The notes under the pieces are model-generated. The model made no database searches. It was not told the DNA's origin and worked only from the letters and a program-made list of their open reading frames with translations. Positions 1-64,000 of a DNA stretch of 64,000 nucleotides are shown one piece after another; within the stretch, counting starts at the first letter, position 1; the number at the start of each line of letters is the position of its first letter. Made by a program: the position numbers and the translations under genes. The stretch is from the NCBI GenBank assembly GCA_016183765.1, contig JACPEA010000010.1:186001-250000 (forward strand), written 5' to 3'. Source of the DNA: Bacteroidota bacterium (GTDB taxonomy: Bacteria; Bacteroidota; Bacteroidia; Chitinophagales; Chitinophagaceae).

Positions 1-39
1 AAAGCAAGCATTTTGTTGAAGTTAGGGATTTTGGGGGAA

Positions 40-394
40 AGGGTTGGAGGGGTTAAAATGGTTAAAGTGGTTAAAATAGTTAAAAGGAGGGGAGGTTAAT
101 GGGGATATGATTAAAAGGAGCAGAAGGGTTAAGGAGGTTAAAATAGTTAAAAAGGTTAAACTGGTTAAAGGGGAGAAATGAAGAACTGGACATGTAATCC
201 TCTTCTTGACCTTTTTAACCCTTTTAAATACTTTAACGAACCCTGCATCTTTCTGGTTAAAGAGGTTAAAATAGTTGAAAGAGGTTAAATTGGTTAAAGA
301 GGGAGAAATGAAGAACTGGAAATGTAATTCTCTTCTTGACCTTTTAACTATTTTAACCCTTTTAACCTCTTTAACCATTCTAACAAACCCCAAG
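40..394. repeat. GGTTAAA-rich repeat block, two 90-bp units
   Basis: The block is built from short GGTTAAA/AGTTAAA words on the left of each unit and TTTTAACC words on the right, so each unit can fold back on itself. Two imperfect direct copies are seen at about 133-222 and 261-350, offset by about 130 bp. They share the core GAAGAACTGGA (from 181 and from 311) followed by TCTTCTTGACC. The block sits directly after the stop codon of the minus-strand EnvC-like gene and may act as its transcript end. A 123-codon open frame on the minus strand across it is only a translation of the repeat and is not called as a gene. Confidence 0.75.
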
Positions 395-1753
395 TCATTT
401 CCTTGGCTTCAGCCAATTCTCCGGGTCTTGTTGTACGAGTTTATCGTTCATGATGGAGAACAGGAGCACGCCTTCCCCATCAATCGAGGTTCCGGTGCGG
501 CCCAGGACGGAGCCGGCTTTTACTTCCTGGTCTTTGGATACGGATACGGAGGAAAGATTCTGGTATCCGCAGAAATATTTACCGTGTTGCACCACCAGTA
601 CCTGCTGACCGTCTACTTCACCGGCATACAGTACTTTTCCATCCGCCACAGAACGCACTACGGTGCCGATGGGCAGCGATATTTCGATACCGTCTGTACG
701 GCGACTCAATTTGGTTCCGGCAATTCTCTCAACGCCAAAGTGAGCTGTTACCACACCTGTTGATGCCGGCCAGGGCAGACGTCCTTTGTTGTTCTCAAAA
801 TTGATCGACATTTCCCTGCCTTCCGGGGTTGACTCAAGCGGGGTATATACCCTGTCGCGTGCGGGAGCTGCTACGCCGGTCACCGGTTCATTGCTCAGTG
901 TGGCGGTCGAGGGTTTGGAAGTAGCTGGTTTATTGGCCGCATTGTTATTTTTGGCAGCATCGGCCAGGGCGTTTTTCTTCTGTTCTTCCTGTGCTTTCTG
1001 GCGGGCCAGTTCTTTTTTGCGGGCATCTTCTATCTCCCGGCGGATAACGGCATTGAAAGCCTGTTGTACCCGCTGGCGCTGTTTTTCTTTATCGTTGATC
1101 TGTCGCGAGAGTTCTTTTTCCTTTCCTTTATACTGGGCCACTACCTGGTCCTGTTCCTTTTTATCGGCTTCCAGCACTTTCAACTGCTGGCTCTGTGTTT
1201 GCAGTGCGCCCAGCCTTTCTTTTTTGTTGGAGCTGAGCAGGCTGATCTTGTCCTGCAGCAGCTTGTCCGACTGCATGATGGCGTTGGCCTGGGTTTCGCG
1301 GTTCTGGCGGTAGCTTTTCAGGTAAGTGATCCGTTTAATGGCATCATTGAAGCTGCTGGCCGAAAACAGGAAGTTCAGGTATTCGTAACTGCTCCTGTTC
1401 TTGTAGGCGAACACGATGCTTTTGGCATATTTCATCTTCAGCGTATCCAGTTCCTTACGCAAACGGTAGATATCCCGTTCATTGGTGAAAATGGTCTCAT
1501 CCATCTGTCTTACCTGGCGGTTGATGCTGTTGATGAGTTCTTCCCGTTTATTGATCTTGCTTTTGATGAGGGACAGCTGTTTTAAAGAGGTCTTTTTGTT
1601 GTTCTGCGTTTCCTTGAACATCCGGTTCAGTTCGGCGATCTCTTTCTGCAGCTCTTGTTCTTTTTTCTGCAATTCTTCCCTGGTATTCTGGGCAAACGCA
1701 CAGACACTCATGGTGATGATCAGGAAGAGTACAGAAAAAAGCCTTGTATACAT
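395..1753 (-). CDS. envC: EnvC-like murein hydrolase activator (coiled coil plus degenerate LytM/M23 domain)
   Basis: The protein of about 452 residues has an N-terminal signal peptide, a long charged coiled coil (roughly residues 20-245), an Ala/Asn/Pro/Ser-rich linker and a C-terminal LytM/M23 fold. EnvC proteins sit in the periplasm under FtsEX and switch on cell-wall amidases during daughter-cell separation. The zinc ligands of active M23 peptidases are missing here: the HxGxD site reads TDGIE and the HLH site reads VLL. This is the state expected of an activator rather than a hydrolase. The start at 1753 (ATG) is preferred to an upstream GTG because the signal peptide begins there. It lies downstream of a DUF4292 gene and dUTPase, a neighbourhood I know from Bacteroidota genomes. 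The role is inferred from the family. Confidence 0.85.
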   Translation of the reverse strand: MYTRLFSVLFLIITMSVCAFAQNTREELQKKEQELQKEIAELNRMFKETQNNKKTSLKQLSLIKSKINKREELINSINRQVRQMDETIFTNERDIYRLRKELDTLKMKYAKSIVFAYKNRSSYEYLNFLFSASSFNDAIKRITYLKSYRQNRETQANAIMQSDKLLQDKISLLSSNKKERLGALQTQSQQLKVLEADKKEQDQVVAQYKGKEKELSRQINDKEKQRQRVQQAFNAVIRREIEDARKKELARQKAQEEQKKNALADAAKNNNAANKPATSKPSTATLSNEPVTGVAAPARDRVYTPLESTPEGREMSINFENNKGRLPWPASTGVVTAHFGVERIAGTKLSRRTDGIEISLPIGTVVRSVADGKVLYAGEVDGQQVLVVQHGKYFCGYQNLSSVSVSKDQEVKAGSVLGRTGTSIDGEGVLLFSIMNDKLVQQDPENWLKPRK

Positions 1754-1812
1754 ATTGTCAGGGTTTAAAACAATGAACACGCCCGTTATAGAACGGCTAA
1801 GTTGCAGGTAAA

Positions 1813-2646
1813 TTACTTACGCTTGTATTTTTTGGGTGGTTCAAAATTGTATTTTAACGGTTCGTTTAGGGTAAACTCCTTAAAATCCAGGTAAATATCC
1901 AGTTTGGATTTCTCGGCCACAGAGATACTCCGGTAAGCCGCAAATCGGTAAGGCCCCATGGCCTGGTAGTTGCCGAATGTGATATCGCAGGTACGGTTAC
2001 GCTGTATGTCCACATCATCCAATTTGCTGTGCAGTACTTTGTAATCGGTATTATCGAGGGTCAGCAGGTGTTTGAACACGTTGCCCACCATCAGCACCAG
2101 TAACTGGCTGGCGCCGGCTTTATAAGAGACCACATTGCTGTCTATGAACACCGGGTTGCCGATCAGGATATCCTGTATCGTAGCAAAATCGAAGGGTATC
2201 TGGGTCACTTCGGGCAAGTAGTTGATGGAGCGGTTCATTACGTATTTCTCACCGGCGTGGCGCACAATGAGCACGCTGTCTTTTTTGATCTTGGCCTCCA
2301 GTCCCAGCCCGGGTATGCCCAGGAAAGTTCCGGTTACCTTGATCAGTATCACACTGTCTTTTTTCATACCCAGGTATACAGTGTAGTTATCGCTTTTTTC
2401 GGCGCTTTCATAAGACACTTTGATCTTGGCATTGAAGGTATTGAACGCTATTTTGCTCGATGTCACTTTACCCAGGATCTCTTTTACGATCGCTTCAGAG
2501 TCTACATGCGGCGATTCCTTGATCAAAATGGTCTGTGCCGTATCTTTTTTGGTGATGGCTTCCTGTATGACCTGTGTTTTTTTCACCGTGGTACAGGATG
2601 CCGCTGCCAATACAAGGGCGGCAAGGAGCAGTATGGATTGTTTCAT
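1813..2646 (-). CDS. DUF4292-family lipoprotein
   Basis: The product of about 277 residues starts with a lipoprotein signal (hydrophobic stretch ending AAASC, so the lipid-bearing Cys is near residue 18), followed by a beta-rich domain that resembles the DUF4292 family of Bacteroidota, related in fold to LolA/LolB-type lipid carriers. I recognise the family from overall sequence and from its place between dUTPase and an EnvC-like gene; its biochemical role is not established. Likely an outer-membrane-anchored periplasmic protein involved in envelope biogenesis, which is inference. The ATG at 2646 is chosen because earlier in-frame starts would overlap the dUTPase gene and put extra residues before the signal peptide. 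Cotranscription with both neighbours is likely (10-bp gap upstream). Confidence 0.8.
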   Translation of the reverse strand: MKQSILLLAALVLAAASCTTVKKTQVIQEAITKKDTAQTILIKESPHVDSEAIVKEILGKVTSSKIAFNTFNAKIKVSYESAEKSDNYTVYLGMKKDSVILIKVTGTFLGIPGLGLEAKIKKDSVLIVRHAGEKYVMNRSINYLPEVTQIPFDFATIQDILIGNPVFIDSNVVSYKAGASQLLVLMVGNVFKHLLTLDNTDYKVLHSKLDDVDIQRNRTCDITFGNYQAMGPYRFAAYRSISVAEKSKLDIYLDFKEFTLNEPLKYNFEPPKKYKRK

Positions 2647-2656
2647 CATAATAACC

Positions 2657-3103
2657 TTATTTACCGGTATGGCCAAAACCTCCGGCCCCTCTTTCGGTTT
2701 CAGAGATCCCGTCTACGGGTTTCCAGTTTATTTTTTCTACTTTCTGTAATACCAGCTGGGCAATACGGTCGCCGGGTTGAATGTTTTGTTCCTCACCCGA
2801 AAGATTGATCAGGATCACTTTGATCTCTCCCCGGTAGTCCGCATCAATGGTGCCGGGTGTATTCAGACAGGTGATGCCCTGTTTGATGGCCAGTCCGCTG
2901 CGGGGCCTTACCTGTATCTCATATCCTTCGGGGATCTCTGCAAAGAGACCAGTGGGTACCAGTACCCTTTCCATGGGTTTCAGCACAATTGTTGTATCCA
3001 GAAAAGCACGGATATCCATACCGGAAGCACCGGATGTGGCATATTCGGGCAGGGGGTTGTTGGAGTGATTGATGATCTTAACGGTCACAAAGGGGTTGAT
3101 CAT
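2657..3103 (-). CDS. dut: dUTP diphosphatase (dUTPase)
   Basis: The 148-residue product hydrolyses dUTP to dUMP and pyrophosphate in the cytoplasm, keeping uracil out of DNA and supplying dUMP for thymidylate synthesis. All five motifs of the homotrimeric dUTPase family are visible in order: ASGMDIRA (I), [10 protein letters not shown] (II), [11 protein letters not shown] with the catalytic Asp (III), [10 protein letters not shown] (IV) and the P-loop-like [10 protein letters not shown] at the C terminus (V). Length is standard for the family. The start at 3103 ([10 protein letters not shown]) fits the family; the longer frame from 3166 would add 21 residues with no counterpart. A perfect -7 box (TACATTTG, 3107-3114 on this strand) lies only three bases before this ATG. 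Confidence 0.95.
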
Positions 3104-3237
3104 GCGCAAATGTAGGGAACTAATCAAAAACATCCCCGCAATGGGTGATTCAAATAATGGACACAATATTTACCTGCCGGCCACCTTCAACTGCAAAGTT
3201 TCATTAGATTTGAGCCTCCGTCTATATACATACTATT

Positions 3238-3900
3238 ATGAATAGCATAAAGGGATCCATATTATACCGTTTTCCGCTACTGATCATCCTGTTTGCCATT
3301 ACCCCCACTGCCTGTTTCAAAAGCCTTACGGTCACCAATATCGTTTATCAGAATAATTTCGAATCATCCCAGTTAAACGACCTGAAAGTATATGGATGGA
3401 ATAATGGGTTGTTCGGGCAGGTAACGCAACCGCGTATCAGCTCTTTCAATGAAAGCAAAGTACTGGGCATGCTGAACAGTAACCAGATCAAACTGAATCT
3501 CTCCAATCTGCCAGCACACCAGTCGTTACGTGTTGAGTTCGACCTGAACCTTCACAACAAATGGAAAAACGATCTATGGGCCATGCAGTTTGATGGCAAC
3601 TACCGGCTGATCACCGGTTTTTCTACCGATCCCGGTATCCAGCAATCCTACCCGAACTGGATTGGCAACGGATCTGCCCTTAGTCCTGCCGGAGTCAATT
3701 CCGAAACCACTTCACTTCCGGGAATTTGCAGTCTTATCAATAGCCCAACAGGAAGCACCCGTTACAGGATCGTAACCACTATTCAACATACGGCATCTAC
3801 TTTCGACCTCGACTGTAACGACGCGGGAGGTGTTTTTAACGATACCTGTCAAAGAGGCTGGTCAATGGATAATCTCAAAATCAGTGTCTTTAAGAACTAA
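3238..3900 (+). CDS. Putative secreted or lipid-anchored protein, unrecognised
   Basis: The 220-residue product starts with a hydrophobic signal ending in TPTAC, which could be a lipoprotein processing site of the loose Bacteroidota kind. The mature part is rich in Asn, Ser, Thr and aromatic residues, contains several cysteines (including a LDCND and a DTCQRG segment) and looks like a beta-sandwich of the lectin/concanavalin type, beginning with an NNFESS motif typical of such domains. I do not recognise a named family. It stands between the housekeeping block and the polysaccharide cluster, 54 bp before the flippase gene, so it may be cotranscribed with it. A -7-like box (TAGATTTG, 3205-3212) lies 26 bp before the ATG. 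Confidence 0.6.
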   Translation: MNSIKGSILYRFPLLIILFAITPTACFKSLTVTNIVYQNNFESSQLNDLKVYGWNNGLFGQVTQPRISSFNESKVLGMLNSNQIKLNLSNLPAHQSLRVEFDLNLHNKWKNDLWAMQFDGNYRLITGFSTDPGIQQSYPNWIGNGSALSPAGVNSETTSLPGICSLINSPTGSTRYRIVTTIQHTASTFDLDCNDAGGVFNDTCQRGWSMDNLKISVFKN

Positions 3901-3954
3901 GCAACCGTCAACAATGCATAACCATACGGAACAGGAAGAAAGTATGACTTGCCC

Positions 3955-5415
3955 ATGATAAAGAACTTTTTCTATACGATCCTACTGTCTGTAACTAATA
4001 TCCTTTTCCCGCTCATCAGTTTCCCCTATGCTTCCAGGATACTGGGGCCGGTAGGGATCGGGAAAATGCAGTTTGTCGTATCCTTTTCCCAGTATTTTGC
4101 TTTGTTTGCCGCATTGGGCATTCCGATATACGGGATCACCCAGGCAGCCAAATACAGGCAGGATGCAAAAAAACTGGCTAACCTTTTTGGAGCATTGACC
4201 ACTATTTTTTTCATTACCAGCTGTATCGTATCTGTCATCTATCTGCTGGTGGTTTTGTGCGTTCCCTATTTTGCGGCAGACAGGCATCTGTACCTGGCAG
4301 CCGGTTCGCTGATACTGCTGGGGTTTTGTTATACAGACTGGTACTACTCTGGTATTGAGCAATTTAAAGTGATCGCATTACGGTCTGTTCTGGTAAAATC
4401 CATCTGCCTGGGTCTGTTATATTTCTTTATCCGGACAGAAGCCGATTATGGCAAATACCTGCTGATCGTGCTTTTTTCTATTTTAGGGAACCATGTGATC
4501 GGTCTGGTGACCATTGCTGCAAGAACCCGTTTTTCATTCAGGGAACTGCAGTTACGGGAACATATACAACCACTGCTGTACATTTTCAGTTCTACCGTTG
4601 CAGCCAGCATATACACCACCCTGGATACGGTCATGCTGGGTTTTCTGGCCAATAACAGGTCCGTAGGACTCTATACGGCTTCTATCAAGCTCACCAAACT
4701 TGTCATACCCTTTGTAACAGCCATGGGTGTGATCCTGATCCCGTCGATCTCCAAAGGTTTTGCCAGGAATGATCTGGAGGAAGTTAAAAAATCACTCGAT
4801 AATTCATTCTATTTCCTGGTGTTTATTGCCATACCTGCCGGAGCTGGTCTCTGTTTACTGGCCCCCGAATTGATCCATATCTTCTCGGGCGATCGTTTCA
4901 CTGATGCTACACTGAGCATGCAGATCCTTGCCTGGTTACCTTTAATAATAGGCTTTGGACATTTTTTTGCATTCCAGATCCTGGTCCCGGCCGGAAAAAA
5001 CAAGGAAATGTTACTGGCCATGCTGGCCGGCGTGGTTGTTTTTTTTGTATTGAACTTTTTACTGGTACCCTCTTTACAAGAAACAGGTGCAGCCATCACC
5101 ACCGTTGCTACCGAGATAGTGGTGAGTGTTTCCTATTTCTATTGTATCAAAAAATACTATTCCTTCACGTATCATTGGAAATTCCTGTTTGAATCGGCAT
5201 TCGCCGTCCTGTTTTTCTTTCCTGCAGTTGTTTTGATCCGGCATATCTCTGCAGAACCTCTTATGATCGTACCGGCGTCTGTGATCATTTGTGCGGTTAT
5301 CTATACAGCCATCCACCTACTTCTTTTCAGAAACCATTTTTTGTTTAATTTTATCAAACCCTTTCAGGCAAAATACAGATCCGCCTTCCGGGCCAAACCA
5401 ATGAAAAATGAGTGA
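3955..5415 (+). CDS. Wzx-type polysaccharide flippase
   Basis: An integral membrane protein of about 486 residues with some 12-14 hydrophobic segments along the whole chain and no soluble domain. The N terminus (residues about 1-40) carries the pattern of the PST/MATE-like oligosaccharide flippase family: a first helix, then FPYASRILGPVGIGK. Such proteins move undecaprenyl-diphosphate-linked repeat units across the inner membrane for Wzy-dependent assembly. The ATG at 3955 is preferred over a TTG two codons upstream. It overlaps the next glycosyltransferase gene by 8 bp, so the two are translationally coupled. It is the only flippase visible in the window and presumably serves the 3.9-18.6 kb gene set. 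Confidence 0.88.
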   Translation: MIKNFFYTILLSVTNILFPLISFPYASRILGPVGIGKMQFVVSFSQYFALFAALGIPIYGITQAAKYRQDAKKLANLFGALTTIFFITSCIVSVIYLLVVLCVPYFAADRHLYLAAGSLILLGFCYTDWYYSGIEQFKVIALRSVLVKSICLGLLYFFIRTEADYGKYLLIVLFSILGNHVIGLVTIAARTRFSFRELQLREHIQPLLYIFSSTVAASIYTTLDTVMLGFLANNRSVGLYTASIKLTKLVIPFVTAMGVILIPSISKGFARNDLEEVKKSLDNSFYFLVFIAIPAGAGLCLLAPELIHIFSGDRFTDATLSMQILAWLPLIIGFGHFFAFQILVPAGKNKEMLLAMLAGVVVFFVLNFLLVPSLQETGAAITTVATEIVVSVSYFYCIKKYYSFTYHWKFLFESAFAVLFFFPAVVLIRHISAEPLMIVPASVIICAVIYTAIHLLLFRNHFLFNFIKPFQAKYRSAFRAKPMKNE

Positions 5416-6331
5416 TAAGGAAATGCGCTACCCACCGGTCTCTGTTGCCATGGCCACTTTCAATGGCGGGAAATTCCTGGAAGAACAGATCCTCTCCCTT
5501 CTTTCGCAAACCCATCCACCCGCCGAGATCATTGTCACAGACGATCTTTCCACAGATCATACCCAGGATATTCTGGAAAAATACAGTCGCATGGGTGTAT
5601 TGCAATATTACCGCAACCAGGAACAGCTGGGCGTGGTGGGTAATTTCAAGAAAGCCGTATCGCTTACTACAGCGGGCAACTATATAGCGCTTTGCGACCA
5701 GGATGATATTTGGCTGCCGGAGAAACTGGAAACATCGCTTGCTGTTCTGCAGCAAACAGAACAGGAGGCAACCCCGGCCATGATCTATTCGGATCTCTGG
5801 CTTATGAACGAGCAGGGCAAACATCTGAATACCACGGTTCAGCAACAGTTGGGACACCATAAATACAACCACTGCCTTGAAACCCTGTTATTTGGCAATT
5901 TCGTACTGGGCTGCACGGTTCTCATGAACCGGCATATGAAACCCTATTTCGCCGATATTCCCGAAGAATTCCCGTTTAACCATGATGCCTGGATCACACT
6001 GGTAGCTTTCTGCCTGGGCAATGTGCGGCAGCTTGATAAACCCCTGATCCAATACCGGCACCATAGCCACAATGTCACATTCAAACAGGTAAAACAGATA
6101 TCCCGTTTACAAAGACTGCTGCAGCATGCCAGGAACAGTTTCCTGAACCGTGAATACCTGGAAGAACAATTCGTACTGGTGCAGCTGTTCTATGAAAAAT
6201 ATCATACCATCATTCCTCCTGAACAGGAAGCCATGCTCAAAAGATTCCTTTCTTTGAGAAACAAAACCTACCTGCAAAAAAAACTTGCATTTGAAGTGGC
6301 TTTCGGTCAAAAATGGAAGAACCGATTTTAA
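5408..6331 (+). CDS. Family 2 glycosyltransferase
   Basis: The 307-residue product begins with a GT-A fold: VSVAMATFNG near residue 12, VTDDLSTDHT near residue 45, and the metal/nucleotide-binding region CDQDDIW near residue 97, a signature common in rhamnosyltransferase-like GT2 enzymes. It has no membrane segments, so it acts at the cytoplasmic face on a lipid-linked acceptor. The first codons overlap the flippase gene (ATG within its end), and the GT9-like gene follows after 14 bp, so this is an operon. Donor and acceptor cannot be read from the sequence. Confidence 0.9.
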   Translation: MSDKEMRYPPVSVAMATFNGGKFLEEQILSLLSQTHPPAEIIVTDDLSTDHTQDILEKYSRMGVLQYYRNQEQLGVVGNFKKAVSLTTAGNYIALCDQDDIWLPEKLETSLAVLQQTEQEATPAMIYSDLWLMNEQGKHLNTTVQQQLGHHKYNHCLETLLFGNFVLGCTVLMNRHMKPYFADIPEEFPFNHDAWITLVAFCLGNVRQLDKPLIQYRHHSHNVTFKQVKQISRLQRLLQHARNSFLNREYLEEQFVLVQLFYEKYHTIIPPEQEAMLKRFLSLRNKTYLQKKLAFEVAFGQKWKNRF

Positions 6332-6345
6332 TATCTTTACCGGGC

Positions 6346-7107
6346 ATGAAGCGATTAATCATTGAAATACAGAAAGGCGGACTGGGCGATCATCTTTTTT
6401 ACAGTCATCTCCCCCGGATCGCAAAAGAGTCTGGCGCTTTTTCTGAAGTATATATTTCCGATCATTCCATTTTCCGTAATGAACAGAACCGGCAATTGAT
6501 CTGGGAAAGCAACCCATATATCAACGGTTTCACCAGCGAAAGAGGCATCTACCATCTTCCCGAAACACTGGAAGCCGGCCAAAACCTGCTCGATCATATC
6601 ATGCTTGCCTATGGAATGGATGATGGCAAACGTTTTCATGAGCCCGAAGTATACTATAAGCCGGCTCAAAAAAAGGAACTCGCTGATGCGGTCATTTATG
6701 ATCCCAACTACATTTCCTATACTGGCGATCTTGCCAATGGGCAACCTATCGAACAATGGTTTACCCAAAACGGGGAAATGGTGCATTACCAGATGAAACA
6801 ACTGAACAATCGCTATCTGCCCATCCATACAGCCCTGGACACCCTTGCTGCCGAATCCTTATTCGACCTTTGTTCCATACTCGTATCTGCCAGGCAGGTA
6901 TATTGCCTTAACACGGGTACCGCCACCCTTGCCGCCGCACTGGGTGTTCCTGTCACCGTCTTTTATGGAACAGGGCTTGAAAGCAGGTACAGGCATTCCC
7001 GGCTTCACCGCTATGTGCACCTGGGCAGCAATTATGGACCTATCGACCTGGCAAAAAAATGGGTAACGGTTTTCCTGCGGAAATTTATTCCCATGGGAAC
7101 TCCCTAA
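6346..7107 (+). CDS. GT9/heptosyltransferase-like glycosyltransferase
   Basis: The protein of about 253 residues opens with LIIEIQKGGLGDHLFYSHLP, a glycine-rich loop like that of GT9 heptosyltransferases (GxLGD), and ends with a Rossmann-type half in which CLNTGTATLAAALGVPVTVFYG recalls the nucleotide-sugar-binding part of that family. It is shorter than typical ADP-heptose transferases (about 320-350), so it may be a trimmed relative. The ATG at 6346 is chosen because it follows the stop of the preceding gene and starts exactly at the first beta-strand; the longer frame begins inside the upstream gene. Function as a glycosyltransferase of the neighbouring cluster is inferred. Confidence 0.65.
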   Translation: MKRLIIEIQKGGLGDHLFYSHLPRIAKESGAFSEVYISDHSIFRNEQNRQLIWESNPYINGFTSERGIYHLPETLEAGQNLLDHIMLAYGMDDGKRFHEPEVYYKPAQKKELADAVIYDPNYISYTGDLANGQPIEQWFTQNGEMVHYQMKQLNNRYLPIHTALDTLAAESLFDLCSILVSARQVYCLNTGTATLAAALGVPVTVFYGTGLESRYRHSRLHRYVHLGSNYGPIDLAKKWVTVFLRKFIPMGTP

Positions 7108-7114
7108 GGCTTCT

Positions 7115-7122
7115 TATGTTTG
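7115..7122 (+). promoter_or_regulatory. Possible -7 box before the Wzy-like gene
   Basis: TATGTTTG is an exact match to the Bacteroidota -7 consensus TAnnTTTG and lies in the 81-bp gap before the gene at 7189. No good TTG is found about 19 bp upstream, so the call rests on the -7 box alone. Confidence 0.3.
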
Positions 7123-7188
7123 CACAGGTGTGGCAGTCAGCATGTAGGATCAACTTCCAAACACCATTGTCATTAATCAAACAGCTTC

Positions 7189-8577
7189 ATGTTTTTATTT
7201 CCACTGGTATATATCTTTTTATTCCTTATGGCATTAAAAAGCCTGGCAAACAGGAATACCAGGGGCATTACCGCTTTTCTTGTTTTCGGCTTACCTATTT
7301 ACACAACGGTCATATCGATCACCCATAAATATGGTTTTACCAAACTGGTTCCGCTACTGCAATCTTTCAAGGAAATTTCCATCGTAAGTTGCCTGCTATA
7401 CCTGCTATACCATCTTAACCGAAAGATCCGTTTCCACAGTATTGATTATCTCGTGTTGTTCCTGTTCTTTTACACATTCCTATACATTTTTTTACCCCTG
7501 GGCAGTTACGGTTTTTTTGAAAAAGTGATCGCTTTTAAGAGCCTTTGTTTCTTCCCTGTGGTTTATTTTGCCGGAAGACTGATCGATATACGAACGATCA
7601 GTATCACTGAAATTTTTCATTATGTATTTCTCCTGTCCATCCTTTCTTCCGCCCTGCTACTGTATGAGATAGTAACTTATACGCATTTTCAAACCTACAC
7701 AGGTTACGCCGAATACCTTACCTACTTTTTCAAACAGGATCCCAGCGGTAATTACGGTTTATCCTGGACCTTCGAGATCGAGAATGGAATGAAACGTTTT
7801 GCCAGCTTTTATTCAACCCCACTGGAGCTGGCGGCGGCCACTTTGGTTACCATTGCCTCCCTGGCAGCCAGTGTTACCGGCAATAATAACCGTCTCCATT
7901 TTAACCGCTTCACAACGATCGCTTTTCTCAGTTCTCTTTTTACCATTGCCTTTGCGCTTTCAAGGGCTTCCTTTGCCAGTTATTTCATCATTATTTATAC
8001 CTATGCCATCATTACCAGGAGAAAAGAGATCCTGAAAGTCTTTCATTATTCCCTGATCCTGCTGGTAGTTGTATTTTCCATCATTACCATCAAAGGAGAC
8101 TTTTTTGAATTCATCCTCAACACCATTACGTTCACCAACGCTTCCAGCGTAGGCCATGTTGTTGAATGGGTGAATGGCATCCAATCAATGGCTGCCCATC
8201 CGCTGGGTATCGGTCTTGGAGAATCCGGCCGCATATCCGGACTCGTGGGAGATAACACAGGTGGTGAAAACCAGTTCATCATATTGGGCGTACAGGTAGG
8301 CGTGATCGCAGTTCTGGCATACCTGGCCATCTACATCCAACTCATTCGAGCTGCAGCAAAAACGATCAGAACCCGTACCGGAAGAACCCGTAAACTGGGA
8401 ATTTTTATTATCCTGATCAAAGTTGGATTGTTCATTCCCTTATTTACGGCTGAAGTGGAATCCTATATTTATATCAGCTACCTGGTCTGGTTCCTGTCCG
8501 GAATATTCATGAGTCTTTTCATGAGCAAAGCAGCAGCCCCGTTTTCCACCAAACCTTCCTTACCTTTAGCCGTCTAA
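7189..8577 (+). CDS. O-antigen polymerase/ligase-like membrane protein (Wzy or WaaL type)
   Basis: A 462-residue polytopic protein with about ten or more hydrophobic segments and one long extracytoplasmic stretch (roughly residues 165-225 and again about 315-360) containing HPLGIGLGESG and ENQFIILGVQVG. Both patterns are typical of the Wzy_C/O-antigen ligase superfamily, where the large periplasmic loop carries the acceptor-binding and catalytic residues. Together with the Wzx gene at 3955 it supports a Wzx/Wzy-dependent pathway; polymerase is more likely than ligase in this context, but sequence alone does not settle it. It is preceded by an 81-bp gap and followed after 14 bp by a methyltransferase gene. 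Confidence 0.8.
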   Translation: MFLFPLVYIFLFLMALKSLANRNTRGITAFLVFGLPIYTTVISITHKYGFTKLVPLLQSFKEISIVSCLLYLLYHLNRKIRFHSIDYLVLFLFFYTFLYIFLPLGSYGFFEKVIAFKSLCFFPVVYFAGRLIDIRTISITEIFHYVFLLSILSSALLLYEIVTYTHFQTYTGYAEYLTYFFKQDPSGNYGLSWTFEIENGMKRFASFYSTPLELAAATLVTIASLAASVTGNNNRLHFNRFTTIAFLSSLFTIAFALSRASFASYFIIIYTYAIITRRKEILKVFHYSLILLVVVFSIITIKGDFFEFILNTITFTNASSVGHVVEWVNGIQSMAAHPLGIGLGESGRISGLVGDNTGGENQFIILGVQVGVIAVLAYLAIYIQLIRAAAKTIRTRTGRTRKLGIFIILIKVGLFIPLFTAEVESYIYISYLVWFLSGIFMSLFMSKAAAPFSTKPSLPLAV

Positions 8578-8591
8578 TTATCCGCAGCAGT

Positions 8592-9260
8592 ATGAGTTTT
8601 TTCAAGCTTTTAGTCAATCATCGCTCTCCCGGCTCATTCGTGAACAGGATGCGAAAAAAAAGATTCGCATTACTCGAAACCCAGATCGAAGCATTAATTG
8701 CTCGTAAAGGGAAGATCAAAATACTGGATATTGGCGGAGAAAAGCGGTATTGGGAAAACATTGGCTGGCAGAACCCCAATTGCACTATCTACCTGCTCAA
8801 CCTGGATATGGCAGATAATGCGGAAAACAGTCCCGGTTTTGTTACCGTAAAAGGGAATGCCCTGTCACTGCCCTACCAGGCCGGTGATTTCGACCTGATC
8901 TTTTCTAATTCAGTGATCGAACATGTAGGCAGCTACGGGAACCAGGAATTATTTGCCGCTGAGGTAAAAAGAGTCTGCGATCATTATATCATTCAAACCC
9001 CTTCCTTCTGGTTCCCCCTCGAACCGCATAGTTTACTCCCTTTTTTCCAGTTCATTCCACATGCACTAAGGGCCTACCTGATCATGTGGTTCCATATCAA
9101 TTATTTCCCCAAAGCCAGCAATTATAGAGACGCCCTCCAGGTATCCAGGTCAACCATCATGTTCACTAAAAAACGTTTCCAAAAACTGTTTCCTGACGCT
9201 GAATGCCAGGTTGAACGACTTTTCGGACTGCCTAAATCCTACACGGTCGTCAAACTATAA
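8592..9260 (+). CDS. Class I SAM-dependent methyltransferase
   Basis: The 222-residue product has the SAM-binding motif I (IKILDIGGEKRYW, about residues 43-55), an acidic second strand (YLLNLDM) and motif II/III region FDLIFSNSVIEHVGSYG. These are the hallmarks of the Methyltransf_11/25 group. The C-terminal part is basic and aromatic, as in enzymes that act on lipid-linked sugars. It belongs to the 3.9-12.3 kb cluster, where it probably O-methylates a sugar of the repeat unit, or caps the chain end; that substrate is inference. The gap to the polymerase-like gene is 14 bp. Confidence 0.85.
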   Translation: MSFFKLLVNHRSPGSFVNRMRKKRFALLETQIEALIARKGKIKILDIGGEKRYWENIGWQNPNCTIYLLNLDMADNAENSPGFVTVKGNALSLPYQAGDFDLIFSNSVIEHVGSYGNQELFAAEVKRVCDHYIIQTPSFWFPLEPHSLLPFFQFIPHALRAYLIMWFHINYFPKASNYRDALQVSRSTIMFTKKRFQKLFPDAECQVERLFGLPKSYTVVKL

Positions 9261-9390
9261 CCACAGTCGTTATCGGTATAAAGAAACGCTGACCCTAACA
9301 CCTGTGTAAATCATATGAGTTTTATTCTAACTTTACAGGCCCCATCAATGCCAATTTGATACACCATTTGTACCACCGTAATCAGTATGT

Positions 9391-10506
9391 ATGCCGAATG
9401 AGATACGTGTAGCAATAGATATCCGGGACCTGCGCATTTCTAAAACCGGTGCCAAAACCTACCTGGAGGAGATTGTCAAAGAACTCAGCAAAGGCAAAGA
9501 GGGGTTTCGATTTTTTTTTATCAACCCATGGATCCCTCCTTTTAAAAGCAAAAACAAACTGTTCAAGGTGATTGAACACATACGCTTTTTCACCTGGAAA
9601 CAAATTTCACTACCCCTGATCTGTGCATTGAAAAAATGCGATATCCTTTTCTGTACAGATTATTTTGTGCCATGGTGTAAGTTCAATTGCAAAACAGCCG
9701 TTGTTTTTCATGATGCTTTTTTTTGGGAATACCCGGAACAATACAATCCCCTGTGGCTACAGATGCTGAACAGGATCGGAGTTGCTGCAGCCAAAAAAGC
9801 AGATGCCATCATTACGGTAACTGAATACTCAAAAAAACAGATAACCCGATTCACAGACATTCCGGCAACCAAGATCTTCCCTATTCACCTGGCACCCAAA
9901 ACACTAGAACCACTCAGATCAACAACAGGTACTGCCAAGCAACCGGCAAGGAAATATATTTTACATGTGGGCGTAATGGAGAAAAGGAAAAACCTCCTTA
10001 CCCTCATCAGGGCTTTCGACCTGTTATTGAAAGAAGGCTATGCCGAATACGACCTGGTACTTGTAGGAAGCAGCATTGACAAAGAATTGATCGACGACAG
10101 TAAAAATATCCTGAAACTGATCCAGGAATCGCAACTCCAGGACCGCGTTATTTTACCGGGTTTCGTAACTCCCGACGAGTTAGCTGCTTATTATCAAAAT
10201 GCCGTGGTATACGCGTTTGTTTCAACGAACGAGGGGTTTGGCATACCCTTATTAGAAGCATTCCAGAATCATTTACCTGCATTGATCGCCAATAACAGCT
10301 GCCTGCCGGAAGTAGGCAGAGATGCCGTTATCCAATGTGACCCCTTTGATGCGTTTGACATAAAAGAGAAATTAAAATTAATAATAGACAACCCCGATCT
10401 TCAACAGGAAATGATCAAAAAAGGGAAAAATAGGCTATGTTTATTTTCCTGGAAGATCACTGCGGAAAAGATATTGAGCGTGTTTCAGCAGATACACGCT
10501 AACTAA
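9391..10506 (+). CDS. Family 4 glycosyltransferase
   Basis: The 371-residue GT-B enzyme has an N-terminal acceptor domain beginning RVAIDIRDLRISKTGAKTYL and a C-terminal donor domain with ILHVGVMEKRKNLLTLIRAF (about residues 190-210) and the EX7E-type signature STNEGFGIPLLEAFQNHLP (about residues 278-296). The retaining GT4 mechanism and cytoplasmic location follow from the family. Mannosyl- or similar transferases often look like this, but the donor is not defined here. It has a 130-bp gap upstream, so it may begin a sub-operon with the methyltransferase gene 14 bp downstream. Confidence 0.9.
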   Translation: MPNEIRVAIDIRDLRISKTGAKTYLEEIVKELSKGKEGFRFFFINPWIPPFKSKNKLFKVIEHIRFFTWKQISLPLICALKKCDILFCTDYFVPWCKFNCKTAVVFHDAFFWEYPEQYNPLWLQMLNRIGVAAAKKADAIITVTEYSKKQITRFTDIPATKIFPIHLAPKTLEPLRSTTGTAKQPARKYILHVGVMEKRKNLLTLIRAFDLLLKEGYAEYDLVLVGSSIDKELIDDSKNILKLIQESQLQDRVILPGFVTPDELAAYYQNAVVYAFVSTNEGFGIPLLEAFQNHLPALIANNSCLPEVGRDAVIQCDPFDAFDIKEKLKLIIDNPDLQQEMIKKGKNRLCLFSWKITAEKILSVFQQIHAN

Positions 10507-10520
10507 TCACACCCCATCCA

Positions 10521-11399
10521 ATGCAAATATCAGACCATTGCCCAATTTGTAACAGCAGCAGGTTATACCCCTATTCGATGAAGTTCCAGCCGGGATTCCC
10601 GCATTTATCAAGAACCGGCTGCCAAGACTGTGGCATTATTTTCGCCAATCCCATGGCATCGAAAGAAGAACTGATGTCGTTTTATGCCAACTATTATGAC
10701 AAAGGTAATTTCGGATCACTGGATTATAAAAACAGGGTACGCAACAAAATCACTACGATACAAAACGGGAACCATTCCCTTAGCAAAAAAGAAAAATCCA
10801 TCCTGACATATGCCCCAAAAGGTAATTTCCTGGATTTAGGTTTTGGTCTCGGCGAAGAGTTAGCCCTGTTTTCGCAATTGGGATTCTCTGTCTTTGGGAC
10901 TGAATTTGACCAGGATTGTATTCAATTTATCCAGCCAATATTACCTAACGCAACATTATTTCAAGGCGACCTGCTTGAAACGGGTTACCCTGACAATTTT
11001 TTTGATGTTATCCATATGTATCATGTAATTGAACACCTGCTGGATCCCAATGCATATATACGGGAATTGAACAGGATCTTAAAACCCGGCGGCATTCTTA
11101 TCATTGGCACCCCCGACATCGGATCTGCCGCTTACAAAATTTTCAGGTTACTGAATTTTATCACATTACGCGTGCCGCTCATTGTAGACGGACTGGAACA
11201 TACGGTCATATTCAATCAAAAGAACCTTTCCGACCTGATCAAAAAAAATGATTTTGACGTATTAGATCATTACAGTGAAAGTGTCGGGGACAGTTTCTCC
11301 AATATCTGGTCAAGTAATCTATCCCTCAAAAAGAAAATCGTTAGGTACCTGCAAACCTTTGTAAAGATCAACCAGGTGATCATTGCAAAAAAGAACTAG
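10521..11399 (+). CDS. SAM methyltransferase with N-terminal zinc-ribbon-like motif
   Basis: The 292-residue product begins with two CxxC pairs (CPICNSS and CQDCGII, within the first 45 residues), a small zinc-finger-like module often found before Methyltransf_23/C-methyltransferase-type domains. The SAM domain follows with GNFLDLGFGLGEEL (motif I, about residue 97), FGTEFDQDC, and FDVIHMYHVIEHLLDP. It then has LKPGGILIIGTPD, usual for this superfamily. Substrate is unknown; given the cluster it could methylate a sugar or a lipid-linked intermediate. It follows the GT4 gene by 14 bp and is probably cotranscribed with it. Confidence 0.85.
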   Translation: MQISDHCPICNSSRLYPYSMKFQPGFPHLSRTGCQDCGIIFANPMASKEELMSFYANYYDKGNFGSLDYKNRVRNKITTIQNGNHSLSKKEKSILTYAPKGNFLDLGFGLGEELALFSQLGFSVFGTEFDQDCIQFIQPILPNATLFQGDLLETGYPDNFFDVIHMYHVIEHLLDPNAYIRELNRILKPGGILIIGTPDIGSAAYKIFRLLNFITLRVPLIVDGLEHTVIFNQKNLSDLIKKNDFDVLDHYSESVGDSFSNIWSSNLSLKKKIVRYLQTFVKINQVIIAKKN

Positions 11400-11531
11400 C
11401 TGATCAAAAAACTTTGCCTTATTGCAAGGGCATCCTCTTTTCCAGACGATGCCTGAAAGCAGTTATGCAATCAACGAATTGGGTGGTTTGATTTGGTTTT
11501 TGTAGTATCATTGTGAAAACAGTTCCTACAA

Positions 11532-12257
11532 ATGAATGACTTTACGGTTACGGAAGCCCATGTCAGAGAATTATTCGGTACACGCAACCTTTCCGCAGAG
11601 GAAAGCAGGTATCTAAATTATCATGCAAAAAGACTTGCCTATACCACCCATTTTGTGCAGTCGGTAGCCAATCAATCAGAGACCCCGCTTAAGATACTGG
11701 ATGTTGGTCCACACTTTCTTAGTTTTTCCATAAAAAACCTTGTTCAGCCAAGACCCTTACTGTATACAATGGGATTTGCGAATTACCACCTATTTCCCGA
11801 GAGCCAGACCGAAAAACATATTGAACTGGACCTTAACGAGTGTGAATCGCTTCCAGAAAATGCGATTGAAGAAAGGTTCGACCTGATAGTCATTTCTGAG
11901 ACCATTGAACATCTCTACACATCTCCTAAGATCATATTCGCTTTCCTGGCCAAACTGCTTACCGATAATCCCGGTGCCGGCATCCTGGTACAAACGCCGA
12001 ATGCTGTAAATATCTATAAAAGGATCAAGATGCTGCTGGGCAGGAATCCATACGAACTGATCCGAACCGACCGGACCAACCCCGGACATTTCAGGGAATA
12101 CACAATGAATGAATTGATCGACTATGGGCAGGAAGCCGGTTTCACCATCGGTCTTCACGAATACTGCAGTTATTGGCCCATCAGGAACCCTTTGATACGG
12201 GTTATGAGTATCATCCCCTCTTTCAAAGAAGGGATCAGTATTTTTTTAAAGAAATAG
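11532..12257 (+). CDS. Methyltransferase-domain protein
   Basis: The 241-residue product has a SAM-type core: LKILDVGPHFLSF (motif I, about residue 55), then FDLIVISETIEHLYTSPK and an NPGAGILVQTPNA strand, the usual Methyltransf_23-like pattern. It is less canonical than the other two methyltransferases of the cluster because the glycine-rich loop reads DVGPHFLSF rather than DxGxGxG, so activity is less certain. It is the last plus-strand gene of this cluster and ends 178 bp before the convergent GDP-mannose dehydratase, with a hairpin between them. The 132-bp gap upstream may hold its own promoter, but no clear box was found. Confidence 0.75.
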   Translation: MNDFTVTEAHVRELFGTRNLSAEESRYLNYHAKRLAYTTHFVQSVANQSETPLKILDVGPHFLSFSIKNLVQPRPLLYTMGFANYHLFPESQTEKHIELDLNECESLPENAIEERFDLIVISETIEHLYTSPKIIFAFLAKLLTDNPGAGILVQTPNAVNIYKRIKMLLGRNPYELIRTDRTNPGHFREYTMNELIDYGQEAGFTIGLHEYCSYWPIRNPLIRVMSIIPSFKEGISIFLKK

Positions 12258-12332
12258 ATGCTACCAGGAGGACCGGATAAGCATATCATTCGGCACTGTA
12301 ACCGAAACCTCCGAAAAATTTGTACTTCCACC

Positions 12333-12356
12333 GTTGCAGGTCGCCTGACCTGCAAC
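12333..12356. terminator. Hairpin between convergent genes
   Basis: A perfect 10-bp inverted repeat (GTTGCAGGTC / GACCTGCAAC) with a 4-base loop lies between the convergent methyltransferase and gmd genes. There is no run of T directly after it on either side, so it would be a rho-dependent or structure-only bidirectional transcript end. Confidence 0.5.
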
Positions 12357-12435
12357 CTCACGTTGTTTCAGCTTACGTTATAAAAAAATACTCCTTCGTG
12401 CAGAAGTATCAGGGAATAAATGCAGACAGCTCACT

Positions 12436-13395
12436 TCAACTTTTCTGCAGCTCCGCGTTGAGCATTTCTTTTACAATATCCGCCAGGGTGTATTGTGATT
12501 TCCATTGCAGTTTTTCCGCCGCTTTTGTAGGGTTTGCCCGGCCGATCATCAGATCCGTAGGTCGCAGTAAGGATGCATCACTGACCACATATTTTTCCCA
12601 GTCAAGTCCCAATTGGGCAAATACCATGGCAATATATTCTTTCAACGAATGGGTAACCCCGGTGGCAATGACAAAATCATCCGGCTGCTCCTGCTGCAGC
12701 ATACGCCACATGGCATCCACATAATCTGGTGCCCAGCCCCAATCCCGTTGGATATCGATATTACCAAGATGCAGCTTTTCCTGGCTGCCCTGATAGATCC
12801 TGCAGGCTGCAGCAATGATCTTTTTGGTCACAAAGCGATCGGGGCGCAGCGGTGATTCGTGGTTAAACAGGATACCTGTACAGGCAAAAATGCGATAGGC
12901 TTCCCGGTAATTGGCTACCTGCCAGTGCGCAGTTGCTTTGGCTATGGCATAGGGGCTTCTGGGTTTGAAGGGGGTCTCTTCATCCGCAGGCATGCCGCCT
13001 GACTCACCAAAACATTCACTGGAACCAGAATTGTATAAACGGACTGGAAGACCACTGAATCGAATGGCTTCCAGCAGGTTCAAAGTACCGATGCTGACAC
13101 TCTCAAAAGTTTCTACCGGCTGTTCAAACGATAGTCCCACAGAACTCTGTCCCGATAAATTATATATCTCATCCGGTTGTACACGGATAATGGTTTGCAA
13201 CGTACTTCTGAAATCAGAGATATTGATTGAGACCAGGTTGATCTTCTCCTTCAGGTTGATCCTTTGCAGATTGGCAAAACCATTGGTCGTAGCATCACGC
13301 GAACCACCATATACCTCGTAGCCCTTATCCAGCAATAACCGGGACAAATACGCCCCATCCTGTCCTGAAACCCCGCAGATCAGTGCCTTTTTCAT
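12436..13395 (-). CDS. gmd: GDP-mannose 4,6-dehydratase family enzyme
   Basis: The 319-residue extended SDR has the NAD(P)-binding loop SGQDGAYL near residue 10, the catalytic SSE region (GSSECFGE, about residues 123-130) and the YxxxK pair in SPYAIAK (about 147-153). FNHESPLR followed by FVTKKI and the LGNIDIQRDWGWAPDYV segment are characteristic of GDP-mannose 4,6-dehydratase. The reaction is GDP-mannose to GDP-4-keto-6-deoxymannose, the precursor of GDP-fucose, GDP-rhamnose or GDP-perosamine. No reductase, epimerase or aminotransferase for the second step is adjacent. Transcribed toward the plus-strand cluster. It is slightly shorter than E. coli Gmd (about 370), so a related GDP-sugar dehydratase is also possible. 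Confidence 0.88.
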   Translation of the reverse strand: MKKALICGVSGQDGAYLSRLLLDKGYEVYGGSRDATTNGFANLQRINLKEKINLVSINISDFRSTLQTIIRVQPDEIYNLSGQSSVGLSFEQPVETFESVSIGTLNLLEAIRFSGLPVRLYNSGSSECFGESGGMPADEETPFKPRSPYAIAKATAHWQVANYREAYRIFACTGILFNHESPLRPDRFVTKKIIAAACRIYQGSQEKLHLGNIDIQRDWGWAPDYVDAMWRMLQQEQPDDFVIATGVTHSLKEYIAMVFAQLGLDWEKYVVSDASLLRPTDLMIGRANPTKAAEKLQWKSQYTLADIVKEMLNAELQKS

Positions 13396-13399
13396 GATA

Positions 13400-13429
13400 C
13401 AATTTTAGGATAAATAGGTGAAGGAGCAA
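13400..13429 (-). promoter_or_regulatory. Possible gmd promoter
   Basis: On the minus strand, TTG (13427-13429) and TAAAATTG (13400-13407) are separated by exactly 19 bp, close to the Bacteroidota TTG-N19-TAnnTTTG pattern with one mismatch in the -7 box. The box ends only four bases before the gmd ATG, which would make the mRNA nearly leaderless, so this is tentative. Confidence 0.3.
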
Positions 13430-13430
13430 T

Positions 13431-14160
13431 GGTAGGGGGACATAATGATAGAGTGATAGAATGATAGGATGATAGAATGCTTTAATTCGTTAATCTGCAA
13501 ATGCGGCAATCGTGAGTCGTGAGTGGTCAGTAGGGAGTAGGAGGAAGTTGCTGGGGGGGATACTGGATGCTCATAGCTCGTAGCTCGTAGCTGGGTGAGA
13601 GTATCAATGATAGAATGCTTTCGAACAGAGGAACAGATGAGCAAGGAACAGATGAGCCTGACTGAGGATAGACAGGCAGGCAACGCCTTGGTGGCCTAAA
13701 AAATGATGAAGTACCGCGCCCCCTCTGCGCAAACTCTCCAAACTCTGCGGCTCTGCGGTGAAGAGCATAGCGAATAGGATGAGACGCAATAATAGAATGC
13801 GTCAATCGTGAGTGGGGAGTGGGGGCTGGATGCTGGATGCTCATGGCTCATAGCTCGTAGCTGGGTGAGAGTATCAATGATAGAATGCTTTCGAACAGAG
13901 GAACAGATGAGCAAGGAACAGATGAGCCTGACTGAGGGTAGACAGGCAGGCAACGCCTTGGTGGCCTAAAAAATGATGAAGTACGGCGCCCCCTCTGCGT
14001 AAACTCTCCAAACTCCGCGGCTCTGCGGTGAAGAGCATAGCGAATAGGATGAGACGCAATAATAGAATGCGTCAATCGTGAGTGGTGAGTAGGGAGTAGG
14101 GAGTGAAGTTGCTGGGGACTGGATGCTGGGGGTTGGATGCTCATGGCTCATGGCTCATGG
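13431..14160. repeat. Repeat-filled spacer with a 270-bp direct duplication
   Basis: The gene-free stretch upstream of gmd contains a near-perfect direct repeat with a period of 270 bp: 13591-13815 and 13861-14085 differ at only a few positions. Each copy includes the segment CTCTGCGG-TGAAG and a run reading AACAGATGAGCAAGGAACAG. Around the copies are short words (GTGAGTGGTGAGTAGGGAGT, GGATGCTCATAGCTCGTAGC) that recur, often inverted, at 18.6-19.4 kb and 21.2-21.4 kb. Several open frames of 60-105 codons on the minus strand are translations of the repeat in different frames and are not genes. Confidence 0.85.
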
Positions 14161-14195
14161 CCCAAAACCAACCTGCCAATTTTAAAAATTTCCCA

Positions 14196-14225
14196 TTGCT
14201 GATAACAGGCAAAAAAGAATATTTG
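14196..14225 (+). promoter_or_regulatory. Putative promoter of the 14.2-18.6 kb operon
   Basis: TTG (14196-14198) and AATATTTG (14218-14225) are separated by 19 bp, matching the Bacteroidota TTG-N19-TAnnTTTG promoter with one mismatch (first base of the -7 box). It lies just beyond the repeat block and would start transcription near 14232, where the acyltransferase reading frame becomes open. Confidence 0.45.
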
Positions 14226-14351
14226 CATATCATATAAGCGAATCCAATAAAACCATCATTTATCAGCATCCGTAACCAGATACAGAACCGATTCAAGGGA
14301 CAGTGGACAGGCAGAGACAAGGGGATTACCCTGGTCCGGCTTATCTGCTTT

Positions 14352-14936
14352 TTGGTGAGGGGGTATTACCAACGGCTGTTTTTTGCCAGATCCAAGGGCA
14401 TGGTACTGGTAGGCAAAGGGGTTTCCATACGGTATGCCCATTACCTGGAAGCGGGGACCGATCTGATCGTGGAGGATCATGCGGAGATCAACTGTCTCTC
14501 CAGGCAAAAGATCCAACTGGGTGATCGGGTAACGATCGGGAAATTCGCCATTATCCGGCCCAGTAACCTGTACGGCGGAGAAATCGGGGAAGGATTGAAA
14601 GTGGGCAACCACTCCAATATCGGGCCCTATTCCTATATCGGCTGTTCCGGCTATATCGAGATCGGTAATAACGTAATGATATCACCACGGGTCAGCATCT
14701 ATGCCGAAAACCATGTGTTCGACAGCAATGAGCACCCCATGAAAGAACAGGGTGTCAAAAAACAGTTCGTCAGAATTGAAGACGATTGCTGGATCGCTGC
14801 CAACAGCATTATCCTGGCCGGTGTTACCATTGGCAAAGGTTCTGTAATAGCGGCCGGCAGCGTGGTTACCAAAGATGTCCCCCCTTATAGTGTAGTGGCT
14901 GGCGTACCTGCCCGGGTGATAAAACAAAGGGGATAA
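14352..14936 (+). CDS. Left-handed beta-helix acyltransferase, start codon uncertain
   Basis: At least 194 residues with hexapeptide repeats, for example [16 protein letters not shown] and [16 protein letters not shown], ending [16 protein letters not shown], which is the WcaF/maltose-acetyltransferase (LbH) signature. It would transfer an acetyl or similar group to a sugar of the exopolysaccharide. The coordinates given start at a TTG, but the frame is open from 14238 and the upstream codons ([19 protein letters not shown] and onward) look like genuine coding sequence. There is no ATG in frame until 14400, so the true start is probably a rare codon between 14238 and 14355, or a start codon has been lost. 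Only 4 bp separate it from the next gene. Confidence 0.8.
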
Positions 14937-14940
14937 ACAC

Positions 14941-16071
14941 ATGAATATACTTATCCTGCACGGCTCCTCAGATCTGTATGGTGCCAGTAAGATCTTACTG
15001 GTCACAGCACGCATGTTACGCAAACAGGGGCATATGCCCATTGTGGTACTCTCCGGTCCCGGGCCTTTGGCAGCTGAGCTGGAAAAAGAAGGCATTGAGG
15101 TGCTGTTTGTGCAACTGGGTATTTTACGCAGAAAATACAAATCCATCCCCGGTATCCTGAACCGTTTGTGCGTATTGCGCAAAGCCTTCAATACCATCCG
15201 GCAACTGATCCGCGATAAAAACATCCAGGTGGTGTATTCCAATACCACCGCCGTTATTGTAGGCGCTTTTGCCGCAAAAGCCACCCATACCCGGCATGTA
15301 TGGCATGTGCATGAGATCATTGAAAAACCCAGGTGGGTAGCCTGGTTCCTGGGCAAACTGGTGAACAGGTACAGTACCGCCGTGATCGTTGTTTCACAGG
15401 CGGTGGCACAAAACTGGGGCCGGTATGTTGCAGCACACAAACTGAAACGGGTATATAACGGGATCGATTATGCCCCCTACCAACACCCCTCCAACCAACT
15501 AAGAACAGAACTGGCACTGCCGCCCCACACCCTGATCGTAGGTATGGTGGGCAGGGTTCACCACTGGAAAGGACAGGATTATTTTTTACAGATAGCAGCA
15601 GAACTGGCAAAACAGGTATCTTCTATTCATTTCGTCATGATCGGGGATGTTTTTCCCGGATATGAATACCTGTATGAAAAACTGTCTACCCAGAAAAAAG
15701 AAGCCGGTCTCGAATCGCTGGTCACCGATATGGGCTACCGGACTGATGTACCTGCCCTGTTACAGGGATTTGACATCTTTGTTCTACCTTCCATCCTGCC
15801 CGACCCCTTTCCTACAGTTATACTGGAAGCCATGGCTTCCGGCAAACCAGTGGTGGCTACCCGCCATGGCGGCGCACTCGAAATGGTCGATGAAGGCAGA
15901 ACAGGTATCCTCATCCCGGTGAACGATGCCCGTTCGGCAGCCGACCTGATGCAACCCTGGATCCTGGATCCATTGCAGCGATCTGCCATGGGTGAGGCTG
16001 GCAGACAAAGGGTCTTAACACATTTTTCTTTGGAAGCTTTTGAAGCTGAAATGATAAAAGTATTGGAATGA
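14941..16071 (+). CDS. Family 4 glycosyltransferase
   Basis: A 376-residue GT-B enzyme: N-terminal LILHGSSDLYGASKILL, the hinge segment RVYNGIDY (about residue 176), donor-domain GMVGRVHHWKGQDYFLQIA (about 200-218) and the EX7E-like DPFPTVILEAMASGKPVVAT (about 287-306), all typical of GT4. It likely adds a hexose to the lipid-linked repeat unit at the inner face of the membrane. The stop overlaps the next gene by 4 bp (ATGA), so the two are coupled; the acyltransferase precedes it by 4 bp. Donor sugar unknown. Confidence 0.92.
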   Translation: MNILILHGSSDLYGASKILLVTARMLRKQGHMPIVVLSGPGPLAAELEKEGIEVLFVQLGILRRKYKSIPGILNRLCVLRKAFNTIRQLIRDKNIQVVYSNTTAVIVGAFAAKATHTRHVWHVHEIIEKPRWVAWFLGKLVNRYSTAVIVVSQAVAQNWGRYVAAHKLKRVYNGIDYAPYQHPSNQLRTELALPPHTLIVGMVGRVHHWKGQDYFLQIAAELAKQVSSIHFVMIGDVFPGYEYLYEKLSTQKKEAGLESLVTDMGYRTDVPALLQGFDIFVLPSILPDPFPTVILEAMASGKPVVATRHGGALEMVDEGRTGILIPVNDARSAADLMQPWILDPLQRSAMGEAGRQRVLTHFSLEAFEAEMIKVLE

Positions 16072-17177
16072 CAGTTGCGATCATTGGTTCACGCGGTTAC
16101 CCCTATGTATACAGCGGGTATGAGACCTTTGTAAAAGAATTGGCAGAAAGACTGGTTCAGCGCGGTATCCGGGTAAGGGTATACTGTCACAAAAACCTGT
16201 TTACCAGTTACCCGGCCAACGTGAACGGTATTGAACTGGTGTATATCCCCACCATCGAAACCAAGAGTCTCAGTCAGCTCATCCACTCTTTTTTTTCCAT
16301 GGTACATGCCTGTACCCGTTCTACAGACGTGATCCTGGCCGTAAATGCTGCAAATGGTCCCTGGGGACTGATCGCCCGCCTGTTTGGCAAACCTACCTGT
16401 ATCAACGTGGATGGCATGGAATGGCTGCGGCCCAAATGGAAGGGACTGGGTGCCCGTTATTTCCGTTTCTCCGCCTGGCTGGCCACCAAATGGTACGACA
16501 GGATCATTACCGATGCGGAAGAAATGCGCAGGGTATACCTGGAAGAATTCAAGACTGATTCTACCGTGATCGCCTATGGCGCCAATATCCGTTACCCGCA
16601 AAACCCTTCCTTACTGGACCAGTTTCAGCTCAAAACCGGAGAGTATTACCTGATCGTAGGCCGAATGATCCCCGACAATAATGCCGACCTGCTCGTATCT
16701 GGTTTCCTGGAAGCCCATTCGGGGAAAAAACTGGTGATCGTGGGAGATGTTCCCTATAAAGATCCCTATGCCGATAACCTGAAAGCAAGGGCCAATGACC
16801 AGGTAATCTTCCTGGGATATATCACTAACAGCGAGCTATTGGCCGAATTATACCACCATTGTTTCGCGTATTTGCATGGACATGAGTTTGGTGGCACCAA
16901 CCCTACCATGTTAAAAGCCATGGCCTATGGCTGTGCCATCCTGGCCCTCGATACCCGGTTTAACCAGGAAATGCTCTCCGGCGGCAGTTATGGCCTGTTT
17001 TTCCAGAAAAACAGCCAGTCCATCGCGCAGCTCATGCAAAAGATTGAGAACCAGGAATCTATTGTAACAGACCTGAGAACTATTGCCAGGAACGGCTTAA
17101 CCGCTAAATATCATTGGGATACTATCACGGATGCTTATATTGCGCTCCTAAACGAGCTGGTTGCCGGGAAGAAGTAA
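16068..17177 (+). CDS. DUF1972-type GT4 glycosyltransferase (rhamnosyltransferase-like)
   Basis: The 369-residue product begins TVAIIGSRGYPYVYSGYETF, the hallmark of the DUF1972 N-terminal domain found in putative rhamnosyltransferases of exopolysaccharide clusters. It continues with NVDGMEWLRPKW (about residues 105-117), also characteristic. The C-terminal donor domain contains YYLIVGRMIPDNNADLLVSG and HGHEFGGTNPTMLKAMAYG, equivalent to the EX7E region. It is coupled to the preceding gene by a 4-bp overlap and followed after 11 bp by the initiating phosphoglycosyltransferase. Sugar specificity is a family-based guess. Confidence 0.88.
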   Translation: MTVAIIGSRGYPYVYSGYETFVKELAERLVQRGIRVRVYCHKNLFTSYPANVNGIELVYIPTIETKSLSQLIHSFFSMVHACTRSTDVILAVNAANGPWGLIARLFGKPTCINVDGMEWLRPKWKGLGARYFRFSAWLATKWYDRIITDAEEMRRVYLEEFKTDSTVIAYGANIRYPQNPSLLDQFQLKTGEYYLIVGRMIPDNNADLLVSGFLEAHSGKKLVIVGDVPYKDPYADNLKARANDQVIFLGYITNSELLAELYHHCFAYLHGHEFGGTNPTMLKAMAYGCAILALDTRFNQEMLSGGSYGLFFQKNSQSIAQLMQKIENQESIVTDLRTIARNGLTAKYHWDTITDAYIALLNELVAGKK

Positions 17178-17188
17178 TTGCTGTATGT

Positions 17189-18592
17189 ATGGCCAAAGCA
17201 TATCATCGTTATACTATTATCCGATATATCATAGACACCCCGATCGTGGGACTGTCTTACCTCCTGGCGTCTTCCATCACTTCCGGGCGCGATTTTGGGA
17301 GTATGAGTCCCAATATGTACCTGTTCACCCTGATCGCTTTACTGGTCTGGTATATCTCGGCCTCTTTTTCCAGGTTATATGCCGACAGGCGCTCCAACAA
17401 GTATTCCGAAGAGATCATTTTCATCATTTATACCATTATCCTGTTCACCATCCTGCTGAGCTCGGCCTCTTTTTTCCTGAAAGACAGGTTCCAGTTCGCG
17501 CCACATTTCTTTACCTGGTTTCTCGGCATCCTTTTTTTCCTGATGTCGTTCACCAAATACGTGATCCGGAAATACCTGCACTCCGCCATTTACCAGGGTA
17601 AACTGTTCGATAATATCCTGATCGTAGGCTCAACCCCTTCGGCCCTGGAATACTATGAAACCATCAACAAATACTATTATTACGGCTACAAATGCCTGGG
17701 TTTTCTCGACAATACCCATAATAAGCTCAATGGCTGCCATTATCTCGGCAAGATCGGTAACCTGGGTCCATTGCTCAAAGACAGGAGAATTGACGAAGTG
17801 GTCATTGCTTTACCCAATGCCCAGAACGATGAGATCCAGCAATGCCTGGAGATCTGCGATTATCATGCCACCAAAGCCAGGATCATCCCCGACCTCTACC
17901 AATACGCTTCTTCCACGGTGCAGGTAAACAATATCGGGCTCATGCCCGTGATCAGCATCCGCTCACTGCCGCTGGACAAACTGGAAAACCGGGTACTCAA
18001 AAGAGCTTTCGATATCGTTTTTTCGGTCATCTTTTTTCTCACCCTCGGATTCTGGTTATTACCGCTGATCGCCCTGGCCATCAAACTCAGTTCCAAAGGG
18101 CCTGCCATCTTTAAACAGGAACGATGGGGACTGAATAACGAAAAGATCATCTGTTATAAGTTCCGCACCATGGTATCAGACAGTTCCGATATCGATGCCA
18201 ACGGATATTACCACCAGGCCAGTAAAGACGATCCCCGGGTTACCCGGCTGGGTGCCATTCTGCGCAGGACCAATATGGATGAACTGCCCCAATTCTGGAA
18301 CGTACTGTTGGGTAATATGTCAGTGGTAGGTCCCCGCCCCCATCCAACCCCGCTGAACCTGGAGTCCATGCACACCGTAGAAAATTATATGCTACGCCAC
18401 CTGGTAAACCCCGGTATCACCGGTTGGGCCCAGGTAAATGGCTCCCGTGGCGAAACCAAAGGCCCCGGCTCCATGCAACAAAGGGTCAATTTCGACCTCT
18501 ACTATATCCACCGCTGGACCTTCTGGCTCGATAGCCAGATCATACTCCAGACCATCATCAATATTATCCGGGGGGATCAGAATGCGTACTAG
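17189..18592 (+). CDS. Polyprenyl-phosphate hexose-1-phosphate transferase (WcaJ/WbaP type)
   Basis: The 467-residue initiating enzyme has four or five N-terminal membrane segments (residues about 10-140), a CoA_binding_3/Rossmann-like middle ([18 protein letters not shown], about 147-164) and the C-terminal catalytic domain beginning with a reentrant helix ([13 protein letters not shown], about 272). Catalytic-core motifs include KFRTMV, the Asp-Glu dyad in [20 protein letters not shown] and [14 protein letters not shown]. It moves a hexose-1-phosphate (commonly glucose or galactose) onto undecaprenyl phosphate, the first step of this exopolysaccharide. The ATG at 17189 is chosen, 11 bp after the previous stop; the longer frame starts inside that gene. 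A 24-bp perfect hairpin begins 54 bp after the stop codon. Confidence 0.93.
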
Positions 18593-18645
18593 GGTTAATG
18601 AGTTAATGAGTGGATGAGTGAATGAGTGAATGAGTGGATGGGGGG

Positions 18646-18702
18646 CGTGAGTGGTGAGTAGGGAGTGAATTGCCAACTTTCACTCCCTACTCACCACTCA
18701 CG
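18646..18702. terminator. 24-bp perfect hairpin after the initiating transferase gene
   Basis: 18646-18669 and 18679-18702 are exact reverse complements (24 bp) around a 9-base loop. At RNA level this is a very stable stem just downstream of the operon, so it could end or protect the transcript; there is no U-tract after it. Its arms are the same GTGAGTGGTGAGTAGGGAGTG word that recurs in all the spacers. Confidence 0.55.
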
Positions 18703-19352
18703 ATTGGCGCATTGGCTCTTTTGGAACGCCTGCCTGCGGCACGCGATTAGAAAGGTAGCTGTATTCAGCTATGAGCTGCGAGCCTTGAGCTGTGAGCAGC
18801 CGGCAACTTTCACTCCCTACTCCCTACTGACCACTCACGATTGGCGCATTGGCGCATTGGCCCTTTTGAAACGCCTGCCTGCGGTACGCGATTAGAAAGG
18901 TAGCTGTATTCAGCTATGAGCTGCGAGCCTTGAGCTGTGAGCAGATTAGAAAGGTAGCTGTATTCAGCTATGAGCTGCGAGCCTTGAGCTGTGAGCAGTC
19001 GGCAACTTTCACTCCCTACTGACCACTCACGATTGGCGGATTGGCGCATTGGCGCATTGGCCCTTTTGAAACGCCTGCCTGCGGCACGCGATTAGAAAGG
19101 TAGCTGTATTCAACTATGAGCTGCAAGCCTTGAGCTGTGAGCAGCCGGCAACTTTCACTCCCTACTCACCACTGACGATTCACCACTGACGACTCACCAC
19201 TCACGACTCACGATTGACGCATTTACAGATTAACGAATTAAAACATTCTATCATACTATCATTGATTCTCGCCCGCCAGCTATGAGCATCCAGCATCCAG
19301 TATCCAGCCCCCACTCCCTACTCCCCACTCACGACTGACGACTGACGACTGC

Positions 19353-19422
19353 CCATCCACCCATCCACTCATCCACCCATTCACTCATCCACTCATCCAC
19401 TCATTCACTCATTCACTCATTG
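19353..19422. repeat. Octamer tandem array (YCATYCAC)
   Basis: About eight tandem copies of an 8-bp unit, CCATCCAC/TCATCCAC/TCATTCAC. It is the reverse complement of the arrays directly after the stop codons at 18592 and 21186 and recurs inside the repeats at 27.1-27.4, 27.7-28.1 and 29.8-30.0 kb. Confidence 0.85.
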
Positions 19423-19446
19423 CCCTCCAAAATCCCGGCATACTAA

Positions 19447-19476
19447 TTGGTAATCTTGTATATCACGTTATCTTTG
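19447..19476 (+). promoter_or_regulatory. Promoter of the first Wzi-family gene
   Basis: TTG (19447-19449) and TATCTTTG (19469-19476), a perfect TAnnTTTG -7 box, are separated by 19 bp. This is the canonical Bacteroidota housekeeping promoter layout. Transcription would begin near 19483, about 45 bases before the ATG at 19528. It lies just outside the repeat mosaic. Confidence 0.65.
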
Positions 19477-19527
19477 ATCCTCCCCCAACAAAATAGATCA
19501 GCATTTATTATTTAAGCTGCAGACCTT

Positions 19528-21186
19528 ATGCCACAGTTAATCCGTAGAAATATCCTGCCCTGTTTACTCTGTACCCTGCTTGTTGGTACCAGTCACCTGA
19601 ATGCCCAGGTGGTATGGGAAACACATACCAAGGAAATATACCCCTACCTTTCACGGATGGCCCAGAAGGGTATGATCCAGTTCGATGATAATATCAGGCC
19701 CCTGAGCAGAAAATATATCGCCGATTGCCTGGATTCATTATCCAATCATTACAGCCAGCTATCAGCTACGGAAAAAAAGGAACTGACTTTCTACCGGAAG
19801 GAATATGGTAATGAACTGGCCCCTGACACAGTCGACTCAAGGGAGCAGGTCCGGTTCTTCAGAAAAGATCCTTATGAAAGATGGAGAAGTTTTTCTGCTA
19901 CCGGTAAAAAAATGCTGTTGCAGATAGATCCCGTATTTTCGGCCGCTACCATCCGGGGATCTGGTAAATCAGTTACCCAGTCAAGTTCCGGACTGCATTT
20001 CTGGGGATATGCCGGAAAACATTTCGGATTCCAGTTCTTTTATGACGATATCACCGAATCCGGAAAAGGCATCGATTCCACCCGTCGCTTTACACCGGAG
20101 ACCGGTATGATCCGGAAAGACACGACCCTGCACAGCAGTCAGAATTTTTCTAGGTTCCGCGGAAGTATCTCCTATAGCTGGAAAAACGGCTCTGTCAGTT
20201 TTGGGCAGGACCACCTGTTATGGGGATATGGACAAGCCGGCAAGATCGTTTTATCCGATAAAGCTCCAGCCTTCCCTTTTATCCGTCTCGATTACCAGCC
20301 TTTTTCCTGGCTGCGCTTTAATTACACACATACCTGGCTGAACTCTGCCATCATCGATTCCAGCCGTACCTATCCGACCGGCAATACCATTTTTGGCGGA
20401 CAGCGGAATATATTCATCCCGAAATTCATGGCCACCCATAGTTTCCAGATCAGGCTCAACAAAGGCCTTTACCTGGCAGCAGGTGAATCCATCGTGTACA
20501 GCGACCAGTTAGATATCGGCTACCTTTTCCCGCTCATGTTCTTTAAAGTGTACGATAATATCGTCAACAGGAGTAATATCCGGGCCGGCTCCAACGGCCA
20601 GCTGTTCTTCCAGCTGAGTTCCAGGAACCAACTACCCAAAACCCACCTGTATACCACCGTCTTCATTGATGAAATACGGATATCCAGCATCTTCAACAAA
20701 ACCAAAAGCAGGAACCAATTAGGATTCACGCTCGGGGCTTCCGTTACCGACGTGGTCCTGCCCTATTTAACACTCGGATTAGAATATACCCGTGTCAACC
20801 CATTCGTCTACCGCAACCTTATTCCTGCGCAGGACTATACCAGTCACGATTATTTCCTTGGCGATTGGATGGGCAATAATTTCGACAGGCTTACCTACAC
20901 ACTCCGGTATACGCCGGTTGCCCGTTTCAAATGCCAGCTCAGCTACCAGACCAGTCGCAAAGGAGGCTCCGGCACCCTTGCCCAACAATATTTCCAGCAA
21001 CCACAACCCGATTTCTTATTTGATCTCCAGCACAAACAACAGGAACTCGCCGCCCGCTTTTCCTACGAACTCATCCATAACCTGCAGCTAAGCGCTTTCT
21101 ACAGCTCACTTACCACTGACAACAGGGTGACATTTCAAAAGAGTACGGTACAGACGTATGGTGTAGGGTTTAATTATGGATGGTGA
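19528..21186 (+). CDS. Capsule assembly Wzi-family outer-membrane protein (copy 1)
   Basis: The 552-residue product has an N-terminal signal peptide (ending near HLNAQ), a helical N-terminal domain containing YPYLSRMAQKGMIQFDD and then an array of alternating amphipathic strands rich in Tyr, Phe and Gly (for example WGYAGKHFGFQFFYDDITE, SISYSWKNGSVSFGQDHLLWGYG) ending in an aromatic C terminus (GVGFNYGW), as expected for a beta-barrel. Wzi proteins hold capsular or exopolysaccharide at the cell surface. The position between the initiating transferase and the SLBB export gene fits that role. It is only distantly similar to the two Wzi-type proteins at 25.2-29.7 kb, which resemble each other more closely. 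Confidence 0.82.
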   Translation: MPQLIRRNILPCLLCTLLVGTSHLNAQVVWETHTKEIYPYLSRMAQKGMIQFDDNIRPLSRKYIADCLDSLSNHYSQLSATEKKELTFYRKEYGNELAPDTVDSREQVRFFRKDPYERWRSFSATGKKMLLQIDPVFSAATIRGSGKSVTQSSSGLHFWGYAGKHFGFQFFYDDITESGKGIDSTRRFTPETGMIRKDTTLHSSQNFSRFRGSISYSWKNGSVSFGQDHLLWGYGQAGKIVLSDKAPAFPFIRLDYQPFSWLRFNYTHTWLNSAIIDSSRTYPTGNTIFGGQRNIFIPKFMATHSFQIRLNKGLYLAAGESIVYSDQLDIGYLFPLMFFKVYDNIVNRSNIRAGSNGQLFFQLSSRNQLPKTHLYTTVFIDEIRISSIFNKTKSRNQLGFTLGASVTDVVLPYLTLGLEYTRVNPFVYRNLIPAQDYTSHDYFLGDWMGNNFDRLTYTLRYTPVARFKCQLSYQTSRKGGSGTLAQQYFQQPQPDFLFDLQHKQQELAARFSYELIHNLQLSAFYSSLTTDNRVTFQKSTVQTYGVGFNYGW

Positions 21187-21440
21187 GGCAATCAATGAGT
21201 GAATGAGTGAATGAGTGGATGAGTGGATGGGGGACGTGAGTGGTGAGTAGGCGGATTGGCTTTTTTGAAACGCCTGCCTGCGGCACGCGATTAGAAAGAT
21301 AGCTGTATTCAGCTGTGAGCCGCGAGCTGTAAGCAGTCGGCAACTTTCACTCCCCTACGCCCTACTGACCACTCACCACTCACGACTCACGACTCACGAT
21401 TCACGATTGACAATTTCCCTTAAATAGCAAATATTCTCGA
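21187..21440. repeat. Repeat element between Wzi and SLBB genes
   Basis: Immediately after the stop codon there is a short octamer array (two GAGTGAAT and two GAGTGGAT units), then GGGGGACGTGAGTGGTGAGTAG and one more copy of the 140-bp unit known from 18.7-19.2 kb (GCCTGCCTGCGGCACGCG, GATTAGAAAGATAGC, CGGCAACTTTCACTCCC). The same order starts right after the stop codon at 18592. No convincing promoter was found before 21466. Confidence 0.8.
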
Positions 21441-21465
21441 TATTTGTCAGAACCAATCAATTGTG

Positions 21466-23790
21466 ATGAATCGTACATCCTGGATAAAAATCGGTTTTGG
21501 GGCACTCTGTATGGCCGCGGTATTGGCATCGGCGCCATCGGTTGCCCAAACAAACAATAGTACTACCGGATTAATACCCGGCAAAGCAAGTCAGATGTCA
21601 GACCAGCAACTGATGCAGTTATGGCAGCAGGCCCAACGATCCGGTCTTTCTGAGAATGATGCCATCAGCTTACTGGTAAAAAGAGGACTTCCGCTATCAG
21701 AAGTCAATACCATTAAAAAAAGACTGGTACAGCTGCAAGGCAAATCCAAATCCGGGGCACCCCAAAAACTGATCAGTGATACGGCCAGTTTTTTACTTGA
21801 TTCCAGCTGGGTCACCGAGATCCCGGCCATTAAGCGTAAGAGTCAGTACTATGGTTTCGACTTCTTCAATAACCCCAACCCGGCTTTTGAACCCAATCTC
21901 CGTCTGACCACTCCCAAAACCTATGTATTGGGACCAGACGATGCATTGACCATCAACTATACGGGCATCAACGAAGCCAGTGCAGACGCTACCATAGAAC
22001 CGGGCGGTACCATTAATATCCCCTATGGCGGCACCATTCAGTTGAATGGATTAACCATTGAACAGGCCACCCAGAAGATCAAAAACAAAATGCGCCAGGC
22101 ATACCCGGCCATCGCTACCGGTAAAACCCAGGTATTCCTGACGATCACCAATTTTAAGACCATCCGGGTAATGGTCATTGGCGAAGCAGAAGGGCCAGGT
22201 GCTTACCAGGTTTCTTCACTGGCCAGCTTCTTTAACGTATTGTATCTCTGCGGAGGACCTTCTGAAAATGGCTCCCTTCGTAAAATAGAGCTGATCCGCA
22301 ACAACAAAGTCGTAGAGACCATCGATTTCTATGCCTTCCTCCAAAAGGGATTATTGGGTAAAGAGATCCGCCTGGAAGACCAGGATATCATCCGTTTCCC
22401 CTTTTACCAGAAAAGGGTGGCCCTGACCGGAGAAGTCAAAAGAAGCGCCATCTACGAACTACAGGAGAAAGAGACCCTGGCAGAATTGCTGCAACTGGGC
22501 GGCGGATTCAGGGAAACTGCGGTGAAAGATATCGCCAAGATCGTTCAGATGGGCGACAGGGAAATGAAAGTGCGCGATATTGCCGCAGCGGATTTCAATT
22601 ATTTTATACCTCGGAACGGCGACTCGGTATTTTTTGACAGGATCCTGCCCCGTTATACCAATCGCGTGTACCTGAGTGGCGCTGTATTCCGTCCGGGTAA
22701 TTACGAATTAACCGAAAAACTTAGCCTGGCAGCACTGATCAAAAAAGCTGATGGATTGAAAGAAGATGCTTTCCTCGGCAGGGGATACATCAAAAGACGC
22801 AAAGAAGATGCGGAAAGAGAACTGATCTCCTTCCATACTGCTGACCTGCTCAATGGCAGACAGGCGGATATCCTGTTGGCAAAAGAAGACTCTGTTTTTA
22901 TTCTGTCGAAAGAAAACCTGCAGGATATACCCACGGTGACCGTCAGCGGAAATGTACGGATGCCCAATAGCTTCCAGTACCGGGAAGGCATGACCCTGGG
23001 AGACCTGATCCTGATGGCAGGTGGTTTTACCAATGAGGCCGCTACACACAAAGTAGAGATCTCGAGACTGGAAAAAAACAAATCAGATACCCTCGCCAAT
23101 AAACTGATCGACCTGATCACGTTGGATATTGATTCCAATTTTTCCAACCTGGAAAGTAAGACACCCGTAAAACCGCTGGACTATATTTTTGTCCCCCGTT
23201 TATTAAACTATCGCAACTTAGGCACAGTTAAGATCAGGGGCGAAGTGCTGTACGCCGGCGATTACGCGCTGGAAAAAAGAAATGAGACCATCCAGGAACT
23301 GATCAAAAGATCTGGTGGCATCTCTCCTTTTGCCTCTATGAACGATGTGCAGGTATTCCGCAAAGGTCTCCGTGTGGGCACCAACCTGCTGGAAGATGAT
23401 ACGCAGCCGAAAGAGCGTTTCCTATTGCAACCCAACGATAGCATTTATATCCCCAAGTATACACCCTTTGTTGAAGTGCAGGGTGCTGTATTCAATCCCC
23501 AGATCCTGAGTTATGAATCGGGCCGTTTCCTGTCCTATATTTCAGATGCAGGCGGGGTAACCGATAAGGGCAACCTGAAAAAAGCCTATGTGCAATACAG
23601 CAATGGCATTAACCGGAAGATCAAACATTTCCTGTTCTTCAGGATGTACCCAAGGGTATACCCGGGCAGTAAGGTTATTGTTCCGGAACGGGCCGAAAAT
23701 GCCAAAAAAGGACTGAATGTTTTCGAGATCTCAACCCTGTTGGGCTCCGTGGCTACCCTGGTAGGCCTGGTGGCTGTTTTGAAAAAATAA
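21466..23790 (+). CDS. Polysaccharide export protein with multiple SLBB domains (Wza role)
   Basis: The 774-residue secreted protein has a signal peptide (ASAPSVAQ near residues 25-32), the Poly_export/Wza domain (LGPDDALTINYTG about residue 163, then IEPGGTINIPYGGTIQLNG), and a chain of about six SLBB repeats, recognisable by elements such as VMVIGEAEGPGAYQV, VALTGEVKRSAIYEL, VYLSGAVFRPGNYEL, VTVSGNVRMPNSFQY and VKIRGEVLYAGDYAL. A C-terminal hydrophobic segment (LGSVATLVGLVAVL) is probably the membrane-spanning helix. It is about twice the length of E. coli Wza, as is usual for Bacteroidota members. It should form the outer-membrane exit channel. The ATG at 21466 is taken rather than the GTG one codon earlier. 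Confidence 0.92.
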   Translation: MNRTSWIKIGFGALCMAAVLASAPSVAQTNNSTTGLIPGKASQMSDQQLMQLWQQAQRSGLSENDAISLLVKRGLPLSEVNTIKKRLVQLQGKSKSGAPQKLISDTASFLLDSSWVTEIPAIKRKSQYYGFDFFNNPNPAFEPNLRLTTPKTYVLGPDDALTINYTGINEASADATIEPGGTINIPYGGTIQLNGLTIEQATQKIKNKMRQAYPAIATGKTQVFLTITNFKTIRVMVIGEAEGPGAYQVSSLASFFNVLYLCGGPSENGSLRKIELIRNNKVVETIDFYAFLQKGLLGKEIRLEDQDIIRFPFYQKRVALTGEVKRSAIYELQEKETLAELLQLGGGFRETAVKDIAKIVQMGDREMKVRDIAAADFNYFIPRNGDSVFFDRILPRYTNRVYLSGAVFRPGNYELTEKLSLAALIKKADGLKEDAFLGRGYIKRRKEDAERELISFHTADLLNGRQADILLAKEDSVFILSKENLQDIPTVTVSGNVRMPNSFQYREGMTLGDLILMAGGFTNEAATHKVEISRLEKNKSDTLANKLIDLITLDIDSNFSNLESKTPVKPLDYIFVPRLLNYRNLGTVKIRGEVLYAGDYALEKRNETIQELIKRSGGISPFASMNDVQVFRKGLRVGTNLLEDDTQPKERFLLQPNDSIYIPKYTPFVEVQGAVFNPQILSYESGRFLSYISDAGGVTDKGNLKKAYVQYSNGINRKIKHFLFFRMYPRVYPGSKVIVPERAENAKKGLNVFEISTLLGSVATLVGLVAVLKK

Positions 23791-23799
23791 AAAGAACCC

Positions 23800-24897
23800 A
23801 TGCAATCACAATCCACCCATACGCCTTATTCCGATGTTGACGCTGAAGAACCGGAGTTTTCATTCCGTAACCTGGTACAGCAATGGATGAACACTATCCG
23901 GCACATCCTTATCCGTCACCTACGTGTCGTTTTGGTCATTTCCATCCTCGGCGCCCTGCTGGGACTGGGGTATGCCTGGATCAAATCGCCTACCTATACT
24001 GCCAGACTAAGTTTTGTGGTGGAAGAATCCAAATCCTCCGGCGGATCCATTGCTTCTGCCCTGGCCGGTCAGTTCGGATTCGATATCGGCGGCATGAGCG
24101 GCACCAGCGGTATCCTGGCGGGCGATAACGTTCTGGAACTTTTAAAAAGCCGTTCCCTCATCAAAAAAACTTTACTGACCTCTTATAGAGATTCATCCGC
24201 TGTATCCCTGGCAGACCGTTACGCTGATGTATACCGATGGAAAGAAAAATGGGCCGGGAATGCTGCCATTGGCAAACAGGTAAACTTCACAGCCAACGCA
24301 ACAAAATTTTCCCGACTGGAAGACAGTCTTTTGCAGGTGATCACCAAACGTATTGTGGAGAAAGAATTATCCATTGCCAAACCCGACAAAAAACTGGGGT
24401 TCTTTGAATTACAGGTCACCACTAAAAACGAAGAGATCAGTAAACTGTTCTGCGAAAGGCTTCTGAAGATCGCCACTGATTTTTATATAGACACCAAGAC
24501 CAAACGCCTCCGCAATAATGTGGCCCGTTTACAAAAAAGGGCCGATAGCCTGGAAGCCGTGCTGGATAAAAGAACTTTTTCTGCAGCCGAAGCCAACCAG
24601 TTATTGCTGGATGCCAACCCTGCCTACGCTGCCCCCACTGTGGGTGCTGAAATCAGTTCAAGAAATAAGTTCATTCAAAGTACCGTTTACGCCGAGATCG
24701 TTAAAAATCTCGAAGTAAGTAAAACCTCCCTGATCCAGGAAACCCCTACCGTACAGGTTGTTGACAGTCCTGATCTGCCTTTACAGGAAAACAAAGTCAA
24801 ATGGTACCTCGCCCCCTTGATAGGGGCACTGGTTGGATTTGGCGGAACGGTTTTGTTGTTGTTTTTAGGGGAAGGAAATTCAAAAATCAAAAGTTAA
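23800..24897 (+). CDS. Wzz-type chain-length/co-polymerase protein, no kinase domain
   Basis: A 365-residue inner-membrane protein with two transmembrane helices: one near residues 45-65 (VVLVISILGALLGLGYAWI) and one near 330-355 (WYLAPLIGALVGFGGTVLLL), flanking a large periplasmic, partly coiled-coil domain. A Gly/Ser-rich stretch (residues about 85-110) contains FDIGGMSGTSG. This is the Wzz (PCP) layout. The tyrosine-kinase domain that follows in Wzc/PCP-2a proteins is absent, so control by phosphorylation would need a separate kinase. Separated by 9 bp from the SLBB gene and certainly cotranscribed; together they form the export apparatus. Confidence 0.88.
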   Translation: MQSQSTHTPYSDVDAEEPEFSFRNLVQQWMNTIRHILIRHLRVVLVISILGALLGLGYAWIKSPTYTARLSFVVEESKSSGGSIASALAGQFGFDIGGMSGTSGILAGDNVLELLKSRSLIKKTLLTSYRDSSAVSLADRYADVYRWKEKWAGNAAIGKQVNFTANATKFSRLEDSLLQVITKRIVEKELSIAKPDKKLGFFELQVTTKNEEISKLFCERLLKIATDFYIDTKTKRLRNNVARLQKRADSLEAVLDKRTFSAAEANQLLLDANPAYAAPTVGAEISSRNKFIQSTVYAEIVKNLEVSKTSLIQETPTVQVVDSPDLPLQENKVKWYLAPLIGALVGFGGTVLLLFLGEGNSKIKS

Positions 24898-25234
24898 AAT
24901 CAACTAAAAACAAAAGACCAAAGACTAAAGACTAACCCACTTCGAATTGAACGATCAGTGCAGGTCGTGGGATTTCTCTCCCGCCGATGGCGGGATCGAA
25001 ATGACGGGTGTCCTTAGAAGGAAGCAGCCAATCACGGAATCAAATGCTAACGTAAACCGCATGCCGAAGGCAAGCGTTTCAAAGCCAAATGCTAAATGCC
25101 GATCACCTTTCCAATCAATGACCTACTTCTTCTAACCTACTCCCAAATAAACCCAAATGTAGCCTTCCCTGAAGGCAGGCGTCCCAAAAGCCAACACGCC
25201 AGCTCCTCAAAAGCTCAGACGCTGAAAGAAGCAC
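24898..25234. repeat. Spacer of dispersed repeats between convergent genes
   Basis: Holds a copy of a repeat of about 130 bp that includes the small hairpin CCCGCC-GAT-GGCGGG (24980-24994) followed by ATCGAAATGACGGGTGTCC; related copies occur at 27571-27650 and 30247-30380. The right part (AAAGCCAAATGCTAAATGCC, ACCAAAGACTAAAGACT) matches the family repeated at 27.7-28.2 kb. No gene is seen. Confidence 0.75.
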
Positions 25235-26941
25235 TCAGAACCTATACGCTACCGAAAAATTCCCATGAAAATTCAAAACATCATACCCATTCTTAAAATA
25301 TCCCAGATCAGGGAAAATGTACCATTGATAATTCAATGAACGGATCAGGCCCATCCTGCCTGTGAAGAGAAAACGATGGAACTGCCAATCGGCGTGAAGT
25401 GTAGTGGATATATCGATCCAATGCCTGGTAAAATCAGGTGGAAATATAAAGGCATTGTAATAAAAATCATTATTCCTGGCTATGCGCTCAAATTTTATAC
25501 CCAGTTTACGGAAGCCTTTTACCCAGCTGATATCTAAAAGCTGGCTATTGCTGCCAGGGCCAATACCGGCACCTAACACCTGGCCTTTCTGGGTATAGCC
25601 TTGCCGTACGTAGGGATGTGCATACCAGCTGATCCCCCGTTGGGTAAGATCACCGGTGGGCATTTGTAATTGGGTGAATTCAGCTGCAAATTCAATGAAC
25701 TGATCCGGTTTGCGGGTGGCAAATAGTTTCCGGAATCCCGCTATATAAGCGCGGGGATATCCGTTATCGCCAATGATATTCAGCAGGGTGGGCGATTTGT
25801 CGTTCCTGCCAAATTCAAAATATAACTCTGCACGTTCTTCGGGCATCACATAACGGGCAAACAAAGAACCCGTAGCCGCTTTTTTCCCGTTCTTTTCTGC
25901 ATTTGAGGTAATGATACCCTCCAATGGTAAGATATCAGCAATACCCGACACATCCGTATGATAGAGATACGATACTTTCGTGAAGCCTATGAACAATCCC
26001 CTCATCCACTTGGGTTGCCAGCTCAGCATCAGTCCTGTGAGATAACGTGATTCCTCATGTTTAGACTGGTACAATCTTACTCCATTAAAATAGCGATTGG
26101 TATCCGGAAGCGTAATGCCGGAAGAGCTAAGACTGCCCGCAATCAACTGTCCCTCAAATGAGCCAATAGGAGTAACAATGGGTTTACGGGTATCCAATGT
26201 ATAATGAATGAATCCGGGAGCCTGGTTACTCATCACCAGTGCATAATACCTGCCCGGTCCCCACCAGATATTTTCCGTAGAGATCCCTGTAGAAATGGCC
26301 CCGGTATTGTAACGGATAGCCGACTGCCCCAGTCCTATTTTTTGATAACTACCCACCCCAAACTGCTCGGGCAGATCAATGGTATTCAGTAACTGGTAAT
26401 ATTTTGACCACTGCAGGTCATAATGTTCGTGCGGGAAAGTTTCAAAATTCGTATTCTGCGCATATAGCAGCTCTGGTTTCAGCTGTAAAGAAAACTTACC
26501 GGCTTTCAGTATCACCCCCCCAGCAACCATTGCCTGCAAACCCCTCGCGGGAATCATGGCGCCATCATTGGATCCATAGGGATGATGACTATTGTATTGC
26601 CCGGTAAACGTAACCGGTAACCATTGCAGTTGGATCTGCTTTCGTCCCCCAGCTTTCCTCCCCTCCCCTCTCTGCCATTGGGGCAATAAAGAATCCGCAG
26701 CTGAAAAGACCGAAAAGAACGATTCCTTCATCAAACTGAAACTGCCTGCCACCCGTCCCGTCAATTGTTGTCTCCGCACATAATCCTGTACCCCATCGGA
26801 GAGGAAAGAACTATTCTGCGCACTGCTCAATACTACGGAGAAGAGGGTGAGCAGGACGAGCAGGTATTTTTTGGCGTATTGGCGCGTTGGCGCATTAGCG
26901 CGTTGGGTTTGTTGGGAGTAGTTGAGGGTAGCTGGTGACAT
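25235..26941 (-). CDS. Capsule assembly Wzi-family outer-membrane protein (copy 2)
   Basis: A 568-residue outer-membrane beta-barrel candidate with a signal peptide (KKYLLVLLTLFSVVLSSAQ). Family-typical segments shared with the gene at 28205 are YNSHHPYGSNDGAMIPARG, NIWWGPGRYYALVMSNQAPG, and YWxPKW-like strands. Such proteins tether polysaccharide at the cell surface. An oddity is the N terminus: residues about 12-24, ahead of the signal peptide, are encoded by a copy of the dispersed GGCGCATTGGCG repeat (26871-26907), and no later ATG can serve as a start. The gene appears to be a duplicate of, or paralogue to, copy 3, with a matching 90-bp leader. Transcribed away from the following repeats; convergent with the Wzz-type gene. 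Confidence 0.82.
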   Translation of the reverse strand: MSPATLNYSQQTQRANAPTRQYAKKYLLVLLTLFSVVLSSAQNSSFLSDGVQDYVRRQQLTGRVAGSFSLMKESFFSVFSAADSLLPQWQRGEGRKAGGRKQIQLQWLPVTFTGQYNSHHPYGSNDGAMIPARGLQAMVAGGVILKAGKFSLQLKPELLYAQNTNFETFPHEHYDLQWSKYYQLLNTIDLPEQFGVGSYQKIGLGQSAIRYNTGAISTGISTENIWWGPGRYYALVMSNQAPGFIHYTLDTRKPIVTPIGSFEGQLIAGSLSSSGITLPDTNRYFNGVRLYQSKHEESRYLTGLMLSWQPKWMRGLFIGFTKVSYLYHTDVSGIADILPLEGIITSNAEKNGKKAATGSLFARYVMPEERAELYFEFGRNDKSPTLLNIIGDNGYPRAYIAGFRKLFATRKPDQFIEFAAEFTQLQMPTGDLTQRGISWYAHPYVRQGYTQKGQVLGAGIGPGSNSQLLDISWVKGFRKLGIKFERIARNNDFYYNAFIFPPDFTRHWIDISTTLHADWQFHRFLFTGRMGLIRSLNYQWYIFPDLGYFKNGYDVLNFHGNFSVAYRF

Positions 26942-28204
26942 GATTTGAATTAGAGGGTCTTTGGCTTATTGGGGGATGATTGGATAGTTAGTTGATGGCG
27001 ATTTTATTTTTGGCGTATTGGCGCATTGGCCGATTGAGGGGGGATTGGTTAATTTGTTGATCGAAAGCTTAATTTGTCTTAACTGGATTAAAACATTCAC
27101 TCATCCACTCATTCACTCATTGGTTCGGCGCATTGGCGTATTAGCGCATTGGCCGATTGAGGGGGGATTGGTTAATTTGTTGATCGAAAGCTTAATTTGT
27201 CCTTACTGGATGTAAACAATCACTCATCCACTCATCCACTCAATCACTCAATCACTCATTGATTCGGCGCGTTGGCTGATGGGGGGGGGAGATTGGTCGA
27301 TTTGTTGATCGAAAGCTTAATTTGTCCTAACTGGATTAAAACATTCACTCATTCACTCATCCACTCATTCACTCATTACTTCATGATCGGAGACCCTCTG
27401 CGAAAACGCTACTCCTCATGTTCTCTGCGGTGAAAAAAAACTTAAAAAAAGGGTCGGTCGCTATTATTCGGAATGTTATTCACCGCAGAGAACATGAGAA
27501 CAGGGAGTTTCCGCAGAGGTTTTAATACAATACGTTAATTCTAATCTAATAACTACTCACTTCATGAGTTTTCTCTCCCGCCGAAGGCGGGATCGAAATG
27601 ACGGGTGTCCCAAAGTAAGAAGTTGCTGATCCTGAATTCAAATACCAGCATAAACAGCAAGCCTAAGGCAAGTCAAAAAATGAGCGAATGAGTGGATGAG
27701 TGATTGAGTGAATGTTTAATACGCTAATCCGTATGCCGCAGGCAGGCGACCGGGATTAATGAGTGAATGATAGCATGATAGAATGCTAAATGCCAACCGC
27801 CTTTCTAATCAATGAACTGCTCTCCCAAACTACTCCGAACAAGCCAAAGACCAAAGACAAACCAATGAGTGAATGAGTGGATGAGTGAATGTTTAATACG
27901 CTAATCCGTATGCCGCAGGCAGACGACTTAAAGCCAAATGCTAAATGCCAACAGCCAAATGCCTTCCCCATCAATGTCCTACTCCCCCCAAACTACTCCG
28001 AACAAACCAAAGACCAAAGACAAACCAATGAGTGAATGAGTGGATGAGTGATTGAGTGATTGTTTAATACGCTAATCCGCATGCCGCAGGCAGACGACTT
28101 AAAGCCAAATGCTAAATGCCAAAAGCCAAATGCCTTCCCCATCAATGTCCTACTCCCCCAAACTACTCCGAACAAGCCAAAGACTAAAGACCACCCCCCT
28201 CCCC
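26942..28204. repeat. 1.26-kb repeat region between two Wzi genes
   Basis: In order: a 70-bp leader resembling that upstream of the Wzi gene at 29698; three tandem copies of a unit of about 120 bp (27010-27122, 27123-27261, 27262-27378) containing ATCGAAAGCTTAATTTGTC and octamer arrays; a large inverted repeat (27395-27519); one copy of the CCCGCC-GAAGGCGGG repeat (27571-27650); and three copies of a unit of about 175 bp (acgctaatccg at 27720, 27898 and 28069) with AAACTACTCCGAACAA and AAATGCTAAATGCCAA. Nothing coding is supported. Confidence 0.85.
27395..27519. repeat. Large inverted repeat
   Basis: The inner arms 27417-27434 and 27479-27496 are perfect reverse complements (18 bp, CATGTTCTCTGCGGTGAA). 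The outer arms begin with CCTCTGCG (27395-27402) and end with CGCAGAGG (27512-27519), with imperfect pairing between. The 44-base loop holds A-rich sequence. The CTCTGCGGTGAA word also appears twice in the 13.6-14.1 kb repeats. Confidence 0.8.
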
Positions 28205-29698
28205 TCATTTCCCACACAAATACCCCACTTGTAGCCTGGCATGCAAGTTCCACCGGTTCACATCTTTATCCCAGGCATAGTTACTGCTGTGGATCATTTG
28301 AAGGATCCCTGAGAAAACAAAGCGGTCTTTTTTAAATTGGGGCATACAGCCAATACTCAGGTCGGTCCATTTGGCGGCATGGTATTGTGGGTCCCGTTCT
28401 ACCCGTTCCAGTAAAAAGCCCAAACGGGCGTGTTCTTTTACCCAGGTGGCAGTTACGCTTTGTACATTGGTGCCCAGTCCTGCGCCGGCACCCAATATCT
28501 GGTTCTGGTGGGTATATCCCTGTAATACCTGTCCATGTACATACCAGTTACCGGCTTCCCGCACCAGGTAATCCGGCGACTGGCTCATCTGCGTCATTTC
28601 AAAACCCAGGTCAATGTATTTTTCCTTACTGAGGGCTACTATTTTCTTGAAGCCAACGATATAAGCTGCCGAATGGGTGGTGCCCATCAGGTAATCACGT
28701 ACATTCTGGTTATAATCATTATAGCCCCATTCTACATAAAATTCAGCCTTAGCCTTTGCCAGCACCCAACGCAGAAAAAAAGAAGCAAGCTGATCGGTAC
28801 GCATGGTATCGTCATACTGGGCATTGGCTTTCTGAAAAGATTTGGTGAGAACAGGGATGTATTGGTTCAGGAAAGAGGTACCCGATAATTTGATATCCTG
28901 TTTATAGCGTTGTAAGGCCCTGGTCATACCCAGGAACAACCCGGGTACCCATTTAGGGTGATAACTGATCACATAGGCACTCAGGTAACGCCAGTCTTTG
29001 GGTAAGGGGCTGGAGGGGGTGGTCAGGTTAAAATTCTCATAGGCCCGGTTATCATCCGATGTCAATTTACCGCCGATCAGTTGCCACTCAAAATCACCCA
29101 CCGGCGTATGTAACGGTTTTCGGCTGCTGATGAATCCATGTACAAAACCCGGAGCATTGTTACTCATTAACAGAGCACTCCTGGTTCCCGGTCCCCACCA
29201 AAGATTCTGCGAGGAAAGACCTACAGACACCGCCCCGGCAGACAATTTAACATACGATTGTCCCGGAAACAGTTTCTGGTAAGCACCTCCGGCATTGCTG
29301 CCATAAGCAGTATTGGGCGCATAGGATGCATTATTAGCATAGACCATTTCCGGCTTCACCTGAACCTCCAATGAACCATACTGCGCATGCACACCAGCAG
29401 ATAACATGGCCTGGTAACCTTTCGAAGCCATCATAGCCCCATCATTCCAACCATAAGGGTGATGACTATTATATTGCTGGGTAAACACCAAAGGCAGCAC
29501 TGACAGTTTCGGCTTTTTCCAGTCTGTGCTGCGGTTCTGGTACAATGGCCGCACCGTAAAAGACACCGAAGAATCATATTTACCCAACAACTGTTTCTCA
29601 CGTAATTCCAGATCCTCCACAGATCCTATAACGATACTTTGCGCAGAAAGAGAGATAGAAATGGAAAGTGAGAGTAAGATGAAAAGCAGTTTAGGCAT
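28205..29698 (-). CDS. Capsule assembly Wzi-family outer-membrane protein (copy 3)
   Basis: A 497-residue product with a clear signal peptide (LLFILLSLSISISLSAQ) and a predicted beta-barrel. Signature segments YNSHHPYGWNDGAMMASKG, QNLWWGPGTRSALLMSNNAP and YHPKWVPGLFLGMTRA correspond one for one to those of the neighbouring copy at 25235, and both differ from copy 1 at 19528. It probably binds surface polysaccharide at the outer membrane. Unlike copy 2, the start is not affected by repeats. Upstream leader (29699-29770) is nearly the same as that of copy 2, so the pair may have arisen by duplication together with its leader. Confidence 0.83.
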   Translation of the reverse strand: MPKLLFILLSLSISISLSAQSIVIGSVEDLELREKQLLGKYDSSVSFTVRPLYQNRSTDWKKPKLSVLPLVFTQQYNSHHPYGWNDGAMMASKGYQAMLSAGVHAQYGSLEVQVKPEMVYANNASYAPNTAYGSNAGGAYQKLFPGQSYVKLSAGAVSVGLSSQNLWWGPGTRSALLMSNNAPGFVHGFISSRKPLHTPVGDFEWQLIGGKLTSDDNRAYENFNLTTPSSPLPKDWRYLSAYVISYHPKWVPGLFLGMTRALQRYKQDIKLSGTSFLNQYIPVLTKSFQKANAQYDDTMRTDQLASFFLRWVLAKAKAEFYVEWGYNDYNQNVRDYLMGTTHSAAYIVGFKKIVALSKEKYIDLGFEMTQMSQSPDYLVREAGNWYVHGQVLQGYTHQNQILGAGAGLGTNVQSVTATWVKEHARLGFLLERVERDPQYHAAKWTDLSIGCMPQFKKDRFVFSGILQMIHSSNYAWDKDVNRWNLHARLQVGYLCGK

Positions 29699-30500
29699 GG
29701 GAAGGTCTTTAGTCTTGGGTCTTTGGCTAACTGGGTATGATTGGATAGTTAGTTGATGGCAAGTTTATTTTTGGCGCATTGGCGCATTGGCTGATTTGGG
29801 GGTGATTGCTTAATTTATTCATCGAAAGCTTAATTTGTCTTAACTGGATTAAAACATTCACTCATCCACCCATTCACTCATGCACTCATTGATTCGGCGC
29901 ATTGGCAGATTTGGGGGTGATTGCTTAATTTATTCATCGAAAGCTTAATTTGTCTTAACTGGATTAAAACATTCACTCATCCACCCATTCACTCATGCAC
30001 TCATTGATCTTCATTGATCTCAAAGGGCGCGTGGCACGGCAAAATGCGCGGAGTCACGCCAATGGCGTGATTTGCCTTGATTTTTTTTGTTACTTTTTTG
30101 TATCAAGACAAAAAAGTAAATAGCGCCTGAGCAACACGGCAACTTCCAGATGCTGCTAAAAAGTACACAGAATAAAATCGATTAGCAGAGCCTATTAAAG
30201 AAAGTAAAGGTTTTCTAATCATAACTGGCAAGCACCTCCTCAAGTGCTTCGAATTGAACGAAGAGTACCAGTCGTTAGATTTCTCTCCCGCTTTTGGCGA
30301 GATCGAAATGACGGGTGCTCCAAAGTAAAAAGCTGCTAATACTGGAATCAACTCCCAACATAATCCGCATGCCAAAGACAAGCGAGTAAATCAATGAGTG
30401 GATGAGTGATTGAGCGAATGTTTAATACGCTAATCCGCTTGCCTTTGGCAAGCGTTAAAAGGTAATGCGCTAATGCGCCAACTCGCCAGTGCGCCCCCTC
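29699..30500. repeat. Repeat spacer, 0.8 kb
   Basis: Contains the shared Wzi leader (29699-29770), two more copies of the 120-bp AAGCTTAATTTGTC family (29771-29889, 29890-30006), a compact element made of nested palindromes (30036-30119), a third, degenerate CCCGC...GATCGAAATGACGGG repeat (about 30247-30380), and at 30436-30454 a perfect 8-bp stem with a 3-base loop (CGCTTGCC-TTT-GGCAAGCG). No gene is supported. Confidence 0.8.
30036..30119. repeat. Nested palindromic element
   Basis: GGCAAA (30038-30043) pairs with TTTGCC (30071-30076) around the hairpin TCACGCC-AAT-GGCGTGA (30054-30070). Next to it is a perfect 12-bp inverted repeat, TTACTTTTTTGT / ACAAAAAAGTAA (30090-30101 and 30108-30119, loop ATCAAG). 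I have the impression of similar sequences in other Bacteroidota genomes, which is from memory and untested. Confidence 0.7.
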
Positions 30501-32456
30501 CTAACTCACTTTCGAAATAGAAACCACACTCGCAGCCCCCACTTCTTTCTTATCCAGGCTCTCAAACACAGAATTGTTACTCACAAACTCAGGAACCAGT
30601 TCCTTCATTTTAGCAACCATGTTCATCGCACCCTGTTTTTGACGGGCGAGTTCGATCAATTCTTCAAAATGACATTGAAGATCAACCAGGTGGTGTCTCA
30701 CTTTGGCGATCATGATCTTTTCGTGGTAGGTGGGTAGGGTATTTTCGGAATCTGTTAAGAGTTCTTCGTATAATTTTTCACCGGGACGTAAACCGGAATA
30801 TTTGATCTCAATGTCGATGCCTGGTACCAGGCCATAGAGGCGGATCATTTTTTTAGCCAGCTCTACAATGGCTACCGGTTTACCCATGTCAAAAACAAAG
30901 ATCTCACCGCCCTTACCCATGGAACCGGCTTCCAATACCAGTTGACAGGCTTCAGGGATGGTCATAAAGAAGCGAGTGATATTGGGGTGGGTCACGGTAA
31001 CCGGGCCTCCTTTTTCTATCTGTTCTTTAAAACGGATGATCACCGAACCGTTGGAACCCAGTACGTTGCCAAAACGGGTGGTGATGAATTTGGTTACGGA
31101 GCTTTGTTGGGTATGGCCGTTATTGGCAACTTCCGGATAGTTCAGTTTATAATGCAGTTGCTGCACATAAGCTTCGGCCAGGCGTTTGGAGGCACCCATG
31201 ACATTAGTGGGGTTGACCGCTTTATCAGTGGACACCATGACAAAACGCTGTACCTGGTGTTTTACGCTCAGGTCGGCAATGATCTTGGTGCCCAGTACAT
31301 TGGTCAGGATAGCTTCTGTGGGGCAGAGTTCCATCATGGGAACATGTTTGTAAGCCGCAGCATGGTATACATAATGCGGTTCAAACAGGCTGAACAACTC
31401 TTCCATGCGTTTCTCATTCCGGACATCTCCCAGGAAGGATACACAGTTGGTGGTGGTTTTCATATCCTGCAGTTCCAGTTCCAGCTGGTGCAGGGGCGTT
31501 TCAGCCTGATCGCAAAGAATGATGGTCTGGGGATTGAATTTTAATAACTGTCGAACAATTTCACTGCCTATTGAACCCGCTGCCCCCGTAACCAGTATAC
31601 GTTTGTTGCTGATCTGGCTGGCAATTTCCTCGTTGTTGATGCGTATGGGGTCGCGTTCAAGCAGATTCTCAATTTTAATCACTTGTAACTGGCGGGCTGA
31701 GAACTGGCCATTAATCCATTTGTCCAGCGGCGGAACATTCAGAACTTTAATATTATGGTCCAGGCAAAAATCCACCAAGTCATTTTTTTTAGCTGGAGGA
31801 AGATTAAAAGCTGCAATAATGATCTCATCTATTTTCTGTGCTTGGGAAAGCAATACTAAGTCATGTGTATGGTGAATTCGAATACCGTCTACTACTTTAC
31901 CCACTTTACGGGTATCATCATCTACAAATGCTACAATATTTACGTTCGTGGTAGTATCATGTTCCAGCACTCGTTTGGTGGCAAAACCAGCTTCCCCAGC
32001 CCCATAGATGATCACATTTTTCCTGTCCATTTTATAGTTACGCAGGTAACTGAACGCATATTTCACCAATACCCGGTAAGCGATCAGGAATAAAAAACTG
32101 AACAGGGCATAAATGATCAAGGTCACATTCGAAAAAACCAATGCCCCACCCGAATTGGCAGCCACCAGGCTGATAAAAAAAAGTACACAGGTGGTCATAG
32201 TAATGGCATAACAGATGCGCAAAGCATCCTGCACGCCCGTATACCGGATAATACCAGCATAGGTCCTGAAATTGATAAAGACAATGGAATTAATCAGTAC
32301 CAGTATCAGCAAATTCCCACTCAGGTCCTTCAGATTAATAGCTTCAATGGTCAAATTTACCCTGATCAGGTAAGCAAATACCAAGGCAAAACAGCATATG
32401 CTGAGATCGATCAAAAAAATAATCCAGCGGGGAACAATGTTTATTTTTTTAAACAT
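30501..32456 (-). CDS. Membrane NDP-sugar 4,6-dehydratase (CapD/WbpM/PglF type)
   Basis: The 651-residue protein has four or five N-terminal membrane segments (residues about 10-125), a first Rossmann-like domain (NVIIYGAGEAGFATKRVL, about 144-161) and a C-terminal SDR domain with GAAGSIGSEIVRQLL (about 293-307), VYHAAAYKHVPMME and STDKAVNPTNVMGASKR. As in FlaA1/PglF relatives, the usual catalytic Tyr position is Met (VMGASK). The expected reaction is UDP-GlcNAc to UDP-4-keto-6-deoxy-GlcNAc, the substrate of the PglE-type aminotransferase encoded at 34814. It lies on the same strand but is separated from it by a divergent gene, with its own promoter. The last residues (AASVVSISKVS) end close to the repeat region. 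Confidence 0.92.
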   Translation of the reverse strand: MFKKINIVPRWIIFLIDLSICCFALVFAYLIRVNLTIEAINLKDLSGNLLILVLINSIVFINFRTYAGIIRYTGVQDALRICYAITMTTCVLFFISLVAANSGGALVFSNVTLIIYALFSFLFLIAYRVLVKYAFSYLRNYKMDRKNVIIYGAGEAGFATKRVLEHDTTTNVNIVAFVDDDTRKVGKVVDGIRIHHTHDLVLLSQAQKIDEIIIAAFNLPPAKKNDLVDFCLDHNIKVLNVPPLDKWINGQFSARQLQVIKIENLLERDPIRINNEEIASQISNKRILVTGAAGSIGSEIVRQLLKFNPQTIILCDQAETPLHQLELELQDMKTTTNCVSFLGDVRNEKRMEELFSLFEPHYVYHAAAYKHVPMMELCPTEAILTNVLGTKIIADLSVKHQVQRFVMVSTDKAVNPTNVMGASKRLAEAYVQQLHYKLNYPEVANNGHTQQSSVTKFITTRFGNVLGSNGSVIIRFKEQIEKGGPVTVTHPNITRFFMTIPEACQLVLEAGSMGKGGEIFVFDMGKPVAIVELAKKMIRLYGLVPGIDIEIKYSGLRPGEKLYEELLTDSENTLPTYHEKIMIAKVRHHLVDLQCHFEELIELARQKQGAMNMVAKMKELVPEFVSNNSVFESLDKKEVGAASVVSISKVS

Positions 32457-32903
32457 AATTCACAATTTGTATTAAATCAATTAACAGTTGTAGTTGAATC
32501 TTGACACAAGACAATGAATAAAGATAGTATAGATTGCAAGAAATTCAAAGAAAACAGATATCTCAATAAAGTAAGTGATCTCAAATAGTAATGGCAAATA
32601 TTATATTAATGAAATAATACAACACAATAGTGTAATATCGAAATGGATCAAAGTATAAGCCATAACAGATAAGAATTCCATTCTCCAAGGCTTAAAATAG
32701 ATTAATTAATCTATAATTAAGCTATGGCTCCAATTCGCACATTTGGGATTTTTATAGAAACCTCTTATAAAGTATACCAAGAGCAATAAAGGTGTACAAC
32801 TAAAATGATAATAACTCAAAACCATTTGAATATCCAAATATATTATATTTATTCTTAAATCATAAATAGTTTTTTGTGATATACATTTTATAAAATATAT
32901 AAT
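32457..32903. promoter_or_regulatory. AT-rich divergent spacer with a 16-bp palindrome
   Basis: The 447-bp region between the divergent CapD-type and YdcF-type genes is very AT-rich and free of the repeats seen to its left. A perfect palindrome TAGATTAATTAATCTA lies at 32698-32713 near its middle and could bind a dimeric regulator. No ORF of note is present. It also marks the change to a visibly more AT-rich gene cluster. Confidence 0.45.
32519..32549 (-). promoter_or_regulatory. Promoter of the CapD-type dehydratase gene
   Basis: On the minus strand TTTG (32546-32549) and TATCTTTA (32519-32526) are separated by 19 bp; only the last base of the -7 box departs from TAnnTTTG. The transcript would start near 32512 and have a leader of about 56 bases. 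Confidence 0.5.
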
Positions 32904-33662
32904 ATGTTGTTTTTACTATCGAAATTATCAAGCTATTTTCTGTCTCCTTTTGTCTGGCTAATCGGAGTGCTTGTTTTCGCTTTATTAAATCGTAATTCTC
33001 TTAAAAAAAAAGTTTATCTATATCTGTTTATATTCCTTTCTTACTTCTTTTCTTGCCCCATAGTACTTCAGTTTGTGGGAAGAGCGTGGGATATAAAAAC
33101 GACTAAAATCATACCTACTCACTATTCCTGCGCGATTATTCTGGGGGGATATGTAGGTAATGACAGGAATGGAAATGGTTTTTTCAGTTCTTTCAGTGAT
33201 AGATTTATACAGGGTGTTCGTCTATACAACTTAAAATATGTTGATCACCTGTTGGTTTCAGGCGGGAACAGCAATATCGGGAAAGACACACTTTTCAAAG
33301 AGGCTGATTATGTCGCTGTAATTTTGCATGAAATAAATATTCCTGATAGTGCCGTGCTAAAAGAAAACAGGGCACGCAACACATATGAAAATATGATCTT
33401 CTGCGGACAATTATTAAAAGAACGGAATCTAAAACCGCCTTACCTACTCATCACCTCTGCATTTCATATGAGACGGTCACTGATGCTATTCAAAGAAAAA
33501 GGAATACCTGTAGTACCGTATTCATGCGATTACATAGTCAGTTATAATAAATTCAAGTTAACCGACTTACTTCCCAATATAGAAACACTGTCCACTTGGA
33601 ATATCTATATACATGAAATGGTAGGGCTACTGGTTTACCAATTAAAGTCTAAAGTTGTCTGA
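32904..33662 (+). CDS. YdcF/ElyC/SanA-family (DUF218) membrane protein
   Basis: The 252-residue product has two N-terminal membrane helices (about residues 12-30 and 35-58) and a DUF218 domain with CAIILGGY (about 78), LVSGGNS (about 118), RARNTYENM (about 155) and LITSAFHMRRS (about 178), the conserved motifs of the ElyC/SanA/YdcF family. ElyC in E. coli affects peptidoglycan and undecaprenyl-phosphate use, so a link to lipid-carrier glycans is plausible, but not shown. It is the only plus-strand gene in the second cluster and converges with the GT4 gene with just 5 bp between stop codons. Confidence 0.87.
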   Translation: MLFLLSKLSSYFLSPFVWLIGVLVFALLNRNSLKKKVYLYLFIFLSYFFSCPIVLQFVGRAWDIKTTKIIPTHYSCAIILGGYVGNDRNGNGFFSSFSDRFIQGVRLYNLKYVDHLLVSGGNSNIGKDTLFKEADYVAVILHEINIPDSAVLKENRARNTYENMIFCGQLLKERNLKPPYLLITSAFHMRRSLMLFKEKGIPVVPYSCDYIVSYNKFKLTDLLPNIETLSTWNIYIHEMVGLLVYQLKSKVV

Positions 33663-33667
33663 TTTGT

Positions 33668-34810
33668 TTACACAACCAGCTGGTCATAGAATTTTTTCCA
33701 AGCATCCATGACAATCCTATCTTGGAAAAAATGGGCTGTATACTTCCGCCCATTTTCTCCGGCTCCGATACGAAATTGCGGGTCGGTTATCATTTTTATC
33801 ATACAATCTTGTAATGCTATTACATCACCGGCAGTATGCTTTAAGCCGGTTTCATTTTCTATTATTGTACTTTCTAACCCGTAAATATTACTGCAGATTA
33901 CGGGCAATCCACAGGCAGATGCTTCTATCACACTCGTACCGAAACCTTCTCTGTAACTTGGCAGACAGAATATATCAGCAGCTTGATAATATAACTGAGG
34001 CTGTGTGGTTTCTGCAATAAACGCATAGGTATGTTGAGGTAATTGTTGGATGATTTCGCCTCGTAAATCTTCCTCGTCAATTCCGACAATCAGCAAAAAA
34101 ATGTAAGGATAGTCATTCTGTACACACTTGAAAGCTTTCACAAGGTCCATAATTCCCTTATCGCGGTTCAACCTGCCAAGAAACAAAAAAACCAGCCTTT
34201 TTTCGTCAATCTTTAATTCTTTTCGAACATTACTTCTGCTTAATGAATCAGGTAAAAACCGATTAATATCCACACCATTAATAGATCCATTTCCTAGTAC
34301 GCTTGATTTGGAGGGAGAAATAATTTTTTCAGTAATCAAAAAATTCAGCTGGCCAACACTGTCTACCAGTAGATGTGTTGAGAGACAATTGATCAGTTTA
34401 TCACAGCCACGCAAGATAGATCGCATAATCCCATTACGTGTTAACCATACTTGTCCTGTAAAAATATGTATCCGATACCTGATACTTGCCAGCTTTGCTG
34501 CAAGGGCAGTAATCAAACCTGCTTTGGGTGTTACGGAATGAACAATATCGAATTTATGCTTTCGAAAATATCGATAAAGTTCTACGACAGACCGAATATC
34601 GTGCCAAAGGCTTATTTGACGGACTATAGCAATACATTTATAATCTTCAAGTAAAAGCTTGTCAAGCTCTGTTTTATCCGATTCTGAAAAATTTCCGACA
34701 AGATGGACACTATAGGTACTTGAAAGATTATTTATATGATTCCGCAAGAAAACGCGAGCAGTTAAAGCACTTGATACAATAAAACAAATACTTTTTTTTT
34801 CTGTAGGCAT
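33668..34810 (-). CDS. Family 4 glycosyltransferase (PglA-like position)
   Basis: A 380-residue GT-B enzyme. The N-terminal domain contains FDIVHSVTPKAGLITALAA (about residues 88-107), a pattern frequent in GT4 enzymes that act right after the initiating sugar. The donor domain has LVFLFLGRLNRDKGIMDLVKA and the EX7E region SYREGFGTSVIEASACGLPVI. It follows the PglC/D/E-type genes at a 3-bp distance, so it probably adds the second sugar to undecaprenyl-diphospho-bacillosamine, as PglA does in Campylobacter; that assignment is by position. It appears to be the last gene of the long minus-strand unit. Confidence 0.88.
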   Translation of the reverse strand: MPTEKKSICFIVSSALTARVFLRNHINNLSSTYSVHLVGNFSESDKTELDKLLLEDYKCIAIVRQISLWHDIRSVVELYRYFRKHKFDIVHSVTPKAGLITALAAKLASIRYRIHIFTGQVWLTRNGIMRSILRGCDKLINCLSTHLLVDSVGQLNFLITEKIISPSKSSVLGNGSINGVDINRFLPDSLSRSNVRKELKIDEKRLVFLFLGRLNRDKGIMDLVKAFKCVQNDYPYIFLLIVGIDEEDLRGEIIQQLPQHTYAFIAETTQPQLYYQAADIFCLPSYREGFGTSVIEASACGLPVICSNIYGLESTIIENETGLKHTAGDVIALQDCMIKMITDPQFRIGAGENGRKYTAHFFQDRIVMDAWKKFYDQLVV

Positions 34811-34813
34811 AGA

Positions 34814-35950
34814 TCATACACTTAAACATCCATATATCACATTTACCACCCTTTCTAAATCTTCATCTTCCAGATTGCTTCCGCTCGGAAGACACAGCCC
34901 ATTATTGAACAACTCTTCCGAAACATTGCCCCCGTAATACGGTGAATGCTGAAAAACAGGTTGTAGATGCATTGGTTTCCACAAGGGCCTGCTCTCTATG
35001 TTCTGTGCAGCCAATGCCAACCGGATATCTTCTCTTGTACATCCGGCAGTCTTTGGGTCAACAAGAACAGCGCTCAGCCATCTATTGCTTCTGGATAAGA
35101 CATTTTCCGTTTGAAAAGATATCCCTTTTATAGTATTGAAAGCGTCTTTATACCTCTCAAAATTCTTTCTCCGCTGAGCTACACGCTGATGTAGTACTTC
35201 CATTTGTCCACGGCCAATACCAGCGCATATATTACTCATTCTGTAATTATACCCTATTTGTGAATGCTGGTAGTGTGGTGCCTCATCACGTGCTTGAGTA
35301 GCCAGGAACCTGGCTTTTTTGATATGGCCGTCATTATCCGACAGTAGGGCACCACCGCCGGATGTAGTAATGATTTTATTACCATTGAAAGACAATACGC
35401 TCATAGTACCGAAAGAGCCACAGGCCTTTCCATTATAAGTAGACCCCAATGCTTCTGCTGCATCTTCAATCACAGGAATTTCATATTTTGCAGCTACTGA
35501 CATAATATCGCTCATGTTTGCAGGCATGCCATATAGATGAACCACAATAATGGCTTTCGGCTTTGATCCAACTTTCAGCCTTTCTACAATTGCTTTTTCA
35601 AGTGATTCAGGGCACATATTCCAGCTATCCTTTTCTGAATCAACAAAAACAGGTTTTGAACCAACATAAACGATAGGATTAGCAGATGCAGAAAATGTCA
35701 AACTTTGACAAAGCACTTCATCACCTGGGGTAATTCCCAATATAATCAATGCCAGATGCAAAGCTGCAGTTCCCGAAGAAAGTGCTGCTGCATACGGAAC
35801 TCCTGTAAATTCCACTAAATCCGATTCAAAACCGTCTACATGAGGCCCCATAGGGGATATCCAGTTAGTATTGAACGCCTCCTGGATATTCAACAATTCA
35901 GTGGAACCCATATGCGGAGAGGATAACCATATCTTTTTATTATTCATCAT
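34814..35950 (-). CDS. pglE: DegT/DnrJ-type PLP aminotransferase for 4-amino sugar (PglE-like)
   Basis: The 378-residue product is a sugar aminotransferase of the DegT/DnrJ/EryC1/StrS family: LSSGTAALHLAL near residue 58, EDAAEALGSTYNGKACGSFG near 162 and the PLP-binding Lys in SFNGNKIITTSGGG near 187. With a 4,6-dehydratase (30501), a PglD-type acetyltransferase and a PglC-type transferase it would aminate UDP-4-keto-6-deoxy-GlcNAc to give the precursor of UDP-di-N-acetylbacillosamine. The start overlaps the acetyltransferase stop by 4 bp (ATGA). Order C-D-E matches the epsL-epsM-epsN order of Bacillus subtilis. Confidence 0.88.
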   Translation of the reverse strand: MMNNKKIWLSSPHMGSTELLNIQEAFNTNWISPMGPHVDGFESDLVEFTGVPYAAALSSGTAALHLALIILGITPGDEVLCQSLTFSASANPIVYVGSKPVFVDSEKDSWNMCPESLEKAIVERLKVGSKPKAIIVVHLYGMPANMSDIMSVAAKYEIPVIEDAAEALGSTYNGKACGSFGTMSVLSFNGNKIITTSGGGALLSDNDGHIKKARFLATQARDEAPHYQHSQIGYNYRMSNICAGIGRGQMEVLHQRVAQRRKNFERYKDAFNTIKGISFQTENVLSRSNRWLSAVLVDPKTAGCTREDIRLALAAQNIESRPLWKPMHLQPVFQHSPYYGGNVSEELFNNGLCLPSGSNLEDEDLERVVNVIYGCLSV

Positions 35951-36549
35951 GCCTGATAATTGAATTTGATAATCTTAGCTGGACTGCCTACGGCAACAGC
36001 ATAGTCTGGAATATTCTCAATTACGGTGCTGCCCGCACCGATCACAACCCAATTCCCGATTTTGACACCGGGTATAACTACAGCACCGGCACCAATTTGA
36101 GAGCCCTCACCTACTGACACCCCGCCGCAAAGCGTTACACCGGGAGATATATGGGCAAAATCACCGATAATACAATCGTGATCAATTGAGCTGTTTGTGT
36201 TTATAATACAATGAACCCCAATTGAGGTAAATGGATTCACTATCGCACCGGCCATAACGACCGTACCGTCACCAATTTCCACTTTTGTCAAAGAGATACA
36301 TGATGCCGGGTGAACAGCCTTAGCATAACGGGCATTAAGGGTTGACACTACTTTTTTGCGCGTTAAATTATTCCCTATTGCAATGATTACCGATTCTGAA
36401 AGTCGATCTGCAGACAACGAATCAATCACACGATACCCCTCGACCTGCGCAGACGGATCCTGATCAACGAACAATACTTCTTCTCCATGAGACTGACGAA
36501 TGATATCTGCAATCACTTTACCATGCCCTCCTGCTCCGTATAATATCAT
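35947..36549 (-). CDS. pglD: Sugar O/N-acyltransferase, PglD/NeuD type
   Basis: The 200-residue protein has a Rossmann-like N-terminal part (MILYGAGGHGKVIADIIR), then a left-handed beta-helix. The likely catalytic His is in SSIDHDCIIGDF (about residue 121), and GVTLCGGVSVGEGSQIGAGAVV gives the coil. This is the PglD/NeuD layout and length (PglD is 195 residues). It should acetylate the 4-amino group using acetyl-CoA. It overlaps both neighbours by 4 bp, so the CDE set is translationally coupled. Confidence 0.9.
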   Translation of the reverse strand: MILYGAGGHGKVIADIIRQSHGEEVLFVDQDPSAQVEGYRVIDSLSADRLSESVIIAIGNNLTRKKVVSTLNARYAKAVHPASCISLTKVEIGDGTVVMAGAIVNPFTSIGVHCIINTNSSIDHDCIIGDFAHISPGVTLCGGVSVGEGSQIGAGAVVIPGVKIGNWVVIGAGSTVIENIPDYAVAVGSPAKIIKFNYQA

Positions 36550-37154
36550 AACGAATTGCCTTTAAATTTGTCTATAGTAAGAGAGCCCTTCGCATTGATA
36601 CCTTCCCTTTTAATCACTTTATAAAAGGTCATAATAATAATTTTCAGATCGAGCAAAAGGCTTAGATGATCAACATACCATACATCCAAGGCCAGTTTTT
36701 GCTCCCAGGATATCGCGTTCCGTCCATTTACCTGAGCCCAGCCTGTAATACCAGGTCTTACTTCATGTCTTCGCTTTTGATTCGCATCATATAAAGGAAG
36801 GTATTCTATCAGCAGCGGCCTCGGACCAATCAGGCTCATATGTCCACATACAACGTTCAGCAGTTGTGGCAACTCATCCAACGATGTCCGTCGTATAAAC
36901 AGACCCACTTTCGTCAGACGTAAGTCGTCAGGTAGAAACTCACCATTGGAATCCTTCAGATCATTCATTGTCTTAAACTTGATGATACGAAAAATTCTGC
37001 CATTCTTGCCCGGTCGCTTCTGCACAAAAAAAGGATTACGGCATGTTGAGAGCAGTAGCAAAATAGTGATCAAACCCAGTAATGGCATTAAAAATACGAG
37101 CAAGACTATTGATATTATCAGATCTGAAGCTCGTTTAAAAAAAGGTCTATACAT
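36546..37154 (-). CDS. pglC: Small polyprenyl phosphosugar transferase, PglC type
   Basis: A 202-residue monotopic phosphoglycosyltransferase: one reentrant hydrophobic helix at residues about 12-35 after a basic start (YRPFFKRASDL), then QKRPGKNGRIFRIIKFKTM, the catalytic Asp-Glu dyad in TSLDELPQLLNV (about 91-101) and LIGPRPLL followed by [13 protein letters not shown]. It lacks the long N-terminal half of WcaJ-type enzymes, as PglC does. It would transfer a di-N-acetylbacillosamine-phosphate or similar amino-sugar phosphate to undecaprenyl phosphate, and is a second initiating enzyme distinct from the one at 17189. Confidence 0.92.
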   Translation of the reverse strand: MYRPFFKRASDLIISIVLLVFLMPLLGLITILLLLSTCRNPFFVQKRPGKNGRIFRIIKFKTMNDLKDSNGEFLPDDLRLTKVGLFIRRTSLDELPQLLNVVCGHMSLIGPRPLLIEYLPLYDANQKRRHEVRPGITGWAQVNGRNAISWEQKLALDVWYVDHLSLLLDLKIIIMTFYKVIKREGINAKGSLTIDKFKGNSL

Positions 37155-37187
37155 GTAACCTTTAATTAATTTCTGCTACTTTGCAAT

Positions 37188-38414
37188 TCATAAATTGACA
37201 TCATCTACTCCATCATTGTTTACAGTATGTCTTAATTTCCACTCTCCGTTTACTTTAGCCCAAAGATGGGGGGATCTGAATTTGTCAGACAATTCATAAC
37301 GGAAGTAATCTGGATCCATACCGATATAATTCATAACATCCAGGAAATAGCGTTCTGGAAACTCTCCTTCAAATTTCTTAACAAGGGCTTTCCCTTCGTC
37401 ACGGGTCAGGTGTTTATTTCTTATTTCTTGAGATGCATCTTCTGTACATCTCCCGAAACCAAACTTTATAAAGTAGGTGTAATAGTTAATGTCATCAATC
37501 TTATCATCAAGACTAAGGTATTTACTATACGTTCCTTCTGTCCTGAATGGTCTGGCTTTAAAACCTGAGTGTTCTACAGCATAGTAGTAAGATTCCTGCG
37601 GTAGCCATTTCAGATAATAGCCCAGATAAGTTACTTCTACGTTCGAATTTTCGAATTCCTTTTCTGTAGGGGGAAGGAATGTCATTAATTCATTAAGAGA
37701 GATATTATAGTTATCCTGAAGTTCCCTTACAGAAACACCACCTAAAAACAGGTCATCAAGGTTTTTATAAGTATGATAGGAGGCATCGCGGAGGGATGAT
37801 TGGGTTTCTGCAATCGGGTTACCAAACTCAGATTCATGTTCACCATAAAAAATCAGGGGAATTTTATATTTGAGCGCAATTTTAGGTGCCAGGTTCTTTT
37901 GACCTAATATGAATGTCTGGAATGGGTGAAATAAGTTTTCGATGGATAACCTGGTTAAGGTCTTCATCACTCTCCCGTTCTGGTTGAACGATATATTATC
38001 AAATCCGCCGATCTCTATCCAGTTCCTGAAATTTCTGTATCCATAATCAGTATACATGATCGGGGGCCAGGTTACCGTCAGCGGATGCATTCCATATTTA
38101 TATTTCAAAACATGCGCAGCATATACACTGTCCTTGCCGCCACTACCGGGAACAATACAGTCGTAGCTACCATCGTTTTTCCTGTGTTTATTACATAAGT
38201 CTATTAATTGCTTTTCCCGTTCTACCCAGTCTATACTATCCTTTACTTCTGCAAATCTACAGGCATCACAAACGCCATGCTCATCAAAAACCATTGTTTT
38301 CTTTTTGGTTTCTGAGGTGTGCTTGAATTCGATTTCCGAAGAAGGGCGTTGGTTAGAATATAAACATTTTTTACAAAAAACCACTTCTTCTGGGAGACCA
38401 TATAAAGTTTTCAT
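37188..38414 (-). CDS. wbpG: N-acetyl sugar amidotransferase, WbpG/PseA family (module 1)
   Basis: The 408-residue protein has N-terminal cysteine pairs (CKKC near residue 14 and CDAC near 51), probably a zinc site, and the ATP-pyrophosphatase P-loop in VPGSGGKDSVYAAHVLKYK (about residues 85-103). It continues with TVTWPP and the amidotransferase-specific middle region (YGEHESEFGNP). Family members such as P. aeruginosa WbpG and Campylobacter PseA use ammonia supplied by HisH/HisF-type partners to turn an N-acetyl group into an acetamidino group. The HisH and HisF partners lie directly upstream on the same strand. The ATG at 38414 is used; a TTG two codons earlier is unlikely. Followed after 33 bp by the PglC-type gene. 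Confidence 0.9.
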   Translation of the reverse strand: MKTLYGLPEEVVFCKKCLYSNQRPSSEIEFKHTSETKKKTMVFDEHGVCDACRFAEVKDSIDWVEREKQLIDLCNKHRKNDGSYDCIVPGSGGKDSVYAAHVLKYKYGMHPLTVTWPPIMYTDYGYRNFRNWIEIGGFDNISFNQNGRVMKTLTRLSIENLFHPFQTFILGQKNLAPKIALKYKIPLIFYGEHESEFGNPIAETQSSLRDASYHTYKNLDDLFLGGVSVRELQDNYNISLNELMTFLPPTEKEFENSNVEVTYLGYYLKWLPQESYYYAVEHSGFKARPFRTEGTYSKYLSLDDKIDDINYYTYFIKFGFGRCTEDASQEIRNKHLTRDEGKALVKKFEGEFPERYFLDVMNYIGMDPDYFRYELSDKFRSPHLWAKVNGEWKLRHTVNNDGVDDVNL

Positions 38415-38474
38415 AATCAATTAGTTAGTAGGTTTATTGAGATTTATTTCCCGTTAATTAATATGCCTTTGCTA

Positions 38475-39110
38475 CTATTTTACGAATTTGTCATACCAGT
38501 TCATGAAAATATTTAATCCTTTCTTCCCGCTTTTTTCCGGGTGAAATTGGCATGCAAATATATTGTTGATTTGTATACTGGAGCAAAATATGAATCCGTC
38601 GTAATTTGTGGTTGTAAGAACAGCATCAGCAGATTCCGGCATAACATAATAGGAATGTACAAAATACATGGCATCTTTATCGATACCCTGCAGCATGTCT
38701 GTATTAGTTCGGTTTACTCTCGAAATTTCATTCCAGCCAATATGCGGCACTTTTAAGTCCATATCAGATCCTTGATCAAACTTTTTGACTGTGCCGGGTA
38801 CCAAACCAAGTCCTTTGCTATTCCCAAATTCCTCGCTCTCATTAAACAGCAGCTGCAAACCAAGGCATATTCCCAGAACAGGTTTCCCGGATTTACAGAA
38901 ATTACTGAAAGTTTCCACGAGATCCAGGCGTCTAAGATTATCCATGGCTTGGCCAAATGCACCAACGCCAGGTAATATTACCGCATCTGCAGCAGCAATT
39001 ACTGCTTTATCAGAGGAAATCGTTGTTTCCACACCAAAGGATAGAAAAGCGTTTTTTACACTAAACAAATTACCCATTTCATAATCGAGAATGACTACTT
39101 TTTTATTCAT
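38475..39110 (-). CDS. hisH: HisH-type glutamine amidotransferase (module 1)
   Basis: The 211-residue class I glutaminase has the nucleophile elbow GICLGLQLL (Cys near residue 81) and the FHPEKSG motif with the catalytic His and Glu near residues 191-193. It begins with the strand KVVILDYEMGNLFSV typical of HisH. It would hydrolyse glutamine and feed ammonia through the HisF-type partner to the adjacent WbpG-type enzyme. The setting between hisF-like and wbpG-like genes, far from any histidine gene, argues for a sugar-amidation role rather than histidine synthesis. Gap of 8 bp to the hisF-like gene upstream. Confidence 0.92.
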   Translation of the reverse strand: MNKKVVILDYEMGNLFSVKNAFLSFGVETTISSDKAVIAAADAVILPGVGAFGQAMDNLRRLDLVETFSNFCKSGKPVLGICLGLQLLFNESEEFGNSKGLGLVPGTVKKFDQGSDMDLKVPHIGWNEISRVNRTNTDMLQGIDKDAMYFVHSYYVMPESADAVLTTTNYDGFIFCSSIQINNIFACQFHPEKSGKKGLNIFMNWYDKFVK

Positions 39111-39118
39111 ACTTCAAA

Positions 39119-39964
39119 TTAAATTCTACAATGAACGCCTTCTGAGGACAAATACTCTTTCATAGCCGGAATACTGGTTGTATCGAATTTTGAAAAGCCC
39201 GTACCACTCATAAGGAACGCTATATTACCTTCCTTGTTAAAAGCCGACGGGTTTATATCCATCTGCGAACGGTTATAATGGAGCATGGAAGCAACCGCCA
39301 CGGCATCTACGTTTGTATCGTTGAACAAATCTTTAAGGTGTTCCAATTTACCAGCCCCGCCGTGAGCAATAACAGGTATAGAAACGGCAGCCGATACCTG
39401 CCTGATCAACTCAAGGTCGTAACCTTGTCCTGTTCCCTCATTATCAACTGATGTGATAATGATCTCACCTGCTCCGAGTTCTTGCAATTCCCTGGCCCAT
39501 TTTACTACTTCGAGTCCCGTATGTTCTCTTGCATTGTCCGTATAAGCCAGATAAGATCCGTCAGGCTGTTTAATCGCCTCAATGCATGCCACTATATTTG
39601 ATGAACCAAAAATTCGGGAGGCCTCAGAAACAAAATGTTTATTGGCAACTGCAGCCGTATTCAATGATACTTTATCTGCACCCGAACGCAAAGCCATTCT
39701 GATATCATCAATGTTACGTAGTCCGCCTCCTACGGTCAACGGAATGAATATTTCCCGTGCCACACGGGAAATAATATCCTGCAAACTGTTACGATTGTAC
39801 AAACTGGCTACAACGTCCATAAACATCAATTCGTCAGCACCGCTCTCATAATAGTAGCGCGCATAATCTTCCGGTTTCCCCAAAACACGCAATCCTTCAA
39901 GATGGATGCCTTTTACCAGGTTATCACCTTTGATATCCAAACGTGCAATAATTCTCTTATTCAT
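39119..39964 (-). CDS. hisF: HisF-type (beta/alpha)8 partner, active site altered (module 1)
   Basis: The 281-residue TIM-barrel protein follows the HisF pattern: RIIARLDIKGDNLVKGIHL at the start, GADELMFMDVVAS, VGGGLRNIDDI, GAGEIIITSVDNEGTGQGYDL and AHGGAGKLEHL. The Asp equivalent to Asp11 of Thermotoga HisF is kept (RLDI), but the Asp130 position reads Glu (VACIEAIKQ). The protein carries a C-terminal extension of about 25-30 residues relative to standard HisF. It is most likely an ammonia channel and docking partner for the HisH above rather than an imidazole glycerol phosphate cyclase. Confidence 0.9.
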   Translation of the reverse strand: MNKRIIARLDIKGDNLVKGIHLEGLRVLGKPEDYARYYYESGADELMFMDVVASLYNRNSLQDIISRVAREIFIPLTVGGGLRNIDDIRMALRSGADKVSLNTAAVANKHFVSEASRIFGSSNIVACIEAIKQPDGSYLAYTDNAREHTGLEVVKWARELQELGAGEIIITSVDNEGTGQGYDLELIRQVSAAVSIPVIAHGGAGKLEHLKDLFNDTNVDAVAVASMLHYNRSQMDINPSAFNKEGNIAFLMSGTGFSKFDTTSIPAMKEYLSSEGVHCRI

Positions 39965-39976
39965 TATTTAACTGCT

Positions 39977-40720
39977 TTAAATTGCTGTCCAGCCACCATC
40001 TATCATAAGGTTATGACCGGAAATATAACTGGCATCATCCGAGAGAAGAAAAGCTACACCCGGTGCTATCTCCTGTGGTTTAGCCATGCGCCGCAATGGT
40101 ACCCTGGACTCAAATTGTTTTACAAATGTTTCATTCTGGTAATCAAATACTCCTCCGGGCGAAACCGTATTCACACGAACGTTGTATTTTCCATAATATG
40201 ATGCGAGATAACGGGTAAAATTAATCACGCCCCCCTTAATTGCGGAATATGCAGCTGGGGATGTCATGCCCCCGGTATTTTCATAAACGGTGAAATCATT
40301 ACCAACCACTCCGTAGATAGAGGCAACATTTACCAGGCTTCCGCACTGTGCATTTTTCATCACCTCAAGAACTTTCTGCGAACAGTAAAACAGCATATTC
40401 AACTGCATATCTACATTTGTTTTCCATGAACCCAGCGGAATATCTTCAAACGGAACACCCCAGTCTTTGGTTCTTGGATAGGCATTATTTACCCAACCAT
40501 CAATCCGCTGGTGCCTTTCCAATACTGTTTCCACCAGTTTATCTACTGATGAAGGATCAGTTATATCTGCCTGTATAAAATAAGGCAACTTTTGCGTTGG
40601 TTCTGCTATATCTACACAATAGCAGGTGGCAGATTCTTCCAATAATCGTTGCACGATGTGCTGGCCGATCAAACCGTTACCTCCTGTAACGATAATGACT
40701 TTGTCTTTCAGTCTGTTCAT
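39977..40720 (-). CDS. Short-chain dehydrogenase/reductase (PtmA-like)
   Basis: A 247-residue classical SDR: GGNGLIGQHIVQRL (cofactor loop, about residues 12-25), NNAYPR in place of the usual NNAG, catalytic Ser in NVASIYG (about 138) and YSAIKGG with Tyr and Lys (about 161-165), ending DDASYISGHNLMIDGGWT. In Campylobacter flagellar glycan loci a similar SDR (PtmA) sits among legionaminic acid genes, so oxidation or reduction of a sugar intermediate is likely. It shares one base with the aminotransferase stop/start junction (TAATG), showing tight coupling. Confidence 0.88.
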   Translation of the reverse strand: MNRLKDKVIIVTGGNGLIGQHIVQRLLEESATCYCVDIAEPTQKLPYFIQADITDPSSVDKLVETVLERHQRIDGWVNNAYPRTKDWGVPFEDIPLGSWKTNVDMQLNMLFYCSQKVLEVMKNAQCGSLVNVASIYGVVGNDFTVYENTGGMTSPAAYSAIKGGVINFTRYLASYYGKYNVRVNTVSPGGVFDYQNETFVKQFESRVPLRRMAKPQEIAPGVAFLLSDDASYISGHNLMIDGGWTAI

Positions 40721-42024
40721 TAATTGTATTTTCGGAATACAGGCTTAATAACGGGTGAACGTAGATAAGCCGATACATCCCCGTCCAGTGCTTTGCCATA
40801 GGTATCCATTGCCTTGTCCACTGCCTCGAGGGTCATCGACAACTCTTCGCTGCCATGAGATGCAGAAAGTGCTATATACGGCATCATTACATGCCTGTCG
40901 AGCAACTGTTCAGCAAATATTGTACGAAGAGAAAGTGATACAGTACCAGTCTTGTCTTTGGTAACATAATTTGGCGAGCAATATGCTCCTTCCATGTATA
41001 TGAAATCCCTGATACCTTTCTTTTCCGCCAGATCATTAAATCCTCTCATCAGCTTCTCACCATAACTCCAAAAATGATCTATAACATTGTCACGTTTCAA
41101 TACCTCAGCTGTTTTAATAAAAGCACCCAAAGCGCTCATTTCTGCTCCATGTGTAGTGGAGGTTAGAAAAACCCGCTCCGCGCCTTCGGTGAGGATTGAA
41201 CCCAGTTCCATGATCTCTTTTTTTCCACCAAGCGCCGCTACCGCAAACCCGTTTGCCATCGCCTTTCCGAATGTTGTGAGATCAGGATCGAGGTCATAAT
41301 ATTTCTGGGCCCCGTTAAGATGCCATCTAAAACCTGTAATCATTTCATCAACAATAAACAACGCCCACTCTTTTTTACATAACGATTGTACCTGTGACAG
41401 GAATGAACCAATCGGAAGGATATTGGTAGCAGCTTCCATCATTACACCAGCTATCTGACCAGGATATTCTTCAAATAGCTTATTGAGCGATTCAATGTCA
41501 TTAAATGCAAATTTCAATGTATAGGAAGCAGACTCCTCTATCGTACCTCTTCTGATGACAGTAGATCCGATAAACCAGTCATCGAAAGAAAAAAAAGGTT
41601 GCTCCTGGGGCACCGCTATGTATTTACGCCCGGTATAGGCCCTTGCCAGTTTGACTGCGGCAGTAGTTACTGTTGAGCCATGTTTGGCAAATTTTACCAT
41701 GTCTATTGCAGTAACCGTATCAATCATCAGTTCGGCTGCCTTCAGTTCTGTAAGAGAGGGGCGTGTAAGGTTATTCCCTTTCATCGATTCCTCATATACA
41801 GCATTACAGACCTCCTCGTTTCCATATCCCAGGTTAACTGAACGCAATCCCATACCATAGTCCAGATAACGTGTTCCGTCGATCCCCCATACGTAAGCTC
41901 CTTTCCCGTGGGAGAGGATCGCGGGTGCGTTTAAAGGGAATTGGTCATCACCTCGTGAATAGGTGTGTGCGCCACCAGGTATAGCTTTGTGCAGTCTTTT
42001 CTTTAAGTTATCATTTGTTTCCAC
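40720..42024 (-). CDS. Class III aminotransferase, glutamate-1-semialdehyde aminomutase-like
   Basis: The 434-residue PLP enzyme has KRLHKAIPGGAHTYSRGDDQF at the N terminus, DGTRYLDYGMG (about 49), VKFAKHGSTVTTAAVKLARA (about 110), FIVDEMITGFR with the ring-contacting Asp (about 223) and the Schiff-base Lys in TFGKAMANGF (about 255). These are the landmarks of the HemL-like class III group. Because it lies between an SDR and an acyltransferase in a sugar cluster, a role in transaminating or isomerising an amino-sugar precursor is favoured over haem synthesis. It overlaps the acyltransferase gene by 14 bp. Confidence 0.85.
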   Translation of the reverse strand: METNDNLKKRLHKAIPGGAHTYSRGDDQFPLNAPAILSHGKGAYVWGIDGTRYLDYGMGLRSVNLGYGNEEVCNAVYEESMKGNNLTRPSLTELKAAELMIDTVTAIDMVKFAKHGSTVTTAAVKLARAYTGRKYIAVPQEQPFFSFDDWFIGSTVIRRGTIEESASYTLKFAFNDIESLNKLFEEYPGQIAGVMMEAATNILPIGSFLSQVQSLCKKEWALFIVDEMITGFRWHLNGAQKYYDLDPDLTTFGKAMANGFAVAALGGKKEIMELGSILTEGAERVFLTSTTHGAEMSALGAFIKTAEVLKRDNVIDHFWSYGEKLMRGFNDLAEKKGIRDFIYMEGAYCSPNYVTKDKTGTVSLSLRTIFAEQLLDRHVMMPYIALSASHGSEELSMTLEAVDKAMDTYGKALDGDVSAYLRSPVIKPVFRKYN

Positions 42025-42688
42025 AGCTGAAAAAATTGTTGATTAGTTTTTTTTTGTTATTCAAAATAACATGTGCCGGATAATTGCCAACAACCACGCT
42101 GTTGTGAGGCACTTTGGTATTAATCAGCGAACTGTTTGCCCCAAGTACGAAGTCTGTTCCTATATGACAATTACCTATTACTGACGAATTGGAGTACAGA
42201 ACAGTACGTTCTGAAAAAATCGGGTATTCAGCCGCTTCATTTGCACCTATGGTTACACGCTGGTATACCACAAAATAATCGCTATAGCTTGCTTTGCCAA
42301 GAACAGTTCCCAACGGATGAACAAAAAGAAAATAATTAGGCAGAGATATACTGTAGAACGCATCCACTCCAAACAGTGCTTTGTTAAGAAGAAACACTTT
42401 TGTGGCAATATTTATCTTTTGGTTTTTATAGAGTTCATTCGAAATAATGTACAGGAACATGGAATAATGATCACCGTTCAGATGATTAAAATAAGACATG
42501 GATCCTTGTCTATAATAAGGCAATTCAATCTTTTCGAAGCAAGTTTCAATACGATCCATTGCGATCGATAGCGCAGACTGTATATCTGTTTTCCGGACCA
42601 CATCTGAATCAGGATAAAAACAATTGATCTGTTTTGAAAGATATTCGGCAATATCTTCCCTTCCGATACTGGTAACGAATCCTTTCAT
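42011..42688 (-). CDS. Serine-acetyltransferase-like hexapeptide acyltransferase
   Basis: The product of about 225 residues has a helical N-terminal half (to about residue 115) and a left-handed beta-helix with FVHPLGTVLGKASYSDYFVVYQ, RVTIGANEAAEYPIF, and SSVIGNCHIGTDFVLGANSSL. The layout recalls serine acetyltransferase CysE, but the catalytic His of the CysE loop is only loosely matched by VHPLGTVLG. In this position it may N- or O-acylate the amino sugar made by the preceding enzymes. The ATG at 42688 is chosen over a GTG nine codons upstream since the latter lies inside the hisF-like gene. Confidence 0.75.
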   Translation of the reverse strand: MKGFVTSIGREDIAEYLSKQINCFYPDSDVVRKTDIQSALSIAMDRIETCFEKIELPYYRQGSMSYFNHLNGDHYSMFLYIISNELYKNQKINIATKVFLLNKALFGVDAFYSISLPNYFLFVHPLGTVLGKASYSDYFVVYQRVTIGANEAAEYPIFSERTVLYSNSSVIGNCHIGTDFVLGANSSLINTKVPHNSVVVGNYPAHVILNNKKKLINNFFSCGNK

Positions 42689-42692
42689 ATAA

Positions 42693-43451
42693 CTAAATCT
42701 CCTTGATTTTGACACCGTTATTTTTCAAATAGGCTCTTGCTCTGATGGGATTATTATCACCAAAATGAAAAATGCTGGCCATAGCCAATGCGCTAACCTG
42801 TGTTGTCTTATATGCGTCTGCCAGATGCTTGAAATTACCTGCCCCTCCGCATCCGATTATGGGGAGGTTGGTATTTTTGTTTACCAGACTCAATAGTTCC
42901 AGATCATATCCGTTCATTTCTCCATCCCTGTCTATATTATTGATAAAAAGCTCACCTGCCCCAGATTTTTCCATGTTATTCATATGCTCTACCAATGATA
43001 TATTTATCTCCTCTCTCCCCGAATTCCTATACAGCTTGTATTCTCCGTTTACTTTCCGAACATCTATACCCACAATGATGCATTGGCTGCCAAATTTCTC
43101 AGCACCGTCTCTTATCAACTTATGATCTTGGTACGCTGCAGAATTAATAATAACCTTATCAGCACCAATTAGCAGCAGCTCCCGGATATCGTCTATCGTT
43201 CTGATTCCCCCTCCGATAGAAAGGGGCATAAAGCACTCTTTGGATACCCTTGCAATAACATCCCTGTTTGTGGATCTGTTCTCGTTTGTAGCATCTATAT
43301 CGAGAAAAGCCAGTTCATCCACATATTGAGCATTATACACTCGTGAAGCGTAGACAGGATCCCCCGTGTCGCGGTAATCGGTAAATTGTTTTCCTTTTAC
43401 CATACGTCCGTTTCTCAGTAACAGGGTTGGGATTAACCGTTGTTTAAGCAT
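42693..43451 (-). CDS. hisF: HisF-type (beta/alpha)8 partner, catalytic Asp11 lost (module 2)
   Basis: The 252-residue TIM barrel matches HisF in GGGIRTIDDI, GADKVIINSAA, GIDVRKVNGEY, NIDRDGEMNGYDL and GCGGAGNFKHL. At the N terminus the conserved IPCLDV strand reads IPTLLL, so the Asp equivalent to Asp11 is replaced by Leu, while the Asp130 equivalent (GIDV) remains. The cyclase reaction of histidine synthesis should therefore be impaired. It overlaps the hisH-like gene by 8 bp (ATG within its last codons). The start at 43451 is preferred to an upstream non-ATG codon. Confidence 0.92.
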   Translation of the reverse strand: MLKQRLIPTLLLRNGRMVKGKQFTDYRDTGDPVYASRVYNAQYVDELAFLDIDATNENRSTNRDVIARVSKECFMPLSIGGGIRTIDDIRELLLIGADKVIINSAAYQDHKLIRDGAEKFGSQCIIVGIDVRKVNGEYKLYRNSGREEINISLVEHMNNMEKSGAGELFINNIDRDGEMNGYDLELLSLVNKNTNLPIIGCGGAGNFKHLADAYKTTQVSALAMASIFHFGDNNPIRARAYLKNNGVKIKEI

Positions 43452-44061
43452 TGGACATTTTTGAAAAGTTATCAAGTATTTTCAATCCCTGTTTTTGGCT
43501 TTTCTCCGGATGGAACTGAATACCTATCACGTTTCTCCTTTCATTCGTTATAATAGATGTGAAATCAGTGCCATACTCTGTTGTAGTCACTACATTTGAT
43601 TTGTAAGCAGGCATAAAAACAAACGAATGAACAAAATAGAAATCTGCACTCATCTTAACACCCTCGAGAATCGTATGCTCCGACTGCAGGTTTATACCGT
43701 TCCATCCCATATGTGGAAGACTTAGGTTTTTGCTTGGTAGCAGTTCTACCCTTCCTTTGATCAGGTCTAGTCCTCTGCAAATAGCGGGCTCTGTTCCTTC
43801 AGTAGCGAGCAATTGCATACCCAAGCAAATCCCCAGCAATGGCTTACCGCTGTTTGCAAAAGTCGCAATGGGATCTATGAAGCCAGCCCTGGCAATGTTT
43901 TCCATAGCTGCACCAAACGCACCTACACCAGGAATGATCATATGTGAAACTCCTGCTATTTGGTCAGGAGATGAGAGAATTACATTCTCGATCTGAAGAA
44001 AGCTTAATGCATTTCTTACAGACGAAAGATTACCCATTCCGTAGTCGAGTATTCCTATCAT
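43444..44061 (-). CDS. hisH: HisH-type glutamine amidotransferase (module 2)
   Basis: The 205-residue glutaminase has the nucleophile motif GICLGMQLL (Cys near residue 80), PHMGWNGI, and the FHPEKSQ motif with catalytic His and Glu (near 186-188), and begins IGILDYGMGNLSSVRNAL. It would release ammonia for the WbpG-type enzyme of the same module. It overlaps both neighbours (4 bp with the amidotransferase, 8 bp with the hisF-like gene), the expected arrangement for subunits made in equal amounts. It is a different lineage from the copy at 38475 (for example ICLGM versus ICLGL, and different C-terminal tails). Confidence 0.93.
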   Translation of the reverse strand: MIGILDYGMGNLSSVRNALSFLQIENVILSSPDQIAGVSHMIIPGVGAFGAAMENIARAGFIDPIATFANSGKPLLGICLGMQLLATEGTEPAICRGLDLIKGRVELLPSKNLSLPHMGWNGINLQSEHTILEGVKMSADFYFVHSFVFMPAYKSNVVTTTEYGTDFTSIITNERRNVIGIQFHPEKSQKQGLKILDNFSKMSNA

Positions 44062-45224
44062 CTTTTGTTTTTCTCTTTATACCATTCATCGATATCATGT
44101 GGTTTCTCACCTACCGGGATATTATTGAAATCCGGTTCAAACGGCGGAACAACAAATTTAGCTACCATTGAATTGAATTCGTCTTCAGTAATACCCATAT
44201 AATCGAGAAATATCTGTAATGACTGCGGTTTTCTTCCTTCATATTCATCAATCCATTTCTGAGCTTCTTCAGTACTCATCCTTCCATTTCTAATCTCGAA
44301 GTTCGTCAGTTGGGTAACGCGGCTATACCCTCTTTTCAAGTACTTGATATAATCACGTGTAGCCTGCATCCAACATTCGATCTTCGCGAATTCCTTGTTG
44401 ATGTTTTCAGGCACACCCTCTAATTCATCGCCTGTCCATCCCAGTTCTTCCATAATCAATTTCGTATTCGCCTTGTAATCCCAGGGAATAAAACTTCCGA
44501 GGCATACCGAATAATAATCCATCTTCTTCAAATCTTCCAGTTTCGGATAGGTATATGGCATGAGATCTCTCTTATCCACAGGATCTGATTCACTATGTAT
44601 CATGCCCCACATGTCATCAGCTGTGATACCAAGGTTTCGTACCATGTTGAATTTTTCTTCATCTTCCCACTCGATAATGTTGTCTTCATACGTGTAGTAG
44701 GCAGACATCTCCGCTAACGGCTCACCCCATAGAATCAATGGCACATTGAACTTCAATGCTATCTGTAACGGGTAGGAATAAATACCGGTGTGGCAATGCC
44801 AGCAAAAATCTGTTTTACGGGAAAAAGACTCCCACATCAGCTTTTTAACAATCTGCCAGTTAGGCGTGAAATTGATAAAATCAGCTCCCAATTTCTTCAA
44901 AACCTTTTCAACATTCCGTTCGTGATTGGAGCGCATGAATCCGTGATTAAACCTTACAACCAAAGGCTTTAACTTATACTCCTTTATCAGGTAATACAAT
45001 GTGAAAGTGCTATCCTTCCCTCCACTGAACGGAACAATACAATCGTAATCATACTTCCCACGATACTTCTCAATAACCGAATCAAGCATGACCTTTCTTT
45101 TTGCCCAGTCAACATTCTGCTGTTTAAACTGTGATGTCTTGCACATATTGCACGACTTCCCGTCGTCGTCTATTACTAGTGTCTCATATGTTTCCGGTAA
45201 GAGACAGTTGCCACATTTTCGCAT
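44058..45224 (-). CDS. wbpG: N-acetyl sugar amidotransferase, WbpG/PseA family (module 2)
   Basis: The 388-residue protein shows N-terminal Cys pairs (CGNC near residue 4, CNMC near 25) and the PP-loop VPFSGGKDSTFTLYYLIK (about 63-80). The middle region contains FCWHCHTGIYSYPLQIALKF and LWGEPLAEM, typical of the PseA/PtmG-like side of the family. Expected to make an acetamidino or related amidine group on a sugar, using ammonia from the HisH/HisF pair that follows. It differs clearly in length and sequence from the module-1 enzyme, so a different substrate or position is likely. Confidence 0.9.
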   Translation of the reverse strand: MRKCGNCLLPETYETLVIDDDGKSCNMCKTSQFKQQNVDWAKRKVMLDSVIEKYRGKYDYDCIVPFSGGKDSTFTLYYLIKEYKLKPLVVRFNHGFMRSNHERNVEKVLKKLGADFINFTPNWQIVKKLMWESFSRKTDFCWHCHTGIYSYPLQIALKFNVPLILWGEPLAEMSAYYTYEDNIIEWEDEEKFNMVRNLGITADDMWGMIHSESDPVDKRDLMPYTYPKLEDLKKMDYYSVCLGSFIPWDYKANTKLIMEELGWTGDELEGVPENINKEFAKIECWMQATRDYIKYLKRGYSRVTQLTNFEIRNGRMSTEEAQKWIDEYEGRKPQSLQIFLDYMGITEDEFNSMVAKFVVPPFEPDFNNIPVGEKPHDIDEWYKEKNKR

Positions 45225-45234
45225 TTTGTATATT

Positions 45235-45954
45235 TTATCTTGTTAAATTAAACTTACCATTATTTTTAGCAGTCATAATCGCTTCAACAATAAAAAAATC
45301 TTCAAGTGTATCGATCTCAAAAGACTGCCATTTAGGCAATTCATACCCAATCGTAAGACCGTCTTTATAAAATGTTTTTTCGCTTTTATACGGAAGCACT
45401 TTTGCGATGTAAAAGCTGCCCTCCGGATAAAACACTTCCGAGAGATCCTGACGTCTGACCACATTATCCTGTGTCAGGTATGCATTCACAAAATGCTGCC
45501 TGTCCTTCGTAAACAGGAAGGATGGATGTGCGGACTCTGCTTTAGTGACACTAACACAAAAAAATGCACCCGGAGTTTTATCAAGTATCGCAATCGCCTC
45601 ATCTATATCACGCACATCTCTGAGTGGGGATGTAGGTTCAAGCAGCACCAGCAAATCATAAACTTTGCCGTGGTTCTCCAGGTATTCAAATGCATGCAAC
45701 ACTGCATCCGAACTCTTTGCCGTATCCGACGCAAGTTCAGCCGGCCGCCTGAACGGCACCTCTGCACCAAAGGAACGCGCTGTCTCAGCAATTTTATCAT
45801 CATCTGTGGATACAAACACTTCCTCGCAATACTTACTCTGTAAAGCGCATTCTATCGTATGAGCGATTAGTGGTTTGTTTAATAGCGGCATACAATTTTT
45901 GCCAGGCAACCCTTTGCTTCCGCCGCGAGCCAATATCAGAAATAAAACTTTCAC
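45235..45954 (-). CDS. Acylneuraminate cytidylyltransferase-type nucleotidyltransferase
   Basis: The 239-residue product has the family start FLILARGGSKGLPGKN (nucleotide-binding loop), VSTDDDKIAETARSFGAEVPFRRP, LLEPTSPLRDVRDID and the C-terminal FEIDTLEDFFIVE. These are the landmarks of the NeuA/LegF/PseF (CMP-ulosonate synthetase) family. It would activate a nine-carbon ulosonic acid, or another sugar, with CTP. No NeuB/LegI/PseI condensing enzyme is in the window. It overlaps the CBS-nucleotidyltransferase gene by 4 bp, an association also seen in the Campylobacter ptm locus. Confidence 0.88.
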   Translation of the reverse strand: MKVLFLILARGGSKGLPGKNCMPLLNKPLIAHTIECALQSKYCEEVFVSTDDDKIAETARSFGAEVPFRRPAELASDTAKSSDAVLHAFEYLENHGKVYDLLVLLEPTSPLRDVRDIDEAIAILDKTPGAFFCVSVTKAESAHPSFLFTKDRQHFVNAYLTQDNVVRRQDLSEVFYPEGSFYIAKVLPYKSEKTFYKDGLTIGYELPKWQSFEIDTLEDFFIVEAIMTAKNNGKFNLTR

Positions 45955-47006
45955 AAATGTATTCTTTTTATGTCTTCCTGTGCTTTTAAATAATCGCTGT
46001 GCTGACCTATGTCTAGCCAGTACCCCAAATGCGGATAATGTGTGAGCACTCCTCCGTTACGGATAAGGTTATCCATCAGATCGGTTGTATTGAAGTGCTG
46101 ATTAACTGGTATTCCGTCTTTTAGAGGCTTGTGCAGAATATACATACCACCATTGCTATAATAGTTGAAATTAGGCTTTTCCACAAATGAGACGATTCTC
46201 TGTCCTGCCACTTCCAGTACAGCATACGGCACCTGTACATGATAGGGAATACTTGCAACACACATATTCGACTGGTGTGCCAGATAACACTCAAAAAAAC
46301 TCTGGTAATCGATATCCGTAAGAATATCCGAATTAATAACCAAAATATGTTCGTGCTCAATATCGGGGATCAGCGCCAAAGCGCCTAGTGTACCCAAAGG
46401 TACCTCTTCTTTGACGTACCTGATAGAGACATCAAATGCATTTCCGTCGCCAAAATATTCTATAATCTTTTCACTTAAATAATTAACACTGATGAGGATG
46501 TTCTTGATACCGAATTTTTTAAGTCGTTCAATATTGTGCTGGAGAATAGGTTTGTTATCAATCCTCAACATTGGTTTGGGTGTATTCAGCGTCAAAGGCC
46601 TTAGTCTTTCACCCCTACCCCCAGCCATTATCAATGCAGTGATAGGAAGGATATTAGTCAGCTTGGACAGATCAGCGATTTCGAGTATACTTCCGTCCGC
46701 ATCCAGAATAGGGACCATTCCTATGTCCATTTGCCTGAAAGTCTTGATCTTTTCAAACTTATCTTCCGAATCAAGCAGGAATTTAAAATCCTTGCTCATA
46801 CAGTTTTCCAACGTATCGGTAAGATTCAGGTCATTTAGAAAGCCGCGTCTGATATCTCCGTCTGTTATTGCCCCAACTAGTTTATTACTATCGTTAACAA
46901 CAAATAGCGTTCGGGAGTTCGTTTCCGATAGTGAGTTCAGCTGTTTCAATGCTGATCTAACGGTTGCGCGGATATTGATCACATGCATCTGTATACTAGT
47001 AGCCAT
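45951..47006 (-). CDS. CBS-domain sugar nucleotidyltransferase (PtmE-like)
   Basis: The 351-residue protein has two CBS motifs at the N terminus (LFVVNDSNKLVGAITDGDIRR and VPILDADGSILEI, residues about 1-115) followed by a GT-A-like nucleotidyltransferase domain: ALIMAGGRGERLRPLTLNTP (about 128-147), PKPMLRIDNKPILQ and a YWLDIGQHSDYLKA end. This is the architecture of PtmE, which makes GDP-glucosamine in legionaminic acid synthesis. The CBS pair may sense an adenine nucleotide. The ATG at 47006 is used; the frame's upstream TTG is less likely. It follows the GT2 gene by 20 bp. Confidence 0.9.
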   Translation of the reverse strand: MATSIQMHVINIRATVRSALKQLNSLSETNSRTLFVVNDSNKLVGAITDGDIRRGFLNDLNLTDTLENCMSKDFKFLLDSEDKFEKIKTFRQMDIGMVPILDADGSILEIADLSKLTNILPITALIMAGGRGERLRPLTLNTPKPMLRIDNKPILQHNIERLKKFGIKNILISVNYLSEKIIEYFGDGNAFDVSIRYVKEEVPLGTLGALALIPDIEHEHILVINSDILTDIDYQSFFECYLAHQSNMCVASIPYHVQVPYAVLEVAGQRIVSFVEKPNFNYYSNGGMYILHKPLKDGIPVNQHFNTTDLMDNLIRNGGVLTHYPHLGYWLDIGQHSDYLKAQEDIKRIHL

Positions 47007-47026
47007 CCTGTCCAAAGTTTACTATT

Positions 47027-47848
47027 TTAGTTGCTCATTTTTTTCTGTAACCGCATTTTATGTAACCTGTCGTAGACAAAAGCTGGGAGTAACCCGACTA
47101 TTAACGGTCTGGCAGCAAAGATAATCATGTAAAAAGGCAAGGTTAGCCGCTTGATAGTCAAAACCATTGCATAGGATTCATTGATACGGAACCTGAATTT
47201 TCTCCTGCTGTATGCGTCACGGTCATCTCGCATTTTATACAATGGCTCCATTAAATTGGCACCCTTGAGGCCCAGCGCATACATTTTCGACCAAAGATCA
47301 TAGTCCTCTACCCGCAATAGCCGATCAGAAACGGAATATCCCTTCACTGCTTCAAATGCTTCCCTGGTGAATAGGCTTGCCGCATGACAAAAGGGTGTTC
47401 CCCGGATAAAATCGTATTTGTCAGGGTATTCCTTCAGTTTGCTGACTCCCCAATCTCCATTCTCATCAAAATGAACCATCGCAGAACTGACGATACTGTA
47501 CTCGGTATAACGTTTGATAAAACCAATCTGCTTTTCCAATCTTTGCGGGAGAGAGATATCATCACCGTCCTGTCTGGCCAGATACTTGCCCCTTGCTGCA
47601 GAAAAGCATTTATTCAACGTATAATTAAGCCCTTTGTTGCTATCATTTTGCAAAACCTGTATCTGCTCGGGATACTTATTCTTCAGCTCCATCGCCAGGG
47701 TAAGTGTATCGTCTGTAGAGCAATCGTCACACATAATAAGTTCCCAATCGCTATAGGTCTGATTCACTATCGATTCAACGCTTTCCTGTAATGTAGGGGC
47801 ACAGTTGTATATGCCCATGAGAATTGAAATACTATATTCCTTCTTCAA
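47027..47848 (-). CDS. Family 2 glycosyltransferase
   Basis: A 273-residue GT-A enzyme: ISILMGIYNCAPTLQESV at the start, ELIMCDDCSTDDTLTLA (about residue 37), ARQDGDDISLPQRLEKQI (DxD-type motif, about 92) and a YDLWSKM segment (about 181) frequent in GT2 enzymes of O-antigen clusters. A hydrophobic patch near the C terminus (LPFYMIIFAARPLIVGLLP) may anchor it to the membrane. Its start overlaps the end of the Wzy-like gene by 17 bp. Confidence 0.9.
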   Translation of the reverse strand: MKKEYSISILMGIYNCAPTLQESVESIVNQTYSDWELIMCDDCSTDDTLTLAMELKNKYPEQIQVLQNDSNKGLNYTLNKCFSAARGKYLARQDGDDISLPQRLEKQIGFIKRYTEYSIVSSAMVHFDENGDWGVSKLKEYPDKYDFIRGTPFCHAASLFTREAFEAVKGYSVSDRLLRVEDYDLWSKMYALGLKGANLMEPLYKMRDDRDAYSRRKFRFRINESYAMVLTIKRLTLPFYMIIFAARPLIVGLLPAFVYDRLHKMRLQKKMSN

Positions 47849-48944
47849 GTCTTTTTCTTTTACTTACGCAGATAAATGCTGTAATAAACTGTCCGGCACC
47901 AGACATTCCGGCGGGATAATGAAAAGTTGCAATGAACAGAATAAGATAAACACTGTTCCTGAATATATTTTTCCTGTAAAAGGAGAAAAGAATAAAGAAA
48001 TAGATAAACAACCCCAATAATCCCATCGCCGATACGAACCCAAGCCAACCGAAATCCCCCGTAGTATTCTCCAGAAGATCAGTAATCTGGGCGCCAAAAA
48101 AGACTTTTACCGCATTACTAAAATCCACCACTTCATTATATTGTTCGATCTTGAAGTCCAGTAGAAACCAATAATAATCCAGGCTGAACTTAGGAAACAA
48201 TTCGTAATCAAGATTCATCATTATAATAAGCAGGATCAAAAGAAAGACCAAAGAGAAAAGAATGGTATACATCCCTTTTTTTGTCTTCAGCTTCCTTCCA
48301 AGAACATTCTTTAGCAGAATCATCAGCAGATAACACATCAGGCCACTCCCAGAGAAAAAAAGAAATGTGATCAGAAACAGTAGTAATTTATCTTTTATAC
48401 CAAAACGGACGTTCCCATACATTTCAATCATCATATACAGACAAACCAACGCAGCTGATGACATGGAAGCATTGCCCCCGAATGAAAGCGGCCGATAATA
48501 AAAGAGAAATTTAACTGCATGGGGATGTCCTGAATAAAATATTGGCGCAGGGATAATCGTATTAATCAGGAAGGTTTCCAAAAGAATAGAGAAGCAAACT
48601 ATCCTGAAAAATGTCTTCGAAAGCACCCTGTCTTCAGGATATACTTTCAGATAAATAAGATAAAACACAACCCCTAACCAGAATCTGAAATTCTTGAGAA
48701 CAACCACATAGTCGTTCGACAGAAAGTACAACAGAAACATATAAATCCCCAAGAGTAAAAAACCAAAAAACTGCATTGCAGTAAGTTTGATCTTATTGGC
48801 TTGCAGCACTATTACACACACAGCAAAAAAAAACCCAAGCAAAGTTGTACCGAGAAAGGAAGAAAAGAATGTAGCAATCATTGCCATCAATGACAATACA
48901 TTCACAATTTTCAAGTTCTTTAAAGAAAAAGTAGCTATCTGCAT
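47832..48944 (-). CDS. Polytopic membrane protein, O-antigen polymerase-like (Wzy candidate)
   Basis: A protein of about 370 residues with some 9-11 hydrophobic helices and little soluble sequence. Wzy proteins are poorly conserved, so this call rests on topology and on the position among glycosyltransferases. A periplasmic-loop candidate lies at residues about 255-310 (LFPKFSLDYYWFLLDFKIEQYN). The ATG at 48944 is favoured because the upstream codons belong to a TTG-started extension that reaches almost to the previous gene. If correct, the second cluster has its own polymerase but no flippase within the window. Confidence 0.7.
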   Translation of the reverse strand: MQIATFSLKNLKIVNVLSLMAMIATFFSSFLGTTLLGFFFAVCVIVLQANKIKLTAMQFFGFLLLGIYMFLLYFLSNDYVVVLKNFRFWLGVVFYLIYLKVYPEDRVLSKTFFRIVCFSILLETFLINTIIPAPIFYSGHPHAVKFLFYYRPLSFGGNASMSSAALVCLYMMIEMYGNVRFGIKDKLLLFLITFLFFSGSGLMCYLLMILLKNVLGRKLKTKKGMYTILFSLVFLLILLIIMMNLDYELFPKFSLDYYWFLLDFKIEQYNEVVDFSNAVKVFFGAQITDLLENTTGDFGWLGFVSAMGLLGLFIYFFILFSFYRKNIFRNSVYLILFIATFHYPAGMSGAGQFITAFICVSKRKRLEEGI

Positions 48945-49025
48945 TATTATCCGGGCAACTTCTTTAATGCCAATTGTGTTTCGCCTCTTTACAATTTGAC
49001 AGTGGTCATACTGAATCAATATCCG

Positions 49026-49892
49026 TTATTTGCCTGCCGACAGGAACAATAACCTTGTGTAGGATAAAAGAAGCCTGAAAGAAGTGTATTTAAAAACAGG
49101 ACGTAACCTACTCATTTTTTTCAAAAACCCGTCTTTTCTCATAAGGATTTTTATGAAAAATACCCCACTGATATTGCGTTTTACGGTATGTGCCGTCATC
49201 AGGCTGCGGTATAGAAAGTAAATTGATTTCCGGCCTTCATATACGTTGATAAGTTTTGAACTGATGCGATCCTCATTATGGCTGTAATACCTGACCAAAG
49301 GTTCATTTAAAATCCCTATCTTACCAATCAGGAACAGTTTTAACCACAAATCCCAATCCTGGCATGAAGGCAGCAAAGGATTGAAACCTTCAATTTGTTT
49401 TAAAGCCGATGTCCTAGCCAAACACATTGACGCACCGCCGAGAAAATTATAGCACAACAATTCCTGATTATCAATCGCAAGAGGGATATGTTTTGTTTTC
49501 GTACCCAGTTTACCTTTGTCATGAACAATCAGAAAGTCGCTGGTAACAGCAACATATTCCTTATTCAGATTCAGGAAATCTATTTGTTTTTTTATTTTTT
49601 CGGGCACCCATTCATCGTCATCATCGATAAATGCGATAAACTCAGCTTGCGCAAGATCAATACCCAGGTTCCTTGCCTGAGCTGCTCCAATGCTATGTGT
49701 GTTAAAAATAACCTTTACACAGGAATCAGTCTGTTGCAATGCGGACAGATAATCCTTCGTACCATCAGTGGAGGCTTCGTCAATAATAATTATTTCAATG
49801 TTCTCCCAGGTTTGCTTTTTAACAGACTCGATCGCTCTTTTCAGCACAGCCAGTCGGTTCTTGGTAGGAACAATAACGGTTACAAGTTCCAT
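49026..49892 (-). CDS. Family 2 glycosyltransferase
   Basis: The 288-residue product has the GT2 landmarks VTVIVPTKNRLAVLKRAIES, IIIIDEASTDGTKDYL (about residue 33), AFIDDDDEWVPEKIKKQI (DxD region, about 90) and the acceptor-side CQDWDLWLKLFLIG (about 182). The C terminus carries a basic stretch but no clear membrane helix. It is 2 bp from the asparagine-synthase-like gene and probably cotranscribed. Donor and linkage cannot be assigned. Confidence 0.9.
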   Translation of the reverse strand: MELVTVIVPTKNRLAVLKRAIESVKKQTWENIEIIIIDEASTDGTKDYLSALQQTDSCVKVIFNTHSIGAAQARNLGIDLAQAEFIAFIDDDDEWVPEKIKKQIDFLNLNKEYVAVTSDFLIVHDKGKLGTKTKHIPLAIDNQELLCYNFLGGASMCLARTSALKQIEGFNPLLPSCQDWDLWLKLFLIGKIGILNEPLVRYYSHNEDRISSKLINVYEGRKSIYFLYRSLMTAHTVKRNISGVFFIKILMRKDGFLKKMSRLRPVFKYTSFRLLLSYTRLLFLSAGK

Positions 49893-49894
49893 AG

Positions 49895-51745
49895 CTACTT
49901 AATATGAGAATAATACCATGTGGAGAAACAAAATAAAATGAACATCTCTGATACAAGCATACTATCCGACATTGATTTTTCAGAAAAATAAACATCCGTG
50001 TTGATACGCTTCAACATATCGATGTCCCGTATGGCCATTATACGTTCCCTGAATGTATCGTGGTTCTGTGCAATCCAATGACGCACAGGTCCTGAAAACC
50101 CCTGCTTTTTGCCATTAAGGGTGCGATCATCCACTCTTCCTTTCGCCATGAGCCGCATTAATAGCCGTGTCTGGTCCAACGAAACGTGCATGTCCGGAAT
50201 ATATTGATAACTCTCTTTTATCAGATTTGTATCCAGCAGTGGCACACGTCCTTCGATGGTATTAGCCATCGTCAGTTGATCAAGTGTGTACAATAAAAGG
50301 TCCGGCAAGTATACTCTGAGATCAAAATTGATATGGCGGTAAAACAAAGGTTGGTCCGGATCGATCTTAGGAAACCTGCCAATAATATCACCTGTTATAT
50401 AGCGGTAAAAATCAGTGTTTTTGGAGAAATAAGAATTTGCCAACATCGGTGACCCACCTGAAAGTAGCATCATGTCAATTCCGGGATCCTGTAAACGCGC
50501 TTTAAAAGGTGCATTATTCCGGATCACTCCACTCAATAGCCTACGGGCAGCGAACGGTGTCTTCAACCAAAGATTCCTTGCTCGGTTATAACCAATATAA
50601 CGTGAATAACCGCCCAATACCTCGTCGCCACCAGTACCGCTTAACAGCACCTTTACGGAATCGGCGGCGGCCATTTCTGATAAACAATAGGTAGGAACAA
50701 TTGCACTGTCTGCAACAGGTTCGCTCATTCCGCCAAGCGCCTTATCGAGGTATCCAATAATTTCATCCGACCTGATAATCCGTTCGGTATGCCTTGTATG
50801 ATATCTTTGCGCAAGAGAGGCTGCCACGGGCAGCTCACTTTGCTGCAGTCCATCATCATAGCCCGCGCTGTACGTATGCATTCCTTCATAATGTTTTGCA
50901 GCACTGGCTACTATCATACTGCTGTCGAATCCTCCGGAAAGAAAAGCACCAACTTTAACATCTCCCACAAGCTGTGACTCTACGCTCTGATCCAGTACAT
51001 GCAACAGATTTTCTGAAGCTTCTTCCGGCCTTGTACGTTTTCTGCTGCTGTTTGCCGGTGGTGTCCAATAAGACCTCATAGTTATGTGACCAGAGGTATC
51101 GATGATCATATAATGAGCAGGCTGCAGTTTTTGTACGCCTTCATAAATGGACATATTATTAGGAACATAGTTTGCAAAGAAGTATGCAATCAGTGATTCC
51201 CTGTTCATACTTATTCCATTACCCCATGAGAGCGCCTGTGACTCTGATGCAAAACTTATCTGTTCCACATCTGCTTTGTAATAGAAGGGTTTAATACCCA
51301 GCGGGTCCCTTGCGCAAAACAATTTTTTCTCAATGTTGTCCCAAATTGCAAACGCAAACATTCCATTAAACTTACTCAGGCATTCCTCTTTCCATTGCGC
51401 ATAGGCTGCGAGTATAACTTCCGTATCGCTGTTTGTGCGAAACTCATGACCCAGGGATATCAAGGTTTTTCTGACCTGCAGGTAGTTAAACAACTCACCA
51501 TTATAAGTGATCCAATATCTTTCCTTATAGGCCATCGGTTGTGAGGAAGTGGAAGAAAGATCTATGATGGAAAGCCGCCTGTGTCCCAACGCAATGCCCT
51601 GGTAGCTGCATCTATCATCTAACTCACTAAGCCAGATACCTGCTGCATCTTTCCCCCTATGCACCTGCCTGTTACAGCAATGGGAGATTTCATTGGAAGA
51701 AACCTTTCTGTTATCAAACTTTATTATACCGGCAATACCACACAT
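49895..51745 (-). CDS. asnB: Asparagine synthase-type glutamine amidotransferase
   Basis: A 616-residue class II amidotransferase: the Ntn nucleophile Cys is residue 2 (MCGIAGI), the glutaminase domain includes GHRRLSIIDLS and YNGELFNY, and the synthetase half has the PP-loop LSGGFDSSMIV (about residue 269) and LLSGTGGDEVLGGYSRY (about 372). Members of this group inside polysaccharide clusters amidate uronic acids or similar sugars; true asparagine synthesis is also possible. Its immediate partner on the strand is a heparinase II/III-family gene, 2 bp away, a pairing often seen in such clusters. Confidence 0.9.
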   Translation of the reverse strand: MCGIAGIIKFDNRKVSSNEISHCCNRQVHRGKDAAGIWLSELDDRCSYQGIALGHRRLSIIDLSSTSSQPMAYKERYWITYNGELFNYLQVRKTLISLGHEFRTNSDTEVILAAYAQWKEECLSKFNGMFAFAIWDNIEKKLFCARDPLGIKPFYYKADVEQISFASESQALSWGNGISMNRESLIAYFFANYVPNNMSIYEGVQKLQPAHYMIIDTSGHITMRSYWTPPANSSRKRTRPEEASENLLHVLDQSVESQLVGDVKVGAFLSGGFDSSMIVASAAKHYEGMHTYSAGYDDGLQQSELPVAASLAQRYHTRHTERIIRSDEIIGYLDKALGGMSEPVADSAIVPTYCLSEMAAADSVKVLLSGTGGDEVLGGYSRYIGYNRARNLWLKTPFAARRLLSGVIRNNAPFKARLQDPGIDMMLLSGGSPMLANSYFSKNTDFYRYITGDIIGRFPKIDPDQPLFYRHINFDLRVYLPDLLLYTLDQLTMANTIEGRVPLLDTNLIKESYQYIPDMHVSLDQTRLLMRLMAKGRVDDRTLNGKKQGFSGPVRHWIAQNHDTFRERIMAIRDIDMLKRINTDVYFSEKSMSDSMLVSEMFILFCFSTWYYSHIK

Positions 51746-51747
51746 AA

Positions 51748-53478
51748 TTAGAAGCTAAAAGTTGTTTTGATAGTAATAGGTAAGATCACATGATTTGAAT
51801 ACTGAACACATACAGCCGGAATTGCTGTACCGTATTGCTGTGAGTCGGAATACCCGCTTAGTCTCACTGACCCGCTTTCATCCTGGAGGGATGAGATGCA
51901 GACTATTCTCTTATCTGCGACCTGTATGACCAATTTTCCATTTTCTGTTTCCACCTTCGCTGAAGGGTGAAAATGCCAGCGTAGCTCAATATCATGGTGC
52001 GAAGATCCTGAAATAGTGTCCTCAACTACCATTGTGTTGTCTCCAAGGGTTATTATACGTGTATGGTCAGTTATATTCGGTATCCTGTCAAAGCCAGTAT
52101 GCTTCAATACCATTGTATTTTCTCCGATCTGTGAAACTTTGATATCCGCAGATGAGTAATAGCCCGGATTCCACCCACCATTTACATTCAAAGGTTCAGC
52201 TACAGGTGAGAAACCATCAACCAGCAGGCAGTTGTGTCCCTGCCCTACAATCTGTTGTTGTGATACAGGATCTTTGGTATACCTGAACCGGCCGGCATCA
52301 GACAAAATGATACGGTCTTCTATTGCCCAGATAAAACTACCAAGATCGTTGTGGCCATGCGTCGGATATTTCAAAGGATACTCGGGGTAGGGAATATTGC
52401 CGGTAATAGACTGGCTGTTAGTACAGACAAAAAACCAGCCGTCCGATATATCAACTCCATGATTCAACACAGTATCAATGCGATAGTTATGCAAGAATCG
52501 CAACCTATTTAGAGAAACTGCTGGGCATACATCCGGAGAAATATCTCCGATGTTGGAACGCAGGCCCAATGTCCCTGCCACAATTTTTTCCGTAGCCTTG
52601 CTTACATTAATAGCTATCGCCTCTAGTTGATGCAGGTACTCATAAATTATTGCCGATCTTTCTATACAGGCTTTTGCGAACCATATTGTATCCATTAACC
52701 AATTCGCTATCACCACCTGGTAATGCGTTGAACGCTCTCGAAGAAAGCCATTAGTGGATATCATTTGTTTTGCCATTTCTGCAAACAACCTGATCCCTTT
52801 CTCAACAGAATCAATATGACCGAGAATTGACCCGGCTATCACAATTGCACGGGCATTATTCAGGATATGATTATTGGTTCTCTGGCCAGGATAATACTCA
52901 AGATGCGCATCGATCCAATATAAACTATTGCGGAAAAAAGAAACAAATTTAGCCTGGTCTGCATTTTCCATGAGTTCAGGTCTTGCCGCCAGTAAAACGG
53001 CCAGGTTGGCTACGCGTTCAGAACTGGAATATGGCTCCCATTCTGGTTTCTGATGGTCCTTGTATATATCTATCCATTCACTGATCTCGTTCAACGCGGA
53101 TATAGCAACTTGTTTATCCGACCATATTGCAACAATACATTGAGACCATCTATGTCTGAAATAATATTCTTCAATATCACCAGCTCCATCTGTTCTTTCA
53201 GTACAAATCGCAGCCAGATGAGTATAGTCATTTTGAGTGAATGGGGGCAGCAATATTCTTTCATCAAATGGCTCAGCTGCATTTGTGAGTCTCTCCAAAA
53301 AAACAGGCCTCGTTCTTCCTGCATGGTGAATGTCTGCAGTACGCATCCAAGGCACAGATTGAAAAACACGTAAAAAGAACAGATTGCCAAGATCTACCAT
53401 TATCTTTATCGCAAGAAGTGGCCTTCGTTTCGCACGGTATATAATATTATCAAATTCTTTACGGTTAAAAAAGCCCAT
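51748..53478 (-). CDS. Heparinase II/III-family (alginate-lyase-like) protein
   Basis: The 576-residue protein has an N-terminal alpha/alpha-toroid (residues about 60-330; TNNHILNNARAIVIAGSIL and ERSTHYQVVIANWLMDTIW are family landmarks, with candidate catalytic Tyr and His) and a C-terminal beta-sheet domain (HGHNDLGSFIWAIEDRIILSDAGRF and TISGSSHHDIELRWHFHP). No clear signal peptide is seen, so the substrate may be cytoplasmic or lipid-linked. Enzymes of this family cleave acidic polysaccharides by elimination; here it could trim, epimerise or recycle the product. Its role in a synthesis cluster is unproven. Confidence 0.85.
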   Translation of the reverse strand: MGFFNRKEFDNIIYRAKRRPLLAIKIMVDLGNLFFLRVFQSVPWMRTADIHHAGRTRPVFLERLTNAAEPFDERILLPPFTQNDYTHLAAICTERTDGAGDIEEYYFRHRWSQCIVAIWSDKQVAISALNEISEWIDIYKDHQKPEWEPYSSSERVANLAVLLAARPELMENADQAKFVSFFRNSLYWIDAHLEYYPGQRTNNHILNNARAIVIAGSILGHIDSVEKGIRLFAEMAKQMISTNGFLRERSTHYQVVIANWLMDTIWFAKACIERSAIIYEYLHQLEAIAINVSKATEKIVAGTLGLRSNIGDISPDVCPAVSLNRLRFLHNYRIDTVLNHGVDISDGWFFVCTNSQSITGNIPYPEYPLKYPTHGHNDLGSFIWAIEDRIILSDAGRFRYTKDPVSQQQIVGQGHNCLLVDGFSPVAEPLNVNGGWNPGYYSSADIKVSQIGENTMVLKHTGFDRIPNITDHTRIITLGDNTMVVEDTISGSSHHDIELRWHFHPSAKVETENGKLVIQVADKRIVCISSLQDESGSVRLSGYSDSQQYGTAIPAVCVQYSNHVILPITIKTTFSF

Positions 53479-53489
53479 TACAAAACAGG

Positions 53490-54689
53490 TTACATTTTTG
53501 AGTCAAGGGATATCCCAGTTTCAATATGATTAAACTCGGGGATATGTTTGTTGAGAAGACGTACAATATCATCTTTTAGCAACCCGGGCTCATCAAGCAC
53601 TTCACGAAACTCGCTGACCACAGCTGAAAAATCGCTTTGCTGGTACTGGGACGTCTCGGTCGAGATTACACCAAGCATATCAAATCTTGATAAATTCACC
53701 TTTTCCTCATCGGTATAGAATTCTTCATACAATTTCTCTCCGCTGGAATCTGCTTTAGAATAATAAACAGGATACTGACCGGTGGACAGAACACTTCTCT
53801 TACTCCTTGCATCTTCTTCTGATTCACATACATACTGTGTGTAGCTAAGGGCACTTAAGAACTTTTGTAAAATATCTGCAATATTGATCAGGTCATTTTC
53901 AGGATGCAATTTTGGGAAGAAAATTTCGGATGAGTTTCCGAGCAGGCAGGCCATAAGACAGATCTGTCCTGCTTCCTCTGGTGATACAAAGAATCGCCTG
54001 ACATCTTCCGGGCAGGATAAAGGTTGTTTTTTATCCATACGGCGCCTGAAACTCTCCAGCAAACTGCCATTCGAAAATGCCACATTGGCGAAACGGGCAG
54101 TTGTTACTTTGAAACAGTTTGAATATGACATTATCAGGTGTTCCATCATCTTCTTACTCGCACCCATAATATTAACAGGGTTTGCAGCCTTATCCGTAGA
54201 CACACAGAAAAAATGCTCCGGTGGATAAATGCGCAGTAGTTCCATCAGGTCAAATGCCTGCAACAGGTTGTTCTCTAATAATGCTTCTATAGAAAATATA
54301 TCCTTCTCACTACGCACATGTTTATGAGCTGCAAAATTGGCAACTATCTGGAAGGGGCCATGATGCAGGAATATTTTTTTGAATATTTTATTGGAAAAAG
54401 AAATCGGATATGTCAATAATTCAGGAAGGCTGTACTCAGCGGTGCTGCGTAAGTCTCTGATTACCTCAGCAAGCCCGTTTTCATTGGTATCTATTATAAT
54501 AATCCTGGCGGGTTCCAAAGGTATCAGTGCTTTGATGAAATGGAATCCGATTGTTCCTGCACCACCAATAACCAGCACATTCTTCCCTTTTGTCTTTCTT
54601 CCCATTTCTGTATAGTTATCAGTCAAGTCTTTTTTAAAAAGGCTCACCTCCCTTCCTAATACCGTATTTATCAGATCAATCTCATTCAT
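53490..54689 (-). CDS. Soluble CapD-like NDP-sugar epimerase/dehydratase
   Basis: A 399-residue SDR without the membrane domain of the protein at 30501: NVLVIGGAGTIGFHFIKAL (about residues 36-54), NFAAHKHVRSE, CVSTDKAANPVNIMGASKKMM with Met at the usual Tyr position, and ARFANVAFSNGSLLESFRRR. It resembles the soluble CapD/FlaA1-type C-terminal domain, with an extra N-terminal stretch of about 35 residues. Expected to act as a 4,6-dehydratase or 5-epimerase on UDP-GlcNAc-type sugars; which of these is not clear. The start shares one base with the GT2 stop downstream side (overlap 1 bp). Confidence 0.82.
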   Translation of the reverse strand: MNEIDLINTVLGREVSLFKKDLTDNYTEMGRKTKGKNVLVIGGAGTIGFHFIKALIPLEPARIIIIDTNENGLAEVIRDLRSTAEYSLPELLTYPISFSNKIFKKIFLHHGPFQIVANFAAHKHVRSEKDIFSIEALLENNLLQAFDLMELLRIYPPEHFFCVSTDKAANPVNIMGASKKMMEHLIMSYSNCFKVTTARFANVAFSNGSLLESFRRRMDKKQPLSCPEDVRRFFVSPEEAGQICLMACLLGNSSEIFFPKLHPENDLINIADILQKFLSALSYTQYVCESEEDARSKRSVLSTGQYPVYYSKADSSGEKLYEEFYTDEEKVNLSRFDMLGVISTETSQYQQSDFSAVVSEFREVLDEPGLLKDDIVRLLNKHIPEFNHIETGISLDSKM

Positions 54690-55678
54690 TATTTACTGTT
54701 TTTTGACGCTATCAGTACCAAGGATTTGACAAAGAGATCAGTTAACCTCGCAACAAATCCTGGTACAAAAAAAATCAATGCTATCGGATCATGTTTTCTT
54801 ACTACGCTCAAATGATATTCGAAATTTTTGTACCCTTTCTGCCCTGGACTCAACAGGTAAACCATCCATAGTTTCATAACAGCCGTCCTGAAATAAGCAC
54901 GTTGCAGACTGGACATTTTTATCTCCTTCAGTTTAGTCAGTAAAAGCCTGAAAAATTCTTCATACTCAATTCTCCCCTTCAGCGTACTACGGATCGTTTT
55001 GTTATGCTGGCGAAAATAATTGAGTGGTTCTGCTATATAATAGCATGAGTATGTTTTGAATATGCGAAAAAAAAGATCCCAATCACAGCATGCTTTGTAA
55101 TCATGTGAAAAAAAGCCATGTTCCAGCAATGCCTGCTTTTTAATAAGTGCTGCACTCAGGTTCGGAATGACACAGGAATGCAATAGAAATCTGTTCATCT
55201 CATCACCGCTCAATAAGGTAGAACTCTGGCATCTTGTCCGGAATGCTTTTTCGCGAACAACAAAATCATCTCCCAGTATTTTATTGTCGCCATCAATCAT
55301 CAGGCTTTTGCAGAAAGAAATTCCAACTGACGGGTCGCTTTGCATTCCTTTTACCAGCTCCTCAATCATACCGGGTTTACAATCATCATCGCAGTTTGCA
55401 AAAATGACAAACTCGCCTATGGCTAATTCCACTCCCTGATTACTAACAGTAACCCATCCACCATTTTTTTCACGGTACACCAGTTTCACTTTAGGGTGTG
55501 AACGATAATTTTCAAGTACTTCTCTGCTGTTGTCAGTTGAACAATCATCAATAACAATGATCTCAATATCCTGATAAGTTTGTGCGATCAAACCATCCAT
55601 CCGCTGACGCAGAAAGCCGGCATGATTATAACTTGCCACTACGATACTCACTAAACCCGTCATAAATTCCTGTTTCAT
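54689..55678 (-). CDS. Family 2 glycosyltransferase
   Basis: The 329-residue GT-A enzyme contains VSIVVASYNHAGFLRQRM, EIIVIDDCSTDNSREVL (about residue 36), VIFANCDDDCKPGMIEEL (DxD region, about 90) and ACCDWDLFFRIFKTY (about 195). The C-terminal hydrophobic segment (IALIFFVPGFVARLTDLFVK) could associate with the membrane. Coupled to the epimerase gene upstream by a 4-bp overlap, so it may use the sugar made by that enzyme. Confidence 0.9.
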   Translation of the reverse strand: MKQEFMTGLVSIVVASYNHAGFLRQRMDGLIAQTYQDIEIIVIDDCSTDNSREVLENYRSHPKVKLVYREKNGGWVTVSNQGVELAIGEFVIFANCDDDCKPGMIEELVKGMQSDPSVGISFCKSLMIDGDNKILGDDFVVREKAFRTRCQSSTLLSGDEMNRFLLHSCVIPNLSAALIKKQALLEHGFFSHDYKACCDWDLFFRIFKTYSCYYIAEPLNYFRQHNKTIRSTLKGRIEYEEFFRLLLTKLKEIKMSSLQRAYFRTAVMKLWMVYLLSPGQKGYKNFEYHLSVVRKHDPIALIFFVPGFVARLTDLFVKSLVLIASKNSK

Positions 55679-56805
55679 TTTAGTAATCCGCGTTTTTTTA
55701 ATTCATCCAAACTGCGTTCATAGTTATCTTTCTGTATTTCTTCTGAGAGTACCCACTTTACGAATGATTCCATCCCTTCTTCTATTTGTACTTTCGGAGT
55801 GTACCCCAGTATCTTTTGTAATTTGGTGATATCGGCATAGTTATGCCGGATATCGCCAATACGGAATTGGCCTGTGACCTTCGTATCCACTTTCTTCTTC
55901 AGTAACTGCTGCAGTTTACCGGCAATCGTACTCACATCTGTAGCAACGCCTGATCCCACGTTAATCGGTTCAAAAATATGCTCGGTTGTTTCAACGCCAA
56001 GCAGTGTAGCATTGACTACATCATCAATAAATACAAAATCGCGGCTTTCTTTTCCATCTTCAAATATATTCAGACCCTTATCGTTCCTTATTCGTGTCGA
56101 GAATATAGAAAGAATACCCGTATAGGGATTTGACAGCGACTGGCCGGGACCATATACATTTTGATAACGAAATGCGATCGCAGGAATATCCAGCGAGCGA
56201 CATACGGTCAGAACCATTTGTTCCTGATTCAACTTGGATACACCGTAAACGGATGTAGGAAGCAGGCGGGAATCTTCATCTGTGGGCTGTACACTTGCGT
56301 TTTTTCCACATACCGGGCAGCTGAAATCAAAATGTTGTTTTTCCAGTTCGGCCAGGTCACGCGATTGGGGATAAAAGTATCCATGCTCACCACAACTGTA
56401 TTTTCCTTCACCATAAACAGCCCTGGAAGAAGCAACAATCATCTTCTTTATCGGCAGTTTATCGTTTGCAACAATATCAAGTAATAATGCCGTACCTCCG
56501 GAGTTTACCTCAGAATACCTGTGCACTTCATACATGGATTGCCCTGTACCTGTTTCGGCGGCAAGATGTACAATCGCGTCAACGGATTGCAGTGCTGCTC
56601 GCAAGTCGTTTTCAGAAGTAACTGATCCGCGTATGAAATCAACCTTTCCTTTTATTTTCTGCAATAAGGGCGACTTTTCAGGATCATCCCCATGTATCTG
56701 CTTCGAAAGATTATCCAGTACGCGAACCGTATGCCCTCTTTCTATCAAAGCCAGCGATAAATGTGATCCGATAAACCCGGCTCCACCGGTAATTAAAATC
56801 TTCAT
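55675..56805 (-). CDS. NAD-dependent epimerase, dTDP-L-rhamnose 4-epimerase-like (WbiB type)
   Basis: The 376-residue extended SDR starts MKILITGGAGFIGSHLSLAL, with HLAAETGTGQSM, catalytic region ASSRAVYGEG and SVYGVSKL (Tyr and Lys). An insert of about 40 residues between these (about 136-176) contains several cysteines (CGEHGYF and CPVCGKN), a feature I know from the WbiB-type dTDP-L-rhamnose 4-epimerases. The insert may bind zinc. It ends with a TKLQKILGYTPKVQIEEGM segment usual for epimerases. Substrate assignment is tentative; other UDP/dTDP-hexose epimerases would look similar outside the insert. Confidence 0.83.
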   Translation of the reverse strand: MKILITGGAGFIGSHLSLALIERGHTVRVLDNLSKQIHGDDPEKSPLLQKIKGKVDFIRGSVTSENDLRAALQSVDAIVHLAAETGTGQSMYEVHRYSEVNSGGTALLLDIVANDKLPIKKMIVASSRAVYGEGKYSCGEHGYFYPQSRDLAELEKQHFDFSCPVCGKNASVQPTDEDSRLLPTSVYGVSKLNQEQMVLTVCRSLDIPAIAFRYQNVYGPGQSLSNPYTGILSIFSTRIRNDKGLNIFEDGKESRDFVFIDDVVNATLLGVETTEHIFEPINVGSGVATDVSTIAGKLQQLLKKKVDTKVTGQFRIGDIRHNYADITKLQKILGYTPKVQIEEGMESFVKWVLSEEIQKDNYERSLDELKKRGLLK

Positions 56806-56818
56806 ATAATTTTCACTA

Positions 56819-57400
56819 TTAATTAAATACTCTTTCCCAGGTTTCCGTCACAGCATTATATCGCTTGAGCACTTTTGCCGGTACACCTCCGGCAATGCAG
56901 TAATCAGGAATTGGTGTTGTAACCACTGCATTGGCAGCCACAATGCTGTTTTTGCCTACTGATGCCATGACGCATACATTTTCACCGATCCAGCAGCCTT
57001 TACCCAACACCACTTCACCCGTAAAACTCACTGGCTGATGCATAATAGGTTTCCGGATATCGCTAAACCCATGTTGGTTGTCTGAAATATACACCCTGTT
57101 TGCCAGCAACACATAGTCTTCCAATACTACTTTTCTTACGCAGGTAATATGAGCAAAATCACCGATTGCACAACCGCTTCCGATTACCAGTTCCGGATCA
57201 TATTCATCATTCTTCATAGCCAGCAACCAGCCATGTCTCTGCACTACAACGCCTCTTGAAATCGTAATGAATTCCTTTCCCTCGATGCGAACCGATGGAC
57301 GGATAATCGTTTTAAAGTCAAGATGTTTAAACTTTCTTGAGTTGAAAAAATAATAGATAATGGATATTATACGATAAACGTAATTTGTCACTTCTGGCAA
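56819..57400 (-). CDS. Hexapeptide acyltransferase (WcaF/maltose acetyltransferase type)
   Basis: The 193-residue left-handed beta-helix protein has VIGSGCAIGDFAHITCVRKVVLE, the active-site-type loop ISDNQHGFSDI with a candidate His (about residue 115), and the C-terminal coil GKGCWIGENVCVMASVGKNSIVAANAVV ending PIPDYCIAGGVPAKVL. It likely O-acetylates the polysaccharide or its precursor. A 263-bp AT-rich gap separates it from the upstream small gene, so it may start a separate sub-unit. Confidence 0.88.
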   Translation of the reverse strand: MPEVTNYVYRIISIIYYFFNSRKFKHLDFKTIIRPSVRIEGKEFITISRGVVVQRHGWLLAMKNDEYDPELVIGSGCAIGDFAHITCVRKVVLEDYVLLANRVYISDNQHGFSDIRKPIMHQPVSFTGEVVLGKGCWIGENVCVMASVGKNSIVAANAVVTTPIPDYCIAGGVPAKVLKRYNAVTETWERVFN

Positions 57401-57663
57401 TTTAGAAAATATAGAAGTTCATAATACGATGTTTTACTTACGCAATACATCGTAATTAATTTGCGAACATCTTATAAATAGAATATCAGGTAAAATTCTT
57501 TTATTCATCTTCACGATTCTACCATTTATTGTGGCTGTGTTGCGAAAGAGCAAACATATTTTAAATCTCGACAATTTTAACGGATCTAATATGTATAGTA
57601 ATAACCCCATTTTTAACCAACGATTTACAAAGGAAGATCATTCGCAACATCTACTTACGCAGA
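57401..57663. other. AT-rich gap with a possible -7 box
   Basis: No gene is supported; a 58-codon frame on the minus strand (ending at the TAA near 57433) has no recognisable features. TATGTTTG, a perfect -7 box on the minus strand, lies at 57551-57558, but no TTG is found about 19 bp further upstream. The word CTTACGCA occurs near both ends (57437 and 57654). Confidence 0.35.
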
Positions 57664-57996
57664 TCAAAACATTACATATACACTGTCAGATACAAAACCA
57701 TCAATCTGAATAAATCGTGCCACATTTTGATGTAACACGATTAGATCACTAATCATTGAATCAGTGAATACTAAATGTGAGCCCGGAGATAATTTTTCTC
57801 TTATAGCCGAGAAGTTATTCCAATCAATTTCAAAATCGGAAGCATTCATCCTGCTATTCTTTCGTTTTAGAAAGTAAGTATCAGCAGTCAACTCATCCGG
57901 TTCAGTTGTTTCTTTTAAAGCACAATAACTTTCAATATGCTTTGAAAAAAAAATATCCGTAAGTTCCTGTGCCTGTTTAATCGAGTGCGTATTCAT
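57664..57996 (-). CDS. Small protein of unknown function
   Basis: A 110-residue product that overlaps the end of the carbamoyltransferase gene by 20 bp, as expected for a coupled downstream gene. It has no signal peptide or membrane helix and is moderately acidic, with a hydrophobic C-terminal part (HQNVARFIQIDGFVSDSVYVMF). I do not recognise a family. Codon use looks like that of its AT-rich neighbours. It could also be the remnant of a longer gene, since it ends abruptly in VMF. Confidence 0.45.
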   Translation of the reverse strand: MNTHSIKQAQELTDIFFSKHIESYCALKETTEPDELTADTYFLKRKNSRMNASDFEIDWNNFSAIREKLSPGSHLVFTDSMISDLIVLHQNVARFIQIDGFVSDSVYVMF

Positions 57997-59809
57997 CTTG
58001 CCAGTTTTTGCTTTCTTTGAATTCAGTTTGTTCCTCCTTGTAAAGGATATAATCTTCTAGAACCAAAACGTCCATATTAGTCCTCATAAAACACTTATAG
58101 GCGTCTTTGGGAGAACATACAATAGGCTCTCCCCTTACATTAAATGAAGTATTAATTAAAACAGCGCAACCTGTAATATTGTAAAACTCCTTTATGACGT
58201 CATAAAATTTAGGATTATCAACACCATCTACAGTTTCCACACGAGCGCTGTAATCAACGTGAGTTACTGAAGGAATGATACTTCTTGGGATATTTACAAT
58301 TTCAATTAAATCTTCAGATGTTCCTTTATTTTCGAACTCTAATCTGGCTTCCTTTTTCACCGGGGAAACCAGAAGCATATATGGAGAGTCCTCGTTTAGT
58401 TCAAAATAATCGTTTACTTTTTCCCTCAATACTACAGGTGCAAAGGGTCTGAAAGACTCTCGAAACTTAATTTTGAGGTTCATATCACTTTGCATTTTTG
58501 CATCTCTCGGATCTCCAATAATTGATCGGGCCCCAAGTGATCTCGGTCCAAATTCCATTCTCCCAGAGAAATAGCCGATAATTTTTTGAGACGCAAGTAA
58601 TTCTGCAATAGTTTTTGCACGTTCTTCTATCTTAATTTTTTTTGCAGGAATTGAGTATGTATGCAAGAAGGACTCAATTTCTCGTTCAGAATATGATATA
58701 CCCAAAAGTGAGCCTTTTTGCATATCTCTACCATCAGAAGATTTTACTCGGGGTTTCTTGAAATATAAATAATATACATTTAGAGCAGCCCCCAATGAAC
58801 AGCCAGCATCCCCACTTGCAGGTTGAATCCAAATATTTTCAAAAATTTTATTCTCTAAGATTTTGCCATTTGCCACACAGTTTAGTGCTACTCCTCCAGC
58901 CATAACTAAATTAGCAGAATTTGAAACACGCTTTGCTTCTTTGGCAAGTTTTAGCACAATTTCTTCTGTAACCAATTGTATAGAAGCTGCTATATCCATT
59001 TCCTTTTTTGTAATTCTACTTTCTGGTTTTCTGGCTGGCCCCCCGAATAAATTACAAAAATCATCATTAATCATACTATTAGACTTAACAAACCCAAAGT
59101 ATTTCATGTTCAACTTATACGAGCCATCCCCTTTTACACTTATCAGATTTTCATAAATTAAGTCTTTAAATACTGGCTTGCCATATGGCGCCAATCCCAT
59201 CAACTTATATTCCCCGGAATTTACTTTAAAGCCACAGTAGAAAGTAATTGCACTGTACAAAAGACCTAAAGAATGCGGGTAATGAATTTCACTCGAAATT
59301 TCAATACTATTACCTGATCCATATCCGATTGTGGTTGTACTCCATTCTCCAACGCCATCAATAGTCAATATTGCCGATTCATCAAATGGAGATGGATAAA
59401 AAGCACTTGCTGCGTGTGAAAAATGATGCTCACTATATAGAATTGGGATCTTAAGTTTGAAAAAATCAAAAATTAGTTCATCCAAAAAAAGTTTATAACC
59501 GATTAGGCCTGGAGCATTTTCCGTCCACTGAACCTTACTTTCAGGATACCCACTGATTACCGACCTTACGATTCTGTCCAGACTTAATACCGGATTATCA
59601 TAAAAAGCAATTGCAGTAATTTCATTGTTTTTTATGTGAGCTTCTTCCAGGCAATAATTAATTGCATTAACAGGAAATCTAGAATCATGCTTAATACGCG
59701 TGAATCTTTCCTCTTGGGATGCTGCAATTATTTCACCGTCTATAATCAGAGCTGCTGCAGAATCATGATAAAAACATGATACACCAAGGATTACATTTCG
59801 TTTTGACAT
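57977..59809 (-). CDS. Carbamoyltransferase, NodU/TobZ family
   Basis: The 610-residue protein opens with GVSCFYHDSAAALIIDGEII and EERFTRIKHDSRFP, followed by SEHHFSHAASAFYPSPFDES (about residue 126), LTIDGVGEW, and the Kae1-like nucleotide-binding region MAGGVALNCVANGKI (about 305). The C-terminal YrdC-like domain contains MEFGPRSLGARSIIGDPRD (about 420) and INTSFNVRGEPIV (about 570). Family members transfer a carbamoyl group from carbamoyl phosphate to a sugar hydroxyl via carbamoyl-AMP, using iron at conserved His residues. Here it probably carbamoylates the glycan. The ATG at 59809 is used. Confidence 0.93.
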   Translation of the reverse strand: MSKRNVILGVSCFYHDSAAALIIDGEIIAASQEERFTRIKHDSRFPVNAINYCLEEAHIKNNEITAIAFYDNPVLSLDRIVRSVISGYPESKVQWTENAPGLIGYKLFLDELIFDFFKLKIPILYSEHHFSHAASAFYPSPFDESAILTIDGVGEWSTTTIGYGSGNSIEISSEIHYPHSLGLLYSAITFYCGFKVNSGEYKLMGLAPYGKPVFKDLIYENLISVKGDGSYKLNMKYFGFVKSNSMINDDFCNLFGGPARKPESRITKKEMDIAASIQLVTEEIVLKLAKEAKRVSNSANLVMAGGVALNCVANGKILENKIFENIWIQPASGDAGCSLGAALNVYYLYFKKPRVKSSDGRDMQKGSLLGISYSEREIESFLHTYSIPAKKIKIEERAKTIAELLASQKIIGYFSGRMEFGPRSLGARSIIGDPRDAKMQSDMNLKIKFRESFRPFAPVVLREKVNDYFELNEDSPYMLLVSPVKKEARLEFENKGTSEDLIEIVNIPRSIIPSVTHVDYSARVETVDGVDNPKFYDVIKEFYNITGCAVLINTSFNVRGEPIVCSPKDAYKCFMRTNMDVLVLEDYILYKEEQTEFKESKNWQDEYALD

Positions 59810-59812
59810 CAA

Positions 59813-60793
59813 TTATTTTTTTAAAGAAGATTTAACGATTGGAATAAGACTTTCTGCCACAGCAATATGACCTGCGGGTGAAAAGTGTTTATCATATTTA
59901 TAGGTAAAAGACCTACGCATATCTAAATCATATTTTTGGAATTCTTCCAGCAGATTGATCATATCACATTCACGATTAAATTTCAAGGAGTTGAATCTTT
60001 GAATGTAATTTTCAGTAACATACTTATCGGGATGTTCAAATTGAAGGTACCAGGGTATCGGCATTAAAATTACCGGACAATCCAGTTCGTTAACCCATTT
60101 AGTCAATATAGCTTTCATCACTCTCCATTCAATTCTGTTCTCGCTGTCATATTCAGGAAAAATATTCGCTTTTATTTTCAGATTTTTATAAAAGAATTTT
60201 TTAATGCTTGATAGGACTATTCTAAGTTTACTATGCTCCTCAGCAGGAATAGTTTCGGAATTGAACAGTTTTGTTTTTGGGACAGGTATATTACATAATT
60301 TCAATTCAGACTCCTGAATTTCAAAATATGGCTTAGATCTGAAAAAAAATTGACCATCCTGTGTCTGGTTTAACAATTCTGACTTCATATTTCTTCGGAT
60401 GTTTTCCAAAAGCGGAGAAATTATGATCAAATCCGGCTTCATCTCTTTTGCAATCTCCTTGAAGATTAAATACTGCTGATCGGTACCTGAATGTGAAAGA
60501 CCGAAATTAAGCACTTCAATATCCCTAATATTGGCTTGCAGCAGGTCTGAATATCTCTGCGAGTTTTCTACACCATCCCCGGCGGTAAACGAGTCCCCGA
60601 AAACCATGACTCTTTTAATTTTGTCGCCTTTCTGAATCTTAAAATCTGTATCACTTCTAAACCCCCTATTATTGGTTTTCAAAAAATACCCGCCATTTTC
60701 GTGCATAATTCTGACGAAAAGGTCCGGTATATACAAATGACCTATTGATTCATTATACTCAATAAAGGATCTACATGAGATTAATTTATTCAT
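59813..60793 (-). CDS. SGNH/GDSL-family hydrolase or acyltransferase-like protein
   Basis: The 326-residue product has block I in VMVFGDSFTAGDGVENSQRY (Ser near residue 68), Gly in GLSHSGTDQQYL (block II) and a C-terminal DKHFSPAGHIAVAESL with the catalytic Asp and His (about 308-316). This is the SGNH fold, used by esterases and by enzymes that add or remove acetyl groups on polysaccharides. No signal peptide is evident. It is 3 bp upstream of the carbamoyltransferase and probably works on the same glycan. Hydrolase versus acyltransferase direction cannot be told. Confidence 0.8.
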   Translation of the reverse strand: MNKLISCRSFIEYNESIGHLYIPDLFVRIMHENGGYFLKTNNRGFRSDTDFKIQKGDKIKRVMVFGDSFTAGDGVENSQRYSDLLQANIRDIEVLNFGLSHSGTDQQYLIFKEIAKEMKPDLIIISPLLENIRRNMKSELLNQTQDGQFFFRSKPYFEIQESELKLCNIPVPKTKLFNSETIPAEEHSKLRIVLSSIKKFFYKNLKIKANIFPEYDSENRIEWRVMKAILTKWVNELDCPVILMPIPWYLQFEHPDKYVTENYIQRFNSLKFNRECDMINLLEEFQKYDLDMRRSFTYKYDKHFSPAGHIAVAESLIPIVKSSLKK

Positions 60794-60957
60794 TTATAAC
60801 ATTTTAAATTATTGGACTGTAAAATAATCGTAGAAATTAGTTAAGAATAACCCACTTTCTCAGCATGAAATAATTGCAGAAAGCTAAACAGCCAGAAATG
60901 CATTTTATGCTTGATTGTTAAGTTTAAATTTTAAAATATTCATGACAGTCATTTCTG
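60794..60957. other. AT-rich gap, nothing recognised
   Basis: A 164-bp AT-rich spacer between the SGNH gene and the gene ending at 60958. No promoter match, palindrome or ORF of interest was found by eye. Confidence 0.4.
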
Positions 60958-62154
60958 CTAACTATCCTCAATGGTCTTCTTCAAAATCATCCATAATGAC
61001 TGAGAAGGGCTGCCCTCTGTTTGAATATAAGTGTCCAGATAATTTTTATATGCTTCCTGATCGATACTACTATTTTCAGCATAAAATTTTGCACAAAAAT
61101 TACTGTTTATATCACACATAGGAGCATTCAATAACGAAGCAGCTGACTCAATATCAGCCAGGTACCAACTATTCTTGATCTCATCGTTCACTAAAAAGAA
61201 AACGGGTTTCTTCCATAATACGCAGAACGAGATTGCCGTAGACGCATGTGCAAACACGGCTTCCGAATCCTTGATCAGGCTGGCTGTTTGTTTAAAGAGG
61301 ATCTCCCGATCGCCAAAGTATTGCCGATACAATGAAATATCCGTAGATGGATACGCGGCAATTTTTACTACATTCCCTGTTTCTTTTTCATACTGCAGGA
61401 AGTAGTTATGTAGTGTACCCAGGAATCCTTCTCCGGAAACAGGGTTTTTCAGGCCCATCTCGGCATTATCTTCATGGCAGGCTATGTTTTCATCCAGGTA
61501 AACAGCAAAAGGCTTTTCAGATCTTTCGATGCTGCCTTTTTTACCCCTGCCGGCATTAATTTCCAGGAAGGTTTCACAATCAAAACTATGTGCTGCAACG
61601 ATTTTCCTTGCCTTGAAAAACCTCGGATTTGATTTCCACGAAGTGCCGGACACCAATGCTATATCTGGTGTAAGATCCTTCAAGAACAAAGCATAAAACT
61701 TAAGCCAACGGGCATATATAAAACGCTGTATAAGCCGGTTGGTCAAAATAATCCTGATTTTATTGATAAGAGATTGCGTTGAGCGGGTTGGTCCAGGTGA
61801 AGGATATGGCCCACTGTCGATCACAACCACTTTGCAGCCACGACTGATCAGAAAATCAAAGAGCTGCATTGACGCAGTTGAAAAAAGCCCGACAAAGTCG
61901 ATCACATATGCATTTTCCAGGTTCTCTGTATTCTTCAAATCCCTGTAAGTATTGATCCGTTTTACATAAGAAAAGGAAACTTCTGACATGCCGCGGCTTT
62001 TGCCTGAAATCGGCATTAACCATTCCGAGCAATCAAGGACAATCAGATCAAACTGATCCGCCAACCCCTCAATATTGAAACGGATTACATCAGACTCACG
62101 AAACGGATTTTTAACCGCTACGATCAATTTTTTCTTTTTCCCGTTGATCATCAT
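60958..62154 (-). CDS. GT-B-like surface carbohydrate biosynthesis protein
   Basis: The 398-residue cytoplasmic protein has an N-terminal Rossmann-like half (KLIVAVKNPFRESDVIRFNI; YVIDFVGLFSTASMQLFDFL) and a C-terminal half with EAVFAHASTAISFCVLWKKPVFFLVN (about residues 310-335), a pattern seen in surface-carbohydrate proteins distantly related to CDP-glycerol glycerophosphotransferases. The likely role is transfer of a sugar or polyol phosphate to the growing glycan, or chain-end modification, but no donor motif is clear. It overlaps the gene upstream by 4 bp. Confidence 0.55.
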   Translation of the reverse strand: MMINGKKKKLIVAVKNPFRESDVIRFNIEGLADQFDLIVLDCSEWLMPISGKSRGMSEVSFSYVKRINTYRDLKNTENLENAYVIDFVGLFSTASMQLFDFLISRGCKVVVIDSGPYPSPGPTRSTQSLINKIRIILTNRLIQRFIYARWLKFYALFLKDLTPDIALVSGTSWKSNPRFFKARKIVAAHSFDCETFLEINAGRGKKGSIERSEKPFAVYLDENIACHEDNAEMGLKNPVSGEGFLGTLHNYFLQYEKETGNVVKIAAYPSTDISLYRQYFGDREILFKQTASLIKDSEAVFAHASTAISFCVLWKKPVFFLVNDEIKNSWYLADIESAASLLNAPMCDINSNFCAKFYAENSSIDQEAYKNYLDTYIQTEGSPSQSLWMILKKTIEDS

Positions 62155-63896
62155 ACTTCCTGCATTTGAGGCAAAAGCGGCGTCACCTGTCGCAGTAAAT
62201 TACCCTTGTATGTTTCAAAGTCTTTATGAAGATACCCGATATAATCTACCAGCTTATCCATATTTTTTTTCAAACGGTTTCTTTCAGTACCTCCCGGTAA
62301 ATCAGCGATCCATGCAGCCACACTATCATAGGCATCCTTTTCATCAATGACCACTTCGGGATTCATTTCCCATGAAAGAAATAACTCGGGGTCTTTCAGA
62401 AAATCTATATAAAATACCTGGCCACCACACAATGCCAAATCACTTGCCGAATTCGATATCGACGTGATAAATACATCCGTTACCGTCAGGAAGTCAAGAA
62501 GCATATATTCTTTATCAGTCAGTATGATTCCGGGATATCCATCCGTATAAGATCTATAAAAATTGCTGTACCGTGACTCGGGTTGTACAGGCTTGGTCCT
62601 GATGAACACCAGCACATTTTTAATTTCAGATAACTTTTGTGCAAGCTGCATTAATTTTACTTCATGACGATAGGTAGGATCACAGATTCCCGGGGATAAA
62701 ATAGTTACCACACACTTATTCCCCTTCAAATTGTTCAATTTTCCGATCCGTTCGATGTCACAACTATCCTGAAGAAATCTCCGGTGATTATCATACGAAC
62801 CTGTATATAAAAAACGACTAGTGCTGGCTCTCTTTTTTTTCAGGAGATCAATGGTATGCTGTCCAGCCGCACACATCACCTGATAATTGATAAAAATTTC
62901 AGAATGGAAATATTGTGTGCTTATATAAGCGTTCTTGGGTATAAAGATCGTTTTTGTATTTCTACTGTGTAAAAAATCATTTCTGATAGCTTTTACTGTT
63001 TCCAGGTGTTCATAAGTAATAAATACATTGTTGCTGCCTCTAATAGATTGAGACCTACCACGAATAATAACGTTAAAGAGTTCTATAAATGCAGCCCCAT
63101 GCTTCATGATCTGGTATGTTGTAACAGTCTTCCAAAGAAACTGAATGAGCCTATTTCTGAAAAAAGAAAGATCGTCTTTTGTAAGTCCCAGTACGGAGAT
63201 GCCATACTGCTGGACAACATCATCAGCGAACGACTTCCTGTTGTGCCTTTCGGTTACAAACCTGAGATTATGATAATGGCTGAACAATGAAGCGAACATA
63301 TTCAACGTGGAGGTATCGTCTACCAGACATACGATATTCCGTTCATAAAAAAGATTTTCATTGCTCGAATTGGTTCTTTTCTGGTGAAAAAGTACCAGTG
63401 GGAGAAGCAACAGGGAAAATACAAACTCCGGGAATGGCGACGATTTACGGAGCCTGATCTTTGAGAACCCGGCAAGGTTACCGATATACGGATCGAGATA
63501 TCGTCGCGACAACTGTATTGCAACTGCTTCCTGTGGATTTTCAACACAGTACCTTTTTGCTACTTCAATAAACTCGAATTTTAAGTATAACCTGTCAAAG
63601 AAAAATTTATTACAATGAAGCTGACAATCGATTCCAAACAATACCGACATTTTTGCAGCCCATTTACTGACATCCATTGCCTGCATCATCTCAAAGGCAT
63701 TATTGTAAGCATTTTTCCTGATGTTCGGTGTATATTCTATACAATTAAATTCTGTCTTGCTAATATTTGATGCATACTTGTTAAGCAATCGCTGCGCAAG
63801 TGGAATGAAACGGGATCTGTTCAGGTACAGACAAGGCTCTTTCATAGCTGAATGATACAGGTAATTCCAAAGTGACATTTTCTCGAAAAAAATCAT
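62151..63896 (-). CDS. Large protein of unknown function, GT-B-like C-terminal half
   Basis: A 581-residue product without a recognised family. The first 300 residues are rich in Phe, Arg, Asn and basic residues and have a hydrophobic patch near 175-190 (PEFVFSLLLLPLVLFH). The C-terminal part contains VVTILSPGICDPTYRHEVKL, VLVFIRTKPVQPESRYSNFY and DVFITSISNSASDLALCGGQVFYI, resembling the donor-binding half of GT-B enzymes and the neighbouring 398-residue protein. The two genes overlap by 4 bp and may encode partners. The start at 63896 overlaps the partial gene upstream by 4 bp; an ATG at 63878 is also possible. Confidence 0.55.
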   Translation of the reverse strand: MIFFEKMSLWNYLYHSAMKEPCLYLNRSRFIPLAQRLLNKYASNISKTEFNCIEYTPNIRKNAYNNAFEMMQAMDVSKWAAKMSVLFGIDCQLHCNKFFFDRLYLKFEFIEVAKRYCVENPQEAVAIQLSRRYLDPYIGNLAGFSKIRLRKSSPFPEFVFSLLLLPLVLFHQKRTNSSNENLFYERNIVCLVDDTSTLNMFASLFSHYHNLRFVTERHNRKSFADDVVQQYGISVLGLTKDDLSFFRNRLIQFLWKTVTTYQIMKHGAAFIELFNVIIRGRSQSIRGSNNVFITYEHLETVKAIRNDFLHSRNTKTIFIPKNAYISTQYFHSEIFINYQVMCAAGQHTIDLLKKKRASTSRFLYTGSYDNHRRFLQDSCDIERIGKLNNLKGNKCVVTILSPGICDPTYRHEVKLMQLAQKLSEIKNVLVFIRTKPVQPESRYSNFYRSYTDGYPGIILTDKEYMLLDFLTVTDVFITSISNSASDLALCGGQVFYIDFLKDPELFLSWEMNPEVVIDEKDAYDSVAAWIADLPGGTERNRLKKNMDKLVDYIGYLHKDFETYKGNLLRQVTPLLPQMQEV

Positions 63897-64000
63897 CCGT
63901 CAATATCATGAAAGGGTTTGGAAATACTTTTATCCAAAGGATAACTTGAAAGTACCTTGACTATGGTGCTACTCGTATTTTTTCTATAGTATGGATTGAC
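63893..64000 (-). CDS. Partial gene entering from the right edge (3' end only)
   Basis: Thirty-five codons are open to a TGA at 63893-63895 that overlaps the ATG of the next gene (ATGA), the coupling used throughout this cluster. The tail ends SISKPFHDIDG. It is too short to assign; it shows that the minus-strand unit continues beyond the window. Confidence 0.5.
   Translation of the reverse strand, partial: VNPYYRKNTSSTIVKVLSSYPLDKSISKPFHDIDG

What the first reader, a model, noticed from the sequence alone, without database searches (positions are those of the whole stretch)
37188..45224. Two amidotransferase modules in mirror order around an aminotransferase-SDR-acyltransferase core
In transcription order the minus strand reads WbpG2-HisH2-HisF2-acyltransferase-class III aminotransferase-SDR-HisF1-HisH1-WbpG1. 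Each module has all three parts (PP-loop SGGKDS enzyme, glutaminase with the Cys-His-Glu triad, HisF-type barrel). The mirrored order argues against simple tandem duplication, and the two sets differ in length and motifs. Known loci (WbpG/HisH2/HisF2 in Pseudomonas, PseA with HisH/HisF in Campylobacter) have one module per sugar as far as I recall. Two modules around a shared core suggest one sugar receiving two amidine/amide groups, or two different amidated sugars in one glycan.
Basis: partly seen in the sequence, partly recalled or inferred. Interest (0 to 1): 0.78.

Follow-up and report, generated by a model that had tools for sequence, protein, structure and literature searches.

The report
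Doubly amidinated sialic-acid-like sugar locus
A bacterial surface-sugar gene cluster holds two amidine-adding enzyme sets from two old, separate families, one of a kind found in gene clusters for sialic-acid-like sugars and one of a kind that comes with an extra aminotransferase and acyltransferase, so the cell would likely make one sialic-acid-like sugar carrying two positively charged amidine groups, a sugar that my paper searches did not find.

Summary
In detail: nine contiguous minus-strand genes at 37188-45224, in the stated order, with complete motifs. The mirror order is not an inverted duplication: the modules are old paralogues (WbpG 24%, HisH 44%, HisF 37% identity) from two clades. 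Module 1 (WbpG1/HisH1/HisF1) belongs to a clade found beside nonulosonic-acid genes in 26 of 26 other loci examined, 22 with NeuB/NeuC-type (LegI/LegG) genes. Module 2 belongs to a clade that, in 18 of 18 class-III-aminotransferase loci holding it, comes with the same CysE-like acyltransferase. The sugar's synthase and epimerase lie just outside the window, next to a complete pseudaminic pathway. A Burkholderiaceae MAG has a similar locus (34 genes matching at over 100 bits) with both modules in another order; its module 2 and HisF1 are not sisters of the window's, so the pairing was kept or remade from different parts. Best reading: a legionaminic-type sugar with a third nitrogen (likely C8) and two amidines. 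The site, the exact sugar, and both groups being on one residue are inferred. Main rival: two different sugars. A new variant of a known kind.

The parts
44058..45224 (-). WbpG2: PP-loop N-acetyl sugar amidotransferase, clade 2 (found with class III aminotransferase)
   Evidence: TIGR03573 305.7 bits, cut-off 203.2; SGGKDS at residue 67; 20-row clade 100/100
43444..44061 (-). HisH2: glutaminase of module 2
   Evidence: Cys-His-Glu kept; groups with partners of clade-2 WbpG (SH-aLRT 85)
42693..43475 (-). HisF2: barrel of module 2 (ATG at residue 9 is a likelier start)
   Evidence: PF00977 226 bits; position 11 is Leu, 130 Asp, in 13 of 13 module-2 barrels aligned
42011..42715 (-). ACT: CysE-like acyltransferase, predicted N-acetyltransferase
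   Evidence: serine acetyltransferases in PDB, best E 4e-7; invariant D118/H133 in 11 of 11 aligned; present in 18 of 18 module-2 loci
40720..42024 (-). AT3: class III (GSAM-like) aminotransferase, PRK06209
   Evidence: 600.9 bits, cut-off 486; Lys254 region aligns with GSAM 2cfb
39977..40720 (-). SDR oxidoreductase (PRK09186/PtmA-like, below both cut-offs), predicted to make the keto group for AT3
   Evidence: 229.7 bits against 255 for PRK09186, 142.5 against 350 for PtmA
39119..39964 (-). HisF1: barrel of module 1
   Evidence: PF00977 211 bits; position 11 Asp, 130 Glu, in 12 of 12 module-1 barrels aligned
38475..39110 (-). HisH1: glutaminase of module 1
   Evidence: Cys-His-Glu kept; groups with partners of clade-1 WbpG (SH-aLRT 89)
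37188..38420 (-). WbpG1: PP-loop N-acetyl sugar amidotransferase, clade 1 (nonulosonic-acid operons; PDB 8wex kin)
   Evidence: 339.5 bits, cut-off 203.2; 528 bits to 8wex against 61 for WbpG2; 12-row clade 100/100, 26 rows with more loci (SH-aLRT 99)
45235..45954 (-). CMP-nonulosonate synthetase-like cytidylyltransferase
   Evidence: PseF 158.3 bits, below cut-off 205.7; CMP-NeuAc synthetase 6ifd in PDB, E 2e-38
45951..47015 (-). PtmE-like CBS + sugar nucleotidyltransferase (name by resemblance)
   Evidence: PF00483 and PF00571
53490..54689 (-). LegB-like dehydratase (probable precursor step; name by resemblance)
   Evidence: PF02719; no NCBIfam match at 1e-40; its G395 counterpart scores 608 bits to the LegB-like gene of L039
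34814..35950 (-). LegC-like DegT aminotransferase
   Evidence: LegC family 395 bits, just below cut-off 420
35947..36549 (-). NeuD/PglD-like acetyltransferase
   Evidence: TIGR03570 213.8 bits, cut-off 160.8

Best explanation
The locus carries two amidotransferase modules from two old, separate families and is predicted to build one legionaminic-acid-type nonulosonic acid in which module 1 likely amidinates an original N-acetyl group (probably at C5) and module 2 likely amidinates a third nitrogen (probably at C8) put in by the SDR and the class III aminotransferase and acetylated by the CysE-like enzyme. Proposed steps: the LegB-like, LegC-like, NeuD, NeuC (LegG) and NeuB (LegI) enzymes make a 5,7-diamino nonulosonic acid, and the cytidylyltransferase activates it (inferred from families). 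The SDR oxidises a hydroxyl to a ketone, AT3 transaminates it, and ACT acetylates the new amine (inferred from families and the fixed gene set). In each module HisH frees ammonia from glutamine, the HisF barrel passes it on, and the PP-loop WbpG activates the N-acetyl group with ATP and turns it into acetamidino (family mechanism, recalled). Shown here: gene content, the two clades, their contexts, the fixed ACT partnership, and the recurrence of both modules in a second, distant genome. Not shown: the substrate, the carbon positions, and that both groups sit on one residue.
For: Module 1: 26 of 26 other loci examined are in nonulosonic-acid context, 22 of 26 with NeuB/NeuC (LegI/LegG-type) genes and the other 4 with PtmE and CMPs (23 of the 26 placed in the clade by tree, by score only). 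Module 2: WbpG2-type genes in 18 of 80 AT3 loci, ACT in 18 of these 18 against 5 of 62 others (2 of the 5 cut by contig ends), in the order WbpG2-HisH-HisF-ACT in 18 of 18. At least 7 of the 18 also have a DegT aminotransferase, PglD/LegH, LegG and LegI, so AT3 and ACT look like a third amine and a third acetyl. In 4 of 6 module-2 genomes searched whole, the only NeuB is the LegI-like one in that locus. Each HisF set breaks the catalytic Asp pair in its own fixed way. Both modules recur in G395; the window's WbpG2, HisF2 and HisF1 are not sisters of G395's (p-AU 3e-36, 1e-7, 5e-8), while WbpG1 is (100/99). An 8-amino nonulosonic acid is reported from Flexibacter maritimus (PMC3210612, passages). 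AT3 also occurs fused to a cytidylyltransferase (P0086).
Against: No glycan structure is known for this organism. The synthase and epimerase pass the general NeuB and NeuC models (500.4 against 399.65; 473.9 against 235.9), which do not separate neuraminic from legionaminic acid; LegB and LegC-like assignments are by resemblance or just below cut-off. A complete pseudaminic pathway lies beside the locus in both two-module genomes, and some clade-2 WbpG genes lie in pseudaminic loci without ACT (L136, L176, L177, L222). One of five clade-2 genes found by the AT3-independent search (G275) has no AT3 in the 19 kb examined; AT3 is on another contig. The HisF partners of the other WbpG2 branch (L064, L073, L079, L091, L113) do not join the window's HisF2 in the tree but fall nearer true HisF (88/84). 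The two-module pairing is rare: 1 of 80 AT3 loci, 1 of 395 phylum genomes, none of 26 other clade-1 loci. The tree-corrected ACT-WbpG2 link is 5 of 6 independent pairs, p 0.0625. The SDR and cytidylyltransferase are below their curated cut-offs. The Flexibacter sugar has the manno, pseudaminic-like configuration, and whether that species has AT3 was not tested. C8 rests on that one sugar and on recalled class III aminotransferase chemistry.
Confidence: 0.47

Rival explanations
1. Two different sugars of one glycan: module 1 amidinates the legionaminic-type residue, and AT3, ACT and module 2 modify the pseudaminic residue made by the neighbouring pathway.
For: A full Pse set (PseB, PseC, PseG, PseI, PseF, all over cut-off) lies directly upstream in the window genome and a matching set in G395. 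Clade-2 WbpG genes also occur in Pse loci (L136, L176, L177, L222).
Against: The window's WbpG2 is in an 8-row subclade (100/100) whose other seven loci all hold a LegI-type synthase. In 4 of 6 such genomes searched whole the only NeuB is LegI-like. AT3, ACT, HisF2, HisH2 and WbpG2 overlap one another in the window.
Confidence: 0.23
2. AT3 and the SDR act early, supplying the amino group of the nucleotide-hexose precursor as PtmA and PtmF are thought to do in Campylobacter (recalled), and module 2 amidinates N5 or N7 instead of a third nitrogen.
For: AT3 sits beside PtmE-like and PtmA-like genes, and PtmF-like genes occur in 36 of 62 AT3 loci without WbpG2. ptmA is placed in the GDP-GlcNAc step (PMC4481668, passages).
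Against: PtmF is in 0 of 18 module-2 loci. The SDR fails the PtmA model (142.5 against 350). AT3 family members also occur in Pse loci (L176, L177, L179), and AT3 occurs fused to a cytidylyltransferase. At least 7 of 18 loci already hold both nitrogen-supplying steps of a 5,7-diamino sugar.
Confidence: 0.16
3. Redundant modules: a module acquired later repeats or replaces the step of the other.
For: The locus is lower in GC than the sequence to its left (0.37-0.42 against 0.43-0.49), so chance accumulation of acquired genes is possible.
Against: All six genes are intact with their motifs, belong to clades with different contexts, and the same pair recurs in a Burkholderiaceae MAG with different versions of the parts.
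Confidence: 0.07

Closest known systems
PtmG / legionaminic acid 5-acetamidino formation (Campylobacter; Legionella Sg1 ORF28)
   Same: An enzyme of nonulosonic-acid loci that converts CMP-Leg5Ac7Ac to CMP-Leg5Am7Ac (PMC3766260, passages). Module 1 has nonulosonic-acid context in 26 of 26 loci.
   Different: The product described carries one amidine; no named PtmG sequence was compared here, only a 74%-identical protein so labelled (P0169).
L. pneumophila Sg6/Sg12 O-antigen genes Lp6_762-775
   Same: GSAM-like aminotransferase, cytidylyltransferase, acetyltransferase, HisF, HisH and LPS protein side by side, with NeuB nearby (tables in PMC3694923, passages): it looks like the module-2 gene set; sequences not compared.
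   Different: One HisF/HisH/LPS-protein set in the table; PseG and an aldo/keto reductase instead of LegG and SDR; no role for the aminotransferase in the passages seen.
Flexibacter (Tenacibaculum) maritimus 8-amino nonulosonic acid
   Same: A nonulosonic acid with nitrogens at C5, C7 and C8 in an O-antigen (PMC3210612, passages).
   Different: No amidine reported; manno configuration; its genes were not examined here (the gene-cluster paper is not held).
Sphingomonas EPS locus with WbuX, HisF2-family and HisH
   Same: An acetamidino gene set in an EPS locus (PMC11340318, passages).
   Different: One set in the passage seen; WxcM/MviM sugar genes, no nonulosonic-acid genes in that passage.
FucNAm-type WbuX/HisH/HisF modules
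   Same: Same three-part machinery; 20-row clade in the tree.
   Different: Distant clade, mostly without nonulosonic-acid genes nearby; the clade name is inferred from neighbours, not tested.

Membership tests
N-acetyl sugar amidotransferase WbuX (TIGR03573) | model score over cut-off and PP-loop motif, both copies | tested here: met
   339.5 and 305.7 against 203.2; SGGKDS in both
WbuZ (TIGR03572) and AglZ/HisF2 (NF038364) barrels | equivalog score over cut-off | tested here: not met
   WbuZ 271.7 and 288 against 299.7; AglZ 212.7 and 262.6 against 310: kin, not members by these models
Histidine-biosynthesis HisF | both catalytic Asp (11 and 130, numbering recalled) and equivalog cut-off | tested here: not met
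   D/E in module 1 (12 of 12 aligned), L/D in module 2 (13 of 13 aligned); 268 and 254.8 against 294.55
HisH glutaminase (TIGR01855) | Cys-His-Glu triad and cut-off | tested here: met
   triad in 47 of 47 aligned; 222.6 and 213.6 against 105.4, a model that also takes in true HisH
PtmG-type Leg amidination module | nonulosonic-acid operon context of the clade | tested here: met
   26 of 26 other loci, 22 with NeuB/NeuC (LegI/LegG-type) genes; L207 and L221 have a synthase nearer PseI
PtmG-type Leg amidination module | forms CMP-Leg5Am | not testable with these tools
   needs enzymology
NeuB / NeuC (TIGR03569 / TIGR03568), genes just outside the window | score over cut-off | tested here: met
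   500.4 against 399.65 and 473.9 against 235.9; these models do not tell Leg from Neu
Pseudaminic pathway PseB, PseC, PseG, PseI, PseF, outside the window | score over cut-off | tested here: met
   511.4/407.75, 447.4/423.5, 189.4/153.55, 508.1/340.25, 284.3/205.7
LegC aminotransferase (TIGR04181), 34814-35950 | score over cut-off | tested here: not met
   395 against 420, best family
Class III aminotransferase PRK06209 | score over cut-off | tested here: met
   600.9 against 486
PtmA flagellin modification SDR (NF050062) | score over cut-off | tested here: not met
   142.5 against 350
Pseudaminic acid cytidylyltransferase PseF (TIGR03584), gene 45235-45954 | score over cut-off | tested here: not met
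   158.3 against 205.7; filed only as PseF/NeuA-like
CysE/EpsC left-handed beta-helix acetyltransferase | catalytic Asp-His pair and model cut-off | tested here: inconclusive
   Asp118/His133 invariant in 11 of 11, but 62.1 against 150 for EpsC; no fold could be predicted

The most novel reading that the evidence does not exclude
Bacteria in two phyla make a triamino, bis-amidinated legionaminic acid, a sialic-acid-like sugar whose two amidinium groups outweigh its carboxylate and give it a net positive charge, by pairing the known Leg amidination module with a second module that amidinates a nitrogen installed at C8 by an SDR, a class III aminotransferase and a CysE-like acetyltransferase.
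Probability: 0.33. Interest if true: 0.72.

Novelty: new variant of a known kind. Interest (0 to 1): 0.55.

Why it matters
Acetamidino groups on surface sugars add positive charge (recalled chemistry), and the review passage I saw places those on Pse, Leg and 8eLeg at N5 (PMC9912281). A sugar with two would be a cationic counterpart of sialic acid and could change how phages, lectins and antibodies see the cell (inference). The work also splits nonulosonic-acid amidotransferases into clades with a fixed signature in HisF (Asp/Glu against Leu/Asp at positions 11/130), and gives the PRK06209 'glutamate-1-semialdehyde aminomutase' label, which is probably misleading here, a testable role: third-nitrogen formation on nonulosonic acids.

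Tried and rejected
Tandem or inverted duplication: rejected (24-44% identity, separate clades with own contexts). Module 1 as stray histidine genes: rejected (own his genes on contig C7, D130E in 12 of 12, nonulosonic-acid context). A sugar made wholly inside the window: rejected after NeuB hits were found 1.3 and 6.7 kb beyond its end. Paper searches that gave nothing direct: 'diacetamidino', '8-acetimidoyl' and 'bis-acetamidino' had no occurrences in the 20 listed of 22 papers; WbpG/HisH2/HisF2/acetamidino showed no two-module locus in the titles and abstract starts of the 14 papers listed. The passages found in the T. maritimum genome paper held nothing on its O-antigen, and the O-antigen cluster paper is not held.

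Limits: of the 69 over-cut-off WbuX matches, 49 were seen, 39 with wide flanks and 10 only with 1.5 kb flanks; 20 were not looked at. Only one true HisF and HisH were in the trees. The 6 WbpG1 genomes include the window's own, and the 3 and 13 include G395 by design. Module-1 loci L210, L211 and L216 were assigned by score (469, 492, 346 bits), not by tree. Three p-AU tests were run on pairs named after the first trees were seen.

Full report
Observation. Family searches confirm two WbuX amidotransferases, two HisH glutaminases, two HisF barrels, a PRK06209 class III aminotransferase (AT3), an SDR and a weakly CysE-like acyltransferase (ACT). A PtmE-like nucleotidyltransferase and a PseF/NeuA-like cytidylyltransferase precede them in the same run.

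Which sugar. The window ends inside the gene run. The next 20 kb of the contig (L141) shows, in transcription order upstream of the window, PseB, an ABC transporter, PseC, a methyltransferase, PseG, a formyltransferase, PseI, PseF, Gfo/Idh, DegT, a 310-aa gene, GNAT, LegI (NeuB) and LegG (NeuC). PF03102 finds two NeuB genes in the genome, both there. PseB, PseC, PseG, PseI and PseF pass their curated cut-offs; LegI passes the NeuB model (500.4 against 399.65) and LegG the NeuC model (473.9 against 235.9), and these two models do not tell neuraminic from legionaminic acid. In the window a DegT protein is nearest LegC but just below its cut-off (395 against 420), a NeuD passes (213.8 against 160.8), and a LegB-like dehydratase (53490-54689) is named by resemblance only. 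So the locus encodes two nonulosonic acids, one pseudaminic and one probably legionaminic. The other gene names are by resemblance.

The two modules are old and separate. WbpG1 and WbpG2 share 24%, HisH 44%, HisF 37%. In a 64-row WbuX tree WbpG2 lies in a 20-row clade (100/100) and WbpG1 in a 12-row clade (100/100); a larger quick tree of 80 rows keeps both (21 rows, 100; 26 rows, 99). HisF1 partners form one clade (100/99). HisF2 partners of the window's WbpG2 subclade group together (85/73, 99), but the partners of the other WbpG2 branch fall nearer true HisF (88/84), so the barrels do not follow WbpG2 all the way. HisH supports are modest (81-92). The catalytic Asp pair of true HisF (positions 11 and 130, recalled numbering) is Asp/Glu in 12 of 12 module-1 and Leu/Asp in 13 of 13 module-2 barrels aligned, so neither is expected to be a normal histidine cyclase. 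HisF1 is sister to the one true HisF included (98/90), which may mean a later recruitment.

Module 1 context. Besides the window and L095, 26 clade-1 loci were examined: 23 (10 from earlier fetches, 13 new) and 3. All 26 have nonulosonic-acid genes in the stretch: 22 have NeuB/NeuC (LegI/LegG-type) genes, of which L207 and L221 have a synthase nearer PseI, and 4 (L120, L138, L210, L212) show only PtmE and CMPs. None has AT3 over 300 bits or a clade-2 WbpG. L189 has a weak ACT-like match (62 bits), and L221 has a distant GSAM-like gene (143 bits) about 9 kb away. Genome G169 has a clade-1 module in a Leg-type locus and an AT3 in a Pse-type locus about 40 kb away.

Module 2 context. In 80 AT3 loci, WbpG2-type genes are within 8 kb in 18, always with ACT (18 of 18; 5 of 62 otherwise, of which L080 and L109 are cut by contig ends) and never with PtmF (0 of 18 against 36 of 62). 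Their order is WbpG2-HisH-HisF-ACT on one strand in 18 of 18, with room for another gene between HisF and ACT in L073, L090, L091 and L105. On the AT3 tree the WbpG2 trait changed at least 9 times and ACT went with it in 5 of 6 independent pairs (p 0.0625). Because these loci were picked by AT3, the AT3-independent search matters: of five clade-2 genes among the 49 of 69 matches seen (G000, G170, G341, G283, G275), four have AT3 or a GSAM-like gene beside them (G170's scores only 145-160 bits), and in G275 AT3 is on another contig. The four other than G000 lie in Pse-type loci and lack ACT, so clade 2 has a Pse branch; the window's copy is in the branch of LegI-type loci.

Why a third nitrogen. 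At least 7 of 18 module-2 loci (L064, L073, L074, L078, L093, L096, L101) also carry a DegT aminotransferase, PglD/LegH, LegG and LegI, the usual sources of the two nitrogens and their acetyls. AT3 and ACT are then extra. An 8-amino nonulosonic acid is on record (PMC3210612, passages), and class III aminotransferases commonly accept methyl ketones (recalled), which fits C8 next to the C9 methyl. This position is inference.

Recurrence. L095, a Burkholderiaceae MAG (genome G395), holds both modules in the order PtmE-CMPs-AT3-SDR-WbpG2-HisH2-HisF2-ACT-WbpG1-HisF1-HisH1. On its 55-kb contig 34 genes match the window locus at over 100 bits and 7 more weakly (WbpG1 75%, carbamoyltransferase 68%, PseI 64%, WbpG2 63%, AT3 54% identity), the Pse pathway included. 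WbpG1 of the two genomes are sisters (100/99), but holding the WbpG2, HisF1 or HisF2 pairs together is rejected (p-AU 3.4e-36, 4.8e-8, 1.3e-7; the pairs were chosen after the first trees). The same pairing thus exists with different versions of the parts, which argues for joint function. It is rare: 1 of 80 AT3 loci, 1 of 395 genomes of the phylum sample. The three same-genus genomes sampled lack WbpG1, and GC falls from 0.43-0.49 to 0.37-0.42 across the locus, so it was probably acquired horizontally.

Literature. Acetimidoyl on Pse, Leg and 8eLeg is described at N5 (PMC9912281, passages); PtmG acts on CMP-Leg5Ac7Ac (PMC3766260, passages); what looks like the module-2 gene set appears in Legionella Sg6/Sg12 tables (PMC3694923, passages). 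My terms for a double amidine had no occurrences in the 20 listed of 22 papers; this library omits most subscription papers, so absence from print is not shown.

Verdict. A real, rare combination of two amidotransferase types on a nonulosonic-acid locus. I hold one triamino, doubly amidinated legionaminic-type sugar as the best reading (0.47), two separately amidinated sugars as the main rival (0.23).

Noticed in passing
L123 8038-11940, L127 1-3608, L128 7682-11444: Two WbuX amidotransferases from different clades flank a single HisH-HisF pair in pseudaminic loci, as if two amidinations share one ammonia source; L119 and L214 have two WbpG side by side in Leg-type loci.
   Followed up: partly
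L041 11281-12063, L083 11043-11825, L179 9240-10025: A carbon-nitrogen hydrolase (PF00795) sits within 4 kb of AT3 in 19 of 80 loci; it may be an omega-amidase, which would suggest glutamine as AT3's amino donor.
   Followed up: partly
AT3 loci L039-L118: PtmF-like Gfo/Idh genes are in 36 of 62 AT3 loci without WbpG2 and in 0 of 18 with it; unexplained.
   Followed up: no
P0086: A cytidylyltransferase (PF02348, SpsF-like by resemblance) fused to AT3 in one 690-aa protein.
   Followed up: no
G000:C14 beyond window end (L141 9519-10406): A formyltransferase-like gene (by resemblance) inside the pseudaminic pathway suggests an N-formyl pseudaminic acid.
   Followed up: no
49895-51745, 57977-59812, 51748-53478: Asparagine-synthase-like, carbamoyltransferase and heparinase-like genes in the same locus, all with counterparts in G395; further amide and carbamoyl decorations are likely.
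   Followed up: partly
25235-26941 and 28205-29698: Two similar outer-membrane-type proteins, perhaps Wzi-like (resemblance recalled, not searched).
   Followed up: no
43475 (HisF2 start): The listed TTG start overlaps HisH2 by 32 bases; the ATG at residue 9 is likelier.
   Followed up: no
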